Shown piece by piece: positions 1 through 64,000 of a DNA stretch of 64,000 nucleotides. The stretch is from NCBI RefSeq assembly GCF_024832785.1, contig NZ_CP116615.1:1240001-1304000 (forward strand), in the 5' to 3' direction. The first letter of the stretch is position 1. The number at the start of each line of letters is the position of its first letter. The notes under the pieces were generated by a model. It did no database searches. It was given only the letters and a program-made list of their open reading frames with translations, and was not told the DNA's origin. A program made the translations under genes and the position numbers. This stretch comes from Fontisphaera persica. Lineage in GTDB: Bacteria; Verrucomicrobiota; Verrucomicrobiia; Limisphaerales; Fontisphaeraceae.

Positions 1-66
1 GCGCAACGAAGCCTTCCCGCAATTCAATATGCGGGGCCGGGCCGGGCCGTGTGGGAGGCAGTGGAT

Positions 67-1353
67 TCACGCAGTCTGGAAGGAAACGATGACGTAATTT
101 TTCTTGCCTTTGCGCAGCAGCAAATATTGGCCAAAAAGTAAATCAGACGAGGTCAGGGTGCGCTGCACTTCGGCCACCCGCACGTTGTTGACATAAATGC
201 CGCCGCTCTCGATGTCTTTGCGGGCCTGACCTTTGGAGGGACTCAGACCAGCGGCAACCACGGCTTCCACCAGCGGCCAGCCCGTGCCCCCCAGGACGCT
301 TGGCTGTGCCAGCCGGGTGGGAGCTTCACCAAGAATTTCCTGAAAGGTGGCTGCGGAAATGCCCTCAAGGTCCCCTCCGAAGAGCACCTCACTGGCGCGC
401 ACGGCTTCACGTGCGGCCGTGGAGCCATGCACCATCTCGGTCATGGCCCAGGCGAGCGCTCGATGAGCTTCCCGCGCGCCGGGATTGGCCTGGTGCTTCT
501 GCTCAAGCGCTTCAATCTCCTCGCGCTTGAGGAAGGTGAAGTACTTGAGGTAGCGGATGACGTCCCGGTCGTCAGTGCGAATCCAGAACTGATAAAAGCG
601 ATAGACACTGGTTTTTTGCGGGTCCAAATAAACTGCTCCGCTCAAGGACTTGCCGAATTTGGAGCCGTCCGCATTGGTAATGAGGGGAAGCGTGAGGCCG
701 TAAAGGGTGACGCCGAGTTTTTTCCGGGCTAAATCAATGCCGGCGGTGATATTACCCCACTGATCAGAGCCGCCAATTTGCAATTCGCACTGGAGTTCTT
801 TGCGCAGATGATAGAAATCATAAGCTTGGAGCAGCATGTAGCTGAACTCGGTGTAACTAATGCCCGTATCCCGGTCTTCCATGCGTGCCCGCACACTTTC
901 CTTGGCGATCATGGCGTTGACCGAGAAATGCTTGCCGACGTCCCGGAGAAAATCCAGATAGGTGATGGGAGCCATCCAGTCGGCGTTGTCCACCAGCTTT
1001 GCGGGGTTGGTGGCACAGTTAAAATCGAGGAGCCGCTTGAGCTGTTCTTTGATGCAGGCAATGTTGTGGGCGATGGTTTCGCGGGACAGCAATTGGCGCT
1101 CCTGGGTCTTGCCGCTGGGGTCGCCAATGCAACCCGTAGCACCGCCCGCCAGGGCAATGGGATGATGGCCGGCCAATTGGAAACGCCGCAAGGCCAGAAG
1201 CGGCACCAGGTTGCCCACGTGCAGGCTGTCGGCGGTGGGATCGAAACCGCAGTACAGCGTTATGGGGCCTTGCGCGGTGCGCTCGGCAAGTCCCGCCAGG
1301 TCCGTGCAGTCCGCCATTAATCCGCGCCACTGCAAATCATCCAGAATATTCAT
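67..1353 (-). CDS. tyrS: Tyrosyl-tRNA synthetase
   Basis: Charges tRNA-Tyr with tyrosine in the cytoplasm (class I synthetase). The 428-residue product has the usual bacterial length. Visible signatures are the HIGH-type motif HVGN at residues 45-48, the tyrosine-pocket stretch GGSDQWGN near 194-201, the KMSKS-type motif KFGKS at 232-236, and a C-terminal S4 RNA-binding region (about 360-425) containing SKGQARKDIESGG. The ATG at 1353 gives the expected N-terminus. The gene is separated by about 200 bp from the signalling cluster on the same strand and is probably an independent unit. No T-box or other leader was recognised upstream. Confidence 0.97.
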   Translation of the reverse strand: MNILDDLQWRGLMADCTDLAGLAERTAQGPITLYCGFDPTADSLHVGNLVPLLALRRFQLAGHHPIALAGGATGCIGDPSGKTQERQLLSRETIAHNIACIKEQLKRLLDFNCATNPAKLVDNADWMAPITYLDFLRDVGKHFSVNAMIAKESVRARMEDRDTGISYTEFSYMLLQAYDFYHLRKELQCELQIGGSDQWGNITAGIDLARKKLGVTLYGLTLPLITNADGSKFGKSLSGAVYLDPQKTSVYRFYQFWIRTDDRDVIRYLKYFTFLKREEIEALEQKHQANPGAREAHRALAWAMTEMVHGSTAAREAVRASEVLFGGDLEGISAATFQEILGEAPTRLAQPSVLGGTGWPLVEAVVAAGLSPSKGQARKDIESGGIYVNNVRVAEVQRTLTSSDLLFGQYLLLRKGKKNYVIVSFQTA

Positions 1354-1553
1354 GGGGCCGGATTGTGTGGATAAAAAGCCTGTGGCTGCAATCGAAAAGC
1401 AGCGTTGGGGAACAGGCCAGTTTCAGGGGGAAAAGTTATCTTAGAGGTACGACCACCAGTCGTAATTGCATGCCTCTCTATTGGGAAAATATGCGACCAT
1501 CGCGAAGCAAAGCATGCACCCGTCTGGAATTACACCGCCCCCCGTGCCCTGGC

Positions 1554-3878
1554 TCAGGAGGCAGAATTGCCATGTGAGGCATTCAGGGCGCGGCAAACGT
1601 GGTTGGCCAACTCGCGTACAGAATATGGTTTGGGAATAAACTCGGAGATGCCCAAACCGCACAGTTCACGGGTAAGTTTTTCCTCGCCATAGCCGGTGCA
1701 CACCAGGATGGGCAGGGTGGGGTGCATGGATTTCAGGGCCTGAACCAACGCCAGCCCGTCCATTTTCGGCATGATCAAATCCGTAATGACCAGGTGCACT
1801 GGAGACTGAAGTTCACGAAAGAGGTCCAGCGCCTCGGTTCCATCTTGCGCGGTCAAGACGCGGTACCCCAGGCGCGTCAGAAAGGTGGAGGCCAGCTCGC
1901 GCACATTAGCCTCATCATCCACGAAGACAACCAGCTCCCCCTTGCCCGGGGGGGGCAGAGGCGGGGGCACAGGCAGGGGGGCATCTGACTGCTGGGCTGC
2001 CGGGAGGTAAACATCAAAGCGCGAGCCTTTGCCAACTTCGCTGTGCACGTGGATGAAACCTTGATGGTTGCGCACGATGCCCAGGACGGTGGAAAGCCCC
2101 AACCCTGTGCCTTTGCCCGGCTCCTTGGTGGTAAAAAATGGATCAAATATATGGCCGATAATTTCCGGGGGAATTCCCGTGCCGGTGTCTTCCACGGTCC
2201 AGCGGACGTAATGGCCTGCCCGGGCTTCTGGATGCGACGCAGCCTGTTCCCGGGTCAAATCCACATTGGCCGCGGAGAGCGAAAGCTGTCCTCCGTGCGG
2301 CATGGCATCGCGGGCGTTGACGCACAGGTTGATCAGCACTTGATGCAACTGGGTCGGATTGCCATTCACCAGATGCAAATCGCGCGGAGTGTTCACGCGG
2401 GTGACGATGGTCTTGGGAAAGGTTTCCCGCAGAATATTTTCCACTTCTTTGAACAAGTGGCGCGTTTGCACGGCGAGCTTTTCCCCTTGGATGCCGCGGG
2501 TGAAAGTCAGGATTTGGTTGACAATGCCGGCGCCCCGCCGGGCGCTGGCCTCCATGATTTCCAGCAGGCTGCGGCTTTCTCCCTCGGGCACGGTATCTTT
2601 CAATATGCTGGTGCCCATGAGGATGGGGGAAAGAATGTTATTCAAGTCGTGGGCGATGCCACTGGCCAGTTGCCCTACGCCATCCAGCCGTTGCGCTCGC
2701 AGGAATTGCGCTTCAAGCTGTTTTTTGTCGGTAATGTCTGCATCAATCACCAGAATGGCCTTGGGCTGGCCGGCGGCATCGCGCACCAGAGACCAGCGGC
2801 TGGCCACGATGACCTCCCGCCGGTCTTTGGTCAGGTGTCGCAATTCCCCCTGCCATTGGCCATGGCGCCAAAGTTCTTCCAGGCGCTGGTGAAATTCATC
2901 GGAATGTGAAGCAAACAATTCACTGGCAGAGCGGCCTACGGCTTCCTGGGCGTTCCATCCGTAAATGCGCTCGGCGCCTTTATTCCAAAATTGGATGCGT
3001 CCCTGCAAATCACGCACCAGAATAGCCTCCTGCGCGAGGTCCAGCAACTCAGCCTGGGCGCGAATACGCTCTTCGGCGCGCTTTTGGTCGGTCACATCCC
3101 ATTGCAAACCTTGAATGCCAATCACCTCGCCGTGGGCATCACAAACCGGCGTTTTAATGCAGTGAAAAACCCGGCGCTGTCCATCGGCGCAGGTGGTTTC
3201 TTCGGTTGCTTCGATGGTGGTCTGGCGAGTCATTACCACGCGGTCTTCGGCGGTCTTGCGGCCGGCTTCCGCGGGAGGGAAAAGGTCGGCATCCGTTTTC
3301 CCCACAACTTCCTCCAAGGAACGCCCCAGGTCGTGGCAGAAACGCTGGTTGGCGAAGGTGAACCGCCCCTGCACATCTTTGCGGTACAGGTGCACGGGCA
3401 GGTGATCCACCAGGCTGTGATAAAGCGCGACAAAATTGCGGTGGCTTTCCTCGGCCGTTTTGCGCGCAGTGACATCCAGATGGCTGATGACCACGTAAAC
3501 CTGGCCTTCGCTGGAAAAGCCGCGGGCGCTCATCCACAGCCAGCAGGCAGTGCTTACGCCCTGCCAGTGCAATTCAATGCGTCCTTCCGTAATGGGATTG
3601 TCGAAAACGGCGGCGATTTGCCGCTGCCACAGGCTTGCCGCTGGGCCGGTCGCTTTGCGCAAATACGCAAAGTAATCCTCCGTGTCGCCATTCACTTGGG
3701 GAGTCCAGCCCAATTTATTAAGCAACAGGTGCCAGGTGCGATTGGCACGCAGGATTCGGCCGCTGGAGTTGATGATGATTACGGCGGAGTCCAAGACCTC
3801 CATGGCGTCCTGGCACAACTGGTGGGCAGAGGGAGCCGTATTCACACTGGAAAGGGACAAGGTAAAGGTGGCGCTCAT
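1554..3878 (-). CDS. PAS-rich hybrid sensor histidine kinase with C-terminal receiver
   Basis: Cytoplasmic hybrid kinase of 774 residues. Three PAS-like sensor regions lie at about 20-135, 150-265 and 270-385. They are followed by a HisKA dimerisation helix with phospho-accepting His410 in GIAHDLNN, an HATPase_c domain (N box [12 protein letters not shown], then DTGTGIP and GKGTGLGLS) and a receiver domain (about 648-765) with phosphoacceptor Asp700 in [11 protein letters not shown]. No transmembrane segment is evident, so it probably senses an internal signal. The reading frame stays open 16 codons further upstream. I chose the ATG at 3878 because it overlaps the stop of the upstream kinase as ATGA (3875-3878), indicating translational coupling. 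It is the last gene of a four-gene unit. Confidence 0.93.
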
Positions 3879-6184
3879 ACAAGGCGTGGGGGTGACCGGT
3901 CGGCATCTGCACCGGCGGATTGCCATTGTTGTAGCAAATGGATTACGGTGTTTTTCAGGTCAAATGGTTTCTGTAAACAAACCACTTGAGGGAACCGCTT
4001 AAGCTGCTGGCGTTCCACAGGCGTCCAATCTCCGCTGACCAGCACGCCAAAAAGTGACGGTGATAAGGCCAGGGCTTGCTCCATGAGTTGAAGACCAGTC
4101 ATGCCGCCCAGGTGCTGGTCGGCATAGAGCACATCGAACCGCTCTGACTGCAACCAGTTCAAGGCCTCTTTGGCCGAGGTGACAGTGCGTGTTTGACAAC
4201 CCACGGCCTCAAAAACCAATCGGGTGGACTCCCGCAGAAAATCATTATCCTCCACAATTAAAACCCGGCACGAGGCCGATTTTTTAATGGGCGCCGCGTT
4301 GTCAGCAAGGGGCCGGGCAGGGGCAGGCAGCCGTTGTAAGGGCAGGTATATATGAAAAGCAGTGCCTTGTTGGGGAACACTTTCAACTTCGATGAATCCA
4401 CCCGCTTGATTAACAATATTTTGCACGATGGCCAGTCCCAATCCTGTGCCCTTGCCGTCTTTTTTAGTGGTGTAAAATGGCTCAAAAATATGCGGCAAAT
4501 GCTCCGGAGCGATGCCGCTGCCGGTATCCCGAACGGTGCAGCGCAGCCATTCCTGGGCACTGCTGGCCGCGACACGCTCCTGCTGGAGAGTGCTCAAGGT
4601 TACCGGTGTATTACTCAGACTAAGCACGCCGCCCTGAGGCATGGCATCCTGCGCGTTGACACACAGGTTGAGGAGTAATTGGTGGGCACGCGAACGTTCC
4701 AATCGCACCGGCAAGGGGACGGCTGCAGGCTGCAGGCGGCATTCGACGTGGCGTCCGCTGGAACGGTGGAACAGGAGCGCAGCCTCTTGGAGCACGGCGT
4801 TAAAGTCCACAACCGTCTCCTGGTTGTCGGTGGGGCGGCTGAAAGATAATAATTGCTGTAAAAGACCGGTGGCCTGGGTGATGGCTTCTTCCATGCGCGC
4901 CAGCGCGGCGCGAGCGTCCTCGCCTGCTTGTTGCCGTACAATATCCACCTCGTTGCCGATCACCTGCAGCAGATTATTGAAATCGTGAGCCACACCAGCG
5001 GCCAAAGCGCCAATCACTTCCACTTTTTGCGCTTGGGCCAGTTGTTCTTGAAGCTGATGCAAACTGGTCTGGTCGGTGACCAGGTATAACACCCCCTCGA
5101 TCTGATCATTCATCAGCCACGGACTGAGGCGCACATGCCAATGACGTCCCTGGGGGCCGGCCCAGCGATATTCGCGGCAAACGCCGCTTTGCAATACTTC
5201 CTGAAAACTGCGGCGCAGTTCCGACTGGCGCAAGGGGTCTGGCACAAAATCCAACAATATATCTCCCACCCGCGGCGGGCGATCCCAGCGCAACCCTCCA
5301 TGTTCGGCGGGCAGGCGTTTCCAACCCTCATTAAAGTGCAACAGCCGGAATTGGCGGTCCGTGGCGTATAAGGCCGCGTCGAGGCTGTTGACGATGCTGC
5401 GGACAAAAGCGGATTCGCGCTGCAACTCCTGTTGCACCCGGCGCATTTGGGTAATATCCCGCTCGAAACTGACACAACCCAGAAATCCCCCTTTGCGATC
5501 GAAAATGGGGGCCATGCTGACGGCGGCAAGATAGGTGCTGCCATCATTGCGAACATTCACAAATTCGCCCTGCCATTCCTTGCCGGCACGCACCTTTTCC
5601 CGGCAGGCTTTCCATTGTTCCTCCTGACCTGCGGCGCGCAGGAAGTCGGCGGGCCGCCCCAGTGCTTCTTCAATGCTGTAACCCGTATCCCGCAGAAAAG
5701 AAGGATTCACGAAAACCAGGCGGAACTCCACATCCGTCAAAAAGACCACATCCGGGGTGGCGTCCATGGCAGTGACCAGGCGTTGCACGTGGCTTTCCAT
5801 GCGCCAGCGGCGGGTGGCATCGCGGATGGTGACGAGGGAAAAACCCTGTCCCAAGGGGGTGATTTGCAGGTCGGCCAGCAGACTGATCTGGCCTTCCACC
5901 ATCAAGGCCACGGCCGGCAAGGTGACCTGGCTGCCGACATGTTGTTGCAATAACGCCGCCACGCGCGCGGCGGCGGTGGAGGTCAACATCTGGTAAAGGT
6001 TGGGCAGCGCGTCCTCCCGCCCGCTCAGGCCCAGCAACCGAATGGCTGCACGGTTGGCCTCCTTGATGGAACCATCACTGGCATAGACCAGTTGCGCATC
6101 TTCCGATTCATTAAACAGACACCGCCACCAGCGCTCGTAGGGCAGCGACGGATCAGCGCGACTTATGGACGGAGTGGTTTTCAT
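3875..6184 (-). CDS. PAS-rich hybrid sensor histidine kinase with C-terminal receiver
   Basis: Second cytoplasmic hybrid kinase, 769 residues. It has PAS-like regions at about 20-125, 135-250 and 255-375, HisKA with His400 in GVAHDFNNLL, and HATPase_c motifs LLNLCVNAQDAM, RDTGSGIAP and [11 protein letters not shown]-terminal receiver starts near 640, with phosphoacceptor Asp689 in the unusual context LYADQHLGGMTG. An alternative TTG start at 6196 would overlap the upstream HD-GYP gene by 7 bases. The ATG at 6184, 5 bases after that gene's stop, looks more natural, but neither start has a clear ribosome-binding site. Its domain plan matches the neighbouring kinase, suggesting an old duplication. 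Confidence 0.92.
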   Translation of the reverse strand: MKTTPSISRADPSLPYERWWRCLFNESEDAQLVYASDGSIKEANRAAIRLLGLSGREDALPNLYQMLTSTAAARVAALLQQHVGSQVTLPAVALMVEGQISLLADLQITPLGQGFSLVTIRDATRRWRMESHVQRLVTAMDATPDVVFLTDVEFRLVFVNPSFLRDTGYSIEEALGRPADFLRAAGQEEQWKACREKVRAGKEWQGEFVNVRNDGSTYLAAVSMAPIFDRKGGFLGCVSFERDITQMRRVQQELQRESAFVRSIVNSLDAALYATDRQFRLLHFNEGWKRLPAEHGGLRWDRPPRVGDILLDFVPDPLRQSELRRSFQEVLQSGVCREYRWAGPQGRHWHVRLSPWLMNDQIEGVLYLVTDQTSLHQLQEQLAQAQKVEVIGALAAGVAHDFNNLLQVIGNEVDIVRQQAGEDARAALARMEEAITQATGLLQQLLSFSRPTDNQETVVDFNAVLQEAALLFHRSSGRHVECRLQPAAVPLPVRLERSRAHQLLLNLCVNAQDAMPQGGVLSLSNTPVTLSTLQQERVAASSAQEWLRCTVRDTGSGIAPEHLPHIFEPFYTTKKDGKGTGLGLAIVQNIVNQAGGFIEVESVPQQGTAFHIYLPLQRLPAPARPLADNAAPIKKSASCRVLIVEDNDFLRESTRLVFEAVGCQTRTVTSAKEALNWLQSERFDVLYADQHLGGMTGLQLMEQALALSPSLFGVLVSGDWTPVERQQLKRFPQVVCLQKPFDLKNTVIHLLQQWQSAGADADRSPPRLV

Positions 6185-6189
6185 GAACT

Positions 6190-7452
6190 TCAACAATACA
6201 CCAGCAGCGTTTGGTGAATGGGGCTGACGCGGTGATGGTTTTTGAGTTTGTCAATGGCCAGCTCCGTCAGCCGCTGGCCTTCAGGAATCAGCAGCAGCCC
6301 GTTGGCGGTGTAGATGCCCCGCGCCACCACCATGCCGGGACGCAGTTCCGAAAGCAGCACCTCCCGCTCTTTGCGCGGTACGGTGGCCTTGGGCAGGCTG
6401 CGTAAAAACACCCGCACCGCCTCCGGGTCATATTGGGTGCCGCTGCCACGTTTTATGGCGTCCACGGCTTCCAAATCGCCATGGATGCATTCAGCAAAAC
6501 CCACGGCCACCGCCAGCAGCCGCGCCAGCCAAGGAATGGCTTCCCCCACCTGCCCGTCGGGGTAACCCTGTCCATCATAACGCTCATGATGCGCGCGGAT
6601 AAGCAGGCCCACATCCTGCAGGCTGTGCACAAAGCTGGCCAGCTCCTGTCCCAATACCGGATGCTGATGAATCAAGGCGCGTTCTTCCGGCGTCAGGCTC
6701 TCTGGCGTTTCCTGCCAGCGCTTGATGATACGCCGCGGCACACCTACCAGGCCGATGTCATGCAACCAGGCCGCCACTTCCAGGGATTGTTTCTGTTCAG
6801 GCGGCAGTTGCAGATTGGCCGCCATGGCAGTGCAAATTTGATAGGCGCGGCGCGCCTGGCTGCCCAGAGCCGGATAAAACGTCTGCATGGTGTGGAGGCA
6901 CAGCTCAATCATGCGCTGCAGGTTCTGTTCCAGAGCGCGGTTTTGTTCCTCCACCAGCTTTACTTTTTCATTGAGCGACTGGTTTAACTGCCGCAACTGC
7001 TCGTTCATGGCCAGCGTGGTGGCCTGCAGGACGGCGTTGCGACAAATCAGTTCGTAGCGTTGAACGGCATTTTTGACGGTGGCCAGCAGCTCCTCGCGCA
7101 ACCAGGGTTTGACGATGAACCGGTAGATTTCACCCTTGTTGATGGCGTCAATGACGGTGTTCAAGTCCAGGACCGCCGTAATCAAAATGCGGGTGGCATC
7201 GGGCTGGATTTTTTTGACTTCAGCCAGCATCTCCAGGCCGGTCAGACCCGGCATCTGCTGGTCTGTGATAATCACGGAAAAACTGGTGGTCTTGAGAATA
7301 TCCAATGCCATCACAGCATTGTTGGCGGTGACCACTTCGTAGCCCTCGCGCCGCAATGTTTCCTGCAGGGCGACCAGGACGATTTCCTCATCATCCACCA
7401 CCAGTAACCGGTGGAGGAGTGGTTCCGGCGGGCGAGGCAGATTGTCATTCAT
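6190..7452 (-). CDS. Response regulator with HD-GYP output domain
   Basis: Predicted RpfG-type regulator of 420 residues. The receiver (about 13-125) has Asp64 in ITDQQMPG and Lys115. A coiled-coil linker rich in Gln, Glu and Leu (about 135-190) leads to an HD-GYP domain with the HD pair at 231-232 (AWLHDIGL) and HHERYDGQGYPDG at 288-300. Family members usually hydrolyse cyclic di-GMP. Two deviations are visible: the usual HDIGK reads HDIGL, and the early family histidine, normally in a GHS-like context, is replaced by GSQ near 197-199, so activity is uncertain. The ATG at 7452 overlaps the stop of the upstream kinase as ATGA (7449-7452). The longer open frame upstream of it is probably non-coding. 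Confidence 0.9.
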   Translation of the reverse strand: MNDNLPRPPEPLLHRLLVVDDEEIVLVALQETLRREGYEVVTANNAVMALDILKTTSFSVIITDQQMPGLTGLEMLAEVKKIQPDATRILITAVLDLNTVIDAINKGEIYRFIVKPWLREELLATVKNAVQRYELICRNAVLQATTLAMNEQLRQLNQSLNEKVKLVEEQNRALEQNLQRMIELCLHTMQTFYPALGSQARRAYQICTAMAANLQLPPEQKQSLEVAAWLHDIGLVGVPRRIIKRWQETPESLTPEERALIHQHPVLGQELASFVHSLQDVGLLIRAHHERYDGQGYPDGQVGEAIPWLARLLAVAVGFAECIHGDLEAVDAIKRGSGTQYDPEAVRVFLRSLPKATVPRKEREVLLSELRPGMVVARGIYTANGLLLIPEGQRLTELAIDKLKNHHRVSPIHQTLLVYC

Positions 7453-9416
7453 ACGCGGCCCTCCGTTACAGGGTTGAGCAGGCGCTGCAGCCGTTGCAAC
7501 ACGCTGGCAGCCCGCAAATCTTCCGTAATGACCAAGTCGGCCCGGTTCAGAAAAGCCGTGTCCATTTCGTCCAAATTCCTGCCCGCCACCTGGAGAATGG
7601 TTCTTTGATGCGGGCGGTTGGCTCTCATCCAGTTTAACAACTCGCCCACCCAGCTTGATTCCTGGCCGCAAATCAGAAATACCCCGGCAAAACGGGCGAC
7701 GATGGAAGTGAGCATTTCACGCGCCTGCTCGGCCGAAGCCGCCGTGACCACCGAATACCCATTCTGCCGCAACAATTCGGCAGCAGCCTGGGCTTGTGCT
7801 GGCAAATCGCCCACCACGAGCAGGCGCAAGGGGGCGATTTGAGCCTTTTGGCGCTCGGCCTCGGTAAAATCGGCCTCTGGCAGCCACAGGCAAAAAGTGG
7901 CGCCGGCGCCTTCCACTGATTCCACGGAGATGGCTCCATGATGGCGTTCCACAAACAGCCGGGCATTGTACAGGCCAAGGCCGGAGCCTTTATTGGCTGA
8001 TTTGGTGGAGAAAAAAGGGTCAAAGATTAATGGCAACACCGATGGCTTGATGCCGCAGCCAGTATCGCCCACGCTCAGGCAAACACAAGGGCCTTGCGGA
8101 ATGGTGCCCACCATCACCCGCTGCGTTGGCATGGTGGCGTGGCGGCTGGTTTCCAATGTCAGCGTGCCCCCTTGCGGCATGGCCTCCGCAGCGTTCAAAG
8201 CCAGATTCACCACAACCTGGCGAAACTCCACCGGATCCACGTAAAGCGGCAACTGTCCTTCCGCCCAGCGGGACTTTACCGTGATTCGGCGAGACACCAC
8301 TTTGGCCAGCAGGTCCTGCAAATCGGCCATCAAGGCGTTCAAGTCTTCATAACTGCGTTCTCCAATCTTGCCGTGTTGCAGGCGCATGATGCGCTGCACC
8401 AGGTGGGTGGCCTGGCGCGTGCTGTTTTGAATGAGTTTGACGTATTCCCGGCAGGGATGGTGGTTTTCCTCCAATTGTACGCCGAGCGTTTCGGTCAGGG
8501 AGTGAATGCCGGCCATCAAATTGCTGAAATCGTGCGCCAACCCCATCATCAGCACGCTCAAGGCTTCCTTCCAGGAAACCGTCGTCAGCCGGTTTTCAGC
8601 GATGGTTTGGCGGGTGATGTCCATCCAGACCCCCTCATAGCCGAGCACCATTCCCTGGTCGGTCAGCACCGGCTGACGGTGTTCCAACACATAAAAAACC
8701 CGGCCGCTTTGTTGATGGCGCAGGCGGAAAGTGGTGGTCACCGGCTGCCGGCTGGACGCGGCGTGGCGAATTTGCTGGCGCAGTTCTTCGACATCCGCCT
8801 CGTGGATGACCTGCCAGAATCGGGTGGCTTGAACGCCCCATTCGGCCAGGGGGACCCCTGTCATCACTTCAATTTGCGGACTGACAAAGGAAAAGCTGAA
8901 GTCGGCGCGCTGGCTGAAAATGATGCCCGGCCAATGATGCATCAATTGATACAGCCGCGCCTCGGCGCGCGCCATGCGGATGAACATCTGGCGGCGTGAC
9001 TCCTCGGAGCGAAGCTGTTCGTCCCAGGCGCCTTCGGCCAGCTCGTTCAAAGGGGGCAAGGTGGAGCTGAGATGGACAAAGCAGGTTTGCTCATGTCGGG
9101 CAGATTTCCAGATAATCCAGTGGGAGGGATGTGTGCTTTTAAGGCAAAGCAAAAACTGGTCAAAGGGTGCCTTGCGTTCCTCCCATTCCCGCAGGGGGGC
9201 CTCCCATTCTGGAAACAATTGGCACAAGACAAGGCGTAGAGAATGGCCTCGCAGCTCCTCTTCGCGCAGGCCCAACCAGTTGGCCAGCGCATGGTTGGCG
9301 GACAAAATGATGCCTTCCTGGTTGACCACAGCCATGCCCTGTTCCAGCCAACCCAGAGGCAAATCCAGTCCCGCTTGCCGCGGCAATATGTTCAAGTCTT
9401 TGGTGTCCGCATTCAT
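7449..9416 (-). CDS. PAS sensor histidine kinase with degenerate C-terminal receiver
   Basis: First gene of the four-gene signalling unit, 655 residues. It has PAS-like regions at about 15-115 and 150-270, HisKA with His295 in LAHDFSNLM, and HATPase_c motifs VVNLALNAAEAM, GDTGCGI and NKGSGLGLYNA. The last 125 residues fold-match a receiver (LRLLVVGDLPAQAQAAAELL onward), but the acidic pocket reads VVGD and the phosphoacceptor strand reads VFLICGQ, with no Asp. It is therefore a pseudo-receiver that should not be phosphorylated. It may act as a protein-interaction or autoinhibitory module. The ATG at 9416 follows a 377-bp gap that must hold the promoter of the unit. Confidence 0.9.
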   Translation of the reverse strand: MNADTKDLNILPRQAGLDLPLGWLEQGMAVVNQEGIILSANHALANWLGLREEELRGHSLRLVLCQLFPEWEAPLREWEERKAPFDQFLLCLKSTHPSHWIIWKSARHEQTCFVHLSSTLPPLNELAEGAWDEQLRSEESRRQMFIRMARAEARLYQLMHHWPGIIFSQRADFSFSFVSPQIEVMTGVPLAEWGVQATRFWQVIHEADVEELRQQIRHAASSRQPVTTTFRLRHQQSGRVFYVLEHRQPVLTDQGMVLGYEGVWMDITRQTIAENRLTTVSWKEALSVLMMGLAHDFSNLMAGIHSLTETLGVQLEENHHPCREYVKLIQNSTRQATHLVQRIMRLQHGKIGERSYEDLNALMADLQDLLAKVVSRRITVKSRWAEGQLPLYVDPVEFRQVVVNLALNAAEAMPQGGTLTLETSRHATMPTQRVMVGTIPQGPCVCLSVGDTGCGIKPSVLPLIFDPFFSTKSANKGSGLGLYNARLFVERHHGAISVESVEGAGATFCLWLPEADFTEAERQKAQIAPLRLLVVGDLPAQAQAAAELLRQNGYSVVTAASAEQAREMLTSIVARFAGVFLICGQESSWVGELLNWMRANRPHQRTILQVAGRNLDEMDTAFLNRADLVITEDLRAASVLQRLQRLLNPVTEGRV

Positions 9417-9793
9417 CGAAAGCCTTCCCGACTTTTCGACGGCGACCTTCCCACCGACCGGCCCGGCGCTTTTTCTCCCGTATTTTTCACGCCTGGCAAC
9501 TACACGTCGCCACTGTCCTATCGGCGGTTTTGCCGGCCGTCTTAAGTCTTTTTTTACTCACGCATTTTGCCCTAATCGTTGCGCGTCGGCAAATGGTTAG
9601 TCGCTGGCGTTCTCCTCCCGCAGATTGGATGGTAGCAGATGGCAGGCTGGCATAGGCCCTCCTTGCCGGTGACAAGTCTTAGACCCGCCAAGTGCACTGC
9701 CTAATGAAAGGCGGGGTAAGAAGATGGTAGTGACGCCTTCCGCAGCGCCCCACAAGTGCAACTTCTCAGGATTGTCGGTGAATCAAAGGCAAA
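9417..9793. other. Intergenic region upstream of the kinase unit
   Basis: This 377-bp gap lies between two minus-strand genes. It should contain the end of the HDOD regulator transcript and the promoter of the four-gene kinase/HD-GYP unit. I found no convincing rho-independent terminator, no clear -35/-10 pair and no plausible additional gene in it. Confidence 0.5.
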
Positions 9794-11020
9794 TCAATTG
9801 GGAGACTGCCGGTCGCGCTGATGGAACAACGCCTCCCAGCGCGGCAAATGTTCCTCAACGCCGCATTCGCGCAAATATGCTGTGTCCATGGGCACGCTCA
9901 GACGCGGCGTTTCATGCGCGCGCGAAGCCCCCACAATGGCTTGGGCCACATGGAGGCCCGTAAGCGCATTCAATCCACGATTGGCCGAACTGGAGGGACG
10001 GTATTGGAAGCCAATGGCTTCGGTAATTTGCACCGGCAATCCCCATAATCCCATTAAATAGGCGCCCACTTCTGCATGGGTGATTCCCAGGGCTTTTTGT
10101 TCGATTTCGGGCAGGGGTTGTTGGGATTTGCCAGCTTCGGCAAGCAATTCTGAATAGGTGTCGCGCAAGGAAGTGGCCAGAACAAGGCAGCCCACCCCGC
10201 GGAGCAGCCCGGCAGTGAAGGCCGCTTCCTGTTCGGGGGTATCTGCGGAGTCCACGGCCAGGAGATTCCGGGCCAGTGTGCCCACCACCAGGCTTTCGTA
10301 ATAAAGTTTGTGGGCATCCAAGCCAGGATAGTCTTTGATGTCAAAACAGGAGAATACTTTCATGGACAGGGCCAGGGCGCGCACCGTGCCCACGCCCAGG
10401 AGCTGTACAGCCTCGGTCACGTCGCGCACGGGCTGGGAGAAACCGAAAAACGCTGAATTGACCAGTTGCAGGAGGCGCGCGGTCATGCCGGCATCCCGGC
10501 AAACAAAAGACGCAATTTGCTCGGGAGTGGAATAGGGCGTTTGCAGTTCATCCAAGACACGGAAAAGCAACTCCGGCAAGGAGGGCAGGGAGCGGATTTT
10601 ACCGGCGATTTCCTTAATCCAGGGCTCATGAATGTGCTCCTGCAAATCAAAGATGCGAGCCAGCGTATTTTGTAGGGTCTTGACATTGCAGGGTTTGCTT
10701 AACCATTGGTGCACGGACCCAATGCTCTGCAGCACCCGCTCCTGCTCGGTGTAGCCCGTCAGCACCACCCGGGCCGTGGCAGGGTGATGCTCTTGTAATT
10801 CCGCCAATAACTGGGAACCGCTCATTTCCGGCATGCGCATGTCCGTAACAACGATATCAAAAGCGCGTTCGCGCATCATTTCCAAGGCCTTGGGCCCACT
10901 TTCCGCAATCTCCACCTCCCAATCCGGAGCGGCGCGCCGCAGGGCGGTCTGGTAAACATTTAGCACCATGCGCTCATCATCCACCAGGAGCACACGTTTT
11001 TTATGATTTGGCTGAGCCAT
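9794..11020 (-). CDS. Response regulator with HDOD output domain
   Basis: A 408-residue receiver-HDOD protein. The receiver covers about 8-125, with the acidic pair in LLVDDE, phosphoacceptor Asp60 in VVTDMRMPEMSG and Lys109 in LSKP. An HDOD domain follows (about 145-340), with the family-typical stretch LPSLPELLFRVL and NSAFFGFSQPV. HDOD domains are related to HD phosphohydrolases but usually lack catalytic activity and serve as signalling platforms, often in motility or stress circuits. The frame is open to 11110, but the ATG at 11020 starts directly before the receiver (MAQPNHKK). It lies 377 bp upstream of the kinase unit on the same strand and is a plausible partner for one of those kinases. 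Confidence 0.9.
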   Translation of the reverse strand: MAQPNHKKRVLLVDDERMVLNVYQTALRRAAPDWEVEIAESGPKALEMMRERAFDIVVTDMRMPEMSGSQLLAELQEHHPATARVVLTGYTEQERVLQSIGSVHQWLSKPCNVKTLQNTLARIFDLQEHIHEPWIKEIAGKIRSLPSLPELLFRVLDELQTPYSTPEQIASFVCRDAGMTARLLQLVNSAFFGFSQPVRDVTEAVQLLGVGTVRALALSMKVFSCFDIKDYPGLDAHKLYYESLVVGTLARNLLAVDSADTPEQEAAFTAGLLRGVGCLVLATSLRDTYSELLAEAGKSQQPLPEIEQKALGITHAEVGAYLMGLWGLPVQITEAIGFQYRPSSSANRGLNALTGLHVAQAIVGASRAHETPRLSVPMDTAYLRECGVEEHLPRWEALFHQRDRQSPN

Positions 11021-11365
11021 AAAATGTCCACTTAGGGCAAGAAATAAATCCCGCCATGAAATGGCATCGGCACTTTGCGTAAATACTTGAATTACCAAGA
11101 TATATAACATTTTAATACAACTGGGCGCCTTTTATTTCCTCGGCTTATGTGCAGGATGACGGGCCAGTGACGTTTCCGAACAGGATTTTCCCTACCTGTG
11201 AACCCCAGCACGCGCACAGCATTGCCAAACTGAAAGGGGTCTGGATGGTTTGCCTAGGCCCCTAAAATCGCCAGCGGTGGGAGGGGGAAATTAAAACAAA
11301 AGACATGAAAACGGCACAAAGGCAGGCATTTGGCAACTAAACTGCTGAATAAAGACTTTAATCAA

Positions 11366-11414
11366 GACGTCCTTACAAAGTCAGTGACATGAACTTGTTA
11401 AAGTTGTAAGCGTC
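11366..11414. repeat. Imperfect inverted repeat upstream of the giant gene
   Basis: GACG-TC-CTTACAA (11366-11378) is mirrored by TTGTAAG-CGTC (11404-11414). The eleven paired bases are interrupted only by a two-base bulge and flank a 25-base centre. It overlaps the candidate promoter, so it could be an operator. Confidence 0.4.
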
Positions 11415-11423
11415 TCTTAAAGA
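11395..11423 (+). promoter_or_regulatory. Candidate promoter of the giant gene
   Basis: TTGTTA (11395-11400) and TAAAGA (11418-11423) are separated by 17 bp, and the start codon follows 17 bp after the -10 box. The -10 match is weak, so this is a suggestion only. Confidence 0.3.
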
Positions 11424-11439
11424 ACAACATAAGTATATT

Positions 11440-14400
11440 ATGAAAGGTTTTTGGAGCCGTTGGGCAGGCTGGGGATGCCTGCTTGGGCTAGTTCTTTTTG
11501 CGTCAAATTTGCGCGCAGCAGGAGGACTTTACTTTAACGGCATTGATACCTATGTGGATTTCGGTGCCGCTTTGCCCAGTTTGGGTTTGTCCAATTTCAC
11601 TTTGGAGGTTTGGTTTCGGTGGGATGGAGGGGGGCAGGCAGCGAGCAGCGGCTCAGGAGGCGTATCGGCCATTCCCTTGATTGCCAAAGGCCGGGGGGAA
11701 GCCGATGGAGATAACCGAGATTGTAATTATTTCTTTGGAATACAACCGGACCAACGGGTGCTTGCTGCGGACTTTGAGAATTATTCCAACGGCGGCAACA
11801 ACCCGATTTTAGGGGTGACCACGATTACCACTGGTGTTTGGCATCATGCCGCAGTGACTTATGATGGCACACAATGGGCCTTGTATTTGAATGGACGACT
11901 GGAGCGCACGCTGGCAGCAGGGCAAGTGCCTCGTTATGACAGCATTCAATGGGCGTCTCTGGGGTCAGCATTGACCTCAGCGGGGGTGCCTTCGGGCTAT
12001 TTTCAAGGAGTGTTGGACGAGGCCCGCATTTGGAATTACGCACGCCCCGCCGCCACGATATCCAATGAGATGACCCTGACTATTTCCACGGCCCCGGGGT
12101 TGGCAGGCCGTTGGGCATTGGACGATGGTGCAGGAAACGTGGCGCAAGACTCATCGGGAAATAGCCTTATCGGTCAGATTCGGGGGGCAGTTGTCTGGAG
12201 CGATGGCTATCCCTTTGTGGAGCCGGCTACGGCCTGGGTGGCTTACAATGACCACTACCCCGGGCCTACCACGCATTCCAATGCCACGGCTTGGAATGTG
12301 TTTGATACTTTTAATGGCGCCCCGGGTAATCGAGGCAATTTGAAGAACATCGAGACGGGAGCCAACACCCCGGTGGTGCTTACCATAACCAATTTGAATG
12401 TCAGTCCCGGCACCGCGGCGGGCGCTCCGCTGCCAGGGACGCCTGCGTATGAAGTTTTCAACGGCTTTGTGGATTTCGGCAGCGCCGATAATTATCACTC
12501 CATATTGCTTGCTCCCAACGCAGTGGTGGCGCATGTGTTCACGGGTTTGAATCCGCAGCGACGTTATAATTTTCATGGCACGGCCGTTCGCGGCAATTCG
12601 TCCTATACCACCCGTTATTCTTTGTTTGAACTGAGCGGCGCCAACTCATTTACTCCGGCTCACACCTCGAATGCCCTGACATCAGCCCACTTGCCCGGGC
12701 AATTAGGGGCCAATCAAGTGGCCATCAACACGGGCTTTAACACCTCGGGAGATATGTGTGTGTGGTTAAACATTGATCCGGGGCCGGATGGCAGCATTAC
12801 CATTTTTTCGCGAAAATACACGGGCGCCCTGCCTGGCGGACAGCAGGCGGACACCGTCAACAGTTCTTACGCGTTGACGGCAATAAGGCTTGAGGAGGTG
12901 GGCGCGGGATTGACGGTGGCCATCACCAACCCTGTGGACGGGGCCGAGTTTGAGGCGCCGTTGCATCTGCGGATTGATGCTTCGGTGAGTGGCAGAGCCA
13001 CCAATGTGGTGTTTTTTGTCAATAATTGGCGTTTGGGAGAGGATGCCGCCGCCCCTTATTCACTGACATGGAGCAATGCCATCACCGGCACCAACGCATT
13101 GTGGGTGGTGGCGTCAGATACGCGGGGGAATGCCTATACCTCGTCCGTGGTAAGCGTTGTAGTGCGTCCGCAGCCCACCAATGCCGTGCCACCAGCGATT
13201 GCCCAAATCATGCCTCCTCCCGGGGCATCGTTGGGGAGCCTGTCCAATGTAACCGTGACCTTCACCGAGCCGGTGATTAGGGTGGATGCGGGGGATTTGC
13301 TGGCCAACCAGACGCCTGCCTTGAGTGTCGTAGGGGGGCCGACTCAATACACCTTTACCTTTGCCCCCATGCCCCCGGGAACGGTGAATCTGGAATGGGC
13401 GGTGAATCATGAAATTCGCGATGTCGGCACACCCACTTACGCTTTTAATGGACAACCCACCTGGTCATACACCCTGATGGATGTCACGCCGCCGGTCATT
13501 GTGAGCCGCACACCAGTTCCCGGCGCTTGGGCCACCAATCTCATTTCCGCTACGGTGTTGTTCAGTGAAGTAGTGAACGGGGTGGATGTTTCAGATTTGC
13601 TGGTGAATGGACAGCCAGCCTTCCGTTTGACCGGCGGGGGCACTACTTACACCTTTTGGTTTGAGATGCCGCCCGTTTTGACCTTGGCTCAATTGACCTG
13701 GGCTGAAGGCCATGGCATTACCGACTTGGGAGGGAATCCATTGGCTGCCAGTTCCGTGACCGAACCATGGGGCATCGTGCACGGCTTGCCGTTGGAAGAG
13801 TTGGTGGCCTCGAATGCGGTTTATCGGTTTTTCCGCGGGTACACCGAGGCGTCCACGCCCATTCAGGCATGGCGCTCTTTGAATTTCGATGACAGTTCAT
13901 GGGAGAGCGGGCCGGCGCCGTTTTATTATGAAAACCAACCCGGTTCTGCCACTGCCTATACCGGGAACACCGCCCTATTGGACATGTATGGGGCGTACAC
14001 CTGTGTCTTTCTCCGGCGCGTTTTCCAGGTGCCCAATCCTTCCGTCGTGGCCATGGCTTTTGCGCGAGGACGGGCTGACGATGGTTATGTGCTTTATTTG
14101 AACGGCGTGGACATTGGCCGGCATAACATGCCGGCGGGAGACCTAAGCATTACCACTCGTCCCTCAGGTGGGGCGGTGGCGGAACCGCCCACGAATAATT
14201 ATTTTGTCATTTCCAGCAATTTGATACTGGCTGGCTCCAATGTCCTTGCGGTGCAGGCGTTTAACGACCAGGTGACCAGCAGTGATTTTCTCATTGATTT
14301 GGAATTGGTGGGCTATATTAACAATCCAGCCACGCAACCGCCCCGGATAATCTCGCTGACCCCGCCTCCTGGAGAAGTGTTTGAGTTGACCAATCTTTGG

Positions 14401-17400
14401 GTGCGTTTTTCGCGACCGGTCACCGGCCTTATTGCCGGTGATTTGCTCATCAATGGCGTGCCTGCCTCCGGGGTGCGAGGGAGCAATGACATATATGAGT
14501 TTAGTTTTGCCCGGCCCGCTTTTGGACCAGTGGTGGTGACGTGGCGGACGACGCACCAAATTCGGGATTTTGCCACGCCGCCCAATCCTATGATTCCGGC
14601 GGTGGCCTACAATTATTCCCTGGTTAACCCCAATGCGCCAATCATCGTGAATCAAACCCCCCCCGCCGGGGCGACTGTGGACAACGAATTAACACGGGTG
14701 GAGGTGTTATTTAGCCGTCCGGTGACGGGGGTGGATGCCGCAGATTTGCTGGTCAATGGAGTGCCTGCCAGCGGTGTCACCGGAAGTGGGGACCGGTATG
14801 TATTCACTTTCGCTTCGCCGGCCTATGGCACGGTTGGCATAGGATGGGCAACGAATCATGGCATACGTTCAGCGGACAATCCCGCCGATACCTTTGATGG
14901 ATTGCGTGCCGGCAATCGCTGGCAATATACCCTCGTAGATCGCTTGCCGCCGGTGATTGTGTCGCTGACACCTCCCGCAGGGGCTACGGTCAGCAATCTA
15001 ACCCAGGTGACCATTCAGTTCAGCGAGCCGGTGCAAGGGGTGGATGCCGGTGATTTATTGGTCAATGGTGTGGGGGCGGCTTCCGTGACGGGCACGGGCG
15101 CCGTTTTTACGTTCACCTTTGCCCCGCAGAACGGCACCTTGTTGCAATTTACCTGGCTTGCCACGCATGGCATTCGGGACCTGGCCGTTCCACCGAATGC
15201 CTTTAACGCCAATGCTCCGGGTGCCACCTGGAATTATTATTCGGTGGATCAAACGCCGCCAGTGGTGGCGCATGTCAGTCCCTTTAGTGGTGCCACCCTT
15301 TGCGATTTGAGTACGGTGGAGGTCACTTTCAGCGAGCCGGTCCAGGGAGTGACTCCAGATGATTTGCGGTTGAATGGCGTGCCGGCGGTGACGGTTCGCG
15401 GTGCTGGTACCGGGCCTTATCGTTTTTCATTTAACCCACCACCAGCGGGGCCAGTGGCGGTGACCTGGAGTTCCAATCATGGCATAGCTGACATGGCCAA
15501 TCCGTCCAATCGCTTTGGCGGCCAGGGATGGAACTATCAATATCAGCCACAGGTTTCTTTTGAGGGCCAGGTGGTCATCAATGAAATCATGTACCATCCC
15601 GGCTCGGAAAATTCGGCGGAAGAATTCATTGAAATCTATAATGCCACCAGCCAGGCCATTTCATTGGCGGGGTGGCGTTTTACGCGGGGGGTGGATTTTG
15701 TATTTACCAACGAAGTCTTGCCAGCCAGGGGTTATTTGGTGGTGGCGGCTGATCTCAATGCTTTCCGTGCCAAGTACCCCGGAATCACCAATGTGGCGGG
15801 CGATTGGACGGGCCGTCTAAGCAATAACGGCGAGGAAATCTTGTTACGCGATGCCTGTGGCAATGTGGTGGACAGTGTTATTTACAGTCCCGACGGCGAG
15901 TGGGGGATTCGCCAGCGGGGGCCTAATGATCAAGGCTATTATGGATGGGAATGGTTTGCAGCCCATGATGGCTGGAAGGTCAACACGTACACCGGCCAGA
16001 CGGAGGGGAATCGCTCATTAGAATTAGTGAATCCGGCCCTGCCTCGCCAGTTTGGCCAGAACTGGCAGGCCAGCCAACTACAGGGTGGCACGCCAGGGGC
16101 GCCCAATTCCGTGGCACGCACCAACACTGCTCCGGTCATCACCGGAGTTCGACACGACCCGGCTGTGCCCAAACCAGCCGATTCGGTCGTAGTGCTGGCC
16201 AGGGTTGCCGATGAACAACCGCAAACCATGCAGGTGATAGTTTATTATCGCGACCATACCACAACCAGTCCCGGGGCCTGGAATGCAGCGCTAATGTATG
16301 ACGATGGTTTGCACCGGGATGGCGCTGCCGGAGATGGCCTCTTCGCCACCGATTTACCGCCGCAACCCAATGGCACGATCATTGAGTATTATGTGCAGGC
16401 GTTGGACGACCTATATCAAATCCGCACCTGGCCGGCGCCTGCGCGGCAGTTGAGCGGAAGCACTCCAGAATTCGCTCAAACCGCCAATGCCCTTTATCAG
16501 GTGGATGATAATCTGGCCCCGGCAGGCACGGCGCAAGCGGAGCAACCTTTCCTCCGCCTAATCATGACTGGAAGCGAGCGTCAGGAATTCGCCAATCTCA
16601 GCGCCAACGCCTATAACAGCGACGCAGAAATGAACGCCACCTTCATCACGTGGGATGCGGGTGGCTGGGAGGTGCGGCATAATGTGGGTGTGCGCATCCG
16701 GGGGGCGGGGTCAAGAAGCCGACCGGTTAAAAATTGGCGGGTCAATCTTCCGGCGGACCGGCGATGGAAAGGCCTGACCGAAATTAACCTGAATGCGCAG
16801 CACATTGACCTGCAATTGATTGGCTCAGTGTTGTCATCGCTGGTGGAACTGCCCGCAGCGCAAGGGTATCCCGTGCAGGTGCGTTTGAATGGCGTCAATC
16901 TCGCCCGCAGTGCGCCACCAGATACCTCCCGCAGCGATGGTTATGGCACGTATCTTTTGCTGACGCCCTTGAATGGTGAATGGGCTGAAAACCTGCTGCC
17001 GCATAACAGCGGAGGCAACGTTTATCGCGGCTCGCGGTATCCGTGGACGGCCAACCTGGATTATCGGGGCACCAATTACCAGACCTACATCAATCTGGGT
17101 TATTCCAAGGCTTCCAATACCAGTGAGAATGACTGGACAGATTTGTTTGCATTGACGGCGGCATTGAATAACGCGACGCCGGACGATGCCCTCTACGCGG
17201 TCGGCGTGCGCAGCAACGCCAACGTGCAGATATTCATGCGCTACTTCGCGCTATGCAATTTTGTCAACTACAATGAGAGTTCGATGTGCAATGGCGTGGG
17301 GGATGACTACGCCATGTATCGCGGGGTGGCCGATCCTCGCTTTATTTTGCTGCCCCATGACTACGACACGATTCTGGGACTGGGCGACAACGACCGCATG

Positions 17401-20400
17401 CCGGACCCGACGGTCAGCATCTGGCGGATGGTGGATTCTCCGCGCAGCACGGATCCCAGCATGCGGGCCAATTATCTGCAGCGGTTCATGCGGCATCCGG
17501 AATTCGCTGCAATCTATTTGCGCGAACAACAAAGTTTGGTTGACGGAGTGATGCGCCCGGAAATCTTTAACACCCTGGTGCGCCAATGGCTGGGTGGGTG
17601 GGCTGACCCGGGGCGCATCGCTCAAATGACCAACTTTGTGGCCCAACGCCGGGCCTATGTGCAAAGTCAAATTCCCACGAATAACACGCTGAATATCAGC
17701 CTGAGCACAAGTCAGGGGTATTACTACACTTCTTCAGCCAACGTCACCTTGAACGGTTTGGCCAACTCGCTGCGGGTGACTTCCGTGCGAATCAACGGCA
17801 ACCCTGCCAGCTATACGGTATGGAATGGGCAGTGGAGCGGGACTACGACTTTGTCACCCGGGCTTAATCAGGTGACAGTACAATGGCTGGATGCCAACCA
17901 GGGAGAAGTACTGCGCACCAACGTCATGGTTTGGTATGATAACGGCACTACGCGCAATGTATCCGGCACGCTTGCCGCGAACACCTTGTGGAGTGCGGCG
18001 CAGGGACCCTATCGGGTGACGTCGGATGTCACGGTGCCGGAGGGGCTGACCTTGACGATTCAGCCGGGTACGACGGTCTATTTTGACAGCGGCGCACGCC
18101 TGATTGTTAACGGCCGGATTCTGGCTGAAGGCACCGATTACCAGCGCATCATCTTCACCCGCCAGCCCGGCTCCTCTGCTACTTGGGGCGGCATTCGCAT
18201 CAATGGCAATGCCGCCTCGCCCGAATGTCGCCTTGCTTATGCCCACTTTGAGCATTACGGAACAGCGGCGATCACGGCCAACGGGGCGACCGTCTTGCTG
18301 GATCACCTTACTTTTGGCACGACCAACCAGCGTTATTTGAACCTGGATAACGGCTGTTCATTCGTTGTGAGTTATTGTGTATTTCCGGCGCCTTCGGCCG
18401 CCATTGAACCGGTGCACGGCACGGGCGGCATCAAACCCGGTGGCCGCGGATTGTTCTACCGCAATTATTTCGGGGCCGTGAATGGCTATAATGACACCGT
18501 GGATTTCACCGGCGGCAATCGGCCTGGCCCGATTTTGGAGTTCATCGAAAATGTGTTCATGGGCAGTGGGGATGATTTGTTGGATTTGGACGGCACCGAT
18601 GCGCATGTGGAGGGCAATATCTTTTTGCACACGCATCGCAATGGTTCGCCCGACACTGCCAGCGCGATTAGCGGTGGGCGTGATGGCGCGAACACCTCCG
18701 AGATTACCATCGTGCGCAACATCTTCTACGACTGTGACCACGTGGCTCTGGCCAAGGAAGGAAACTACTACTGGTTGCAAAACAACACCGTGGTGCGGCT
18801 CACCCGCCAGGGCGGGGTAGATACCGCGTCGGCGGTCATTTGCATGGCAGACGAAGGTACAGCCGAAGGCGCAGGCGCATACCTGGAAGGGAACATCATT
18901 CAGGAGGTGGAGGCCCTGGTACGCAACCAAACCTCTTCAGTAGTTGTCTATACCAACAACCTTCTGCCCCTGCCATGGTCAGGTCCGGGGGGCAGCAATC
19001 TGGTGGCGGCGCCCAGCTTCAAGCGCATTCCCAATCTCTCGGAAACCTACTTTGCCTCATGGGAGCAGGCTCAGATGATGTGGGATTGGTTCAGCCTCGC
19101 GGCCGATTCACCAGCACGCGGACGTGGCGTGTTTGGCATGGATTTAGGGGCACGCATACCGGCAGGGCCGGTATTGCAGCCACTACCAGCCGAGGTCGGG
19201 CAGCGCGATTTGAATATTGGAGTGGCCGGGGCGGGATTGTCAGGTTACCGCTACCGTTTGGATGGGGATAATTTTACCGCCAACATTTTCCCCATGGACC
19301 AACCTATTGCGTTACGCAATCTGCTGGACGGCCTGCACACTTTGGAGGTCATGGCGCAAGACAGCGCCGGGATTTGGCGGACGCAGCAAATAGCGTCGCT
19401 CAATTTTACTGTGAACCTGGCAGCCGTGCCGGTGGTTCTCAGTGAGATTTTGTCCGCCAATCGGCAAGCCTTTGTTTGGCATGGCAGCACTCCTGACGTC
19501 ATTGAGCTTTATAATCCATCGCCGGCGCCGGTAAATCTGGGCGGTTGCCGGTTGACCGATGATCCAGCAAATCCTGATAAATACACCTTCCCGGCAGGGA
19601 CGACGATACCGGCGGGAGGTTACCTGCTGGTTTTTGCGGATGATCGTTTCAACGTGCCCGGGTTACACACGGGTTTTGCGCTCGATCAGAACGGCGAGGG
19701 GGTTTATTTGTTCGACGCCCATTCCCGCGGGGGACGCCTGCTGGACGCCGTTGAATTTGGTTTCCAAATTCCTGATTTGAGCATAGCCCGGCTCCCGGAT
19801 GGCCAGTGGAATCTGGCCCAACCTACCTTGGGGTTGGCCAACCGTGGCGTTATATTGGGAGATGCGATGGCTTTGCGGGTCAATGAATGGATGGCCCGGC
19901 CGTTGCAAGGGCCCGACTTTATCGAAATTTACAATCCCACCCCCTTGCCTGTAGCGTTGGGTGGGCTGTATTTGACAGATAATTTGGTGGGTTGGCCGGA
20001 CCGCCACCGGATTCGGCCGCTAAGCTTTATTGCCCCTTATGGATTCGCGGTGTACGAAGCGGACAGTCAGGTGGCAGCCGGGCCGTGGCACTTGAATTTC
20101 TCGCTCAGCGGCGAGCAGGGGATGGTCGCCCTGGTCAACCAACAGTTACAGGTGATAGATGCGGTGGCTTATGGGCCGCAACTTGTCGGTCAATCTCAAG
20201 GGCGTTCTCCCAATGGAGCAGCCAACATTATACGTCTGTCCACGGCCACGCCCGGTTCTGGCAATCCATTGGATATTGCGCCGCAAATTCAAACGCTGAC
20301 CCTGGTGAACTTTACCAACTTTTGGCGCTATGAGGAATCAGGCACGGACTTGGGCACGGCGTGGCGCGAAGTGGGTTACGATGATTCCTCCTGGCCCACT

Positions 20401-23118
20401 GGTCGGGCCTTGCTGGCGGGAGCCACCACCGGCACTTTGCCGGAGTACGGCGGCGTGCCGGTAAATACACCGCTGAGCATTGTAACTGACAAACGGACCT
20501 TCTATTTCCGCACCACTTTTGTGTTGCCCACCAACGTGATGGTGACGGGATTGCAAATCCGGCACGTGTTGGACGATGGCGCCGTGTTTTATGTCAACGG
20601 CCAGGAGGTAACGCGTTATAACATGCCAACGGGTGAGATAAACTACCTCACCTTTTCCGCCTCCTCAATCAGCACCGCCAGTCTATTGGGCCCCTCGGAA
20701 TTTCCCATGACGGGTTTGCGGCCGGGGACCAATGTGCTGGCGGTGGAAGTGCATCAGTCTTCCTCCACCAGTTCTGACCTGGTCATGGGCATGGAATTGG
20801 TGGCCCTGTTGCAAACCAATCAGGCTGGTGGGCCCGCGTTGGTGTTAAACGAGGTCATGGCCGACAACCTCAGTTATACCAATCGTGATGGCTCGGTCAC
20901 GGACTGGATTGAACTGCGGAATCTATCAGCGCAAACCATGGATTTGTCAGGCATGAGTTTGACCGATGACCCGGCCAATCCCCAGCGTTGGGTCTTTCCG
21001 CCGGGGGTAAGTTTGCCGCCGCTGGGCTATTTGGTGGTGCTGTGCGATAATAACCGGCCGGCTTCCACGAATGCAGACCTGATTCTAAATACGGGATTTG
21101 GTCTGTCAGCGGCGGGTGACGGGGTTTATCTTTACGACCGCCCGCAAAACGGCGGGGCCTTGCTGCAGTCTGTGGTGTTTGGCTTGCAGGCCATGGACTT
21201 TGCTTTGGGACGAGTGCCGGATGGTTCTGGAGTGTGGCAACTGACGCTGCCCACCCCCGGCAGCGCCAATATTCCTGCCGTCCTAGGTTCACCAACCTCA
21301 TTACGTATTAATGAATGGATGCCGCGGCCAGCTTCGGGAGATGACTGGTTTGAGATTTATAATGCAGGGGCTCAACCAGTTGAATTGAGCGGCATGTATT
21401 TGACCGACAACCTCGGTAATCCCACCAAACACCCATTGCCGCCGCTCTCATTTATTGGCGCCCAGGCATCAGGCTATCGCGTCTTGTACGCGGACAATAA
21501 TACCTCAGCCGGAGCCAATCATGTGAATTTCCGTCTGGATAATACGCGTGAGGCCATCGGATTGGCTGGTACCAATGGGGTGTTATTGGATGCGATTACC
21601 TACGAATATCCAGAGTCCGGTGTCTCCGAAGGCCGATTCCCGGATGGAGCCTCGGTGACGGTGCGGTTCTCGGATTCCGCTTCGCCCGGCGATGCCAATT
21701 ATCGCCGCTTGACCAATGTGGTCATCAGCGAGGTTCTGGCCAACTCCAACGAGAACTTTGAAGATGCCATTGAGTTGCAAAACATCAGCGGCGAGCCGGT
21801 GGACATCAGCGGCTGGTGGCTCAGCGACAGCCGGAATCATTTAATGAAATTCCGCATCCCGAACGGGACCGTCCTGCCGCCGGGTGGTTTTGCGGTGTTC
21901 TACGAGTATCAATTTAACGCCAATCCTGACGATGAAAGCAGTTTTGCCGTGTCCTCGTGGGGTGAGGATATTTATTTGTCTGCGGGCAATAGCAATGGTT
22001 TGACGGGATGGCGCACTTCGGTGGATTTCGGACCGTCAGCAGCCAACAGCTCCATGGCCCGTTATATTCTGAGTACAGGCGAAAAGGAATTTGTGTCCGC
22101 CTCGGCGAGGACTTTTGGCCGGGACAACCCGGCCTCGGTACAGGAATTCCGGCAAGGGAATGGCGCGTCGAATGCGCCACCGTTGGTGGGACCTCTGGCT
22201 ATAACGCAGATTATGTTCCAGCCGCCCTTGTTGGGGACCAATGATAACACGCGTGATGAATACATTGAGATTCGGAATATCACCACGCAATCACAACCTT
22301 TGTTTGATCCCTTGCGTCCTACGAATACCTGGCGTTTGCGCAACGGGGTGGACTTTGATTTTCCGGCAGTGACACTGCCGCCGCAAGGGGTGCTGCTGGT
22401 GGTGGGATTTGATCCCATTAATGATCCGCAAACTCTGGCGGCTTTCAGGGCCGTGTACAATCTGGGGCCGGGCGTGGTGGTTTTAGGCCCCTGGTCCGGC
22501 AAGCTGGCCAATGACGGCGAGACGATTGAACTTAAACGCCCCGGCGAACCGGATACTAACGGAGTGCCCTATTATATGGTGGAAAGAATCCGTTACTCCG
22601 ACCGCGCCCCCTGGCCTTTGATACCAGCCGGGAGCGGGCTGGCTTTGCATCGTTTGAATTTCACAGGTTACGGCAATGAGCCTACCAACTGGATGGCCGC
22701 GGCGCCGGCGCCGGCTTATTTACCTTTGACGGATACCGACGGCGATGGCCTGCCGGATGAATGGGAGCGCCGCTTTGGTTTGAACCCAGAGAACCCGATT
22801 GATGCCTTGCAAGATGTGGACGGCGACGGCATGACGAACTTGCAGGAGTACCTGGCTGGCACCAACCCGAACGACCGCGCCAGTGTGCTCCGGTTGGAAC
22901 AGCCGGCCCGAGATGAGGCGAGCGGGGGATTCGTCCTGCAATTTACCGCCGTTGCCGAGCGCAGCTACACCATTCAGCAGCGCAATTCCTTGGGCCAGGG
23001 AAGTTGGCAGAAATATATGGATATTGCTCCAGCCGCCACCAATCGCCCAGTGCGCGTCATTTTACCCAATGGCGGCGGACAGCAGTATTATCGCCTAATC
23101 ACGCCCATGCAGCCGTAA
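11440..23118 (+). CDS. Giant secreted LamG / lamin-tail / CotH / beta-helix mosaic protein
   Basis: A single uninterrupted 3892-codon frame. Residues 1-28 form a signal peptide. Order of parts: LamG-like domain (about 27-220); unknown region (255-480); Ig-like domain (490-580); six Ig-like repeats of about 100 residues with an FSEPVxGVDAxDLLVNG core (584-1372), split after the second by a beta-sandwich segment carrying FDDSSW; first lamin-tail domain (1374-1557); CotH-kinase-like domain (about 1704-2077) with LLPHDYDTILG; right-handed beta-helix (about 2170-2510); six further lamin-tail domains between 2663 and 3754, with a second DDSSW segment at about 2957-3125; a calcium-binding motif DTDGDGLPDEWE repeated as DVDGDGMTNLQE (3765-3810); and a C-terminal beta domain. 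It is probably exported and surface-bound or released. The ligand is unknown. Domain limits are estimates by eye. Confidence 0.9.
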   Translation: MKGFWSRWAGWGCLLGLVLFASNLRAAGGLYFNGIDTYVDFGAALPSLGLSNFTLEVWFRWDGGGQAASSGSGGVSAIPLIAKGRGEADGDNRDCNYFFGIQPDQRVLAADFENYSNGGNNPILGVTTITTGVWHHAAVTYDGTQWALYLNGRLERTLAAGQVPRYDSIQWASLGSALTSAGVPSGYFQGVLDEARIWNYARPAATISNEMTLTISTAPGLAGRWALDDGAGNVAQDSSGNSLIGQIRGAVVWSDGYPFVEPATAWVAYNDHYPGPTTHSNATAWNVFDTFNGAPGNRGNLKNIETGANTPVVLTITNLNVSPGTAAGAPLPGTPAYEVFNGFVDFGSADNYHSILLAPNAVVAHVFTGLNPQRRYNFHGTAVRGNSSYTTRYSLFELSGANSFTPAHTSNALTSAHLPGQLGANQVAINTGFNTSGDMCVWLNIDPGPDGSITIFSRKYTGALPGGQQADTVNSSYALTAIRLEEVGAGLTVAITNPVDGAEFEAPLHLRIDASVSGRATNVVFFVNNWRLGEDAAAPYSLTWSNAITGTNALWVVASDTRGNAYTSSVVSVVVRPQPTNAVPPAIAQIMPPPGASLGSLSNVTVTFTEPVIRVDAGDLLANQTPALSVVGGPTQYTFTFAPMPPGTVNLEWAVNHEIRDVGTPTYAFNGQPTWSYTLMDVTPPVIVSRTPVPGAWATNLISATVLFSEVVNGVDVSDLLVNGQPAFRLTGGGTTYTFWFEMPPVLTLAQLTWAEGHGITDLGGNPLAASSVTEPWGIVHGLPLEELVASNAVYRFFRGYTEASTPIQAWRSLNFDDSSWESGPAPFYYENQPGSATAYTGNTALLDMYGAYTCVFLRRVFQVPNPSVVAMAFARGRADDGYVLYLNGVDIGRHNMPAGDLSITTRPSGGAVAEPPTNNYFVISSNLILAGSNVLAVQAFNDQVTSSDFLIDLELVGYINNPATQPPRIISLTPPPGEVFELTNLWVRFSRPVTGLIAGDLLINGVPASGVRGSNDIYEFSFARPAFGPVVVTWRTTHQIRDFATPPNPMIPAVAYNYSLVNPNAPIIVNQTPPAGATVDNELTRVEVLFSRPVTGVDAADLLVNGVPASGVTGSGDRYVFTFASPAYGTVGIGWATNHGIRSADNPADTFDGLRAGNRWQYTLVDRLPPVIVSLTPPAGATVSNLTQVTIQFSEPVQGVDAGDLLVNGVGAASVTGTGAVFTFTFAPQNGTLLQFTWLATHGIRDLAVPPNAFNANAPGATWNYYSVDQTPPVVAHVSPFSGATLCDLSTVEVTFSEPVQGVTPDDLRLNGVPAVTVRGAGTGPYRFSFNPPPAGPVAVTWSSNHGIADMANPSNRFGGQGWNYQYQPQVSFEGQVVINEIMYHPGSENSAEEFIEIYNATSQAISLAGWRFTRGVDFVFTNEVLPARGYLVVAADLNAFRAKYPGITNVAGDWTGRLSNNGEEILLRDACGNVVDSVIYSPDGEWGIRQRGPNDQGYYGWEWFAAHDGWKVNTYTGQTEGNRSLELVNPALPRQFGQNWQASQLQGGTPGAPNSVARTNTAPVITGVRHDPAVPKPADSVVVLARVADEQPQTMQVIVYYRDHTTTSPGAWNAALMYDDGLHRDGAAGDGLFATDLPPQPNGTIIEYYVQALDDLYQIRTWPAPARQLSGSTPEFAQTANALYQVDDNLAPAGTAQAEQPFLRLIMTGSERQEFANLSANAYNSDAEMNATFITWDAGGWEVRHNVGVRIRGAGSRSRPVKNWRVNLPADRRWKGLTEINLNAQHIDLQLIGSVLSSLVELPAAQGYPVQVRLNGVNLARSAPPDTSRSDGYGTYLLLTPLNGEWAENLLPHNSGGNVYRGSRYPWTANLDYRGTNYQTYINLGYSKASNTSENDWTDLFALTAALNNATPDDALYAVGVRSNANVQIFMRYFALCNFVNYNESSMCNGVGDDYAMYRGVADPRFILLPHDYDTILGLGDNDRMPDPTVSIWRMVDSPRSTDPSMRANYLQRFMRHPEFAAIYLREQQSLVDGVMRPEIFNTLVRQWLGGWADPGRIAQMTNFVAQRRAYVQSQIPTNNTLNISLSTSQGYYYTSSANVTLNGLANSLRVTSVRINGNPASYTVWNGQWSGTTTLSPGLNQVTVQWLDANQGEVLRTNVMVWYDNGTTRNVSGTLAANTLWSAAQGPYRVTSDVTVPEGLTLTIQPGTTVYFDSGARLIVNGRILAEGTDYQRIIFTRQPGSSATWGGIRINGNAASPECRLAYAHFEHYGTAAITANGATVLLDHLTFGTTNQRYLNLDNGCSFVVSYCVFPAPSAAIEPVHGTGGIKPGGRGLFYRNYFGAVNGYNDTVDFTGGNRPGPILEFIENVFMGSGDDLLDLDGTDAHVEGNIFLHTHRNGSPDTASAISGGRDGANTSEITIVRNIFYDCDHVALAKEGNYYWLQNNTVVRLTRQGGVDTASAVICMADEGTAEGAGAYLEGNIIQEVEALVRNQTSSVVVYTNNLLPLPWSGPGGSNLVAAPSFKRIPNLSETYFASWEQAQMMWDWFSLAADSPARGRGVFGMDLGARIPAGPVLQPLPAEVGQRDLNIGVAGAGLSGYRYRLDGDNFTANIFPMDQPIALRNLLDGLHTLEVMAQDSAGIWRTQQIASLNFTVNLAAVPVVLSEILSANRQAFVWHGSTPDVIELYNPSPAPVNLGGCRLTDDPANPDKYTFPAGTTIPAGGYLLVFADDRFNVPGLHTGFALDQNGEGVYLFDAHSRGGRLLDAVEFGFQIPDLSIARLPDGQWNLAQPTLGLANRGVILGDAMALRVNEWMARPLQGPDFIEIYNPTPLPVALGGLYLTDNLVGWPDRHRIRPLSFIAPYGFAVYEADSQVAAGPWHLNFSLSGEQGMVALVNQQLQVIDAVAYGPQLVGQSQGRSPNGAANIIRLSTATPGSGNPLDIAPQIQTLTLVNFTNFWRYEESGTDLGTAWREVGYDDSSWPTGRALLAGATTGTLPEYGGVPVNTPLSIVTDKRTFYFRTTFVLPTNVMVTGLQIRHVLDDGAVFYVNGQEVTRYNMPTGEINYLTFSASSISTASLLGPSEFPMTGLRPGTNVLAVEVHQSSSTSSDLVMGMELVALLQTNQAGGPALVLNEVMADNLSYTNRDGSVTDWIELRNLSAQTMDLSGMSLTDDPANPQRWVFPPGVSLPPLGYLVVLCDNNRPASTNADLILNTGFGLSAAGDGVYLYDRPQNGGALLQSVVFGLQAMDFALGRVPDGSGVWQLTLPTPGSANIPAVLGSPTSLRINEWMPRPASGDDWFEIYNAGAQPVELSGMYLTDNLGNPTKHPLPPLSFIGAQASGYRVLYADNNTSAGANHVNFRLDNTREAIGLAGTNGVLLDAITYEYPESGVSEGRFPDGASVTVRFSDSASPGDANYRRLTNVVISEVLANSNENFEDAIELQNISGEPVDISGWWLSDSRNHLMKFRIPNGTVLPPGGFAVFYEYQFNANPDDESSFAVSSWGEDIYLSAGNSNGLTGWRTSVDFGPSAANSSMARYILSTGEKEFVSASARTFGRDNPASVQEFRQGNGASNAPPLVGPLAITQIMFQPPLLGTNDNTRDEYIEIRNITTQSQPLFDPLRPTNTWRLRNGVDFDFPAVTLPPQGVLLVVGFDPINDPQTLAAFRAVYNLGPGVVVLGPWSGKLANDGETIELKRPGEPDTNGVPYYMVERIRYSDRAPWPLIPAGSGLALHRLNFTGYGNEPTNWMAAAPAPAYLPLTDTDGDGLPDEWERRFGLNPENPIDALQDVDGDGMTNLQEYLAGTNPNDRASVLRLEQPARDEASGGFVLQFTAVAERSYTIQQRNSLGQGSWQKYMDIAPAATNRPVRVILPNGGGQQYYRLITPMQP

Positions 23119-23201
23119 GCCTCGGCAGGCATGGTCTGATATGAGGATTCAGCAAGGCACAAATGGCAGGCAAATACTTGCGGCTCCTCCAAGGGGCAGG
23201 G

Positions 23202-23216
23202 GCAGGATTTGGGATT
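23202..23216. repeat. Target-site duplication, left copy
   Basis: GCAGGATTTGGGATT is repeated exactly at 24409-24423, immediately outside both inverted ends of the insertion sequence. A 15-bp duplication is within the range known for IS481-type elements. Confidence 0.85.
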
Positions 23217-24244
23217 AGGGAAAGCTGGGTAGATCATGACCCCGGTGGAGGGGTGGAGGCAAGTCGGGATGGTGGGGTTGGGAGAGGTTGAGGGGGAGCC
23301 AGTGGATTAGGGCCCCGGCGAGGGCTGGGGCCTTGGCGTTGAGGATTTGGAGTGGGCTTTGCCATTCTTTGCCGCGGTTGGGGCGGACGAGGTTGAAGTA
23401 CAGCCAGTAGGTGGTGATTTTGGCCCAAAAGTCTTGGGGGCTGGAGAAGGTTTCGCGGTCGAAGAATTCGTCTTCGACCAGGCGGTGGACGGTTTCGACG
23501 TCGCTTTGCCAGGTGTAGCGTTTGGGAGGGATGAAGCGGTGGTCGGAGCCGAGGGCGCGGACGGTGGCGGGGAGGCCTTGGTGGTGTTGGTTGACTTGGA
23601 ATTCACTGCCGTTGTCGGTTTGCCAGACCAGGGTGGTGAGGTTGACGCCGTGGGCGGCGAGGTGGGCGGAGAGTTGTGTGGCCAGGAGGGTGGCGTAGGA
23701 TTTGGAGAGTTCGTCGGCGTAGCCGGTGAAGCAGGCGCCGGAGACTGGTTCGCGGACGGTGTATTGGAAGCGGGGAGGTGGAGGCGGTTCATTTGGGGCC
23801 AGTAATGGGGAATGTCCTGTAAATACTTGGTATCGGCGGAGAGTTGGGAGAAGAGTGGCCAGTTCCGTTTGAGGGCGCGGAGGAGTTTTTTGGTGGCGGG
23901 TTTCTTTTTGCGTGGGCGGAGGAGATGGTGTTGGCGGAGGACGCGGGCGATGGCGTTGTGGCTGCAGGGGAGGGCGATTCGCGCTGGAGGCGTTCGGCGC
24001 CGAAGCCGGTTTGGTGGCGGAGTTTGACGATTTGGCCTTCGAGGCCGGAGGGGATACGGCGGGGGGAGCGTCGTGGGCGGCGGCTGTGTTCTTGGAGGGA
24101 GGAGGGCTTGCCGGGCACGTGGCGTCGGAGCCATTTACGGACGGTGTTGCGGGAACAGCCGAACTCGCGGACGGCGGCTTTGATGCCGTGGGTTTTGGCG
24201 AAGGCGACGAGTTTTTGTCGCAACCAATGGCGGTGGGTGCGCAT
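23215..24244 (-). pseudogene. Frameshifted DDE transposase (IS481/integrase-core type)
   Basis: The protein is readable only by joining three frames. The first (ATG at 24244) encodes a helix-turn-helix region, AAVREFGCSRNTVRKWLRR, ending in GFGAERLQRE. A -1 shift near 23977 leads to NAIARVLRQHHLLRPRKKKP and the first catalytic Asp in DTKYLQD. A second -1 shift near 23775 leads to FQYTVREP, the second Asp in QTDNGSEF and the Glu in SDVETVHRLVEDEF. All three DDE residues are therefore present. Each shift is explained by loss of one base next to a C-rich run, either by mutation or by sequence error. The stop codon at 23215-23217 crosses the element's left edge. Start choice is uncertain. Confidence 0.8.
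23218..23242. repeat. Left terminal inverted repeat of the IS
   Basis: It reads GGGAAAG then CTGGGTAGATCATGACCC and matches the reverse complement of 24380-24407 except for one inserted base. Confidence 0.8.
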
Positions 24245-24302
24245 ACGGTACAATTCAAAGTAGGTGGTGTGCACGCCGGGAGGATAGCAGATGGGGCGCG
24301 CC

Positions 24303-24336
24303 GCTGCTGCACCTCCTCCGGAGGAGGTGCAGCAGC
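24303..24336. repeat. Perfect 34-bp palindrome inside the IS
   Basis: GCTGCTGCACCTCCTCC meets its exact reverse complement with no loop. Outer arms GTGCACGCC (about 24269-24277) and GGCGTGCAC (about 24343-24351) can extend the structure. It lies between the right inverted end and the transposase start, where a hairpin could block read-through transcription or hide the start of translation. Confidence 0.85.
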
Positions 24337-24379
24337 TCATCCTTGCGGCGTGCACTCAACACGTTGATCTTAACCACGG

Positions 24380-24407
24380 GGGGGTCATGATCTACCCAGT
24401 CTTTCCC
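24380..24407. repeat. Right terminal inverted repeat of the IS
   Basis: GGGGTCATGATCTACCCAG followed by TCTTTCCC is the reverse complement of the left end at 23218-23242 with one extra base. Confidence 0.8.
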
Positions 24408-24408
24408 A

Positions 24409-24423
24409 GCAGGATTTGGGATT
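24409..24423. repeat. Target-site duplication, right copy
   Basis: Exact second copy of the 15-bp sequence at 23202-23216. Confidence 0.85.
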
Positions 24424-24455
24424 GGATTGGACCACAGTTTTGTTAAAAGAATGAC

Positions 24456-26819
24456 ATGGTACCTGTAATTTGCATCCCTGGCCTGTTTCTTTTACTGATA
24501 GGGTGGATGGTCCTGCCACTGGCTGCTCAATCCCAGGAAAGAACCAATGTTTCTGCTTTGATCAATCTAGCCGGCCAGCATCCGGCGTTGACGGCCGACG
24601 AGGCGGGCTTTGAGGAAGTCGTCTTCGTCAAGCGCAAGCCCTATTCCTCCGACCATTATTACACAGACATCAATAATGGCACTGCACCTGACCGTTTCGT
24701 GCCGGAAAATGGAATTTACATTTTTAATTTGCGCACACGACAGGTGCGCCCAGTGGTCACCGCGGCCCAAATGCCGGGAGGGCGTGGTTTAATTGGTAAA
24801 ATCAGTCTATCGTTTGATGCTCGCCGGGTGGTATTCGACTTTCGTGAAAATCCAGCCGCGGGCTTCCGTATTTGGGAGGTGGCTATTGATGGAAGCGGTC
24901 TTCGTCAAATTTCCCATCCACCTCCCGATGAGGCCCAAAAGGCGGCTCGTTGGGCGCCGGGATGGCATACCGACGACATTCACCCTTCCTACCTGGCTGA
25001 TGGCCGAATCATATTTTCCTCCACGCGCAATGAGCACACGATTCTGTGCGGAGGCAGCTCCCATCTGGTGGCACCCGGCCTGCATCGCATGAATCCCGAC
25101 GGCTCCCATGTCGAGCAACTCACCCGCAGCCCGGTCAGCGAATTTTGCCCCTTGTTAATGGCGGATGGGCGCGTGATGTATCATCGCTGGGAGTATATTG
25201 ACAAGGGGGCACGGGTGGCCAAGACCATCTGGTCCATGAACCCCGATGGCGGGCGGGTCCAGGAGTTGTTTGGATTGGCGGAGGATACCACCACTGTTTA
25301 TATGTACCCCCAGCCCCTCCCGGGTGAGGGTCACCAGTTTGTGTGTGTGGGAACCTGTCACTTTCCGCAGGGAGGCTGCGTAGGCTCCATCATGCTGGTG
25401 GATTACGGGCGGGGGGTGCGCGTCCGTGGCCCCGACCCCGACCAGGCGGAATATCAGCAATGGGATGAGCGCTTCCCCGTGGTGAATTTAACGCCGCATG
25501 TATTTGTGCAGCGCCGCACCGAGCCAGGCTGGTATTTTCGTCTGGCCAATGGCAAATACGTGCATGACCGGACTGGTCAGAGTGGGCATTTGTATGGGAA
25601 TCCGTATCCCATTAATCGCCGCCAATTTCTGATTTCGTTCAAGTATAATCCAGCGCATCATTACCAAAATGTGCCCAACGCTTACGCGCTCTATGCCTTG
25701 GACGTCGAGGGTCGGCATCGGGAAGTGTACACCGATGCGCAATTATCATGCTGGCATCCCATTCCTTTGCGTCCGCAAACGGTGCCGCCTGTCATTCATA
25801 CCTGGCGCGACACCGCGTACGCGGCCCAGACCCAGGCCGTGTGCCTGGTGGCGAATATATACCAGGGCATGGAGGGGGTGGCGCCCGGCACGGTGAAGTG
25901 GTTGCGCATTAACGAAGCATTGCCCCGATACTGGTCCACCGGCCGCCGGTGGAGTCCTTCTTTGAGCAGTTCGGAATGGAAGGCGGCCTTATGGCCCAGG
26001 GTACAATGGGGCGTGGTGCCAGTGGAACGCGATGGCTCGGCGCATTTTGTGGTGCCAGCCCATCGCAGCATCTTTTTGCAGGCGCTGGATGCGGATTTCC
26101 GGGAAATTCAACGTGAACGCACCTACGTGCATTACACGCCGGGGGAAGTGCGTTCCTGTACCGGCTGCCACGGGCAGGGACATCACACACCGGTGACAGC
26201 AGCGGCCCCTGTGCCCTTGGCGGCGTTGCGTCCTCCAAGTGTGCCGCAGCCGCAGCCGTGCGACCTGGTGGAAAATGGCGGCAACGGACAGGCTGGCCAG
26301 GTCATTCATTACCCCACCGATATTCAACCTATATGGGACAAGAAATGCGTGTCCTGCCATGGCGCCCAGTCACCGGCTGGCGGTTTGCGGCTCACCGGTG
26401 AGCCAACCTTGTTTTACAACACCTCTTATGAGGAGTTGGCGCGCAAGGAATTGGCAGGGCCGCTAATTTCCGAGTTTCTGTCGTTTAACAAGGGTGATCA
26501 GGGCAATTACAACGGCGCTTACCTGCCGCCCAAGCGGTTGGGCAGTCATGCCAGTGTTTTGGTGGCCATCCTGACGCAGCAGAATCATCCCAAGAACGCC
26601 AAGGATGACCATACGCAAATGTTGACGCCCATGGAGCTGATGGTTGTTTGTCGCTGGGTGGACAGCAATTACCAGTTTTATGGCTCCTATTTTGGCCGGC
26701 ACCACGTGCGCTGGCGGGAAGCCGACCCCAAAAAACCGGAATATGATCCCGCCGACTTCCGACGCAAGGCTACTTTTGAGGAAGCGATTGGCTTTTTAGC
26801 TCCCGACTGGCATCGCTAG
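24456..26819 (+). CDS. Secreted HzsA-related protein with TolB-like propeller and two CxxCH motifs
   Basis: A 787-residue exported protein; residues 1-24 form a hydrophobic signal ending near PLAAQS. The N-terminal half resembles a TolB/PD40 beta-propeller, with strings such as LHRMNPDGSHVEQLT and IWSMNPDGGRVQELF. The C-terminal part has two c-type haem motifs, CTGCH at 568-572 and CVSCH at 631-635. This layout is typical of HzsA-related proteins of Planctomycetes and Verrucomicrobia, named for similarity to the hydrazine synthase alpha subunit, though most of these hosts do not make hydrazine. A periplasmic redox role is likely and the substrate is unknown. The IS ends 47 bp upstream, so its original promoter may have been displaced. 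The next gene is convergent, only 6 bp away. Confidence 0.8.
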   Translation: MVPVICIPGLFLLLIGWMVLPLAAQSQERTNVSALINLAGQHPALTADEAGFEEVVFVKRKPYSSDHYYTDINNGTAPDRFVPENGIYIFNLRTRQVRPVVTAAQMPGGRGLIGKISLSFDARRVVFDFRENPAAGFRIWEVAIDGSGLRQISHPPPDEAQKAARWAPGWHTDDIHPSYLADGRIIFSSTRNEHTILCGGSSHLVAPGLHRMNPDGSHVEQLTRSPVSEFCPLLMADGRVMYHRWEYIDKGARVAKTIWSMNPDGGRVQELFGLAEDTTTVYMYPQPLPGEGHQFVCVGTCHFPQGGCVGSIMLVDYGRGVRVRGPDPDQAEYQQWDERFPVVNLTPHVFVQRRTEPGWYFRLANGKYVHDRTGQSGHLYGNPYPINRRQFLISFKYNPAHHYQNVPNAYALYALDVEGRHREVYTDAQLSCWHPIPLRPQTVPPVIHTWRDTAYAAQTQAVCLVANIYQGMEGVAPGTVKWLRINEALPRYWSTGRRWSPSLSSSEWKAALWPRVQWGVVPVERDGSAHFVVPAHRSIFLQALDADFREIQRERTYVHYTPGEVRSCTGCHGQGHHTPVTAAAPVPLAALRPPSVPQPQPCDLVENGGNGQAGQVIHYPTDIQPIWDKKCVSCHGAQSPAGGLRLTGEPTLFYNTSYEELARKELAGPLISEFLSFNKGDQGNYNGAYLPPKRLGSHASVLVAILTQQNHPKNAKDDHTQMLTPMELMVVCRWVDSNYQFYGSYFGRHHVRWREADPKKPEYDPADFRRKATFEEAIGFLAPDWHR

Positions 26820-26825
26820 TCTCCA

Positions 26826-27959
26826 TTAACGGAAGAGCCGTGGCGCCAGCTCAGCCAGGTAGGTGCGCCAGACCGGCCAGGTATGGCCGCCCTCGGTCAA
26901 CACCCAATCGTGGCGGATGCCTTGCGATTCCAACATGGAAACAAAATCTTGATTGAGTTTGATGAGAAAATCGCTGCGGCCACAAGCAATCCACAGCAAT
27001 TTCAACCGGCGATTGGTAACCTCTGGTTTCTCCAGAGCGCTTTTGATGGCCTCGCGCGAAGGAGTGGCCGAACTGAAACCTCCCACCCACCCGAAAATAT
27101 CCAGGTGATTCAAACCAATCATCAGGGCCTGGCCGCCTCCCATGCTGAGACCCACCAAAGCGCGACTGGCCGCTTCCTTGCGCACGCGGTAATTAGCTTC
27201 CACGAACGGCACAACCTCCTCCAATAAATCCCGCTCAAACATAACTGTGTTGTTCGTCAAACCGCCGCTCATGGAAATGGCTGCGTGTCCGTCCATCATC
27301 ACGATGAGCATGGGTTTGGCGCGTTTTTGGGCGATTAGATTGTCGAGAATCCAATGGGCTTTGCCATGGACGGTCCAGGTGGCGTGATTGTCTCCCATCC
27401 CATGTTGAAGGTACAACACTGGGTATTTGGTACGGCTTTGATCGTAATCCGGCGGGGTGTACACCACCAACTCGCGCTGGCGTCCCAAAGGCCTGGAAAA
27501 ATACGTATGGTGCCGGACAGTGCCATGCGGCACTGGTTGAAAATCGAATACTTGCGGCGGATTGCCGGGAAGATGAAGGATGCTCGTGCGCGGCTCGCGC
27601 ATGGGTTTAATGGAGGGGTTGCCCGGGTCAATCATTGTCAGTCCATCCACCGAAAAGCTGTACTCGTAAATGCCCGGCTCCAACGGGCCAACGGTGACGC
27701 TCCAAACTCCATTGCTGCCCCGTTGCATGGCCGCCCGGCCATTGGCCCATTGCCCGCTGACGGAGACTTCGGTGGCACGAGGCGCGGCAAGGCGAAACGT
27801 TACAGTCCGGTCCGGTTGTATCTCGGGTGACCGCACCGCCATGGGAAAACGTCGCGGTGGTGGATTGGTGGCGGCGGGTTCGGCGGCCAACCCTCCGGCG
27901 AGGGAAACCATAAGCAGCCCCATGACCGACAAGCATTGATAGAGGGAAGTTTTGCCCAT
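26826..27959 (-). CDS. Secreted esterase of the enterochelin/feruloyl-esterase (esterase D) family
   Basis: A 377-residue exported alpha/beta hydrolase. A signal peptide (MGKTSLYQCLSVMGLLMVSL, cleavage near GLAAEP) precedes an early-set (CBM48-like) beta domain at about 35-130 and the esterase domain. The likely triad is Ser272 in GLSMGGG, Asp330 in GRSDF and His359 in GGHTW. Relatives release feruloyl groups from xylan or cleave other esters, and the true substrate cannot be read from sequence. Upstream in-frame starts exist at 28055 and 27995. The ATG at 27959 was chosen because it begins the signal peptide directly. The PQQ-propeller lipoprotein gene lies 165 bp upstream on the same strand. 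Confidence 0.82.
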   Translation of the reverse strand: MGKTSLYQCLSVMGLLMVSLAGGLAAEPAATNPPPRRFPMAVRSPEIQPDRTVTFRLAAPRATEVSVSGQWANGRAAMQRGSNGVWSVTVGPLEPGIYEYSFSVDGLTMIDPGNPSIKPMREPRTSILHLPGNPPQVFDFQPVPHGTVRHHTYFSRPLGRQRELVVYTPPDYDQSRTKYPVLYLQHGMGDNHATWTVHGKAHWILDNLIAQKRAKPMLIVMMDGHAAISMSGGLTNNTVMFERDLLEEVVPFVEANYRVRKEAASRALVGLSMGGGQALMIGLNHLDIFGWVGGFSSATPSREAIKSALEKPEVTNRRLKLLWIACGRSDFLIKLNQDFVSMLESQGIRHDWVLTEGGHTWPVWRTYLAELAPRLFR

Positions 27960-28124
27960 AGTGCAGTATGGAATGGTTGTTGGTTTTCGTGCCATAAAAA
28001 TGCCCGTGTGGGTTATCTTCCAAGACACGGACAGTGTCGAAATGGTTACAGTCAAATGACCTGCTTGCGCACGCAGCAGTTTGTTCTACGCAGGCCCATT
28101 CTCAGAATGATGGGCAAAGGACGT

Positions 28125-29699
28125 TTATTCCGACGGTTTTGTGCTGGAAGAACCGGCTGGGGAGGAAGGCGGTGCCTGGATAGCGTATAGATGAGTCTGG
28201 CTGCCGATGTAAAGCACGCCGTTGGCCACAATGGGTGTCGAGTAGATGGGGGCTTGCAGGTTGGTTTCGTGAAGCACTTTTTTCTCACGGGCCGCCGCCA
28301 TGATGATGAAGTCGCCGTCTTCATCCCCCAAATACACCTTGCCATCCGCCACCAAGGTTGAACCCCATACATGGGCTTTCATGTCATGCTTCCAGACCGG
28401 CTTGCCGGTGGCCGATTCCAAACAGTAGAGAAAACCGGAAAAGTCGGCGATAAACAACAGGCCGGTGCCGGGATCAATGGAAACGGTGGACAAGCTGCGC
28501 TGGATTTCCTTGAAGTCCCAGGCGAGTTTGCCGGTCTGGGCATCCACACAAATGAGCCTCCCCACGCCCTCGCCGTTTTCGGGATCCTGGCCCGTGGCCA
28601 CATACACTCGGCCGTTGTGAAAAACAGGCGTGGCGCAAAACTCGCTGGGACCTTCCGGATCGGGATATTTAACGGGTTGGCCATCACGCTCCTTGTATTC
28701 CGGCAGATTACCATCCACCGCCCATAATTTGTTCAACCGGTAACCTGGATTGTCTTTTACCGGCCGAGCGTCAAAGCCGTAGAGGAAGCCGTCTCCCGCC
28801 GCAAAGAAAACCTGCCATTGGCCCGCCACCAGCCCAGCGGAAGGCGAGCTCCACTGACTATGATAGAGACGGTAGCCAATTCCCTCGCGATCCTCGGCCA
28901 CAAGGCGGCCGGTACGCTTGTCCAGCACGATTAAACTGGGAGATTTGGGGGATACGACGAAAAGCTTGTTCCAGTCTTTGGCATTGGAGGTGCATACGTA
29001 AAGGTAGTCGCCCAGGAGCAAGACGGAGCAATTGGCTGCGTTATGAGGAAACACTCCCAGCTCGTCCCGCATGTCATATACCCACACAATGTCAGCATCC
29101 TGTGGCCCGGGCATGACCGGCGGCCGGCCAGGCCCCACGAAGTATTGGGCTTCATTGGTGAAAGGGCCGGTGTTGCCGGCGTGCAGCCCCTCGGTGGTCA
29201 GGCACATCACCTCGCAACGGGTGGTCACGAGGTAAATGCGGTTGCTTTCCACGCTTGGCGAAGACAGCAGACCCAACCCTTCCCAATCGCTGACTTTGCC
29301 CGCCTCCAACTTAGGAATGATTAATTGCCACAGGAAGGCCCCGGTCTTTTCCTCCAAAGCCAGCAATACGCTGCGGTCTCCTTGGTGTGCTGGGTTGCGT
29401 GGAAATTCATTATTGGTGCCCACAAAAATTTTACCGCCGGCAACCACTGGATTGCCATAAGCCTGGCTGCCCAGGCGCACCACCCAGCGCACGTTTTTGG
29501 TGGTGGTCATGTCCACTTCCTCACTGCCCGGCTTGAATTTTCCGGGGTCAAAGGTGGCAGGAAGGTTCTTGGCGGGGGAGTACATATTGCGGCCCGGCTG
29601 GGGGCCTCCCCAAGCAGGCCAGTCCTGCGCCAGTGGTTTGGGACCACAGGCGGCCAGCCAGACCAGTGCAATAATCAGCCATCCGTGGATGCGCTTCAT
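28125..29699 (-). CDS. PQQ-like beta-propeller lipoprotein
   Basis: A 524-residue lipoprotein with the signal MKRIHGWLIIALVWLAAC, where Cys18 is the lipidation site. The mature part begins DWPAWGGPQPGRN and continues with repeated blades containing G-x-V/I-Y-x-x-T/G and LDxxTG-like strings, for example VLDKRTGRLVAEDREG and CVDAQTGKLAWDF. This is the PQQ/BamB-like eight-bladed fold. Many such verrucomicrobial proteins are annotated as PQQ-binding-like although cofactor binding is unproven, and the catalytic residues of PQQ dehydrogenases are not evident. It is likely anchored facing the periplasm. The frame is open upstream to 29735, but the Met at 29699 gives a clean lipoprotein signal. Confidence 0.82.
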   Translation of the reverse strand: MKRIHGWLIIALVWLAACGPKPLAQDWPAWGGPQPGRNMYSPAKNLPATFDPGKFKPGSEEVDMTTTKNVRWVVRLGSQAYGNPVVAGGKIFVGTNNEFPRNPAHQGDRSVLLALEEKTGAFLWQLIIPKLEAGKVSDWEGLGLLSSPSVESNRIYLVTTRCEVMCLTTEGLHAGNTGPFTNEAQYFVGPGRPPVMPGPQDADIVWVYDMRDELGVFPHNAANCSVLLLGDYLYVCTSNAKDWNKLFVVSPKSPSLIVLDKRTGRLVAEDREGIGYRLYHSQWSSPSAGLVAGQWQVFFAAGDGFLYGFDARPVKDNPGYRLNKLWAVDGNLPEYKERDGQPVKYPDPEGPSEFCATPVFHNGRVYVATGQDPENGEGVGRLICVDAQTGKLAWDFKEIQRSLSTVSIDPGTGLLFIADFSGFLYCLESATGKPVWKHDMKAHVWGSTLVADGKVYLGDEDGDFIIMAAAREKKVLHETNLQAPIYSTPIVANGVLYIGSQTHLYAIQAPPSSPAGSSSTKPSE

Positions 29700-29895
29700 A
29701 AGACTAAAGTAGCAGCCCCTTGGAGGCATGCTCAACGATTATCCAGCGCCAGGTTCTCATCCCTCCTTGCTTGGGAAAAGGTTGCTGGACTATTAATATC
29801 ACCTTGAGGAAACACGATAACCCTCTTCTGTGTTACGATGCCCCGCAATAGGGATATTTGACAGGACTGGTGAGGTCTTTTAGGTTTCCCACGCG

Positions 29896-30210
29896 ATGTT
29901 GCATGGAAAAAAACTCGGGATTCTGATTTCGACCCACCCCAACCAGCCTGGTTTTCATCATGGTTTGGGTGTGGCAGAAGCCGCGTTGGCTGAAGGAGTG
30001 GATGTCTATTTGTATTGCATTGACGACGCTGTCAAGGGCGTGGGCGATGCCCGGCTGCAAGCGCTGAAACAAAAGGGGGTCAAGTTGTATGCTTGCGCCT
30101 ACGGTGCGCAACGAAGAAACCTCCCTTTGAGTGATTTGGCCATTTTTGCCGGGCTGACGGTGGTTAGCGATTTGATGGCCGGCACAGACCGTTTTATCAG
30201 TTTCAATTAA
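29896..30210 (+). CDS. DsrE/TusD-like small sulfur-relay protein
   Basis: A 104-residue cytoplasmic protein with a DsrE-family alpha/beta fold. It begins GKKLGILISTHPNQP and contains YACAYGAQRRN, whose Cys near position 67 corresponds to the sulfur-carrying cysteine of DsrE/TusD proteins. It is the first gene of a compact plus-strand operon with two more small proteins of the same kind, 4 and 8 bp apart, which suggests a hetero-oligomer like DsrEFH or TusBCD. No dsrAB or other sulfite-reductase genes are in the window, so a role in tRNA thiolation or general sulfur transfer is as likely as dissimilatory sulfur metabolism. Confidence 0.7.
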   Translation: MLHGKKLGILISTHPNQPGFHHGLGVAEAALAEGVDVYLYCIDDAVKGVGDARLQALKQKGVKLYACAYGAQRRNLPLSDLAIFAGLTVVSDLMAGTDRFISFN

Positions 30211-30214
30211 TCCC

Positions 30215-30565
30215 ATGAAACCCAGCGCTTTGTTTATCATTCGTGGCGACCCGCGGGTAAGCCATCGCCCTGCCGAGGCGATTCGCATTGCGGCCGGGGT
30301 GGGTACATGGAAGAAAACTGACATCACAGTATATTTGCACGGCCCGGCGGTCCTGGCCTTGAGTGAATTTGTGGATGAACTCGTGGATGAGGACAACTAC
30401 ACGCGCTATCTGCCCATCCTGGGGGAATTTGGGCGACCCATTTATGTTCAGGCAGGAGAACCTTGCCTGGAAGCGATTGAACCAGCCACGTTACCTTACG
30501 AGGCGATTGATGAGCACCGGCTGGCGGAACTGGCAGCAGCCCATTCCAACGTAATTTATTTTTGA
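30215..30565 (+). CDS. DsrE/DsrF-like family protein
   Basis: A 116-residue protein starting MKPSALFIIRGDPRVSHRPA, with the alternating hydrophobic strand and amphipathic helix pattern of the DsrE/DsrF superfamily (a strand at 4-10, VYLHGPAVLAL near 45-55). A Cys at about 89 (QAGEPCLEA) is at a position compatible with sulfur carriage. It starts 4 bp after the preceding DsrE-like gene and is presumably a second subunit of the same complex. Assignment to DsrF rather than another DsrE paralogue is tentative. Confidence 0.6.
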   Translation: MKPSALFIIRGDPRVSHRPAEAIRIAAGVGTWKKTDITVYLHGPAVLALSEFVDELVDEDNYTRYLPILGEFGRPIYVQAGEPCLEAIEPATLPYEAIDEHRLAELAAAHSNVIYF

Positions 30566-30573
30566 CGACTCCT

Positions 30574-30753
30574 ATGCGCAAAGTGCTCCACCTTTTAACT
30601 CACCCTGGCGATGAGTGGCCTGAGCAGATGATTGCCTTGGAAAAAGCCCTGCCGGACACCCAACACGAGGTGGTGGACTTGCGGGGGCCAAACCCTGATT
30701 ACCGGTCAGCAGTGCAAAAAATCTTTGCGGCAGACTCGGTGCAGGTGTGGTAA
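30574..30753 (+). CDS. Small DsrH/TusB-like protein
   Basis: A 59-residue protein beginning MRKVLHLLTHPGDEW and ending AADSVQVW. The final ADSVxVW string and the third position in the operon point to DsrH/TusB, although the protein is shorter than typical DsrH (about 95 residues). The ATG at 30574 is preferred over an in-frame TTG at 30562, which would overlap the previous stop. It lies 8 bp after its neighbour and 12 bp before the permease gene. Confidence 0.5.
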   Translation: MRKVLHLLTHPGDEWPEQMIALEKALPDTQHEVVDLRGPNPDYRSAVQKIFAADSVQVW

Positions 30754-30765
30754 GGGCCGCCGGGC

Positions 30766-32544
30766 ATGAATCAAGTACCGATATCGGCCATGGGGGTGCC
30801 TTGGCAGTGGGGTCGTGGTAATGGCAGGCCTCCGGCGCCTTTTTGGAAACTGTTGGAGGTTAATCTGGTTCAGGGATGGCGAAGACTGGCGGCGATTGGC
30901 CGGCAATCCAAACTGCTCACGACCCTCATTCTGGGATTTGTGGCGGGATACCTGGGCCTGGCATTCTGGCTTTTTTATCGCGGCCTGAAATTTGCCAATC
31001 AATTTCCCGGGTTGGGGGCCTTGTTGGTGGAGCGGTTGTGGTATCTTCTCTTCGCTTTTCTCTTTATTTTGCTTTTGTTCAGCAATCTGGTCATCAGTTA
31101 CACCAATTTATTTAAAAACCGCGAGACCTCATTTCTTCTGACCCTGCCGCTGACGCCTCAACAAATATTCCAATGGAAATTCGTGGAATCGGTGACATTG
31201 GCATCCTGGGCTTTTGTGTTTCTCGTGGCGCCGATGGTGGCGGCTTTCGGCATCACACGGGGTGTGGCCTGGCACTTCTACCCGGCCTCGGTGTTGATGA
31301 TGGCCCTGCTGATTGTCCTGCCGGGAATTGCCGGCGCCTGGCTGGCAATTGGCCTGGCGCAATATCTGGAACGCCGCACTTTTCAACTGCTTATCATGGG
31401 CGGCGCAGTCGTTTTGCTCACCGCGGCTTATTTTTACCTCAAGCCCGAGCCTTTGCCTCAGGAGGCTTCTGACAGCCGTGTGCTGGTGGTATTGGACCGG
31501 ATGTTGTCACGCACCCGTTTTGCAGAGTTGTTTTTCCTGCCCAGTTACTGGATTTCCAACGGGGTGTTGAACTGGGCGGATGGAGCACTGGCAGCGTCTT
31601 TGTTTTTTGCGCTGGTTTTGCTCAGTCATGTCTTGTTTTGGACGCTGTTGACCTTCGCCCAGGTGGGGCGTCCGCTCTATAATGCCGCCAGTGCCGTGCA
31701 AAGCCGGGGAAGTGTGTTTGGACAATGGCAGTGGTTTAGAAAATGGTCGCGCCGCCGGTATCAACTGCATTGGCACGCCGGCTTTTTGGAGCGATTTTTC
31801 AGCTTTTGGCGTTTCTTGCCGGCTGATGTCCGCGCGATGGTGGTCAAGGATTTGCGCATGTTCTGGCGAGATACCACGCAATGGGGGCAAACCATCATGT
31901 TATTTGGCCTGCTCGGGGTGTACGTGGTGAACTTGCGCCATTTCACCAGCCAGTTAAGCAACCCGTTTTGGGTGCATTTGGTTTCTTATCTGAATCTGGG
32001 AGCCTGTGCCCTCAATCTGGCCACGCTGACCACCCGCTTCGTTTTTCCGCAATTTTCCTTGGAGGGCAAACGCATGTGGATTGTAGGTATGGCCCCCATG
32101 GGCTTGCTGAAGGTGCTTCAGGTCAAGTTTTGGATGGCGGCCATAGGGTCATGGGGGTTGACACTGGGATTGATGGCATTGTCATGTCACATGTTGAATT
32201 TACCATGGGAACGCACCCTGCACTTTTATGGCATCGTGACCATTATGACGTTTGTCCTCAACAGTCTGGCGGTCGGATTGGGGGCCCTCTTTCCTAATTT
32301 CAAGGAAGATCATCCGGGCAAAATCGTGAATGGCTTTGGCGGCACGTTGTGTCTGGTGTTGAGCTTTGTGTATATCTTGTTGTCGGTGGTGCTGCTGGCG
32401 GCGGGTTCTCCGTGGGCGCCGGCCAACATGAGTGTTGCCTGGTTGCAGGGGTGGAGTTGGGCTGGCTTTACTGTAATTTCCGTTCTTCTGGGCTGGCTGC
32501 CCTTGGGGCTGGCCCGCAAACGACTGCTCACCTTTGAACTCTAA
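30766..32544 (+). CDS. Putative ABC-type exporter permease (polytopic membrane protein)
   Basis: A 592-residue inner-membrane protein with about twelve hydrophobic segments, for example LLTTLILGFVAGYLGLAFW near 50 and LCLVLSFVYILLSVVLLAAG near the C-terminus. The large cytoplasmic loop contains DVRAMVVKDLRMFWRDTTQW, a motif type seen in putative ABC exporter permeases. No ATPase gene is adjacent, so its partner must be elsewhere or the family call is wrong. It is embedded in the DsrE-like operon, starting 12 bp after the third small gene and ending 4 bp before the SDR gene. Confidence 0.6.
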   Translation: MNQVPISAMGVPWQWGRGNGRPPAPFWKLLEVNLVQGWRRLAAIGRQSKLLTTLILGFVAGYLGLAFWLFYRGLKFANQFPGLGALLVERLWYLLFAFLFILLLFSNLVISYTNLFKNRETSFLLTLPLTPQQIFQWKFVESVTLASWAFVFLVAPMVAAFGITRGVAWHFYPASVLMMALLIVLPGIAGAWLAIGLAQYLERRTFQLLIMGGAVVLLTAAYFYLKPEPLPQEASDSRVLVVLDRMLSRTRFAELFFLPSYWISNGVLNWADGALAASLFFALVLLSHVLFWTLLTFAQVGRPLYNAASAVQSRGSVFGQWQWFRKWSRRRYQLHWHAGFLERFFSFWRFLPADVRAMVVKDLRMFWRDTTQWGQTIMLFGLLGVYVVNLRHFTSQLSNPFWVHLVSYLNLGACALNLATLTTRFVFPQFSLEGKRMWIVGMAPMGLLKVLQVKFWMAAIGSWGLTLGLMALSCHMLNLPWERTLHFYGIVTIMTFVLNSLAVGLGALFPNFKEDHPGKIVNGFGGTLCLVLSFVYILLSVVLLAAGSPWAPANMSVAWLQGWSWAGFTVISVLLGWLPLGLARKRLLTFEL

Positions 32545-32548
32545 TGGC

Positions 32549-33364
32549 ATGAAAACCAGCGCCCTTCCCACCGGCACAGCGTTAATAACCGGAGCCTCCA
32601 GCGGCATTGGGGCGGAGTTTGCCCGCCAACTGGCGAGGCGTGGGCAGCGGCTGGTGTTGGTGGCAAGAAGGGCCGAGCGTCTGGAAGCTTTGGCGCGAGA
32701 GTTAAAGCAAGTACATGGGGTGACAATAGAGTGTCTGTCGGCGGATTTGGCTGAGACCAGCGGCCAGGAGCTTGTGGCCCAGCGGCTGCAGGGCACGCCT
32801 CCGGTGGAGTGGTTAATCAATAATGCGGGCTTTGGTTCTGGTGGACTTTACCATGAAACCAAAGCGCCCAAGCAAATGGCCATGATTGAAGTGCATGTCA
32901 AAGCCACGGCCCGCTTAATCCGGGCTGTGCTGCCCGCCATGGTGCAGCGCCGTCAGGGGGTAATCATCAATGTGGCCTCCATTGCCGCTTTCGCCATGGT
33001 GCCCACCAGCGCCATGTACAGCTCGACAAAGTTGTGGATGGTGGGATTCACCAAGGCCCTTGCCGCCGAGTTGGAGGGCACGGGGGTGCATATTCAAGCT
33101 CTTTGCCCGGGATTTACCCACACGGAGTTTCATGACACGGAGGAGTATCGTCATTTCAACCGCCAGGTGGTGCCCTCGTTCTGTTGGATGACAGCGGCGG
33201 AGGTGGTGCGTCAATCCTTGCACGCCGTGGAACGCGGCTCGGGCGTCTTCATCCCCGGTTGGTTTAACCGCCTTATGGTTTTGGGCATGAAAATGCCGGG
33301 TGTGCAAAGCCTGGGGAAATGGTATGCTCGACGCCGTTGGCACGGTTCGCCCTCCAGCCCTTAA
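32549..33364 (+). CDS. Short-chain dehydrogenase/reductase
   Basis: A 271-residue NAD(P)-dependent oxidoreductase of the classical SDR family. The Rossmann motif is [13 protein letters not shown] near residues 14-26, with NNAGFG near 90. The catalytic Ser sits in NVASIAAF and the Tyr and Lys in YSSTKLWM (YxxxK). Arginines in [11 protein letters not shown] suggest NADP preference. A TTG at 32534 could extend it by five codons into the permease gene; the ATG at 32549 was chosen. It is the last gene of the DsrE-like operon. Its TAA stop shares bases with the convergent metH stop in a TTAA (33361-33364). The substrate is unknown. Confidence 0.88.
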
Positions 33365-36300
33365 TGTGGCCTGCCACAGGCGCAGGTTGGGGCAGGGGAG
33401 GATGGCAGCGGGGATGGAGTATAATTCAAGTAAGGCCCCAGCCATTTCTCGACTTCCTGAAGCCGCATGCCTTTGCGCAGGTGATAATCCAAAATCTGGT
33501 CACGGTCCAGCTTGCCCACGCCAAAATATTTGGCTTCGGGATGGGCAAAGTACAGCCCGCTGACACTGCTGGCAGGCCACATGGCGCCGCTCTCTGTCAG
33601 ACGTATGCCAGTGTGTTCTTCCACCTGCAATAACTGCCAGAGCGTCCATTTTTCGCTGTGGTCCGGACAGGCAGGATAACCGGCAGCCGGGCGAATGCCG
33701 CGATAGCGCTCGCGGATTAAATCTTCCTGCGATAGTTGTTCGTCACGCCCGTACCCCCAATCACGCCGGGCTTTCTGATGAAGATATTCGGCAAACGCCT
33801 CAGCCAGACGGTCGGCCAGGGCCTCCAGCAAAATGGCATTGTAGTCATCATGCGCGGCCTTGAACGCCTGCACGCGGGAGTGCACCTCGTGGCCGGCGGT
33901 TACCGCAAAGGCGCCCAAATAATCACGGCGCCCGCTTTCACGCGGCGCAATATAGTCCGCCAAACAATGGTTGAATTGGGAAGCCGGTTTTTCCATTTGT
34001 TGGCGCAGAAAATGGAAGCGGGCGATGACCCGCTGCGCTTCGTCCGGCGAGTACACCTCCACGTCATCACCCACGCTGTTGGCGGGGAAAAAGCCGTAAA
34101 CGCCGCGAGGTTGCAGCCAGTGCTCATGGATGATTTTTTCCAGCATCGCCTGGGCATCCGCATACAGCTCGCGTGCCCGTGGCCCCACCGACGCATCATC
34201 CAAAATGGCCGGGAAACGACCGCGCAGCTCCCAGGCATGGAAAAAGGGCGACCAATCCACGTATGGCACCAAGTCCGCGACGGTGATGCGCAGGTCTCCG
34301 CTGTCCGGCGCCAATTGGCGCACGCCCAAAAAAGCTGGGATGGGAATGTCCACGGACTCCCAGTCAAATCTTGGCCGGCGCCGCCGGGCTTCCGTCAGCG
34401 GCACCAGCCGGGCCTGATGCGCACCATGCTCCTGGCGCAGCCGGTCGTAATCCATCCGTAGGTTTTTGAGGAATGTTTCCCGCTGCTCAGGATTTAACAA
34501 ACTGCCCAGCACGGGAACGGCCCGGGAGGCGTCCAAAACATGCACCACTGCGCCGTGGTACACGGGGGCAATTTTCACGGCCGTATGGGCTTTGCTGGTG
34601 GTGGCGCCGCCGATGAGCAGGGGCAACTCCAGGCCAGTGCGTTCCATCTCCCGTGCCACATGCACCATTTCATCCAGTGAGGGGGTGATGAGGCCGCTGA
34701 GCCCGATGGCATCCACTTTTTCCCGGGCCGCCACTTCGAGAATCTTCTCGCAGGGCGTCATGACCCCCAAATCAATCACTTCGTAATGGTTGCAGGCCAG
34801 CACGACACCCACGATGTTTTTGCCGATGTCATGCACATCCCCTTTGACAGTGGCCAGCAACACCTTGCCTTGAGGCCGCCCCGCGCCTGAGGCTTTTTCC
34901 GCTTCCATGAAGGGTTGCAGATAAGCCACGGCCTTTTTCATCACACGCGCGCTTTTGACCACCTGAGGCAAAAACATGCGTCCGCTGCCGAACAAATCCC
35001 CCACCACGTTCATGCCGTCCATCAAGGGGCCTTCAATCACCGCCAGCGGTTGTCCGAGCTTCTGACGAGCTTCCTCAACATCGGTTTCGATGTAATCCGT
35101 GATGCCGTGAATCAGGGCGTGCTTCAAGCGTTCTTCCACGGGGGCCTGACGCCAGGCCGCTTCTGCTTCGACCTGCTGGGCCTGCTGGGGCCGCATTTGG
35201 GCGGCGTAGGCAATCAATCGCTCCGTGGCGTCCGGGCGGCGATTGAGAAGCACGTCTTCCACCCGCTCGCGCAATTCGGCTGGAATGTTCTCATACACGG
35301 CCAGCATACCGGCGTTGACTATGCCCATGTCCAGCCCGGCGCGCACGGCATGATACAAAAAGGCCGAATGCATGGCTTCGCGCACGACGTTTTGGCCGCG
35401 AAAACTGAAAGAAACGTTGCTGATGCCACCGCTGGTTTTGGCCAGGGGAAGGTTCTGCTTGATCCAACGCACCGCCTCGATGAAGGCGACGCCGTAGTTG
35501 GCATGTTCTTCCATGCCGGTGCCAACCGTCAGGACGTTGGGATCAAAAATAATGTCTTGAGGGGGGAAATGGGCCTTTTCCGTGAGCAGGCGGTAGGCGC
35601 GGGCACAGACCGCGATTTTACGCTCGTAAGAGTCCGCCTGGCCCTGCTCATCAAAGGCCATCACCACTACCGCCGCACCATAACGGCGCATCAGCCGGGC
35701 CTGCTCCAAAAATTTCTCCTCGCCCTCCTTGAGGCTGATGGAATTGACCACGCCTTTGCCTTGCAGACATTTCAAGCCGGCTTCAATGACGCTCCACTTG
35801 GAGCTGTCCAGCATGACCGGCACCCGCGCCACTTCCGGTTCGGTGGCAATCAGGTGCAGGAAGTGGGTCATGGCTCGCTCGGCATCCAACAGCCCTTCAT
35901 CCATGTTGACATCAATCATCTGCGCGCCATTTTCCACCTGCTGGCGAGCGATGTTGACGGCCTCTTCAAATTGGTTTTCCCGAATGAGCTTCGCAAATTT
36001 GGGGGAGCCGGTGACATTGGTGCGTTCGCCAATGTTGATGAAGTTGCTTTCCGGGCGGACCACCAACTCGTCCAAACCACTCAAGTGCAAGTGCGTGTCC
36101 GCTGGCGGCGGCTGGCGGGGCGGAATGTCCCGCATGACTTCAGCAATGGCGCGGATGTGGTCGGGAGTGGTACCGCAACAGCCGCCCACCAGGTTCAACC
36201 AGCCGTTGCGAGCCCATTCAGCCAGTTGTGGGGCCAATGTTTCCGGTGTTTCCGGAAAACCGGTGGGGAGCAGGGGATTGGGCAGGCCTGCATTGGGGTA

Positions 36301-37137
36301 GGCACTGACAAATACGGGGGCGATTTGGGCCAGTTCTTCAATCAGTGGCCGCATTTCCCGCGGCCCCAAAGCGCAATTCATGCCCACGCTCAGCAAGGGC
36401 ACATGGGCAATTGAGGTCCAGAAAGCGCCCACCGTCTGGCCGGTGACGCCCCGATTGCTGCCCGCTTGAATGAAGGTCACTGATGCCATCAGGGGCAGCG
36501 AAATCCCACGTTCATCAAACAGTTTCTGCAGCGCAAAAAACGCCGCCTTGGCATTCAGGGTGTCAAAAATCGTTTCGACCAGGAAGATATCAACGCCTCC
36601 GTCCATCAGGCCGCGGGCTTGTTCGTGGTAAGCGGCCACCAATTCATCGTAGGTGACGGAGCGAGAGGCGGCATTATGCACATCTGTGCCCAGGGAGGCC
36701 GTGCGGGTGGTGGGTCCCAGCGCGCCAGCCACCCAGCATTGCCGGCCGGGATGGTGTTGCATGAAGGCGTCCGCGGCACGCCGGGCGCATTGAGCGCCTG
36801 CCACATTCATTTCATAGGCAAACGCCTGCAGGTCATAATCCGCCAGGGAAATGGCCTGAGCATTGAAGGTATTGGTTTCAATGATATCAGCACCCGCTTC
36901 CAGATAGGCTGCGTGGATGGATTCCACCACGTCGGGGGCAGTCAGGTTCAGCAGGTCATTTAATCCCTTCAGGGAGCGGGGCCAGGAGGCGAACCGGGAA
37001 CCGCGAAAAACCGCCTCCTCCAGTTTGCGCATCTGGATCATGGTGCCCATCGCCCCGTCAATGATGACGATGCGTTGGCGTAGCAGTTCGGCCAGTGCCT
37101 GTCCTCGCGCTGTGTTGCCTGCAAACGCGCCACTCAT
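33361..37137 (-). CDS. metH: Cobalamin-dependent methionine synthase
   Basis: Transfers a methyl group from methyltetrahydrofolate to homocysteine. The product is 1258 residues, slightly longer than the E. coli enzyme (1227), with all four modules: homocysteine-binding (N-terminal, zinc site [12 protein letters not shown]), pterin-binding ([15 protein letters not shown]), cobalamin-binding with [13 protein letters not shown] (DxHxxG) and the AdoMet reactivation domain ([16 protein letters not shown]). The ATG at 37137 was chosen. A GTG at 37155 is an alternative, and neither has a clear ribosome-binding site. No B12 or SAM riboswitch was recognised upstream. Instead a TTACAA-CA-TTGTAA palindrome lies 22 bp before the start. 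Confidence 0.96.
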
Positions 37138-37158
37138 ATAAGAGGAGATTAGCACACG

Positions 37159-37172
37159 TTACAACATTGTAA
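37159..37172. promoter_or_regulatory. Candidate operator upstream of metH
   Basis: TTACAA-CA-TTGTAA is a near-perfect dyad 22 bp before the metH ATG. It is followed by two tandem copies of TGATATGA (37187-37202) and another TTGTAA (37205-37210). The AT-rich stretch probably includes the promoter. The regulator is unknown. Confidence 0.35.
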
Positions 37173-37231
37173 ATATCATTTTATCCTGATATGATGATAT
37201 GATATTGTAAGCGTCGTGAGTGGTTTTCGAT

Positions 37232-37270
37232 AAAAAACCCCTGCCCCACCACGAATGGGCAGGGCAGGGG
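37232..37270 (-). terminator. Rho-independent terminator of the LTxxQ gene
   Basis: Arms CCCCTGCCC (37238-37246) and GGGCAGGGG (37262-37270) pair perfectly and, read on the minus strand, are followed by a run of six T. It lies 23 bp after the LTxxQ stop and insulates metH from upstream transcription. Confidence 0.85.
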
Positions 37271-37292
37271 AGGCCGGCCTGGGACAAAAGGT

Positions 37293-37688
37293 TTAACGCT
37301 TTTGCTGCCGATTCGCTTTTCTTTCAGCCTGGGCCTCGTTGCGGGCCTTCTCCCACTTGGCGTATTGCTCGGGGGTCAGGATTTCCTTGAGCTTGTCTGC
37401 CAGTCCCTGTTGAACCTCGCGCAGTTTTGCGGCTTTTTCCACCTTGCCCAAAGAGGCATCCTGGCGGATTCCCTTCAGTTTATCTTTTTGTTCCTGCAGT
37501 ACGGTTTTGAGCTTGGCCTTCTGCTCCGTCGTCAAATCCAATTCGACGCCCAATTCCTTGAGTTTTTGGGCGGCTTTGGGACGTGCAGCCGCCTCTGCGG
37601 GTTTATCTGCGGCTTGCGCTGGTGCGGCTGCCATCAACCCGAAGGCCAGGCCAGCACCTAGACACCATATCCAATGCTTTTTCATCAT
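37293..37688 (-). CDS. Periplasmic LTxxQ (Spy/CpxP-like) protein
   Basis: A 131-residue exported protein. The signal peptide (MMKKHWIWCLGAGLAFGLMA, cleavage after AQA) is followed by a highly charged helical region with two LTxxQ motifs, LTTEQ and LTPEQ, spaced about 50 residues apart. This spacing and composition match Spy/CpxP-type periplasmic chaperones and heavy-metal sensor relatives. It is monocistronic, with a strong terminator just downstream. It probably serves in envelope stress, but no stress-response regulator is adjacent. Confidence 0.75.
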   Translation of the reverse strand: MMKKHWIWCLGAGLAFGLMAAAPAQAADKPAEAAARPKAAQKLKELGVELDLTTEQKAKLKTVLQEQKDKLKGIRQDASLGKVEKAAKLREVQQGLADKLKEILTPEQYAKWEKARNEAQAERKANRQQKR

Positions 37689-38046
37689 GGTTCACCTCAT
37701 CATTCGTCTCTTGCTATGGCCTGCTCCTCGCTCACCACGAGCGGGATGGCCCTTCAATTCTCTTGACGATGAGCGGCCAGCCAGTGTTACCAGATTTTAC
37801 CGCCTCTCAATCAAACATGGCGCTTCCCTCAGCGCGGCCAGCGGTTAGGCGTCAAGAAAAAGGGCGTCAACAGCCAGAAGCCCCATTATGCCGGCCCCAT
37901 ATGATTTAGGAGTGTCTCAGGGGCAACCGAGGAACTTGGTACCCCACGAAACCCATGGTTAAGAAACGGCGCCGATTTTGTCCATTTCTGCTATTTACAG
38001 AATGAAAGATTGTTTTATAGTCGCCCCTCGTTTGTTTTTAACGATT
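37689..38046. other. Divergent intergenic region between the LTxxQ gene and asd
   Basis: This 358-bp stretch separates two divergent genes and should contain both promoters. A good plus-strand promoter candidate for asd lies at 37994-38021. No small gene or RNA was recognised in the remainder. Confidence 0.6.
37994..38021 (+). promoter_or_regulatory. Candidate sigma-70-type promoter of asd
   Basis: TTTACA (37994-37999), a 16-bp spacer and TATAGT (38016-38021) lie 25 bp before the asd ATG. Confidence 0.5.
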
Positions 38047-39054
38047 ATGCGCAATAATCTACATGTTGCCGTGGTCGGCGCGACGGGTGCCGTCGGCGTC
38101 GAGATGGTGAAAACTTTGGAACGCCGCAATTTTCCAGTGGCCAGGCTGACGCTGCTGGCCTCGGCCCGTTCCGTGGGCAAAAAGTTGAAATACCGCGGCG
38201 AAGAGGTGCCGGTAACCGAACTGAAGCGGGATTCCTTCAAAGGGGTGGATATTGCGTTGTTCAGCGCCGGCAGCAGCATCTCGAAGGAATTTGCGCCGCT
38301 GGCTGCTGCGGATGGCTGTGTGGTGGTGGACAACTCGAGCTGCTTCCGCATGGATGATCAGGTCCCGCTGGTGGTGCCGGAAATCAATGCCGCCGACGTC
38401 AAGTGGCACAAGGGCATCATTGCCAACCCCAATTGCACCACGGCCATCACGTTGATGGCCTTGTATCCGCTGCATGCGGCGTTTGGGTGCACCCGCATCT
38501 TTGCCTCCAGTTACCAGGCGGTCTCCGGCACTGGCGCGAAGGCCATCGAAGAACTCCGCCGGCAGATAAATCAAATTGTCCGCGGCGAGCCGGTCACCAA
38601 AGAAGTTTATCCTCATCAAATTGCCTTCAATGTGCTGCCCCATGTGGACTCCTTCCTGGCCAATGGCTACACCAAGGAGGAAATGAAGATGCAGAATGAG
38701 GGCCGGAAAATCATGCATCACCCCGCTTTCCGCGCCAGTGTGACCTGTGTGCGCGTGCCGGTGTATCGGGCCCATTCCGTGGCCGTCAGCGCGGAATTTG
38801 AGAAGCCGGTCACGGTGGCGGCAGCGCGCGAAGTGCTGCTCAAGGCGCCCGGCCTGGATGTGGTGGATGATCCCGAAAACAAGAAATACCCCATGCCGTT
38901 GTTCACCGCCGAGAAGGATAATTGCGAAGTGGGCCGTCTGCGTCAGGACTGCGCTCTGGACAACGGCCTCTGCTTCTGGGTCTCCGGTGACCAACTGTTG
39001 AAAGGCGCCGCCTTGAACGCAGTGCAGATTGCCGAGGAGTTGCTGAAGCTCTAG
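38047..39054 (+). CDS. asd: Aspartate-semialdehyde dehydrogenase
   Basis: Reduces aspartyl phosphate to aspartate semialdehyde, the branch point for lysine, methionine, threonine and cell-wall diaminopimelate. The 335-residue protein has the nucleotide-binding start VAVVGATGAVGVEMV, the catalytic cysteine in NPNCTT and the His region RVPVYRAHSVAVS. The frame is open from 37978, but the ATG at 38047 starts immediately before the Rossmann strand and lies after the candidate promoter. A strong hairpin terminator follows 33 bp after the stop, so the gene is probably monocistronic. Confidence 0.95.
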   Translation: MRNNLHVAVVGATGAVGVEMVKTLERRNFPVARLTLLASARSVGKKLKYRGEEVPVTELKRDSFKGVDIALFSAGSSISKEFAPLAAADGCVVVDNSSCFRMDDQVPLVVPEINAADVKWHKGIIANPNCTTAITLMALYPLHAAFGCTRIFASSYQAVSGTGAKAIEELRRQINQIVRGEPVTKEVYPHQIAFNVLPHVDSFLANGYTKEEMKMQNEGRKIMHHPAFRASVTCVRVPVYRAHSVAVSAEFEKPVTVAAAREVLLKAPGLDVVDDPENKKYPMPLFTAEKDNCEVGRLRQDCALDNGLCFWVSGDQLLKGAALNAVQIAEELLKL

Positions 39055-39086
39055 AACCAGGCTTGGGTAGCGATTGATATTGCTCC

Positions 39087-39124
39087 AACCGGCGGAAGCG
39101 CAAACTTCCGCCGGTTCATATTTT
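39087..39124 (+). terminator. Rho-independent terminator after asd
   Basis: A perfect 12-bp stem, AACCGGCGGAAG (39087-39098) with CTTCCGCCGGTT (39105-39116), has a six-base loop and is followed by CATATTTT. Confidence 0.8.
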
Positions 39125-39250
39125 AGCGCTTTCCGGCGGTAACATTGGTTAACCTTCATTTTCATGACCTGGCTCAAAGCAAGGGCGGTCTGGTCCTGCT
39201 AACTTTCCAGGCTAACAAACGCGGCATGACGAAACGCGACATCATAAGTA

Positions 39251-39279
39251 TTCAAAAAGAATTAAACTAATTATATAAG
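39251..39279 (+). promoter_or_regulatory. Candidate promoter of the nuo operon
   Basis: TTCAAA (39251-39256), a 17-bp AT-rich spacer and TATAAG (39274-39279) lie 66 bp before the nuoA ATG. Confidence 0.4.
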
Positions 39280-39345
39280 TATATCTGGTGATAGAAATTA
39301 GTTGAATAAAAAGAAAACTGATGGATATTTTCTGGGACGGGCATT

Positions 39346-39750
39346 ATGGGAAAAACTTATTATCTCGACCTGGTGTACCTGGCGGCCTTCGCCTTCGGGG
39401 GGCTGTTGTTTGCCCTGGCGCCAGTCATCCTGGGGAAACTGCTTTCCGCCCGCCACACCCGTCAATCGGCAAATAAGACCGGCCAGTTTGTCGAGTGCGG
39501 CATGGACCCCATTGGCGACGCCTGGATTCGGTACAGCGCCGTTTACTATTTATATGCCTTGATTTTTGTCGCCTTCGCCGTGGACGTGTTGTTTCTCATT
39601 CCCGTCGCCCTGGTCTATGACCGGGAATTCGCGTGGCGGGACCTGGTGGAGGTGTTGATTTTTGTGGGCATCTTGTCGCTGGTCATTGTGTATGCTTGGA
39701 AGAAAGGAATCTTCGAATGGACTCGGAAGTCCAATGTTCCCAAATCGTGA
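39346..39750 (+). CDS. nuoA: NADH-quinone oxidoreductase subunit A
   Basis: Membrane subunit of respiratory complex I at the junction of the membrane and peripheral arms. The 134-residue protein has three hydrophobic segments, with the conserved loop [17 protein letters not shown] between the first and second, whose Cys marks the active/deactive-sensitive loop in the family. It is the first gene of the nuo operon, and its 3' end overlaps nuoB by 34 bases. An AT-rich promoter-like region precedes it. Confidence 0.94.
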
Positions 39751-40232
39751 AGTTTGCGCGGCTGGAGGATTTGCTGGCCTTGGGCCGCGCTAACTCCTTG
39801 TGGCCGTTGACCTTCGGCCTGGCCTGTTGCGCCATCGAGATGATGGCCGCAGGCGCGTCCCGATTTGATTTGGCACGATTTGGCGCCGAGGTGTTCCGAC
39901 CATCGCCACGGCAGGCGGATGTGATGATTGTCGCGGGCACCATTACCAAAAAAATGGCGCCGGCGGTAAAAACGCTCTATGACCAGATGCCGGAGCCTAA
40001 ATGGGTGATTGCGATGGGGAACTGTGCAATCTCTGGCGGGCCTTTTGTGTATCCCGGTCAATATTCCGTGGTGGAGGGGGTGGACAAGCTGTTTCCGGTG
40101 GATGTGTACATCCCCGGCTGCCCTCCTCGGCCGGAGGCTTTGATTGAAGGGATATTGGCCTTGGAGAAGAAACTTACTGGCAAACGGCGGTGGCCGGAAG
40201 TCAAACCGCCACCAGCCTCAGAGCCAGCATAA
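39717..40232 (+). CDS. nuoB: NADH-quinone oxidoreductase subunit B
   Basis: Carries the terminal iron-sulfur cluster N2, which passes electrons to quinone. In the 171-residue protein the four ligand cysteines are visible: the tandem pair Cys37-Cys38 in [10 protein letters not shown], Cys103 in GNCAISGG and Cys135 in PGCPPRPEA. The frame is open to 39633, but the Met at 39717 gives the normal NuoB N-terminus. The 34-base overlap with nuoA suggests coupled translation. Confidence 0.95.
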
Positions 40233-40246
40233 CCTACTGTCTTATC

Positions 40247-40726
40247 ATGAATATAAATAATACTAATACACAGCCAAAGGTGGCACCCCCCCTGCCGGCC
40301 GCTGAGCATCCTTTGGCTCATCTGGCCCTTCCGCTCGAGCGAGTGGACTATGCTCGCCGCGGTGTGCACTTTGAAGGCCATGTGGAGCCGGCCCAGGTGG
40401 TGCTGGCGGCGGCGTTGATGGAACAGGAGGGATTTGCTTTGGATGCCGTGACCGGGGTGGATTGGCCGCAGGACAATCAGATGGAGATTGTCTATGATTA
40501 TTTCCATCCCGCCTTGGGATGGCGGGTGGCCATTCGCACACGGGTGCGGCGTGATTTGCCGGAGGTGCCCAGCATCTCCCATGTTTATCCCGGCGCGAAC
40601 TGGCATGAGCGGGAAGCGTGGGAGTTTTTTGGCATCCATTTTTCCGGGCATCCGAATTTGGCGCCACTGTTGTTGCCCGATGACGCCGATTACCACCCCT
40701 TGCGGAAAGATTTTGCGGCTGCATGA
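40247..40726 (+). CDS. nuoC: NADH-quinone oxidoreductase subunit C
   Basis: Peripheral-arm subunit of complex I without cofactors, 159 residues. The family signature appears as SISHVYPGANWHEREAWEFF followed by GIHFSGHPNLAPLLLPDD and the terminal HPLRKDF. It is separate from nuoD, unlike the fused NuoCD of enterobacteria. The N-terminal 20 residues are low-complexity. The ATG at 40247 lies 14 bp after the nuoB stop. The nuoC stop overlaps nuoD as ATGA. Confidence 0.92.
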   Translation: MNINNTNTQPKVAPPLPAAEHPLAHLALPLERVDYARRGVHFEGHVEPAQVVLAAALMEQEGFALDAVTGVDWPQDNQMEIVYDYFHPALGWRVAIRTRVRRDLPEVPSISHVYPGANWHEREAWEFFGIHFSGHPNLAPLLLPDDADYHPLRKDFAAA

Positions 40727-41856
40727 CGCCTGCCGAGGCCATCGAAGCCGCCCGCCGGGCTGGCAATGAGACTTTCATCCTAAACTTGGGGCCGCAGCAT
40801 CCGGCGACCCATGGGGTGTTGCGCATCAAGTTAACGATGGATGGCGAGTACATCCTGCGCGCCGAGCCGGTGGCAGGATACATCCATCGCATGCACGAAA
40901 AGATGGGGGAAAACCGGACATGGGCCCAATACCTGCCCAACACAGGCCGGATTGATTATTTGTCCGCCATGACCTACACCCACGCCTACGTGGCGGCGGT
41001 GGAGCGGGCGGCGGGCATTGAGGTGCCGCGTCGCGCGGAATTTATCCGGGTGATTACTTCGGAATTAAATCGCATCTCCAGTCATTTGGTTTGGTTTGGG
41101 GCCTTTCTGTTGGACCTCGGCGGATTCACGCCGCTGCTGTATGCCTTCGATGACCGGGAGAAGATTCTCGACATGCTGGAAGGCATTACCGGCTCACGGC
41201 TGACGTATTGCTATTACCGGTTTGGCGGAGTGTGCAATGATGTGGATGATGCATTTCTGAGTGCGGCGCGTGATTTTGTGCCCTACATGCGTGAACGGTT
41301 GAAGATGTACGACACCCTCGTGACCGAGAATCTCATCCTGCGCAAACGGCTGGAAGGCATAGGGCCCATCAGCAAAAAAATGTGCTGCAAATATGGCGCG
41401 ACCGGCCCGGTAATGCGTGGCTCCGGCATGGCCTATGATGTGCGTCGCATGGAGCCTTATTCAGTTTATTCCGAGTTGGAATTTGACATTCCCCATTATC
41501 CCGAAGGGGATTGCATGGCGCGCTACCGTGTTCGCATGGAGGAGATGGCGCAGAGTTTGCGGATTATTGAACAGGCGGTGGCCATGATTCCCGCAGGCCC
41601 CTTTCAAACCCCGGGGGTGCCCCGCGCCCTGAAACCGCCAGCGGGCGATTACTGCTTTGCGGTGGAAGCTGCGCGTGGGCGTTTGCTGGTCCGCGTGGTC
41701 AGTGATGGCAAGGAAATGCCCTATCGGGTGCGCTGGCGCACACCTTCTTTTTGCAACATCACCCTGTTTGAAGAAGCCAGCCGGGGCATGATGCTGGCGG
41801 ATGCCCTGGCTCTGCTTGGCAGTTTGGACCTCGTCATCCCTGACATTGACCGCTAA
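40723..41856 (+). CDS. nuoD: NADH-quinone oxidoreductase subunit D
   Basis: The 49-kDa-type subunit lining the quinone cavity, 377 residues. Family motifs include LGPQHPATHGVLR near residue 20, HRMHEKMGENRTWAQYLPN and the ERLKMYDTLVTEN region. The C-terminal IPDIDR matches the invariant end of the family. The start codon overlaps nuoC (ATGA at 40723-40726). In most bacteria nuoE, F and G follow here, but this operon passes directly to nuoH 3 bp later. Confidence 0.95.
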   Translation: MTPAEAIEAARRAGNETFILNLGPQHPATHGVLRIKLTMDGEYILRAEPVAGYIHRMHEKMGENRTWAQYLPNTGRIDYLSAMTYTHAYVAAVERAAGIEVPRRAEFIRVITSELNRISSHLVWFGAFLLDLGGFTPLLYAFDDREKILDMLEGITGSRLTYCYYRFGGVCNDVDDAFLSAARDFVPYMRERLKMYDTLVTENLILRKRLEGIGPISKKMCCKYGATGPVMRGSGMAYDVRRMEPYSVYSELEFDIPHYPEGDCMARYRVRMEEMAQSLRIIEQAVAMIPAGPFQTPGVPRALKPPAGDYCFAVEAARGRLLVRVVSDGKEMPYRVRWRTPSFCNITLFEEASRGMMLADALALLGSLDLVIPDIDR

Positions 41857-41859
41857 GCG

Positions 41860-42849
41860 ATGAACCTGCCGGAACCCATACGACTGTTGGCCTGGCTCTT
41901 CGGCCTGATGGCTTTTGTGGGGCTGAATGCGGCTTATCTGGTGTGGGCGGAGCGCAAAGGCTCCGGGCGTTTCCAGCGCCGTCTCGGGCCAACGGAGGTG
42001 GGATTCGCCGGCCTGTTGCAGCCGATTGCGGACAGCATCAAACTCCTGACCAAACAGTTGCTGGTGCCGCCCACAGTGGATGGGGTTTTATTTCGCACGG
42101 CGCCCCTGCTGGTGATTATTCCCGCCATGATTAGTCTGGCGGTTATTCCCTTCAGTGATTCCTTGGTCGCCCGCAACATTCACCTGGGCATGTTGGTGGT
42201 GTTCGCCTTTGGTTCCATCCATGTGCTGGCGGTGATGCTGGCCGGGTGGGCCTCGCGCAACAAATACGCCATTATTTCAGCGGCACGGGTGGTTTCACAA
42301 AACGTGGCCTACGAAATTCCCATGCTGCTGGTGGTCATCACGCTGCTCATGAGCACGGGCACCACCAACCTGATGGAAATCGTGCAACAACAGGCCGGAC
42401 CGTTCTGGAAGTGGAACATCTTTCGCCTGGACCATAACCCGCTCGCGCCGGTGACCTTTCTGGTGTTTTACATCTGCATGCTGGCGGAAACCAACCGTGC
42501 TCCGTTCGACATGGCTGAAGCGGAAAGTGAACTGGTGGCCGGCGCCATCACCGAGTATTCCGGCATGGGATTCGGGGTATTCTTCATCGGCGAATATGCC
42601 AACGTGCTCGTGGGCTGCGCTCTGGCCACGCTGTTGTTTCTGGGCGGCTGGCAAAGTCCCATCGGCATCCTGCCCGGGGTGTTCTGGTTTTTGCTGAAGA
42701 TGTACCTTTTGATTTTTGCAGTGATGTGGGTGCGTTGGACCTTTCCCCGTACCCAATTTTACACCTTGTTGAATCTTTCGTGGAAGGTGTTAATCCCCAT
42801 CTCGCTGGGGACGCTGGTGCTGACGGCCGTTGTGTTGAAGTTGTTCTGA
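41860..42849 (+). CDS. nuoH: NADH-quinone oxidoreductase subunit H
   Basis: Membrane subunit forming the quinone entry site, 329 residues with about eight hydrophobic segments. Signature loops are ERKGSGRFQRRLGPTEVGF near 30 and AETNRAPFDMAEAESELVAG near 210, both conserved in the family and linked to quinone binding and proton coupling. It starts 3 bp after nuoD and ends 6 bp before nuoI. Confidence 0.95.
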   Translation: MNLPEPIRLLAWLFGLMAFVGLNAAYLVWAERKGSGRFQRRLGPTEVGFAGLLQPIADSIKLLTKQLLVPPTVDGVLFRTAPLLVIIPAMISLAVIPFSDSLVARNIHLGMLVVFAFGSIHVLAVMLAGWASRNKYAIISAARVVSQNVAYEIPMLLVVITLLMSTGTTNLMEIVQQQAGPFWKWNIFRLDHNPLAPVTFLVFYICMLAETNRAPFDMAEAESELVAGAITEYSGMGFGVFFIGEYANVLVGCALATLLFLGGWQSPIGILPGVFWFLLKMYLLIFAVMWVRWTFPRTQFYTLLNLSWKVLIPISLGTLVLTAVVLKLF

Positions 42850-42855
42850 TTATTC

Positions 42856-43401
42856 ATGAAAAGTGCCCGAGATTTCTGGAAGGGATGCCTGAGCCTGTGG
42901 GCAGGCCTGCAGGTGACATTGCGGGAGTTTTTCAAACCGCCGGTCACCGAACAGTATCCCTATGAAGCGCCTCATATTCCCCCGCGTTTTCGCGGTCATA
43001 TTGAACTGGTACGGGACCCCAAGACGGGCGAGGTAATTTGCTTCGCCTGCAAGGCATGTGAAAAGGCCTGTCCCAGCGATTGCATCCTGGTCGAGGGCGA
43101 GAAAAAACCGGGCGCCAAACGCAAATCGGTCACTGTATTCAAGCTGGACTTTACCAAGTGCAGTCTGTGCGGTTCCTGCATTGAAGCCTGCAAAAGCGGG
43201 GCCATTCGTTTTTCCAAGGACTACAACCTTGCTGGTTTTTCCAAGGAAGAATTCATCATGGACCTTTTCAAGCGGTTGGAAGAGGAGGCCCGTCGGCAAC
43301 CCCCGCCTGAGCCAGTCGCGGCACCCGGCAGCGAAACGGGGGAAGCCCCCAAGCGAACGCCAGATGTGGTGGTGGTAACCGTGGAAGGGCAGGGGAGGTA
43401 A
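42856..43401 (+). CDS. nuoI: NADH-quinone oxidoreductase subunit I
   Basis: Binds the two tetranuclear clusters N6a and N6b. In the 181-residue protein the two ligand sets are Cys62, 65, 68 and 72 (CFACKACEKACP) and Cys102, 105, 108 and 112 (CSLCGSCIEACK). The Pro that usually follows the last Cys is kept in the first set and is Lys in the second. A Pro/Glu-rich tail of about 45 residues after the ferredoxin core is longer than usual. The stop TAA shares its last base with the nuoJ start (TAATG). Confidence 0.94.
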   Translation: MKSARDFWKGCLSLWAGLQVTLREFFKPPVTEQYPYEAPHIPPRFRGHIELVRDPKTGEVICFACKACEKACPSDCILVEGEKKPGAKRKSVTVFKLDFTKCSLCGSCIEACKSGAIRFSKDYNLAGFSKEEFIMDLFKRLEEEARRQPPPEPVAAPGSETGEAPKRTPDVVVVTVEGQGR

Positions 43402-43952
43402 TGACCATGCTGGGCATTCTGGGAGTGGACGCGGCCGGTGCCAGCATCACGGCCTTGTTTTGGTTTTTTGTGGCGCTGACTGCTGGTGGAGCATTGATTG
43501 CTGTACTGACGACACGTGTTATTCGCAGTGTTTGCGGGCTGGCCATTTGCTGCCTGGGGCTGGCGGGAATGTACTACTACTTGCACAGTCCGTTTCTCGC
43601 CTTGATGGAGGTGCTGATTTATATCGGGGCCGTTTGCGTGACCATAGTTTTTGCCATCATGCTGGCGGAGCCGGACGAGCCGCCGCCGGCGCCACGCACC
43701 CGGGCCACGTGGGCATGGGCAATCATCATGTTGGTTCCCGCCTTCGGGATTTTCCTGCTGCTGAGTCATCTTAGCCTTGCCGGGCCCTGGCCGGCGGAGC
43801 CGGTCATGCGGGGGGATGATTCCCTCAAGGCCGTGGGGATTTCCCTCCTGACCACTTATTGCCTGGCATTTGAGTTGATTTCGCTCGTGCTCCTGGCGGC
43901 CATTCTGGGCGCGCTGGTGGTGGCACGGGAAGGTCGGACAAGAGAACATTGA
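43401..43952 (+). CDS. nuoJ: NADH-quinone oxidoreductase subunit J
   Basis: Membrane subunit of complex I, 183 residues with five hydrophobic segments. The third contains the family-typical EVLIYIGAVCVTIVFAIML, the helix with the pi-bulge implicated in coupling. A short loop rich in Pro and Arg (PDEPPPAPRTR) follows. The start overlaps the nuoI stop by one base. A Met at 43407 is an alternative start. Confidence 0.92.
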   Translation: MTMLGILGVDAAGASITALFWFFVALTAGGALIAVLTTRVIRSVCGLAICCLGLAGMYYYLHSPFLALMEVLIYIGAVCVTIVFAIMLAEPDEPPPAPRTRATWAWAIIMLVPAFGIFLLLSHLSLAGPWPAEPVMRGDDSLKAVGISLLTTYCLAFELISLVLLAAILGALVVAREGRTREH

Positions 43953-43953
43953 C

Positions 43954-44271
43954 ATGCCTATCTATCAACAATCTGAAATTTATCTGGTGCTGGCCGCCTT
44001 TCTGCTTGCGGCGGGCATTTTCGGACTTCTTCGCCGCCGCACGCTGGTGGGCATGCTCATCTCAGGCGAGTTGATTTTCTCGGCGGCCGCGCTGAATTTT
44101 GTGGCATTAAATCATTTTCATGCCCCTCAACCGGCCCATGGGCAAATCTTTGTCCTGTTCATCATGGGGCTGGCGGCGGCGGAAGTATCCATCGCCCTAA
44201 GCATCATCATCGCGGTCTATCGTAATTACCGTTCGATTCAAACCCGCGATCTCACGGATTTGAAGGGATAA
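43954..44271 (+). CDS. nuoK: NADH-quinone oxidoreductase subunit K
   Basis: Three-helix membrane subunit of 105 residues, the MrpC/NuoK fold. Helix 2 carries the conserved Glu in LVGMLISGELIFSAAALNF, and helix 3 the second conserved Glu in GLAAAEVSIALSIIIAV, both part of the proton path. It lies 1 bp after nuoJ and 6 bp before the first antiporter-like gene. Confidence 0.94.
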   Translation: MPIYQQSEIYLVLAAFLLAAGIFGLLRRRTLVGMLISGELIFSAAALNFVALNHFHAPQPAHGQIFVLFIMGLAAAEVSIALSIIIAVYRNYRSIQTRDLTDLKG

Positions 44272-44277
44272 TCGTTC

Positions 44278-45753
44278 ATGGAAAGCGCCCACGATATCCG
44301 CCTCTTGTTGGCGTTGCTGGCCCCGTTGCTGGGAGCGGGGCTGGTTTTGCTCAACCGCCGGCATCCCAACCGGCGCGAGGCCAGTTCGCTCGTGGCCGCC
44401 GTTGCGTTGTTGGCCATCACGCTTTCTCTCCTGCCGGAAATTCGGTCAGATCGCAAACTGGTTTATACCCTTTTTCCCTTGTTGCCCGGGCTGAGCATCA
44501 GCTTGCGCGCCGATGCGCTGTCCATGCTCTTCGCGGTGACGGCCTCTGCCTTGTGGGTAGTTACGGTATTTTACTCGGCCGGCTACATGCGAGGACTTCA
44601 TGAGCATGCCCAGACGCGCTTCAACGTCTGTTTCGCGCTGGCTTTGTTTGGCGCCATAGGTTGTGCCTTTGCGGACAATCTGCTGACCCTGTACCTGTTT
44701 TATGAAGTAATCAGCATTACGACTTACCCCTTGGTGGCCCATCACCAGGATGAGGAGGGATACACCGGGGGCAAGAAGTACCTCACTTACCTGACCTTGA
44801 CCGCCAAAGGTCTGGTGCTGCCCGCCATGGCGGCCATTTATGCCCTGACCGGCACGCTGGATTTTGCAGACAACATCCGGCCTGGTATTCTGCCTGCCGA
44901 TACTTCACAACTGGTCTTTACGTTATTGTATGTGGCCTGCCTGTTGGGCTTTGCCAAGAACGGCGTCATGCCTTTACACCATTGGCTGCCTGGCGCCATG
45001 GTGGCCCCCACGCCGGTGAGTGCACTGCTGCATGCGGTGGCCGTGGTGAAAGCGGGTGTTTTTAGCACTGTCCGTGTGATGTTGTACGTATTCGGCACTG
45101 ACGGAATGGAGGCTTTTGGCTTGGGGCTGCCTACCGCCTATTTCGTCGCTTTCACCATCATTGCTGCGTCCGTGATTGCGCTGAGTCAAGACAACCTCAA
45201 GTTGCGGCTGGCCTACTCCACGGTAAGCCAGTTGTCCTATGTGATTCTGGGCGTGGCGTTGTTAACCCCGGCAGCCATTGAGGGAGGACTGGTGCACATC
45301 GCCAATCACGCCTTTTCCAAAATCACCCTTTTCTTCTGTGCGGGCGCCATTTATGTGGCCACGCACAAGAAAAACATCTCGGAAATGGCCGGACTGGGGC
45401 GCGCCATGCCCGTGACGTTTGGCGCTTTTGCCATCGCCTCCCTCAGCATGATTGGCGCCCCGCCGGTGGCGGGCTTCATTACCAAGTGGAATCTGTTGCT
45501 GGGCGCATGGGATGCACGCTCGGTGTTAATCATTGGGGTGTTGCTGGCCAGCACCTTGTTAAACGCAGCCTATTTCGTGCCGGTAATCTATCAGGCCTTT
45601 TTCGGGGCACCCACTGGCGAAGCGAGCTTGGAACACCAAGGTGAGGCGCATCCGGCCATGGTGGTGCCACTGGCGATTACGGCGGTGATTTCCGTGGTCA
45701 TCGGCTGTTACCCGGATTTCTTCCTGCGCCTCACCCAGGAAATACTTCCATGA
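44278..45753 (+). CDS. MrpD/NuoM-like antiporter subunit (extra complex I pump)
   Basis: A 491-residue polytopic protein of the NuoL/M/N-MrpA/D family with about 14 hydrophobic segments. Key residues are visible: Glu in LFYEVISITTYPLVAH (TM5 type), Lys in FAKNGVMPLHHWLPGAM and Lys in VVKAGVF. It occupies the place of nuoL but lacks the C-terminal lateral helix of NuoL and is closest by motif to Mrp subunit D. With the three further antiporter-like genes downstream it makes four such subunits in one operon. Its stop overlaps the next gene as ATGA. Confidence 0.82.
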   Translation: MESAHDIRLLLALLAPLLGAGLVLLNRRHPNRREASSLVAAVALLAITLSLLPEIRSDRKLVYTLFPLLPGLSISLRADALSMLFAVTASALWVVTVFYSAGYMRGLHEHAQTRFNVCFALALFGAIGCAFADNLLTLYLFYEVISITTYPLVAHHQDEEGYTGGKKYLTYLTLTAKGLVLPAMAAIYALTGTLDFADNIRPGILPADTSQLVFTLLYVACLLGFAKNGVMPLHHWLPGAMVAPTPVSALLHAVAVVKAGVFSTVRVMLYVFGTDGMEAFGLGLPTAYFVAFTIIAASVIALSQDNLKLRLAYSTVSQLSYVILGVALLTPAAIEGGLVHIANHAFSKITLFFCAGAIYVATHKKNISEMAGLGRAMPVTFGAFAIASLSMIGAPPVAGFITKWNLLLGAWDARSVLIIGVLLASTLLNAAYFVPVIYQAFFGAPTGEASLEHQGEAHPAMVVPLAITAVISVVIGCYPDFFLRLTQEILP

Positions 45754-46010
45754 AACTGGTTCAAATCATTGAATGGCTGAGGGCGCGTTTGCGCTGGGTG
45801 GTCAAGGTTTGTCTGGCCATTTTGGCCGTCCTGGTGCTCCTGGACGCCGTGCCCGGCGTGGTGGATAAAAGCCACGCTCACACGCAAATAGAGCGGTGGC
45901 CGGGATTCTGGGCGATTTTTGGTGTGGTGGGGTGCGCGTTGCTCATCGTGGTGTCCAAGGCGTTTGGGAAATTGGGCATCATGCGAAAGGAGGATTACTA
46001 CGATGAGTGA
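45750..46010 (+). CDS. Small two-helix membrane protein within the nuo operon
   Basis: An 86-residue protein with two hydrophobic segments, VCLAILAVLVLLDAVPGVV (about 20-38) and FWAIFGVVGCALLIVVSKA (about 53-71), joined by a His/Asp-containing loop, and an acidic C-terminus (KEDYYDE). It overlaps both neighbours (ATGA upstream, 8 bases downstream), so it is certainly part of the operon. I do not recognise a characterised family. It may be an accessory subunit that fits the extra antiporter-like protein into the complex. Confidence 0.75.
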   Translation: MKLVQIIEWLRARLRWVVKVCLAILAVLVLLDAVPGVVDKSHAHTQIERWPGFWAIFGVVGCALLIVVSKAFGKLGIMRKEDYYDE

Positions 46011-47790
46011 CCTCTGGCTTCATCCGGCCCTGATTTTGGTATTGGGCGCGCTGGTATTGCCCTGGCTTCCTGAACGTGCCCGTAAAATCTGGTTGCTGGC
46101 CATACCCCTGCTGGCTTTCTGGCGAGTCACCCAACTAACGCCGGGCATCCATGGGGAGTTGGCATTTCTGAAGTGGACGCTGGTTTTTGGACGAGTAGAT
46201 GCCCTGAGCCAGATTTTTGGTTACATCATGGGGCTGGTATGCGTGATTGCCACGCTTTATGGATGGCACGTCAAGGAGTCGGGGCAGCACAGTGCCGCGT
46301 GGTTCTATGCGGCCGGCTCCCTTGGGGTCATCTATGCCGGCGATTTCCTGGTCTTGTTTGTGTTCTGGGAGTTGATGGCGTTTGCCTCCGTATTTTTGGT
46401 CTGGTACCGGCGCGGTCGTAGGGCGCTGGCGGCGGGCTTTCGTTATTTACTGGTGCACGTGGCTGGCGGACTTTCCTTGCTTGCCGGCATCATTTTGCAT
46501 CATGGCGCCACAGGCAGCCTGGCTTTCCAGTCCATGGCGTGGGGGCAGGGAGGCGTGGCGGCGTGGTTGATCCTGGTGGGTTTTCTGTTGAATGCAGCCG
46601 TGCCCCCACTGCACGCCTGGCTGCCGGATGCGTATGCGGAAGGCACTTTCAATGGTTCAGTTTTCTTGTCCGCGTTGACCACCAAGACGGCGGTGTATGC
46701 CTTGTGCCGTGGTTTTGCGGGATGGGAAATCTTGGTGCCACTGGGGGTGGTCATGGCGTTGTATGGGGTGGTGTATGCAGTGCTGGAAAATGACTGCCGC
46801 CGGTTGCTGGCTTATCACATCATCAGTCAGGTGGGCTACATGGTGGCCGGGGTAGGCATGGGCACAGCCATGGCCATCAATGGGGCCTGCGCCCATGCTT
46901 TTGCGCACATCCTCTATAAAGGTTTGCTTTTCATGGGCTGTGGCGCCGTGTTGCATATGACGGGCGAGAGCCGATTTACAGAACTGGGGGGCTTGTACAA
47001 GAAGATGCCATGGACTTTTCTGTTCACTTTAATTGGCGGCCTTTCCATCTCGGCTTTTCCCCTGTTCAGCGGCTTTGTCAGCAAGTCCATGATTGTGGCG
47101 GCTGGCTTTGAGGGGCACCGTCTGGGGGCAGCCTATTTGCTGATGCTTGCGTCGGTTGGCACTTTCCTGCATACAGGTTTGAAGGTGCCTTATTTCATCT
47201 GGTTTGGGCAAAACCGTTGTCGTCCGGAGACCTGGGAGCGTGCGGCTGACCCGCCCTGGAACATGAATGCGGCCATGGCTATTGCATCCTTTCTGTGCAT
47301 TTTTATTGGCATATACACACCCTACTTGTACAACATGCTGCCGCATCAGGAAGTAGTGGCCGATTATCACCCCTATACCGCGTATCATATCTCTGAGACT
47401 TTGCTGGTGCTCTTGTTCACCGCGGTGGGCTTTTTCCTGTTGCTGAAAAAACTGGAACCCACTCCCACCATCAGCCTGGATTTGGACTGGTTTTACCGCA
47501 AGGCGGGCCGGGTATTTTTGCGCGTTGCGGAAGGGCCGGTGCAATGCCTGGATGCATGGGTGGGCACTCTCTATCAGCGGCTGGGGCTGGCCGGTTTGAT
47601 GCGTGCCGCCCGGCTGATGGGCCAATTTGATCAGCGCGTCATTGACGGGGCGGTGGATGGGCTGGCGGCGGCCATCGGGGCTGCTGGCGCACGGGTGCGC
47701 CTGGCGCAACGCGGCCATTTGCAGGAAAGCTTGGCGCTGGCTTTCGCCATGGCTGCCGTGCTGCTCCTGTTGTTTCTTTGGATTTGGTAG
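46003..47790 (+). CDS. NuoL/MrpA-like antiporter subunit with lateral-helix extension
   Basis: A 595-residue polytopic protein. The pump core shows LLNAAVPPLHAWLPDAY and LTTKTAVYAL. After the last core helix, a C-terminal stretch of about 115 residues begins LDLDWFYRKAGRVFL, continues as a long amphipathic region (FDQRVIDGAVDGLAAAIG) and ends in a hydrophobic anchor (LALAFAMAAVLLLLFLWIW). That is the lateral-helix architecture of NuoL, so it is probably the distal subunit here despite its position. The Met at 46003 is preferred over an upstream in-frame start because it overlaps the small gene by 8 bases and begins a normal N-terminus. Confidence 0.8.
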   Translation: MSDLWLHPALILVLGALVLPWLPERARKIWLLAIPLLAFWRVTQLTPGIHGELAFLKWTLVFGRVDALSQIFGYIMGLVCVIATLYGWHVKESGQHSAAWFYAAGSLGVIYAGDFLVLFVFWELMAFASVFLVWYRRGRRALAAGFRYLLVHVAGGLSLLAGIILHHGATGSLAFQSMAWGQGGVAAWLILVGFLLNAAVPPLHAWLPDAYAEGTFNGSVFLSALTTKTAVYALCRGFAGWEILVPLGVVMALYGVVYAVLENDCRRLLAYHIISQVGYMVAGVGMGTAMAINGACAHAFAHILYKGLLFMGCGAVLHMTGESRFTELGGLYKKMPWTFLFTLIGGLSISAFPLFSGFVSKSMIVAAGFEGHRLGAAYLLMLASVGTFLHTGLKVPYFIWFGQNRCRPETWERAADPPWNMNAAMAIASFLCIFIGIYTPYLYNMLPHQEVVADYHPYTAYHISETLLVLLFTAVGFFLLLKKLEPTPTISLDLDWFYRKAGRVFLRVAEGPVQCLDAWVGTLYQRLGLAGLMRAARLMGQFDQRVIDGAVDGLAAAIGAAGARVRLAQRGHLQESLALAFAMAAVLLLLFLWIW

Positions 47791-49281
47791 ATGCCTGACT
47801 TGTTCAACAATATCGGTTTCCCCTGGCTGAGCGTTTTGATTTTCAGCCCGCTGGTAGCGCTGACGGTGCTGTTATTGCTGCCGGGGGCGCGCGCTCAACG
47901 CTGGTGGACCCTGTTTTTCACCACGGGGGAGTTTGCAGTTTCGTTGCTCCTTTATCCCCAATTTAACCCGCAGACCGCGGCCTATCAGTTTGTGGAGCAA
48001 CATGCTTGGATTGCTCCGTGGAAGATTCATTATACGGTGGGGGTGGACGGCATCAGTTTGTGGCTGGTTCTGTTAACCACCCTGGTGATGCCTCTGTGTG
48101 TGCTGGCTTCATGGACCTACATCCAAACCCGGCTGAAGGAGTTTTTGGCGGCTCTCTTGTTGATGGAAACCGCCATGTTGGGGGTGTTTTGCGCGCTCGA
48201 CTTCGTGCTCTTTTTTGTTTTCTGGGAAGCCATGTTGATTCCCATGGCGTTAATCATCGGTGTCTGGGGCGGTCCGCGCAGAATCTATGCCGCGCTCAAG
48301 TTCTTTGTCTATACCATGGCCGGCTCGGTGTTTCTGCTGGTGGCTATCATTGCCTTGTTTTTGCAGGCCGGAACGTTTCACATTCCCGATTTAATGGGGC
48401 GGGAGTACCCCATGAACGTTCAGTTTTGGGTCTTCCTCGCTTTCTTCATTTCCTTTGCCATCAAAGTGCCCATGTTTCCCTTTCACACTTGGTTGCCGGC
48501 AGCCCATGTGGAAGCTCCCACGGCGGGCAGTGTGCTGCTTGCCAGTATTCTTCTTAAGATGGGCGGTTACGGTTTTGTGCGATTGAGCCTGCCCATAACC
48601 CCACAAGCTGCACAGCTATTTGCTCCGGCAATTCAGTGGCTATCGGTCATCGCCATTATCTACGGGGGCCTGGCGGCTTTGGCACAAACCGACATGAAAA
48701 AGCTCGTGGCTTATTCTAGTGTGGCGCACATGGGGTTTGTGACGCTGGGCATATTTACTTTTACCAGTGGCGGCCTCGAGGGTGCCATGCTGCAGATGAT
48801 CAATCATGGGATAACTACCGGCGCGCTGTTTATTTGTGTGGGACTGCTCTACGAGCGGTTGCATACCCGCGAAATGAATGCCGCGGCGGGGGTGGGGAAA
48901 TTCATGCCTGTTTTCATCACCGCCTTTGGCGTGTTCGCCCTGTCCAGCATGGCTTTTCCGGGCACCAACAGTTTCATTGGCGAATTTTTAGTTTTGGCCT
49001 CCACCTTTGCTTCTGTGCCGATGGTGGCCGTGGCGGCGGTGCCGGGAGTTATCATTGCGGCCGCGTATCTTTTGCGCCTGCTTCAACGCCTGGCGTGGGG
49101 CGGCACCTGCAACCCTGACCATGCTGGCATCAAAGACTTAAGCTGGCACGAAATTGCAGCCTTGTTGCCGTTGTTCATGCTGGTTTTTTGGCTGGGACTG
49201 AAGCCCGGTTCCTTCGTGGAGGCCATGCGGCCTAGTTTGCTAAACCTATTGCAACAAGTTCAGTCGGCAGCGAAATTATGA
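47791..49281 (+). CDS. nuoM: NADH-quinone oxidoreductase subunit M
   Basis: Antiporter-like proton-pumping subunit, 496 residues. It has the NuoM-typical start region YTVGVDGISLWLVLLTT, the conserved Glu in FVFWEAMLIPMALIIGVWGG, KVPMFPFHTWLPAAHVEAPT and ILLKMGGYG with the pump Lys, and TDMKKLVAYSSVAHMGFV. It starts directly after the preceding stop. Its own stop overlaps a 40-codon ORF as ATGA (49278-49281). Confidence 0.95.
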   Translation: MPDLFNNIGFPWLSVLIFSPLVALTVLLLLPGARAQRWWTLFFTTGEFAVSLLLYPQFNPQTAAYQFVEQHAWIAPWKIHYTVGVDGISLWLVLLTTLVMPLCVLASWTYIQTRLKEFLAALLLMETAMLGVFCALDFVLFFVFWEAMLIPMALIIGVWGGPRRIYAALKFFVYTMAGSVFLLVAIIALFLQAGTFHIPDLMGREYPMNVQFWVFLAFFISFAIKVPMFPFHTWLPAAHVEAPTAGSVLLASILLKMGGYGFVRLSLPITPQAAQLFAPAIQWLSVIAIIYGGLAALAQTDMKKLVAYSSVAHMGFVTLGIFTFTSGGLEGAMLQMINHGITTGALFICVGLLYERLHTREMNAAAGVGKFMPVFITAFGVFALSSMAFPGTNSFIGEFLVLASTFASVPMVAVAAVPGVIIAAAYLLRLLQRLAWGGTCNPDHAGIKDLSWHEIAALLPLFMLVFWLGLKPGSFVEAMRPSLLNLLQQVQSAAKL

Positions 49282-49400
49282 ACATCTCCCGCCTCGGCTT
49301 TCGTGAGACAACAAACCCGCGCACTGCCGGGGGAGCGCTTGTCTTTGCTCTTGAATCCAACTACGAAGTTGCCTGCCCGGCAGGTCATGGATCCTTTTGA
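49278..49400 (+). CDS. Possible 40-residue micropeptide bridging nuoM and nuoN
   Basis: An ORF of 40 codons starting MNISRLGF and ending AGHGSF. Its ATG overlaps the nuoM stop (ATGA) and its TGA overlaps the nuoN ATG (TGATG at 49398-49402), so translation could pass from nuoM to nuoN without a gap. It has two cysteine-free thirds and one Cys near the end, no hydrophobic segment and no recognised family. It may be a real peptide, a coupling device, or chance. The exact fit at both ends is the only evidence. Confidence 0.4.
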   Translation: MNISRLGFRETTNPRTAGGALVFALESNYEVACPAGHGSF

Positions 49401-50818
49401 TGCTGCATTTTATCAATTCATATTTGCCTGAGCTGCTGCTGCTAACCGGGGCGCTTGCCCTGTTCTTTGTCACGCTGGGCGAGCGCCGCAGCCTCCTGGC
49501 CCGTCGGGTAGCCTTGGGAACGGCACTGGCCACCATTGCCGCCTGTGTCCTGGCCCTGCCGGCGGAATCCATTCTATTCGACGGCGCTTATCGCGTGGAT
49601 GGGTTTTCACAGATTCTTAAGTTATTCCTGGCCTTGGGGCTGTTTCTGGCGTTGCTTACCGCAGGCGGGCTGCGGGATATTCCCGCCGATTTCCGCCCCG
49701 AATTTTATCTTTTCACCGTCCTTGGCGGCTTTGGCCTGGTGACATTGGTAAGCTGTGTGGATGTACTGACGCTGGTGGTGGCTTTGCAAATGGCATCGTT
49801 CCCGTTGTACCTGCTGGTGCCGCTGCGCCGTGAGCGCGAAGGGCAGCGTGCACAAATGGAGTCCGCGGCCAAATACATCATGTTCGGCATCGCCGCCAAT
49901 GGCATCATGCTGTTTGGCCTGAGTTATCTGTATGGCCTTACGGGGGCCACCGCTTTGCCAGCCCTCATGCATAAATTGCGGCCCGTGGCAGAATCGCCTC
50001 TGGCCTTGGCCGGGCTGGCACTGACGTGTTGTGGGCTTTTCTACAAACTGGCGGTCTTCCCCTTTCATTTTTGGACGCCGGATGTTTATCAAGGTTCCTC
50101 CAACGAATCTGCTGCCATTATCGCATCTTTACCCAAATTGGGCGCGGTGGCCGTCCTGGCCCGCCTGACCGCGCTGGCCAGCCCAGACAACCCGCGCTTT
50201 GCTTTGTTGCTGGCAGTGCTGGCAGCAGCCTCGATGTTTTACGGCAACCTGGCGGCGCTGGTGCAGACGGATCTTAAACGGTTGCTGGGCTTCAGCGGCA
50301 TTGCACATGCAGGCTATACGGTGGTGGGCTTGGTGGCCTTGGATCGCGACGGCCGCGCCGCTGCATTGTACTACCTTTTTGCCTACCTTTTCATGACGCT
50401 CGCCTGCTTCACGGTGGTTTGCCGCGTGTCTTATGAAGGACGCAACGTGGCTATGAGTGAACTGGCCGGGCTGCACCGCCGCTCGCCTTTGTTGGCGTGG
50501 ACACTGTTGGCCGGGGTATTTGGGCTGGCCGGGGTGCCTCCTCTGGCAGGTTTCATTGGCAAGCTGGCATTACTCAAGGCCGCGCTGGCACAAGGCTGGT
50601 TGTGGTTGTTGGTGCTTGCGGTTCTGAACAGTGCCATCGCGGTTTATTATTATCTGCTGCTCATTCGCGAGGCCTTCTTCCGGGATGCCACACCGGAGGC
50701 GCCGGTGCTTGAATTGGATGCCGCTACGCGCTGGCTTTGCTGGCTATTGGTGGTCTTGATTCTGGCCCTGGGACTTTTTCCCGGACGCATCATTGCGTTG
50801 CTAGGCATGGTGGTCTGA
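49400..50818 (+). CDS. nuoN: NADH-quinone oxidoreductase subunit N
   Basis: Last antiporter-like subunit and end of the nuo operon, 472 residues. It has NuoN-type motifs: LAVFPFHFWTPDVYQGSSN, ASLPKLGAVAVLARL and TDLKRLLGFSGIAHAGYTVVG. About 14 hydrophobic segments are present. An in-frame TTG at 49397 precedes the ATG at 49400. The ATG was chosen because it overlaps the stop of the 40-codon ORF. The gene ends 21 bp before a convergent exonuclease gene. Confidence 0.93.
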   Translation: MLHFINSYLPELLLLTGALALFFVTLGERRSLLARRVALGTALATIAACVLALPAESILFDGAYRVDGFSQILKLFLALGLFLALLTAGGLRDIPADFRPEFYLFTVLGGFGLVTLVSCVDVLTLVVALQMASFPLYLLVPLRREREGQRAQMESAAKYIMFGIAANGIMLFGLSYLYGLTGATALPALMHKLRPVAESPLALAGLALTCCGLFYKLAVFPFHFWTPDVYQGSSNESAAIIASLPKLGAVAVLARLTALASPDNPRFALLLAVLAAASMFYGNLAALVQTDLKRLLGFSGIAHAGYTVVGLVALDRDGRAAALYYLFAYLFMTLACFTVVCRVSYEGRNVAMSELAGLHRRSPLLAWTLLAGVFGLAGVPPLAGFIGKLALLKAALAQGWLWLLVLAVLNSAIAVYYYLLLIREAFFRDATPEAPVLELDAATRWLCWLLVVLILALGLFPGRIIALLGMVV

Positions 50819-50839
50819 GGGAACGACGGCAGCGCTGCC

Positions 50840-51382
50840 TCAGGCTGGTTTCCATTTCACCGGCACTTTGACTTTCCTTCCGGTGTTATCGAGATACCAG
50901 ACGTGCTGATGAGCAACCCCGTATTCATGTAGCAGACGCGTTAGTTTCACATCGTAGCAGCAGTATTCGGCAATTTCTAAAAGTTTGCCCTGCTTGAACC
51001 ACTCCAGTGCCTGCATGCCCTGGCTGGTTTTGTTCACCCCAAGGGTGGCGGCAGCAACATCATCCAGAGGCAGCCGCCGGTTGGTGGCCGCTTGCAGTTC
51101 CAGCAGCAGGTCCAGACTGGGGATTTGCCGCAAATCCATGGGCGTGTAGGCATGTAAAACCTCGTAGTCGAAGCGTTCATGATTGTAACCCACGACCAGG
51201 TCAGCACGCATCAATTCCTTGATTAACTGGTCCACCTGGGATTCGAGGAAAATTTTATATTCGCGGGCGGCAGTGCTGTAAATCACGCCCACGCTCATGC
51301 GCATGTCGCCAATCTTATGCCATCCGCCGACTTCTTCGGCAGATTTCTGTGTTTCAACGTCGAGATAGACGATATTTTTCAT
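50840..51382 (-). CDS. Predicted DEDD-type 3'-5' exonuclease (RNase H-like fold)
   Basis: A 180-residue cytoplasmic protein with the four acidic residues of the DEDD nucleases: Asp and Glu in YLDVETQ (about 6-12), Asp in VGYNHERFDYEVL, and Asp in YCCYDVKLTRLLHEYG with the Tyr three residues before it. It resembles the RNase H-like domain of YprB-type proteins, without their extra domains. The substrate (DNA or RNA) cannot be told. The Met at 51382 is preferred over one at 51403, because it sits directly before the first beta strand. It is convergent with nuoN. Confidence 0.65.
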   Translation of the reverse strand: MKNIVYLDVETQKSAEEVGGWHKIGDMRMSVGVIYSTAAREYKIFLESQVDQLIKELMRADLVVGYNHERFDYEVLHAYTPMDLRQIPSLDLLLELQAATNRRLPLDDVAAATLGVNKTSQGMQALEWFKQGKLLEIAEYCCYDVKLTRLLHEYGVAHQHVWYLDNTGRKVKVPVKWKPA

Positions 51383-51623
51383 TGCCCCGCTGTTGTACGC
51401 CAAATGTTGCGGTTGCCAAACCTAATTTACTGCCATTTGTGGCAGCGCCGAAATGGGGCTCTGCCGCAGCCATAATGCGTGGGAAGGGCAGGGGATGGGC
51501 ATTCCCCGCCTGCGTTTTTCCGCTTCCTCCCTTGTCTTCCTCTTGCTCTCCAAGAGCTGAGGCCAGGCACCATGCCCACCATTCCGCTTGCGGGGGCGGG
51601 GGGCTTTGCTCAAACTAAGAAGC

Positions 51624-52421
51624 ATGGCCCTGTACTGCGCAGGTAAACGACATCTGATGACGGCCGTGGCCCTGGTAATGGTGATGGCCATCGCTACCGG
51701 CAGGGAGTTATATGCCGCCGCACCAGCCAAATCCATCACGGCCAAGGATGGCGCTGAAATGGTTTTAGTGCCGGCTGGGCCGTTCCTTATGGGCAGCCTC
51801 GAAGGCGACGCGGATGAGCGTCCGCCCCACCGTGTTTATCTCAAGGCTTATTACATAGATAAGTATGAGGTGACTCACGAGCAGTATGCACGTTTTCTTA
51901 AGGCCACCGGTCGCAAACCTCCGGTGGATTGGCCCGGTGGGGAAATGCCGGCCCAACTGGCCCGGCATCCGGTGGTAAATGTCAGTTTTGAAGATGCCGC
52001 AGCTTATGCCTGTTGGGCAGGCAAACGCTTGCCCACTGAGGCAGAATGGGAGAAAGCCGCCCGCGGCACCAACGGCTGGACTTTTCCCTGGGGCAATGAT
52101 CCCGGAAACAAAAAAACCGCCAGTGGCGCCGAGGGAAAGGAAAAGACCTGGCCAGTGGGCAGTTTTCCCGACGATGTCTCTCCCTACGGTTGCCATGACA
52201 TGGCAGGCAACGTGTGGGAATGGACATCGAGCTGGTATGAAGCCTATCCGGGCAACTCCCAGCGGGAGTTGGAATACGGCAAAAAGTTCAAGGTGATTCG
52301 CGGCGGGGGCGCCATTGCCTATTATCAGGCCGAGTCCACGCGGCGCACCACAGATCGCGCCCGCAGCGTGCCCTATGGCACTTATGACGGCTTGGGTTTT
52401 CGTTGTGTTAAAGATTTATGA
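51624..52421 (+). CDS. Secreted SUMF1-fold (formylglycine-generating-like) protein
   Basis: A 265-residue protein with an N-terminal signal (VALVMVMAIATG) and one FGE-sulfatase domain: MVLVPAGPFLMGS, IDKYEVTHEQYARFL, VSFEDAAAYACWAGKRLPTE, DMAGNVWEWTSSWYE and GLGFRCVKDL. The two active-site cysteines of true formylglycine-generating enzymes, expected in the segment after the RGG motif, are absent (the region reads GGGAIAYYQAESTRRT). It is therefore unlikely to activate sulfatases and may bind ligands or sugars in the periplasm. A Met at 51657 would also give a signal peptide. The downstream CotH gene overlaps its 3' end. Confidence 0.78.
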   Translation: MALYCAGKRHLMTAVALVMVMAIATGRELYAAAPAKSITAKDGAEMVLVPAGPFLMGSLEGDADERPPHRVYLKAYYIDKYEVTHEQYARFLKATGRKPPVDWPGGEMPAQLARHPVVNVSFEDAAAYACWAGKRLPTEAEWEKAARGTNGWTFPWGNDPGNKKTASGAEGKEKTWPVGSFPDDVSPYGCHDMAGNVWEWTSSWYEAYPGNSQRELEYGKKFKVIRGGGAIAYYQAESTRRTTDRARSVPYGTYDGLGFRCVKDL

Positions 52422-54312
52422 GATAGCGGCACGCTTTTGTCGCCTTGCCAACTTCCGCCCTGCCGCAGGTTTGCTGGGGGGTGTCTTGCTGGCCATGGTG
52501 CCTTGTTGTGGCTTACAGGCAGCCCGGAGACCCGATTCCCCCGACCAAGGGCAGGCGGTGGTATTGTTTAGTCCGCCGGGCGGGGTGTTGACCAATCGTG
52601 CCACCGTGGCCTTGCGTTACCACGGGCCGGGTGAAGTGCGCTACACTACCGATGGCAGCGCGCCCACCACCAATGCGCCCATTTATCGTGAACCATTGGA
52701 AGTGAACCGCAGCCTGTACCTTCGCGCTCGGGTGTTCATCGAGGGGCGTCCAGCCGGGCCGGTTGGGGCGGCGGCTTATACCTTGTTGAGTCCAGAGGTT
52801 GTTGCGTTTAACTCCAATTTACCGTTGGTGTTAATCAATACCTTTGGCGGGCCGGTGGTGGACGACGTTAAAAACCCGGCCTGGATGATGACCTGGCACA
52901 CCAACGAAGGCCGGGCATCGCTGCAGGGCGTCCCGCAGTGGCAGGGCCGCATTGGGTTGGAGTATCGTGGCTCCAGTTCGCGGCGGGCGCCCAAAAGCTC
53001 GTATGGCATTGAATGCTGGGACGAAAATGTCCTGGAGGATGCCAAAGCCCCCCTGCTTGGATTGCCGACGGAATCGGACTGGGTGCTTTACGGGCCCTAC
53101 AGTGATAAAACCTTGATGCGCGATGTTCTGGCGTACGATTTATGGGAGGCCATGGGGCATTACTCGGTGCGGCGGCGGTTTGTCGAGGTGTTCCTAGCGC
53201 GGCACAATCAACCGCTGACCGCCCGGGATTATCAGGGAGTTTATGTCTTGTTGGAAAAAATCAAACAAGGCAAGCAGCGCGTGAACATCGCCAAATTGAC
53301 ACCGTCAGACACCAATTACCCCGCGATTACCGGCGGGTACATCCTGAAACGGGACCGGCTGGACGCCAACGACAATGGCTTTGAGACCTCCTGGGGAATG
53401 ACCTTGGGCATCGAATATCCCAAAGGGGAAAAACTGGCGCCTGCTCAAAAGCAATACATCCGGCAATGGATGAATCAATTTGAAACTTCCCTCAATGACC
53501 GGCAATGGCTTCATCCCGAGCGCGGCTATCGCCAGTATTTGGATGTGCCCACGGCGATTGATTACTTCTGGATTGTCGAGATGTCCAAAACCATTGATGG
53601 CTACACGCTCAGTGTGTTCATGCACAAAGACCGCGGCGGCAAGCTGGTACTTTCGCCGATTTGGGATCGCAACCTGAGTTTTGGCAACGTGAACTATCAG
53701 GACGGCGACAATCCGCATGGCTGGTATTGGGCGGCAGTGGGGGGGCGGGATTTGTGGTATGGCCGCCTTTTTCGGGATCCTGATTTTGACCAGCAAGCCA
53801 CTGATAGGTATGCCGAATTGCGGCGCCAACTCTTTGCCACAAGCAACCTGCTGGCCCGCATCGCAACCTACGCGCAACTTCTGGAAGAGGCCCAGCAGCG
53901 CGAATTCAAGCGCTGGCCCCGGCTGGGGGAGTATGTCTGGCCCAACGCTGAGGCAGATGCCCGCAACCGTACCTACCAGGCAACTGTGGGATACCTGACC
54001 AATTGGATCGTGCGCAGGATGAACTGGCTGGATCAGCAATTTTTGCCTGCGCCCCGTTTCAGTCCCCGTCCCGTCCTGATTCCGGCCGGCACCGCAATAG
54101 CCTTGGACGGCACCAATGCGCCCCAACAGCAAATCTATTACACGCTGAATGGTGAAGACCCCAGACAACCGGGGGGCAACCCCTCTTCCGCCGCCCGTCT
54201 CTATGAGGGGCCTTTTGTGCTGGAAAGCGGCAAGGTGCGCGTGACGGCCCGTATTCGCCAGTCCAAAGGTGCCTGGGGCCCGCCCGCTGCGGCAGTCTAT
54301 GTCATCGAATAA
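52384..54312 (+). CDS. Secreted CotH-kinase-like protein with chitobiase-type beta domain
   Basis: A protein of about 642 residues, exported by the signal LLGGVLLAMVPCCGLQA. An N-terminal CHB_HEX_C-type beta domain contains VRYTTDGSAPTTNAPIY. A CotH domain follows with RGSSSRRAPKSSYGIE, DWVLYGPYSDKTLMRDVL and the metal/catalytic string SPIWDRNLSFG. A second chitobiase-like segment (YYTLNGEDPRQPGG) lies near the C-terminus. CotH proteins of spore formers are atypical protein kinases; the function of bacterial secreted versions is not established. The start is unclear: the ATG at 52384 overlaps the SUMF1 gene by 38 bases, and a GTG at 52405 would fit the signal peptide better. Confidence 0.82.
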   Translation: MTAWVFVVLKIYEIAARFCRLANFRPAAGLLGGVLLAMVPCCGLQAARRPDSPDQGQAVVLFSPPGGVLTNRATVALRYHGPGEVRYTTDGSAPTTNAPIYREPLEVNRSLYLRARVFIEGRPAGPVGAAAYTLLSPEVVAFNSNLPLVLINTFGGPVVDDVKNPAWMMTWHTNEGRASLQGVPQWQGRIGLEYRGSSSRRAPKSSYGIECWDENVLEDAKAPLLGLPTESDWVLYGPYSDKTLMRDVLAYDLWEAMGHYSVRRRFVEVFLARHNQPLTARDYQGVYVLLEKIKQGKQRVNIAKLTPSDTNYPAITGGYILKRDRLDANDNGFETSWGMTLGIEYPKGEKLAPAQKQYIRQWMNQFETSLNDRQWLHPERGYRQYLDVPTAIDYFWIVEMSKTIDGYTLSVFMHKDRGGKLVLSPIWDRNLSFGNVNYQDGDNPHGWYWAAVGGRDLWYGRLFRDPDFDQQATDRYAELRRQLFATSNLLARIATYAQLLEEAQQREFKRWPRLGEYVWPNAEADARNRTYQATVGYLTNWIVRRMNWLDQQFLPAPRFSPRPVLIPAGTAIALDGTNAPQQQIYYTLNGEDPRQPGGNPSSAARLYEGPFVLESGKVRVTARIRQSKGAWGPPAAAVYVIE

Positions 54313-54365
54313 GCCCTTTTTTCTGCTTGCGGCACCGCCATGGGTGAACGACATTTCCGGCAGGG

Positions 54366-54406
54366 CCGCGCATCCAAGTCATGCATGCGCCGGCGGAAAT
54401 TTTTTT
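54366..54406 (+). terminator. Possible terminator after the CotH gene
   Basis: GCGCAT (54368-54373) pairs with ATGCGC (54385-54390), extended by CC and GG with one bulge. A run of seven T begins at 54400, ten bases after the stem. Confidence 0.35.
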
Positions 54407-54416
54407 GACAAAGGAC

Positions 54417-54445
54417 TTGCGCGGTGGGGTTGGGTTGTTTAGATT
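54417..54445 (+). promoter_or_regulatory. Candidate promoter of the tRNA pair
   Basis: TTGCGC (54417-54422), a 17-bp spacer and TAGATT (54440-54445) end 21 bp before tRNA-Lys. Confidence 0.4.
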
Positions 54446-54466
54446 TTGCGCCCGCTTTGTCGGCGG

Positions 54467-54542
54467 GGGTTGGTAGCTCAGTCGGTAGAGCAGTAGCCTT
54501 TTAAGCTATTGGTCCTGGGTTCGAGTCCCAGCCAACCCACCA
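54467..54542 (+). tRNA. tRNA-Lys (anticodon TTT)
   Basis: A 76-nt cloverleaf with acceptor stem GGGTTGG/CCAACCC, D arm GCTC-AGTCGGTA-GAGC, anticodon stem GTAGC/GCTAT around loop CTTTTAA (anticodon at 54500-54502), T arm CTGGG-TTCGAGT-CCCAG and an encoded 3' CCA. All stems pair. Confidence 0.97.
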
Positions 54543-54602
54543 GATTTTTGGAAAAGTATCGTGACAAAGCTGCAGGGAAAGTGCTATTCACCTGCGGCGC
54601 AA

Positions 54603-54677
54603 GACCCCATGGTCTAGCGGTTAGGACACCACCCTTTCACGGTGGTAGCCCGGGTTCGAGTCCCGGTGGGGTCGCCA
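54603..54677 (+). tRNA. tRNA-Glu (anticodon TTC)
   Basis: A 75-nt cloverleaf with acceptor stem GACCCCA/TGGGGTC, anticodon stem CCACC/GGTGG around loop CTTTCAC (anticodon at 54636-54638), T arm CCGGG-TTCGAGT-CCCGG and an encoded 3' CCA. It lies 60 bp after tRNA-Lys and is probably cotranscribed with it. Confidence 0.97.
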
Positions 54678-54819
54678 AACCTCCGTCAGCATCCTCTTCC
54701 GGTATTGCCAATGGTTCAGCGCAAGCTTTTACGCTTGTCGCGCCAACTTGATGTGCAATAAAAGGTGAGCTTTTCAAGTGAAAAAGCTATTTTAATGACT
54801 ACAATGGTAGTGGGGATTT

Positions 54820-55989
54820 ATGCAGGGCATGGAAACACACGACAAACAACCCGGCTTCAGCACACGGGCGGTGCACGAAAGCTGTGGTTTTAGCGGGAGC
54901 ACAGGCGCCGTAATGCCGCCCGTGTTTTTAACCAGCACTTTTGCCAGCGGTAATCCAGACGGGTTTGATTACACCCGCTCCGGCAATCCCAATTTTCGTT
55001 TATTGGAGCGTTCGGCGGCCTCGTTGGAAGGAGGCCAATATGCCACCTGCTTTGCCAGTGGGGTTTCTGCGATTACGGCGGTGCTGAGCACATTGAAACA
55101 AGGCGATTTGGTGTTGGCCGAGGAAAACCTGTATGGCTGCACGTATCGCTTGTTGGAGCGGGTGATGGCCAAATTTGGCATCCAAACGCGATATGTGGAC
55201 ATGGCGCGGACTGAGCATTGGGGCATCATTAAGCGGTTGCGTCCTGCTCTGGTCTGGCTGGAAAGCCCCACCAATCCCCTGCTTAAGATTGTGGACATTG
55301 CCGGCGTCAGCGCCGTGGCGCGGGAAGCCGAAGTGCCGGTGGTGGTGGATAATACCTTTGCTTCGCCCTACCTGCAGCGCCCCCTGGAATTGGGAGCCAC
55401 GCTGTCGCTTTCTTCCACCACCAAATACATCAACGGCCACAGTGACAGCCTGGGAGGGGTGGTGGTGACGAATGAAGCCGGCTGGCAGGAGAAAATGATT
55501 TTTGCCCAGAAAGCCTTGGGCTTGCAGCCCGGTCCCTTTGATGCATGGTTGACAGCTCGTGGCCAGCGGACCCTCGCTTTGCGCATGGAAAGGCATTGTG
55601 CGACGGCGTTGGAGCTGGCTCGCTGGCTTGAAACACATCCCAAAGTTAAATTGGTGCGCTATCCCTTTTTGCCCAGCCATCCCCAATATGACCTGGCGCG
55701 CCGGCAGATGCGCGGAGGTTCTGGTATGGTGACATTTGAATTAAATAGCTCGGTGGAGCAGGCGCTGGCTTTTTGCCGCAAGCTGAAATACATCACCCTC
55801 GCTGAGAGTCTGGGAGGAGTGGAAAGCCTGATTTGCCATCCAGCCACCATGACTCATGCCTCAGTGCCGGCTGAGGTGAGGCGGCAGGTGGGCATAGGAG
55901 ATGGTCTGCTGCGTCTGAGCGTAGGACTGGAAGACCTAGAGGACTTGCGCGCCGATTTGGAATGCGCACTGGGAGCATTGCAGCCATGA
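54820..55989 (+). CDS. Trans-sulfuration PLP enzyme (cystathionine gamma-synthase/lyase family)
   Basis: A 389-residue enzyme of the Cys/Met metabolism PLP family. The PLP lysine is Lys202 in LSSTTKYINGHSD and the ring-binding Asp is Asp177 in VVVDNTFASPYLQ; YTRSGNPNFRLLE near 51-63 carries the phosphate-contacting Tyr and Arg. Length and motifs fit cystathionine gamma-synthase, cystathionine lyase or methionine gamma-lyase, which cannot be separated by eye. GGGGA lies three bases before the ATG at 54820; a Met at 54829 is an alternative. The gene is coupled to a second enzyme of the same family by an ATGA overlap, and metH and asd in this window point to methionine synthesis. Confidence 0.88.
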   Translation: MQGMETHDKQPGFSTRAVHESCGFSGSTGAVMPPVFLTSTFASGNPDGFDYTRSGNPNFRLLERSAASLEGGQYATCFASGVSAITAVLSTLKQGDLVLAEENLYGCTYRLLERVMAKFGIQTRYVDMARTEHWGIIKRLRPALVWLESPTNPLLKIVDIAGVSAVAREAEVPVVVDNTFASPYLQRPLELGATLSLSSTTKYINGHSDSLGGVVVTNEAGWQEKMIFAQKALGLQPGPFDAWLTARGQRTLALRMERHCATALELARWLETHPKVKLVRYPFLPSHPQYDLARRQMRGGSGMVTFELNSSVEQALAFCRKLKYITLAESLGGVESLICHPATMTHASVPAEVRRQVGIGDGLLRLSVGLEDLEDLRADLECALGALQP

Positions 55990-57443
55990 AGGCATGGGAA
56001 TTATTGGAGCAGCCGCGGTGGCAGCCAGAGGACTTGGGCCGTCCGTTGCCGGAGGATGAGCACGCGGTCTCCATGGCTTTGCCGCGTTGGCAGGATGTGG
56101 TGGGATACGAAGAAAAGCGTCCCGAAACCATCCATAAATTGCGGAATGGCTATCCGCGCTTCGTGATTCATCCCCTGGTGCAGCAGGCCGCCATGCAACT
56201 AGGCAATTGGAATGCCTGCCTGCCATTTCCTTCCGCGCGCGTGGCAGACCTGGCGTTGGCTTTCTTACGCCGTCATGGTCACGACGGCATGACCCTGCAA
56301 AAAGGCGGCCTTTGGGGAGTGGTTACCTCCTTGGATGGCGGTTTGGTCTTAAAGGCATTTTGGCAGCACACCGGCCTGATTGTATCCAGCCGGCAGGCCA
56401 AGGCTTTTCTGGAGGGCCGCAGTGAGCCCGACGAAACCCCTGCCATTCGGGCCAGGTTGCGACAGCATCTGGCGGCCTTTTACGAGGTGGAGGAAGGGGA
56501 TGTGTTTCTGCAACCTACGGGTATGGCGGCGCAACATGCGGCGCTGGCCGCAGTGCGCCTGTTGCGGCCGGGCCACCCCACCGTTCAGTTGGGTTTTCCT
56601 TATGTGGACACGCTCAAGTTGCAACAGAAAGTGGGGGACGGCGCGACGCTCCTACACCGGTTGGATCGTGTAGAGCAGGAGCTCCAGGTGCTGCTAAACC
56701 GCCAGCAGCTCGCGGCGTGTTTTTGCGAAATCCCCGGCAACCCTCTGCTGGGGTCGGCGGATTTACGGCGGGTTTCTCCCTTGCTGCGCGAGCGCGGCGT
56801 GCCGCTGGTGGCGGATGATGTGGTGGCCACGCCCTACAATGTGGATTTAAGCCCCTATGCTGACCTGGTGGCGACCAGTTTGACTAAATATATCGTCGGC
56901 ACGGCCGATGCCATGGGAGGCGCCGTGATATGCAACCCCCGCTCACCCTTCTATGAGCCATTAAAGCAAATCTTGCGGGCGCATCATGAAGACTTGTTGT
57001 GGGGTGAGGAGGCCATGATTATTGAACGGCAAGCCCGTGATTTCCCCTCTCGCATGGAACGTCACAACGCCAATGGACTTTGGATCGCTGAAAAACTGCG
57101 CGCTCACCCAGCCGTGGAGCGGGTGTGGTATCCAAAATGGGAATTCGCCGAAGTTTATGAGTCAGTACGTCGGCCTCGCGGAGGGTGGGGAAGCCTGGTC
57201 ACCTTTTTGCCGCGGCATGCCGACCGCACGGCTCCGGCAATTTATGACCGTTTAGCCGTCAACAAAGGCCCCAGCCTGGGGACGGTGTTCACGCTCGCCT
57301 GCCCCTTCACCTTGTTGGCGCATTACACGGAATTGGATTGGGCAGAGGCATGTGGCGTATCCCGCAATCTCATCCGGCTTTCCATCGGTCTGGAGGAACC
57401 AGAAGCGTTGTGGCAGCGGATTCAATCCGCCCTGCCTGATTAA
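55986..57443 (+). CDS. Cystathionine gamma-synthase-like PLP enzyme with N-terminal extension
   Basis: A 485-residue PLP enzyme, about 100 residues longer than usual. The extension includes HAVSMALPRWQDVVGYEE and LRNGYPRFVIHP, a pattern resembling fungal STR2-type cystathionine gamma-synthases. The catalytic core shows QPTGMAAQHAAL, Asp277 in PLVADDVVATPYN and the PLP lysine Lys301 in VATSLTKYIVGTADAMGG. The start at 55986 overlaps the preceding stop as ATGA, so both enzymes are probably made together. They may act as successive steps (gamma-synthase and beta-lyase) or as a heteromer. Substrate is not determinable here. Confidence 0.8.
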   Translation: MKAWELLEQPRWQPEDLGRPLPEDEHAVSMALPRWQDVVGYEEKRPETIHKLRNGYPRFVIHPLVQQAAMQLGNWNACLPFPSARVADLALAFLRRHGHDGMTLQKGGLWGVVTSLDGGLVLKAFWQHTGLIVSSRQAKAFLEGRSEPDETPAIRARLRQHLAAFYEVEEGDVFLQPTGMAAQHAALAAVRLLRPGHPTVQLGFPYVDTLKLQQKVGDGATLLHRLDRVEQELQVLLNRQQLAACFCEIPGNPLLGSADLRRVSPLLRERGVPLVADDVVATPYNVDLSPYADLVATSLTKYIVGTADAMGGAVICNPRSPFYEPLKQILRAHHEDLLWGEEAMIIERQARDFPSRMERHNANGLWIAEKLRAHPAVERVWYPKWEFAEVYESVRRPRGGWGSLVTFLPRHADRTAPAIYDRLAVNKGPSLGTVFTLACPFTLLAHYTELDWAEACGVSRNLIRLSIGLEEPEALWQRIQSALPD

Positions 57444-57455
57444 TTGGCAGGGGCT

Positions 57456-58277
57456 TTATTTTGGCGCCGGGGGCGTATTGGTGGCCCCTTTAATGGTGCT
57501 GCTGCCGCTGCGGCGGATTTCCGCCTCCAAATTCGCATTCGTAACCGCTGACGCCGGTTTGGGCAGCCCCCGCGTTAGACGCTCGCCGCCACGCATGTCT
57601 TGGTACAAGCCGCGCCGCATCCACTCCAGCCGCAGGGCGATATGATGTTCCTCGGTGAGTTTCTTTTTCTGTTCACTGACAATCTTCAAGTCATTGAACT
57701 GGCGCTCCAGTTCAGCCTTTTCGGCGCGCAAACGTTGCAATTCCTTGAGCAGAAAATCATTCTGGCCGGTGGCGGTGGCCAGTTGTTTTTCAGTCTCAGC
57801 GATTTTTACCTCCAACTGAGCAATCTGGTTGGTCAACTGCTCCATGCTGCGGGTTAGCACCTCGCGCTCTTTTTCCAGCTCGGCAATTTTGGTGGTATGA
57901 CGGGCGATTTCCTTTTCCGCCACCGCCGCGGCTTCGGCCGCCGCCTTCTTGACCTGTTCAATTTCCTGTTTAAGATCGTCGCGCTCAGCGGTGACGCGCT
58001 GCAGGGTACCCTCCAGGCGTTTGGCCTCGCCGGTCAGCGTGTCAACCTTGCGGCGCTCGGCCACTAATTGGTTGGTAAGGTGTGTGTTTACCTGTTGCAG
58101 TTCCTCTACCTTGGAGGAAGTTGCCGCCAGGGTGTTGGAGATTTCCACCCAGTTGGTCTTTTGGATGGTCACCGATTCCTTTTCCCGCTCTTTGGTTTTT
58201 CTGCTGACGTTGATCAAGGCCACGCCCAGAAAAACACAGACCACGACCAACAAAATGATTGCCAATTTATATCGCAT
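57456..58277 (-). CDS. Single-span membrane protein with long coiled coil
   Basis: A 273-residue protein with one N-terminal transmembrane helix (LAIILLVVVCVFLGVALINV, about 5-24). A predicted coiled coil of about 160 residues follows (about 45-215), rich in Glu, Lys, Gln and Leu heptads such as AELEKEREVLTRSMEQL. The C-terminus is a Pro/Ala/Thr-rich tail. The coiled coil probably lies in the periplasm. No family was recognised. Met at 58277 is preferred to one at 58298. It lies downstream of the small secreted protein and helicase genes on the same strand, 137 bp from the former. Confidence 0.7.
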   Translation of the reverse strand: MRYKLAIILLVVVCVFLGVALINVSRKTKEREKESVTIQKTNWVEISNTLAATSSKVEELQQVNTHLTNQLVAERRKVDTLTGEAKRLEGTLQRVTAERDDLKQEIEQVKKAAAEAAAVAEKEIARHTTKIAELEKEREVLTRSMEQLTNQIAQLEVKIAETEKQLATATGQNDFLLKELQRLRAEKAELERQFNDLKIVSEQKKKLTEEHHIALRLEWMRRGLYQDMRGGERLTRGLPKPASAVTNANLEAEIRRSGSSTIKGATNTPPAPK

Positions 58278-58413
58278 ATGGTCACCACTTTCGTGCAAGG
58301 TTCATGCTTTAGACGCCTTCCCGGGGGACTTTTTATCAAAGAAGTTTCCCGGTGACCAACATTTTTCCCAACCTTGTTCAACCGTGGGCTGGACCGTTCG
58401 GCTGGCCTGCCGC

Positions 58414-58938
58414 TCAAGGTTTGGCCGCCGGCGAATTGCTGGAGGAGGCTGTCGTGGATTTGGTTTGGGGCACGCGCTCCACCAGAGAGACACGCAAAAC
58501 CTGGTTGGACTTGAGCGTATGAAAGGCGATCCAAACTTGCTCGCCAGCTCGCAGGCTGTTGGCGCCTGGGGCGTTAACGTAATTCTCAATTTTTTCCGGC
58601 GCCTTTACCCCATGACGGCGGATGATCAGTCCATTGATCTGGTAGGAGCTGGTGGTGCCCCACGTTAAAGGGCTGTGTCCGCAGGTGGGATTGAACCCGC
58701 ATTGAGGCCCGCCTTGTTCGCAATAGCGTGCTATTTTGACCGACAAAACCTTGCCGAGGGCGATGCCCAAGCCGGCCGCATCGGCGGGAAGACCCGCGCG
58801 AAACCAGCGCATCATGGCGGGGGAGATTTTTTGTTCGAGTCCTACCTCGTCGTACGAATCGCCGCCGTGGCTTTCTTGGGCCAATCCCAGCCTTTGGAGG
58901 CTCAGGATAATCAGACAAACAAGCCAGATATTCTTCAC
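58414..58938 (-). CDS. Small secreted protein of unknown function
   Basis: A protein of about 174 residues starting at a GTG (58938), with signal peptide MKNIWLVCLIILSLQRLGLA and a mature part containing three cysteines close together (YCEQGGPQCGFNPTCGH) and a beta-rich C-terminus. The tail is Ser/Thr/Ala/Pro-rich. An upstream in-frame ATG at 59004 would overlap the helicase gene by 20 bases and bury the signal peptide, so it was not chosen. No homologous family is recognised. It follows the helicase stop by 46 bp and may be cotranscribed with it. Confidence 0.6.
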   Translation of the reverse strand: MKNIWLVCLIILSLQRLGLAQESHGGDSYDEVGLEQKISPAMMRWFRAGLPADAAGLGIALGKVLSVKIARYCEQGGPQCGFNPTCGHSPLTWGTTSSYQINGLIIRRHGVKAPEKIENYVNAPGANSLRAGEQVWIAFHTLKSNQVLRVSLVERVPQTKSTTASSSNSPAAKP

Positions 58939-58984
58939 GCGAACAGCATGCCACTTTCTGAACGAGGTGGCAATGGTGTCCTGG

Positions 58985-61621
58985 TCAATGCCGCCGCAAG
59001 GCAAGCCGGTGGTCCACCCGGCGCAGTTGCTGGAAGTCCAAAGAGGGCAGGTCGGTGAGGGTGGGTGATTCTGTTTCCTGCAGGATGGCCCTGGCCCGTT
59101 GCTGCAGTTCCTGCCATCTTGGCCAGTCTAGTGAAGGAGAGTGGGCAATTTGCCGTAAAGTGCTGCGCCATTCAATAATGATACGATCAATATCGCCCAC
59201 GCCGAGCCATTCGTTGATAAAACGATGTTTGCTGTCGGGTTGCCGATGAACCGCGGCCACGATTTGCTCGGCGCCAGCCCCATAGTGCGGCGGCAGGCCA
59301 TTTTCCAGATAACCAGGAATGGTTTGCAGGCCATAGAGTTTCTGGCAGGCCATCGCCAGGCGGCCTGCCCAACGGCTCTCATCGCCGGAAAAACGGAAGC
59401 CGGCGTCCAAATTGGCCAGCTCATAAATCATTTCATCCAACGGGCAGTTTTCGTCTTCCAGCCCCGCAGCTATGGCCAATCCATCACCTTGGTGGAAGAA
59501 ACTGACCACCCTGCCGCGTAGGGTCGGCACCCCCCGGGCACCCACCAGTCCCAGCCGCCGCCAGAGCATGGCGGCACCGCTGCCAGTGGGGAGTTGGCGG
59601 CAGGTTTGAATGAAAGCACAGCGTTGGCAATCAGAAGGCAAGACTTCGCGCAGGATGGGTCTGAAAATCGGCACGCCGTGACGGTCCACAGCGGCGCGAA
59701 GCGCCATTTGAGCGAGACTCACCAGAGCCACCAGTTTGTGGCCGCGTGCCTCAAAGCGGATGACGGGCAGGCGCTGAGCGGCAAAACGCTGGCGGAGCAA
59801 AGGCTCCACCGTGTTTTCCCAAGTTTCGCGGGTCGTGACCCGCCCTTGCCAGTGCAATAACCGCCGCACCCACTTCACCATTTCCAGACGGCCATCGTGC
59901 AAGATGTCGGCCACCGTGATGGCCCGTCCATGAACAGGATGGGCCTCGGAGGTTTGCTCCAAAACCACCAGGGTGCCGTGCCCCAGTTTTTCGAGGGCTT
60001 GGGGCACAGAAAGTGCTGACAGCCATTGCAACTTGGCGGCCAAGTTGGCACGCTGTTGCGCGGTTTCGGCGGTGTCGTCTTGGGGGGGTAACAAATTTAA
60101 GGCATCCAATAAAGGTGTCGGCGGCGCCTGCAGCACCCGCACTTCGCCTGCCGGGCGGTCGGTGAGGGGGGGCAGGTTTTCCCACTCGGCGCGGCTGTTG
60201 AGCATTTGTTGCACCTTGCGCCGCACATGGCGGGCACGTTCGGCATCCGTTTTAAGACCGCAGGGGGCCTCAGGATTTTTCAGGCATTCTTCCACCCCCA
60301 GCGTCACCGTGCGGGTGGTGAAAAGACGCTCCTGCACCCGCACTGCCTCGGCAAAGGGCTCACGGCCCGCTTCGGCTGCTGCGGCCATCAAGCCCAACAA
60401 CGTATTCCAATCCACCATGCCGTTGCGCTGCAAATGTGCCGGGTAACCATCGCGCAGCCGTATTTCATTGGGGCCAACGAGCACATAGCCGGTCTCGTCA
60501 ATGCCGCGGCGCCCGGCCCGCCCGAACATTTGCAGGATTTCATCCGGCCGCAGGGCCTGTTCCAGTTGGTCCCGGCGATAAGAATCTCCCGCCAAAGCCA
60601 CACTGCGCAGAGAGAAATTAATTCCTGCCGCCAAGCCCATGGTGGCCACCACCACGCGCAATGCTCCGGCTTTGGCCAAAGGCTCCACCACCCCCGCCCG
60701 GGCGGCATAGCTCAACCCGCTATGATGGTAGGCGACACGAGCTTTGAGCATGCGGGCCAGGTCTTCGCCCACCAAACGTTTTTGCTCCAGCGTTAGCGTG
60801 AGGGGGTGAGGGCAGGGCAACTGGCGCGCCAGTTCGTTGGCGATGCTTTCGGCGTTGGCCCGCCGGGGAGCGAACAGCAGAATGGGGCCCAGCCCCTCCG
60901 CCAAAGCCCGCGCGCAAAAACGTGCCCAATAACCGCGAATTTCCCCGGGCAACCTGTAACTAAGCCGCTCCACATCCACCTCCTCCAACGGTACCGGGCG
61001 GACTTTATCCTCAATCAGCACCGCTTTACGGCCCAGGCGGCGCAGCCAGCGTACGATGTCTTGCGGATTGGCAACACTGCCACTGAGGAGGAGCAACTGG
61101 GTTTGTGGGGGGGCCAGGGCCAAAGCCAGCTCATAGTTCAGGCCGCGGTCGGGGTCGCCGATAAGTTGATACTCGTCCACCACTAGCAGGCTGGGACCCA
61201 TGCCCCGCACCAGCCGATACTTTTGGGTTTCGAGTGTGGCAACAAGAATGGGAGCTTCCAGATTTTCCGCCAGGTCGCCCGTGGCAATGCCCACGTCCCA
61301 TCCGCGCGCGCGCCACTCGGCAAGTTTATCGTTGGCCAGTGCCCGGGTGGGGACGGTATAAATGGCTTGGCCGCGATTTTTGCCTTGTTTGGACCACAGC
61401 TCAAAAATAAGCGTCTTGCCTGCGCCCGTGGGGGCTTGCACCACGACATCCTTTCCCTCGCGCAAGGCATTGACGGCTTGGGTTTGCCAAAGGTCAGGCA
61501 CTACCACCGATTGGCTCAAGGTGGCAGTCCCGTTCAAGGCATCCTTCAGCGTGTCCACGTCCTCAAGGTAGCTCAGTTCAAGCCGGGGGTGAAGCCCGCA
61601 AAAGATTGGAAGCCGCACCAT
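58985..61621 (-). CDS. Ski2-like DEAD/DEAH-box helicase
   Basis: An 878-residue superfamily 2 helicase. Motif I is APTGAGKT (63-70), motif II is DEYQ (149-152, replacing the DEVH/DEAH usual in this group), motif III is LSGSVAN, and the C-terminal RecA domain has HHSGL, VVATMGLAAGINF and motif VI QMFGRAGRRGID, typical of Ski2-like enzymes. The C-terminal third contains CQRCAFIQTC, a possible metal-binding cysteine cluster. It probably unwinds RNA or DNA duplexes; the exact substrate is unknown. It is divergent from rsgA, with 97 bp between the starts. Confidence 0.88.
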   Translation of the reverse strand: MVRLPIFCGLHPRLELSYLEDVDTLKDALNGTATLSQSVVVPDLWQTQAVNALREGKDVVVQAPTGAGKTLIFELWSKQGKNRGQAIYTVPTRALANDKLAEWRARGWDVGIATGDLAENLEAPILVATLETQKYRLVRGMGPSLLVVDEYQLIGDPDRGLNYELALALAPPQTQLLLLSGSVANPQDIVRWLRRLGRKAVLIEDKVRPVPLEEVDVERLSYRLPGEIRGYWARFCARALAEGLGPILLFAPRRANAESIANELARQLPCPHPLTLTLEQKRLVGEDLARMLKARVAYHHSGLSYAARAGVVEPLAKAGALRVVVATMGLAAGINFSLRSVALAGDSYRRDQLEQALRPDEILQMFGRAGRRGIDETGYVLVGPNEIRLRDGYPAHLQRNGMVDWNTLLGLMAAAAEAGREPFAEAVRVQERLFTTRTVTLGVEECLKNPEAPCGLKTDAERARHVRRKVQQMLNSRAEWENLPPLTDRPAGEVRVLQAPPTPLLDALNLLPPQDDTAETAQQRANLAAKLQWLSALSVPQALEKLGHGTLVVLEQTSEAHPVHGRAITVADILHDGRLEMVKWVRRLLHWQGRVTTRETWENTVEPLLRQRFAAQRLPVIRFEARGHKLVALVSLAQMALRAAVDRHGVPIFRPILREVLPSDCQRCAFIQTCRQLPTGSGAAMLWRRLGLVGARGVPTLRGRVVSFFHQGDGLAIAAGLEDENCPLDEMIYELANLDAGFRFSGDESRWAGRLAMACQKLYGLQTIPGYLENGLPPHYGAGAEQIVAAVHRQPDSKHRFINEWLGVGDIDRIIIEWRSTLRQIAHSPSLDWPRWQELQQRARAILQETESPTLTDLPSLDFQQLRRVDHRLALRRH

Positions 61622-61718
61622 GTTTATTCAGCCGTTCCGCTAGCCTTGGCGGCCGACAGCCGTAGGCAAATAATTGGAGGTTGTCATGGGCTGGCGTGTC
61701 TGATAGCAACGGACGGAC

Positions 61719-62801
61719 ATGACCGGTGGCAACACAGACAAACGCCCCCATCTGACGCTGGAGACGCTAGGCTGGAATTGGGAATGGGAGGCCTGTTTCA
61801 AGGATTTGCAGCAGCCCGCCTGGGAGCCGGGCAGGGTGGTGGTGGAAGATAAACATCATTACGTTGTCTTTACCCGGCATGGAGCGTTGCGGGCCAGGGC
61901 AGCCGGTCGCCTTCTGCATCGCGCGCGCCAGCCAGGCGACCTGCCCAAAGTAGGGGATTGGGTGGCATTAATCGCCTATCCCGCCGAAGAAAAAGCCGTG
62001 ATTCAGCAGGTTTTACCCCGGAAAACCTGTTTAACCCGAAAGGTGGCCGGAAAAGAGGTCAGCGAACAAATCCTCGTGACAAATGTGGCAACGGCCTTCG
62101 TGGTGCAGGCCTTGGACTGCACCTTCAATCCGCGGTTGCTGGAACGCTTTTTGCTCATGGTGGTGGAAGGCGGTATTCAACCCGTGGTGCTGCTTAATAA
62201 ATGTGACCTGAGCGAGACGGTGGCGGAGCAGGTCGCTGCGGCCAAAGCTTGTGCGGGAGGCGCGCCGGTGCTGACGGTCAGCGCCAAAACAGGGAAAGGT
62301 ATCAAACAACTTTGGGAATACATTGTCCCGCAAAAAACCGTGGTATTTTTGGGTATTTCCGGGGTGGGAAAATCCAGTCTCATTAACCGCCTTTATGGTG
62401 AGGAGGTGGCAGCCACGGCGGAAGTGCGTGAATCAGACCATAAGGGGCGGCACACGACAACCTGGCGCGAACTCATCGTGCTCCCCAATGGGGGGCTGGT
62501 CATTGACACGCCTGGCATGCGCGAATTTCATCTCTGGATGGCCGGCGAAAGCCTGCCGGAAGCGTTTCCGGACATTTTTGCGCTGGCCGCTGGATGCAAA
62601 TTCAATGATTGCACCCATTCAGTGGAAAAAGGATGTGCGGTGCAGGCCGCGGTGGCAGCAGGGCAACTTTCCCGGGAACGCCTGGCCAGTTTCCATAAAT
62701 TGCGGCAGGAATTGGAATTTTTAGAGAAAGCCGGCCGCCTGCGACATCGGCGGGGCGGGGGCCGGCCAAGGGACTTTCTAGCGGCGCACGAGGAGGAGTA
62801 G
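61719..62801 (+). CDS. rsgA: Ribosome small-subunit-dependent GTPase A
   Basis: Circularly permuted GTPase that helps late maturation of the 30S subunit. In the 360-residue protein the OB-like N-terminal domain (about 35-110) is followed by G4 NKCD (160-163), G1 GISGVGKSS (212-220) and G3 DTPG (263-266), the permuted order. A zinc site follows with Cys293, Cys298, His300 and Cys306 (GCKFNDCTHSVEKGC). The N-terminus carries about 30 residues before the OB domain. The ATG at 61719 gives the full N-terminus. Confidence 0.94.
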   Translation: MTGGNTDKRPHLTLETLGWNWEWEACFKDLQQPAWEPGRVVVEDKHHYVVFTRHGALRARAAGRLLHRARQPGDLPKVGDWVALIAYPAEEKAVIQQVLPRKTCLTRKVAGKEVSEQILVTNVATAFVVQALDCTFNPRLLERFLLMVVEGGIQPVVLLNKCDLSETVAEQVAAAKACAGGAPVLTVSAKTGKGIKQLWEYIVPQKTVVFLGISGVGKSSLINRLYGEEVAATAEVRESDHKGRHTTTWRELIVLPNGGLVIDTPGMREFHLWMAGESLPEAFPDIFALAAGCKFNDCTHSVEKGCAVQAAVAAGQLSRERLASFHKLRQELEFLEKAGRLRHRRGGGRPRDFLAAHEEE

Positions 62802-62891
62802 CATGATTTATTATTTATCGGTCCACTCCTCTTGGTATTTGCCCGTTTCGTGATTTTGCCCCCCTCTAAAGGATTGACTGCTTTCACGTGC

Positions 62892-62920
62892 TTGACCGTC
62901 TTCTACTGGACGGGCAAAAT
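62892..62920 (+). promoter_or_regulatory. Candidate promoter close to the next start codon
   Basis: TTGACC (62892-62897), a 17-bp spacer and CAAAAT (62915-62920) end only 7 bp before the ATG at 62928. If used, the transcript would be leaderless or nearly so. Confidence 0.3.
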
Positions 62921-62927
62921 TAAACTC

Positions 62928-63446
62928 ATGAAGCGAGCCGCCAAATTACCCTCCCCGGATGAGGTGCAGCAAAAAGCCGTCAAGAAGATTGACGAGGAAC
63001 GGGAATTGTTGCGAAGGCGCATGATGATGTGGGATGGCGGGAAGCGCAGCCGCATCACGCTGTTTGATCTAAGTAACAAGCAGGAGCTTTTATTGGAGCT
63101 GGAAGGTTTGGGATGGAAACGGTATCAGGATGTTGCCGTTGAACCCTACGACTGGCTGGTGCGTCATGGGGCATCCCTGCCCACCCCTGCCGAGCTGTTT
63201 GAAGCCTTGGAAAACGAACATGGCGCCACCATTCAGCAGGAGCTGATTCGCCTGCGGGATGAAGTCCTGCCCCGCATCCACCGCGCTCCCAACCAAAGGG
63301 GCATTTACACTTGTGCCGGTCTGCATCCGTTTGTTGTGCAATACCTCATGGATACCTTGCGCGAAAGCGGGTGGTGGGTAGAGTTCGCCCCGGCCACTAT
63401 GGGCGTAGAGAAACAATTACTTATTTGCCCCAAGGCGGTAACTTGA
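62928..63446 (+). CDS. Hypothetical cytoplasmic protein
   Basis: A 172-residue protein without signal peptide or membrane segments. The N-terminus is charged and helical (DEVQQKAVKKIDEERELLRR), then ITLFDLSNKQELLLELEGLGW and a C-terminal region with YTCAGLHPFVVQYLMDTLR and LLICPKAV. No family was recognised. The reading frame is open to 62832 but the ATG at 62928 gives a sensible start. It follows rsgA by 126 bp on the same strand and is convergent with the partial oxidoreductase gene. Confidence 0.6.
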   Translation: MKRAAKLPSPDEVQQKAVKKIDEERELLRRRMMMWDGGKRSRITLFDLSNKQELLLELEGLGWKRYQDVAVEPYDWLVRHGASLPTPAELFEALENEHGATIQQELIRLRDEVLPRIHRAPNQRGIYTCAGLHPFVVQYLMDTLRESGWWVEFAPATMGVEKQLLICPKAVT

Positions 63447-63458
63447 GGCGCAGCCGGC

Positions 63459-64000
63459 TTAAATGAACTGCGGTTCCCACCCTTTGCGGTATTCCCGCGT
63501 CAAATAACGATTGGCTTCGGGGCGATTGGTGATGGCACCGCGGGCGGCATCCCAGAGCAATCTTTTTCCTCCCAGCCGCAAGGAAACTGCGGCCAGATTG
63601 AACGCTTCCGTAATGGGGCCGGCCAGCAGGAAGTCGCCGTCCGTTTTTTGCCCTAGCCGTAACGCGTGGGTCCAATTGGGCGCTTCACGCGGCGGCGGGC
63701 GCAAAGCGTCCAGGTCTTGTTTGGGCGCGGGCAACACCCGTGGATTTTGTCCCAAGAAACCCGCTATAATGATTCGTTCATCCCCCACCCACATCATGCC
63801 TTCGGGCGGCAACTCTCCCCCTTCCTTTTCCAATTCCGGCGGGGTGGGAGGCCGCATCCCGCCATCGTACCAGTACAGGTTGATTTCCGGCCGGTCTCCC
63901 CTGGCCGGGAATTTGAACCGCACGGTGCTGGCCACGGGAAAGGAATAATCGTTGGCAATCACCACGCTCACCTGGTCGCGGACTTCGCAGACATGACTGG
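63459..64000 (-). CDS. Gfo/Idh/MocA-family oxidoreductase, C-terminal part (cut by window edge)
   Basis: The reading frame continues without a stop to the window end, so only about the last 180 residues are visible. They contain STVRFKFPARGDRPEINLYW, WYDGGMRPPTPPELEKEGG and LLAGPITEAFNLAAVSLRLG, and end TNRPEANRYLTREYRKGWEP. This is the bacterial-type C-terminal domain common in verrucomicrobial and planctomycete Gfo/Idh/MocA dehydrogenases, many of which are exported and act on sugars. The NAD(P)-binding Rossmann domain is outside the window. The internal GTG at 63971 is not a real start. Confidence 0.85.
   Translation of the reverse strand, partial: SHVCEVRDQVSVVIANDYSFPVASTVRFKFPARGDRPEINLYWYDGGMRPPTPPELEKEGGELPPEGMMWVGDERIIIAGFLGQNPRVLPAPKQDLDALRPPPREAPNWTHALRLGQKTDGDFLLAGPITEAFNLAAVSLRLGGKRLLWDAARGAITNRPEANRYLTREYRKGWEPQFI

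Follow-up and report, generated by a model that had tools for sequence, protein, structure and literature searches.

A recurring giant protein of Verrucomicrobiota carries a CotH domain with conserved replacements at catalytic positions

The window (the whole stretch of 64,000 nucleotides of Fontisphaera persica that was analysed) contains at positions 11440..23118 of the + strand a single ATG-started frame of 3,892 codons plus a stop codon with 0 internal stops, which bears out the unbroken 11.7-kb frame of 3892 residues given in a preliminary description made from the letters alone. A same-genus orthologue (genome G001) aligned to the encoded giant protein without gaps across all 3,892 residues at 81.8% identity, and the whole-length dN/dS of this pair was 0.067, a ratio to be read with a dS of 1.8 that is near saturation. 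The equal length of the orthologue together with this ratio indicates that the frame is not due to chance, and on the same grounds an origin of the gene as an artefact or pseudogene was rejected. Among 17 segments compared in the genus pair, none had a lower dN than the CotH domain (0.050) or a higher identity (92.3% vs 81.8% overall). A scan for promoters and terminators near the start of the gene yielded nothing exceeding shuffled controls.

The surroundings include a row of signalling genes at 3875-11110 on the - strand (PAS/histidine kinase proteins, HD_5 and HDOD response regulators) and, at 24456-26819, a 787-aa protein with a match to the middle domain of hydrazine synthase alpha (6.6e-20) and a weak cytochrome match. 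A second CotH protein, encoded at 52315-54312 by a 665-aa ORF with Fn3_assoc and CHB_HEX_C_1, is D-type (catalytic Asp present, see below). Its ORF overlaps the end of an ORF with an FGE-sulfatase domain (51588-52421) and is followed by two tRNAs at 54467-54674, apart from which Rfam returned nothing in the whole window.

The giant protein is probably of a secreted or surface type. We infer its secretion route from a probable Sec signal peptide (about residues 1-27; 11440..11520) that was read by eye from the sequence and that agrees with the secreted nature proposed before. Further on, all on the + strand, lie a Laminin_G_3/ConA-like domain (residues 34-208; 11539..12063; Pfam 8.1e-19), corresponding to the LamG domain of the preliminary description, and a Big_7 Ig-like domain (493-575; 12916..13164; Pfam and local profile). 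The six Ig-like repeats noted earlier were recovered as six Big_5 repeats by local profile (584-1368), with repeats 1-2 at 584-778 (13189..13773) and repeats 3-6 at 967-1368 (14338..15543), separated by the first copy of an unnamed domain of about 160 residues (793-956; 13816..14307). The recurring core then begins with LTD 1 (1375-1483; 15562..15888; Pfam and local LTD profile), followed by a choice_anch_X-like domain, here termed the X domain (1599-1690; 16234..16509; NCBIfam NF041940 5.7e-07 and local profile), the CotH domain with its altered active site (1751-2050; 16690..17589), an Ig-like domain (2088-2165; 17701..17934; local profile, with Glucodextran_B at 7e-05, below the cut-off) and a parallel beta-helix region (2166-2577; 17935..19170). 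Behind this core are LTD 2 and 3 (2662-2912; 19423..20175), the second copy of the unnamed domain (2960-3120; 20317..20799), LTD 4 to 7 (3132-3719; 20833..22596), and a TSP3 calcium motif with a C-terminal domain (3763-3892; 22726..23115; TSP3_bac and a C-terminal family). The local LTD profile thus placed seven lamin-tail domains, as had been read from the letters, at 1375-1483, 2662-2774, 2809-2912, 3132-3248, 3285-3389, 3424-3525 and 3583-3719.

Pfam families above their cut-offs were LTD (1.6e-93), CotH (7.1e-20), Laminin_G_3, Big_12, Big_5, Big_7 and TSP3_bac, so that the profile search proposed in the preliminary description returned both LTD and CotH, and the calcium-binding element claimed for the C-terminus was likewise recovered. 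For the beta-helix region, also listed rightly before, the Pfam match was marginal (E 0.064, below the cut-off). An AlphaFold model of residues 2083-2577 built from two rows had a mean pLDDT of 58 and a pTM of 0.63. Its best 50 PDB matches in Foldseek had low TM-scores (best E 1.5e-3, none <= 0.001) and included polysaccharide lyases, tailspikes and the adhesin PfbA; most of these 50 are parallel beta-helices. Overall, every domain named in the preliminary description was found and its adhesin-like layout is supported; it had missed the two domains of about 160 residues, the X domain and a C-terminal domain of about 85 residues.

The two copies of the 160-residue domain are related to each other and were detected by local profile; the domain had no Pfam match, and a jelly roll fold is a guess. 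Matches to the two copies by phmmer were seen in 9 and 10 of 26 CotH loci of the same genome. The C-terminal domain of about 85 residues (22861-23115), which usually closes with an aromatic-Arg motif and a Pro near the terminus, had 70 matches in the genome (E <= 0.01), in frames reaching 6,802 aa. A role of this domain in sorting or anchoring is a guess.

The order LTD - X domain - CotH - Ig - beta-helix recurs in relatives. Searches with phmmer over 32 loci of relatives, which are 30 distinct genes (two were fetched twice) and mostly extend only 1.5 kb either side of CotH, matched LTD 1 in 31 loci, the X domain in 31, the Ig domain in 27 and the beta-helix in 28. One locus (L036), whose CotH domain is 58% identical to that of the giant protein, had a layout similar by eye, with LamG, Ig, the unnamed domain, LTD, X, CotH, Ig, beta-helix, LTDs, TSP3 and the C-terminal domain. 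A one-off mosaic was rejected on this shared layout and on the core block found in 27-31 of the 32 loci. The earlier label "mosaic" is therefore misleading, as the same architecture is found again in relatives and the orthologue is gap-free; the giant protein belongs to a family found repeatedly across one order of Verrucomicrobiota.

The CotH domain claimed before was confirmed by Pfam at residues 1751-2050 (PF08757; 7.1e-20), with 72.2 bits against a curated cut-off of 23.8, and a CotH match at E <= 0.01 was obtained for all 50 members of the subfamily that were scanned. A profile of the subfamily retrieved the solved CotH structures (PDB 5jd9/5jda) at 9.5e-20, and a profile from 15 CotH domains of the same genome (three of them E-type, see below) did so at 1.7e-44 and showed the motif of the solved CotH, FDGFVHN...PWDYD. 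By these profile matches, the domain of the giant protein is a CotH domain by descent. An AlphaFold model of the domain, from three rows only, had a pLDDT of 34.

CotH is described as retaining residues equivalent to PKA D166, N171 and D184, with the adenine stacked between Tyr142 and Trp245 (PMC12189002). We compared these positions by joint MAFFT alignment of 25 ordinary CotH domains of the same genome with 72 rows of the subfamily, which were chosen by similarity to the CotH domain of the giant protein and are not a random sample of CotH. The rows comprised the window protein, two named loci, 29 of 30 loci from an order-wide search (L038, the window gene itself, was omitted) and 40 picked from the list of that search, further matches of which are not in the alignment. 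They represent about 69 genes if L037/L092 are one gene, beside L039/L068 and L036/L040, and 63 of the 72 were mutually less than 80% identical. The catalytic Asp (PKA D166 position) was Asp in 25/25 ordinary domains and Glu in 72/72 subfamily rows, and at the PKA N171 position the ordinary domains have 21 Asn, 3 Ser and 1 Asp, against Asp in all 72 rows, which gives an E-x9-D pair (Glu1946-Asp1956; 17275..17307) in place of the usual D...N. We refer to domains with the catalytic Asp as D-type and to those with Glu there and Asp for the paired Asn as E-type; the genome encodes 25 D-type and 3 E-type domains, the latter in the giant protein and two paralogues.

In the region of PKA D184, the subfamily has an invariant Asp1974-x-Asp1976 (17359..17367; 72/72 rows at both positions), where 22 of the 25 ordinary domains have Asp and 3 have Gly at position 1974, and 14 have Asp at position 1976. 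The metal-binding Asp residues, which the preliminary description had named as a check on the CotH assignment, were thus found in part: D1974 and D1976 are present, and the catalytic Asp and its paired Asn are Glu and Asp. The Lys commonly seen in ordinary CotH domains (12 of 25, beside 2 Arg and 8 gaps) is also replaced (Pro 60, Val 9 of 72; Val in the giant protein), and K1764, which lies one residue past this place in the giant protein, is Lys in 11/72 rows. Invariant in 72/72 rows were R1752, R1754, G1755, N1785, Y1862, K1890, D1901, E1946, G1952, D1956, D1974 and D1976. Y1862 aligns to Y143 of the solved CotH chain, and we equated both, by an offset of one in this sequence comparison, with the Tyr142 described in PMC12189002. 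With the numbering matched by the same offset, 38 of the 72 rows have His and 34 have Tyr where the adenine sandwich has its Trp. Residue 1842 is Glu in 59/72 rows and Thr in the giant protein, and N1817 is a conserved Asn common to the giant protein's CotH and ordinary CotH.

The placement of one gap bears on the swap. In the MAFFT alignment Glu1946 faced the catalytic Asp and no gap separated it from the preceding helix, whereas HMMER and hhalign placed the gap otherwise, with N1951 opposite the catalytic Asp, so that the swap becomes a loss plus an insertion. N1951 is variable (N 37, T 24, S 9, I 2 of 72). Under both placements, the giant protein has no catalytic Asp and D1956 stands opposite the Asn. 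A replacement of Asp by Glu is favoured by the out-of-order locus L109, which reads LEGG in place of the FDGF of CotH, and by long-looped D-type domains, whose Asp stays at the end of the helix. Misalignment as the apparent source of the Glu was considered and is not fully excluded.

Of 320 genomes of the order, that of F. persica among them, 107 had a match to the CotH domain of the giant protein (E <= 1e-10); the E/D swap was read in the aligned rows only. In a phylum-wide draw, the profile matched 37 of 387 genomes (own included), with D-type relatives among them. Nine loci from outside the order were returned, three with E...D (L109, L110, L111) and six with Asp; L109 combines E...D with the usual Lys and Trp. 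In a tree of 64 rows, one side of a branch with an SH-aLRT of 100 consisted of the 31 E-type rows from within the order (the two own paralogues and 29 taken from the 72), and the E-type branch including L109 and L111 reached 96; the trees did not include L110, whose match was split in two. After removal of the motif columns these values were 99 and 75, respectively, and with only 75 for the latter, the case for one origin shared with the out-of-order rows is not firm. The E-type CotH domains of the order are a distinct clade. Among relatives that bear a name, the nearest are a Verrucomicrobia and a Pedosphaera MAG, and CotH was found in 49 of the 58 genomes of relatives (own included), with at least ten matches in 28 of them.

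The invariant swap, the single E-type clade and the lowest dN of the CotH segment argue for a conserved, re-built site and not for decay. A decayed kinase is unlikely because the replaced positions are invariant in 72/72 rows, and this strict conservation argues for a function that is either changed, or non-catalytic and still under selection. Catalytic residues that were swapped and then conserved hint, in these alignments, that the enzyme has changed or has become a dedicated pseudo-enzyme. Several kinase-fold proteins whose catalytic residues are exchanged have proved to be regulators or to catalyse new chemistry.

The genome of F. persica (4.73 Mb, one contig) had 28 CotH matches and 107 LTD matches, and 21 of the 28 CotH ORFs have at least one LTD. 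Six of these 21 ORFs (L015, L020, L023, L025, L027, L028) are interrupted within G-rich, repeat-rich stretches; homology to paralogues resumes in another frame and a match to the C-terminal domain follows downstream. Because of where the breaks fall, sequencing or assembly error is as likely a cause of the six frameshifts as phase variation. A seventh ORF with an odd end (L031) had no match of this kind, and L030 has no C-terminal motif. Four contigs of G001 (C6, C50, C52, C64) end at a similar near-repeated stretch behind CotH, with matches from base 1-8, as expected for near-identical paralogue segments.

Compared with the CotH spore-coat kinase (PF08757; 5jd9, 5jda), the giant protein shares the profile family, the Asp residues of D-x-D, the stacking Tyr and N1817, but has Glu for Asp, Asp for Asn, no usual Lys and His/Tyr for Trp, and its CotH domain is embedded in a secreted-type protein of 3,892 aa. 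The cellulosomal protein Cthe_0239 (LTD, LTD, Fn3, CotH; 117 kDa), as presented in PMC6083626, likewise unites LTDs and CotH in one chain; it is roughly one third of the size of the giant protein, in which dockerin was not among the 11 Pfam families matched at E <= 0.1. The role of CotH in cellulosomes is called unclear in PMC12484212. Bacterial LTDs are reported as parts of extracellular nucleases and, in tandem repeats, of secreted proteins (PMC6085458, PMC4486849), and the Mucorales CotH invasins are a case of CotH used at the cell surface, though a fungal one (PMC7140881). The pair Fam20A/Fam20C offers a secretory kinase fold in which Fam20A is without a catalytic residue (PMC5413348); unlike the giant protein, both are animal proteins, with a sequence link to CotH according to PMC12189002. 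Among the open-licence titles and abstract starts listed, none dealt with CotH of Verrucomicrobiota or with CotH without the catalytic Asp, although the body of papers that contain both names may mention them. The component domains and the pairing of LTD with CotH were already known, and the E-type clade with its fixed swap figured in none of these titles and abstract starts.

Starting from the observed architecture, residues, conservation, selection and clade, we tentatively favour, at a strength just short of an even chance, a surface or matrix protein whose re-built CotH domain binds nucleotide and a divalent metal and is still a transferase. The block LTD - X domain - CotH - Ig - beta-helix would form the heart of the protein, and the LamG, Ig and LTD arms would serve binding and spacing and, with the beta-helix, fit surface or matrix binding. 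The E-type site would have been re-built by exchange of the catalytic Asp for Glu and of the metal Asn for Asp while D-x-D and the adenine-stacking Tyr were retained; the invariant acidic residues and this Tyr speak for a predicted working nucleotide-metal site. The substrate of the putative transferase might be an envelope or matrix partner, or a polymer held by the beta-helix and LTDs. Against this reading we count the CotH model at pLDDT 34, the lost usual Lys, the change of Trp to His/Tyr, the alternative gap and T1842. A Glu that replaces the HRD-type Asp usually leaves a kinase weakened or dead, which tells against an active enzyme, and extracellular ATP is not expected, which tells against a nucleotide-dependent enzyme outside the cell.

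The main and close rival, to which we give perhaps one chance in three, is a secreted pseudokinase, in which the E-type CotH would bind nucleotide or a partner without phosphate transfer and act as a scaffold or allosteric partner of D-type CotH. Consistent with it are the loss of both the catalytic Asp and the usual Lys, the presence of 25 D-type beside 3 E-type domains in the same genome, and the precedent of Fam20A, which is described as acting in this way for Fam20C (PMC5413348). However, the acidic positions are invariant in 72 rows, seemingly more than a non-catalytic fold needs, and in L109 the E...D pair coexists with the usual Lys and Trp.

An ordinary CotH protein kinase, with Glu and Asp as conservative stand-ins, that phosphorylates secreted partners or itself is improbable. 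The preliminary description had proposed an atypical kinase of this kind, and its CotH assignment (Pfam, above cut-off) and the D-x-D stand, along with the stacking Tyr, the invariant K1890 and a K1764 one residue from the usual Lys place. The catalytic Asp, the Asn and the usual Lys are replaced, however: the Asp is found in 25/25 D-type domains and 0/72 E-type rows, and K1764 is Lys in only 11/72 rows. Ordinary protein-kinase activity cannot be assumed from these residues, and we did not class the domain as an active CotH kinase because the defining catalytic residue is replaced. A pure adhesin, in which the CotH fold would be merely a binding module of a protein that holds polysaccharide, extracellular DNA or other cells, would suit the lyase, tailspike and PfbA matches of the beta-helix, the LTDs discussed as DNA-binding (PMC6085458, PMC4486849) and the Mucorales CotH that bind host GRP78 (PMC7140881), but is likewise improbable given that the slowest-evolving segment in the genus pair is CotH and not the binding arms, and that an acidic cluster is among the invariant residues.

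A bolder form of the transferase reading, which we consider rather unlikely, is that E-type CotH is a separate class of active extracellular enzyme with an all-acidic Glu/Asp/Asp/Asp metal site and another transfer reaction, which builds or modifies the matrix in Verrucomicrobiota. If true, E-type domains would transfer with another donor, to another acceptor (such as polysaccharide on the fused beta-helix), or by nucleotidyl transfer, and would do so without the usual Lys. The fixed-swap clade recurs across one order, usually in large frames, and E-type and D-type domains in one genome provide a clean contrast for the role of CotH outside spores.
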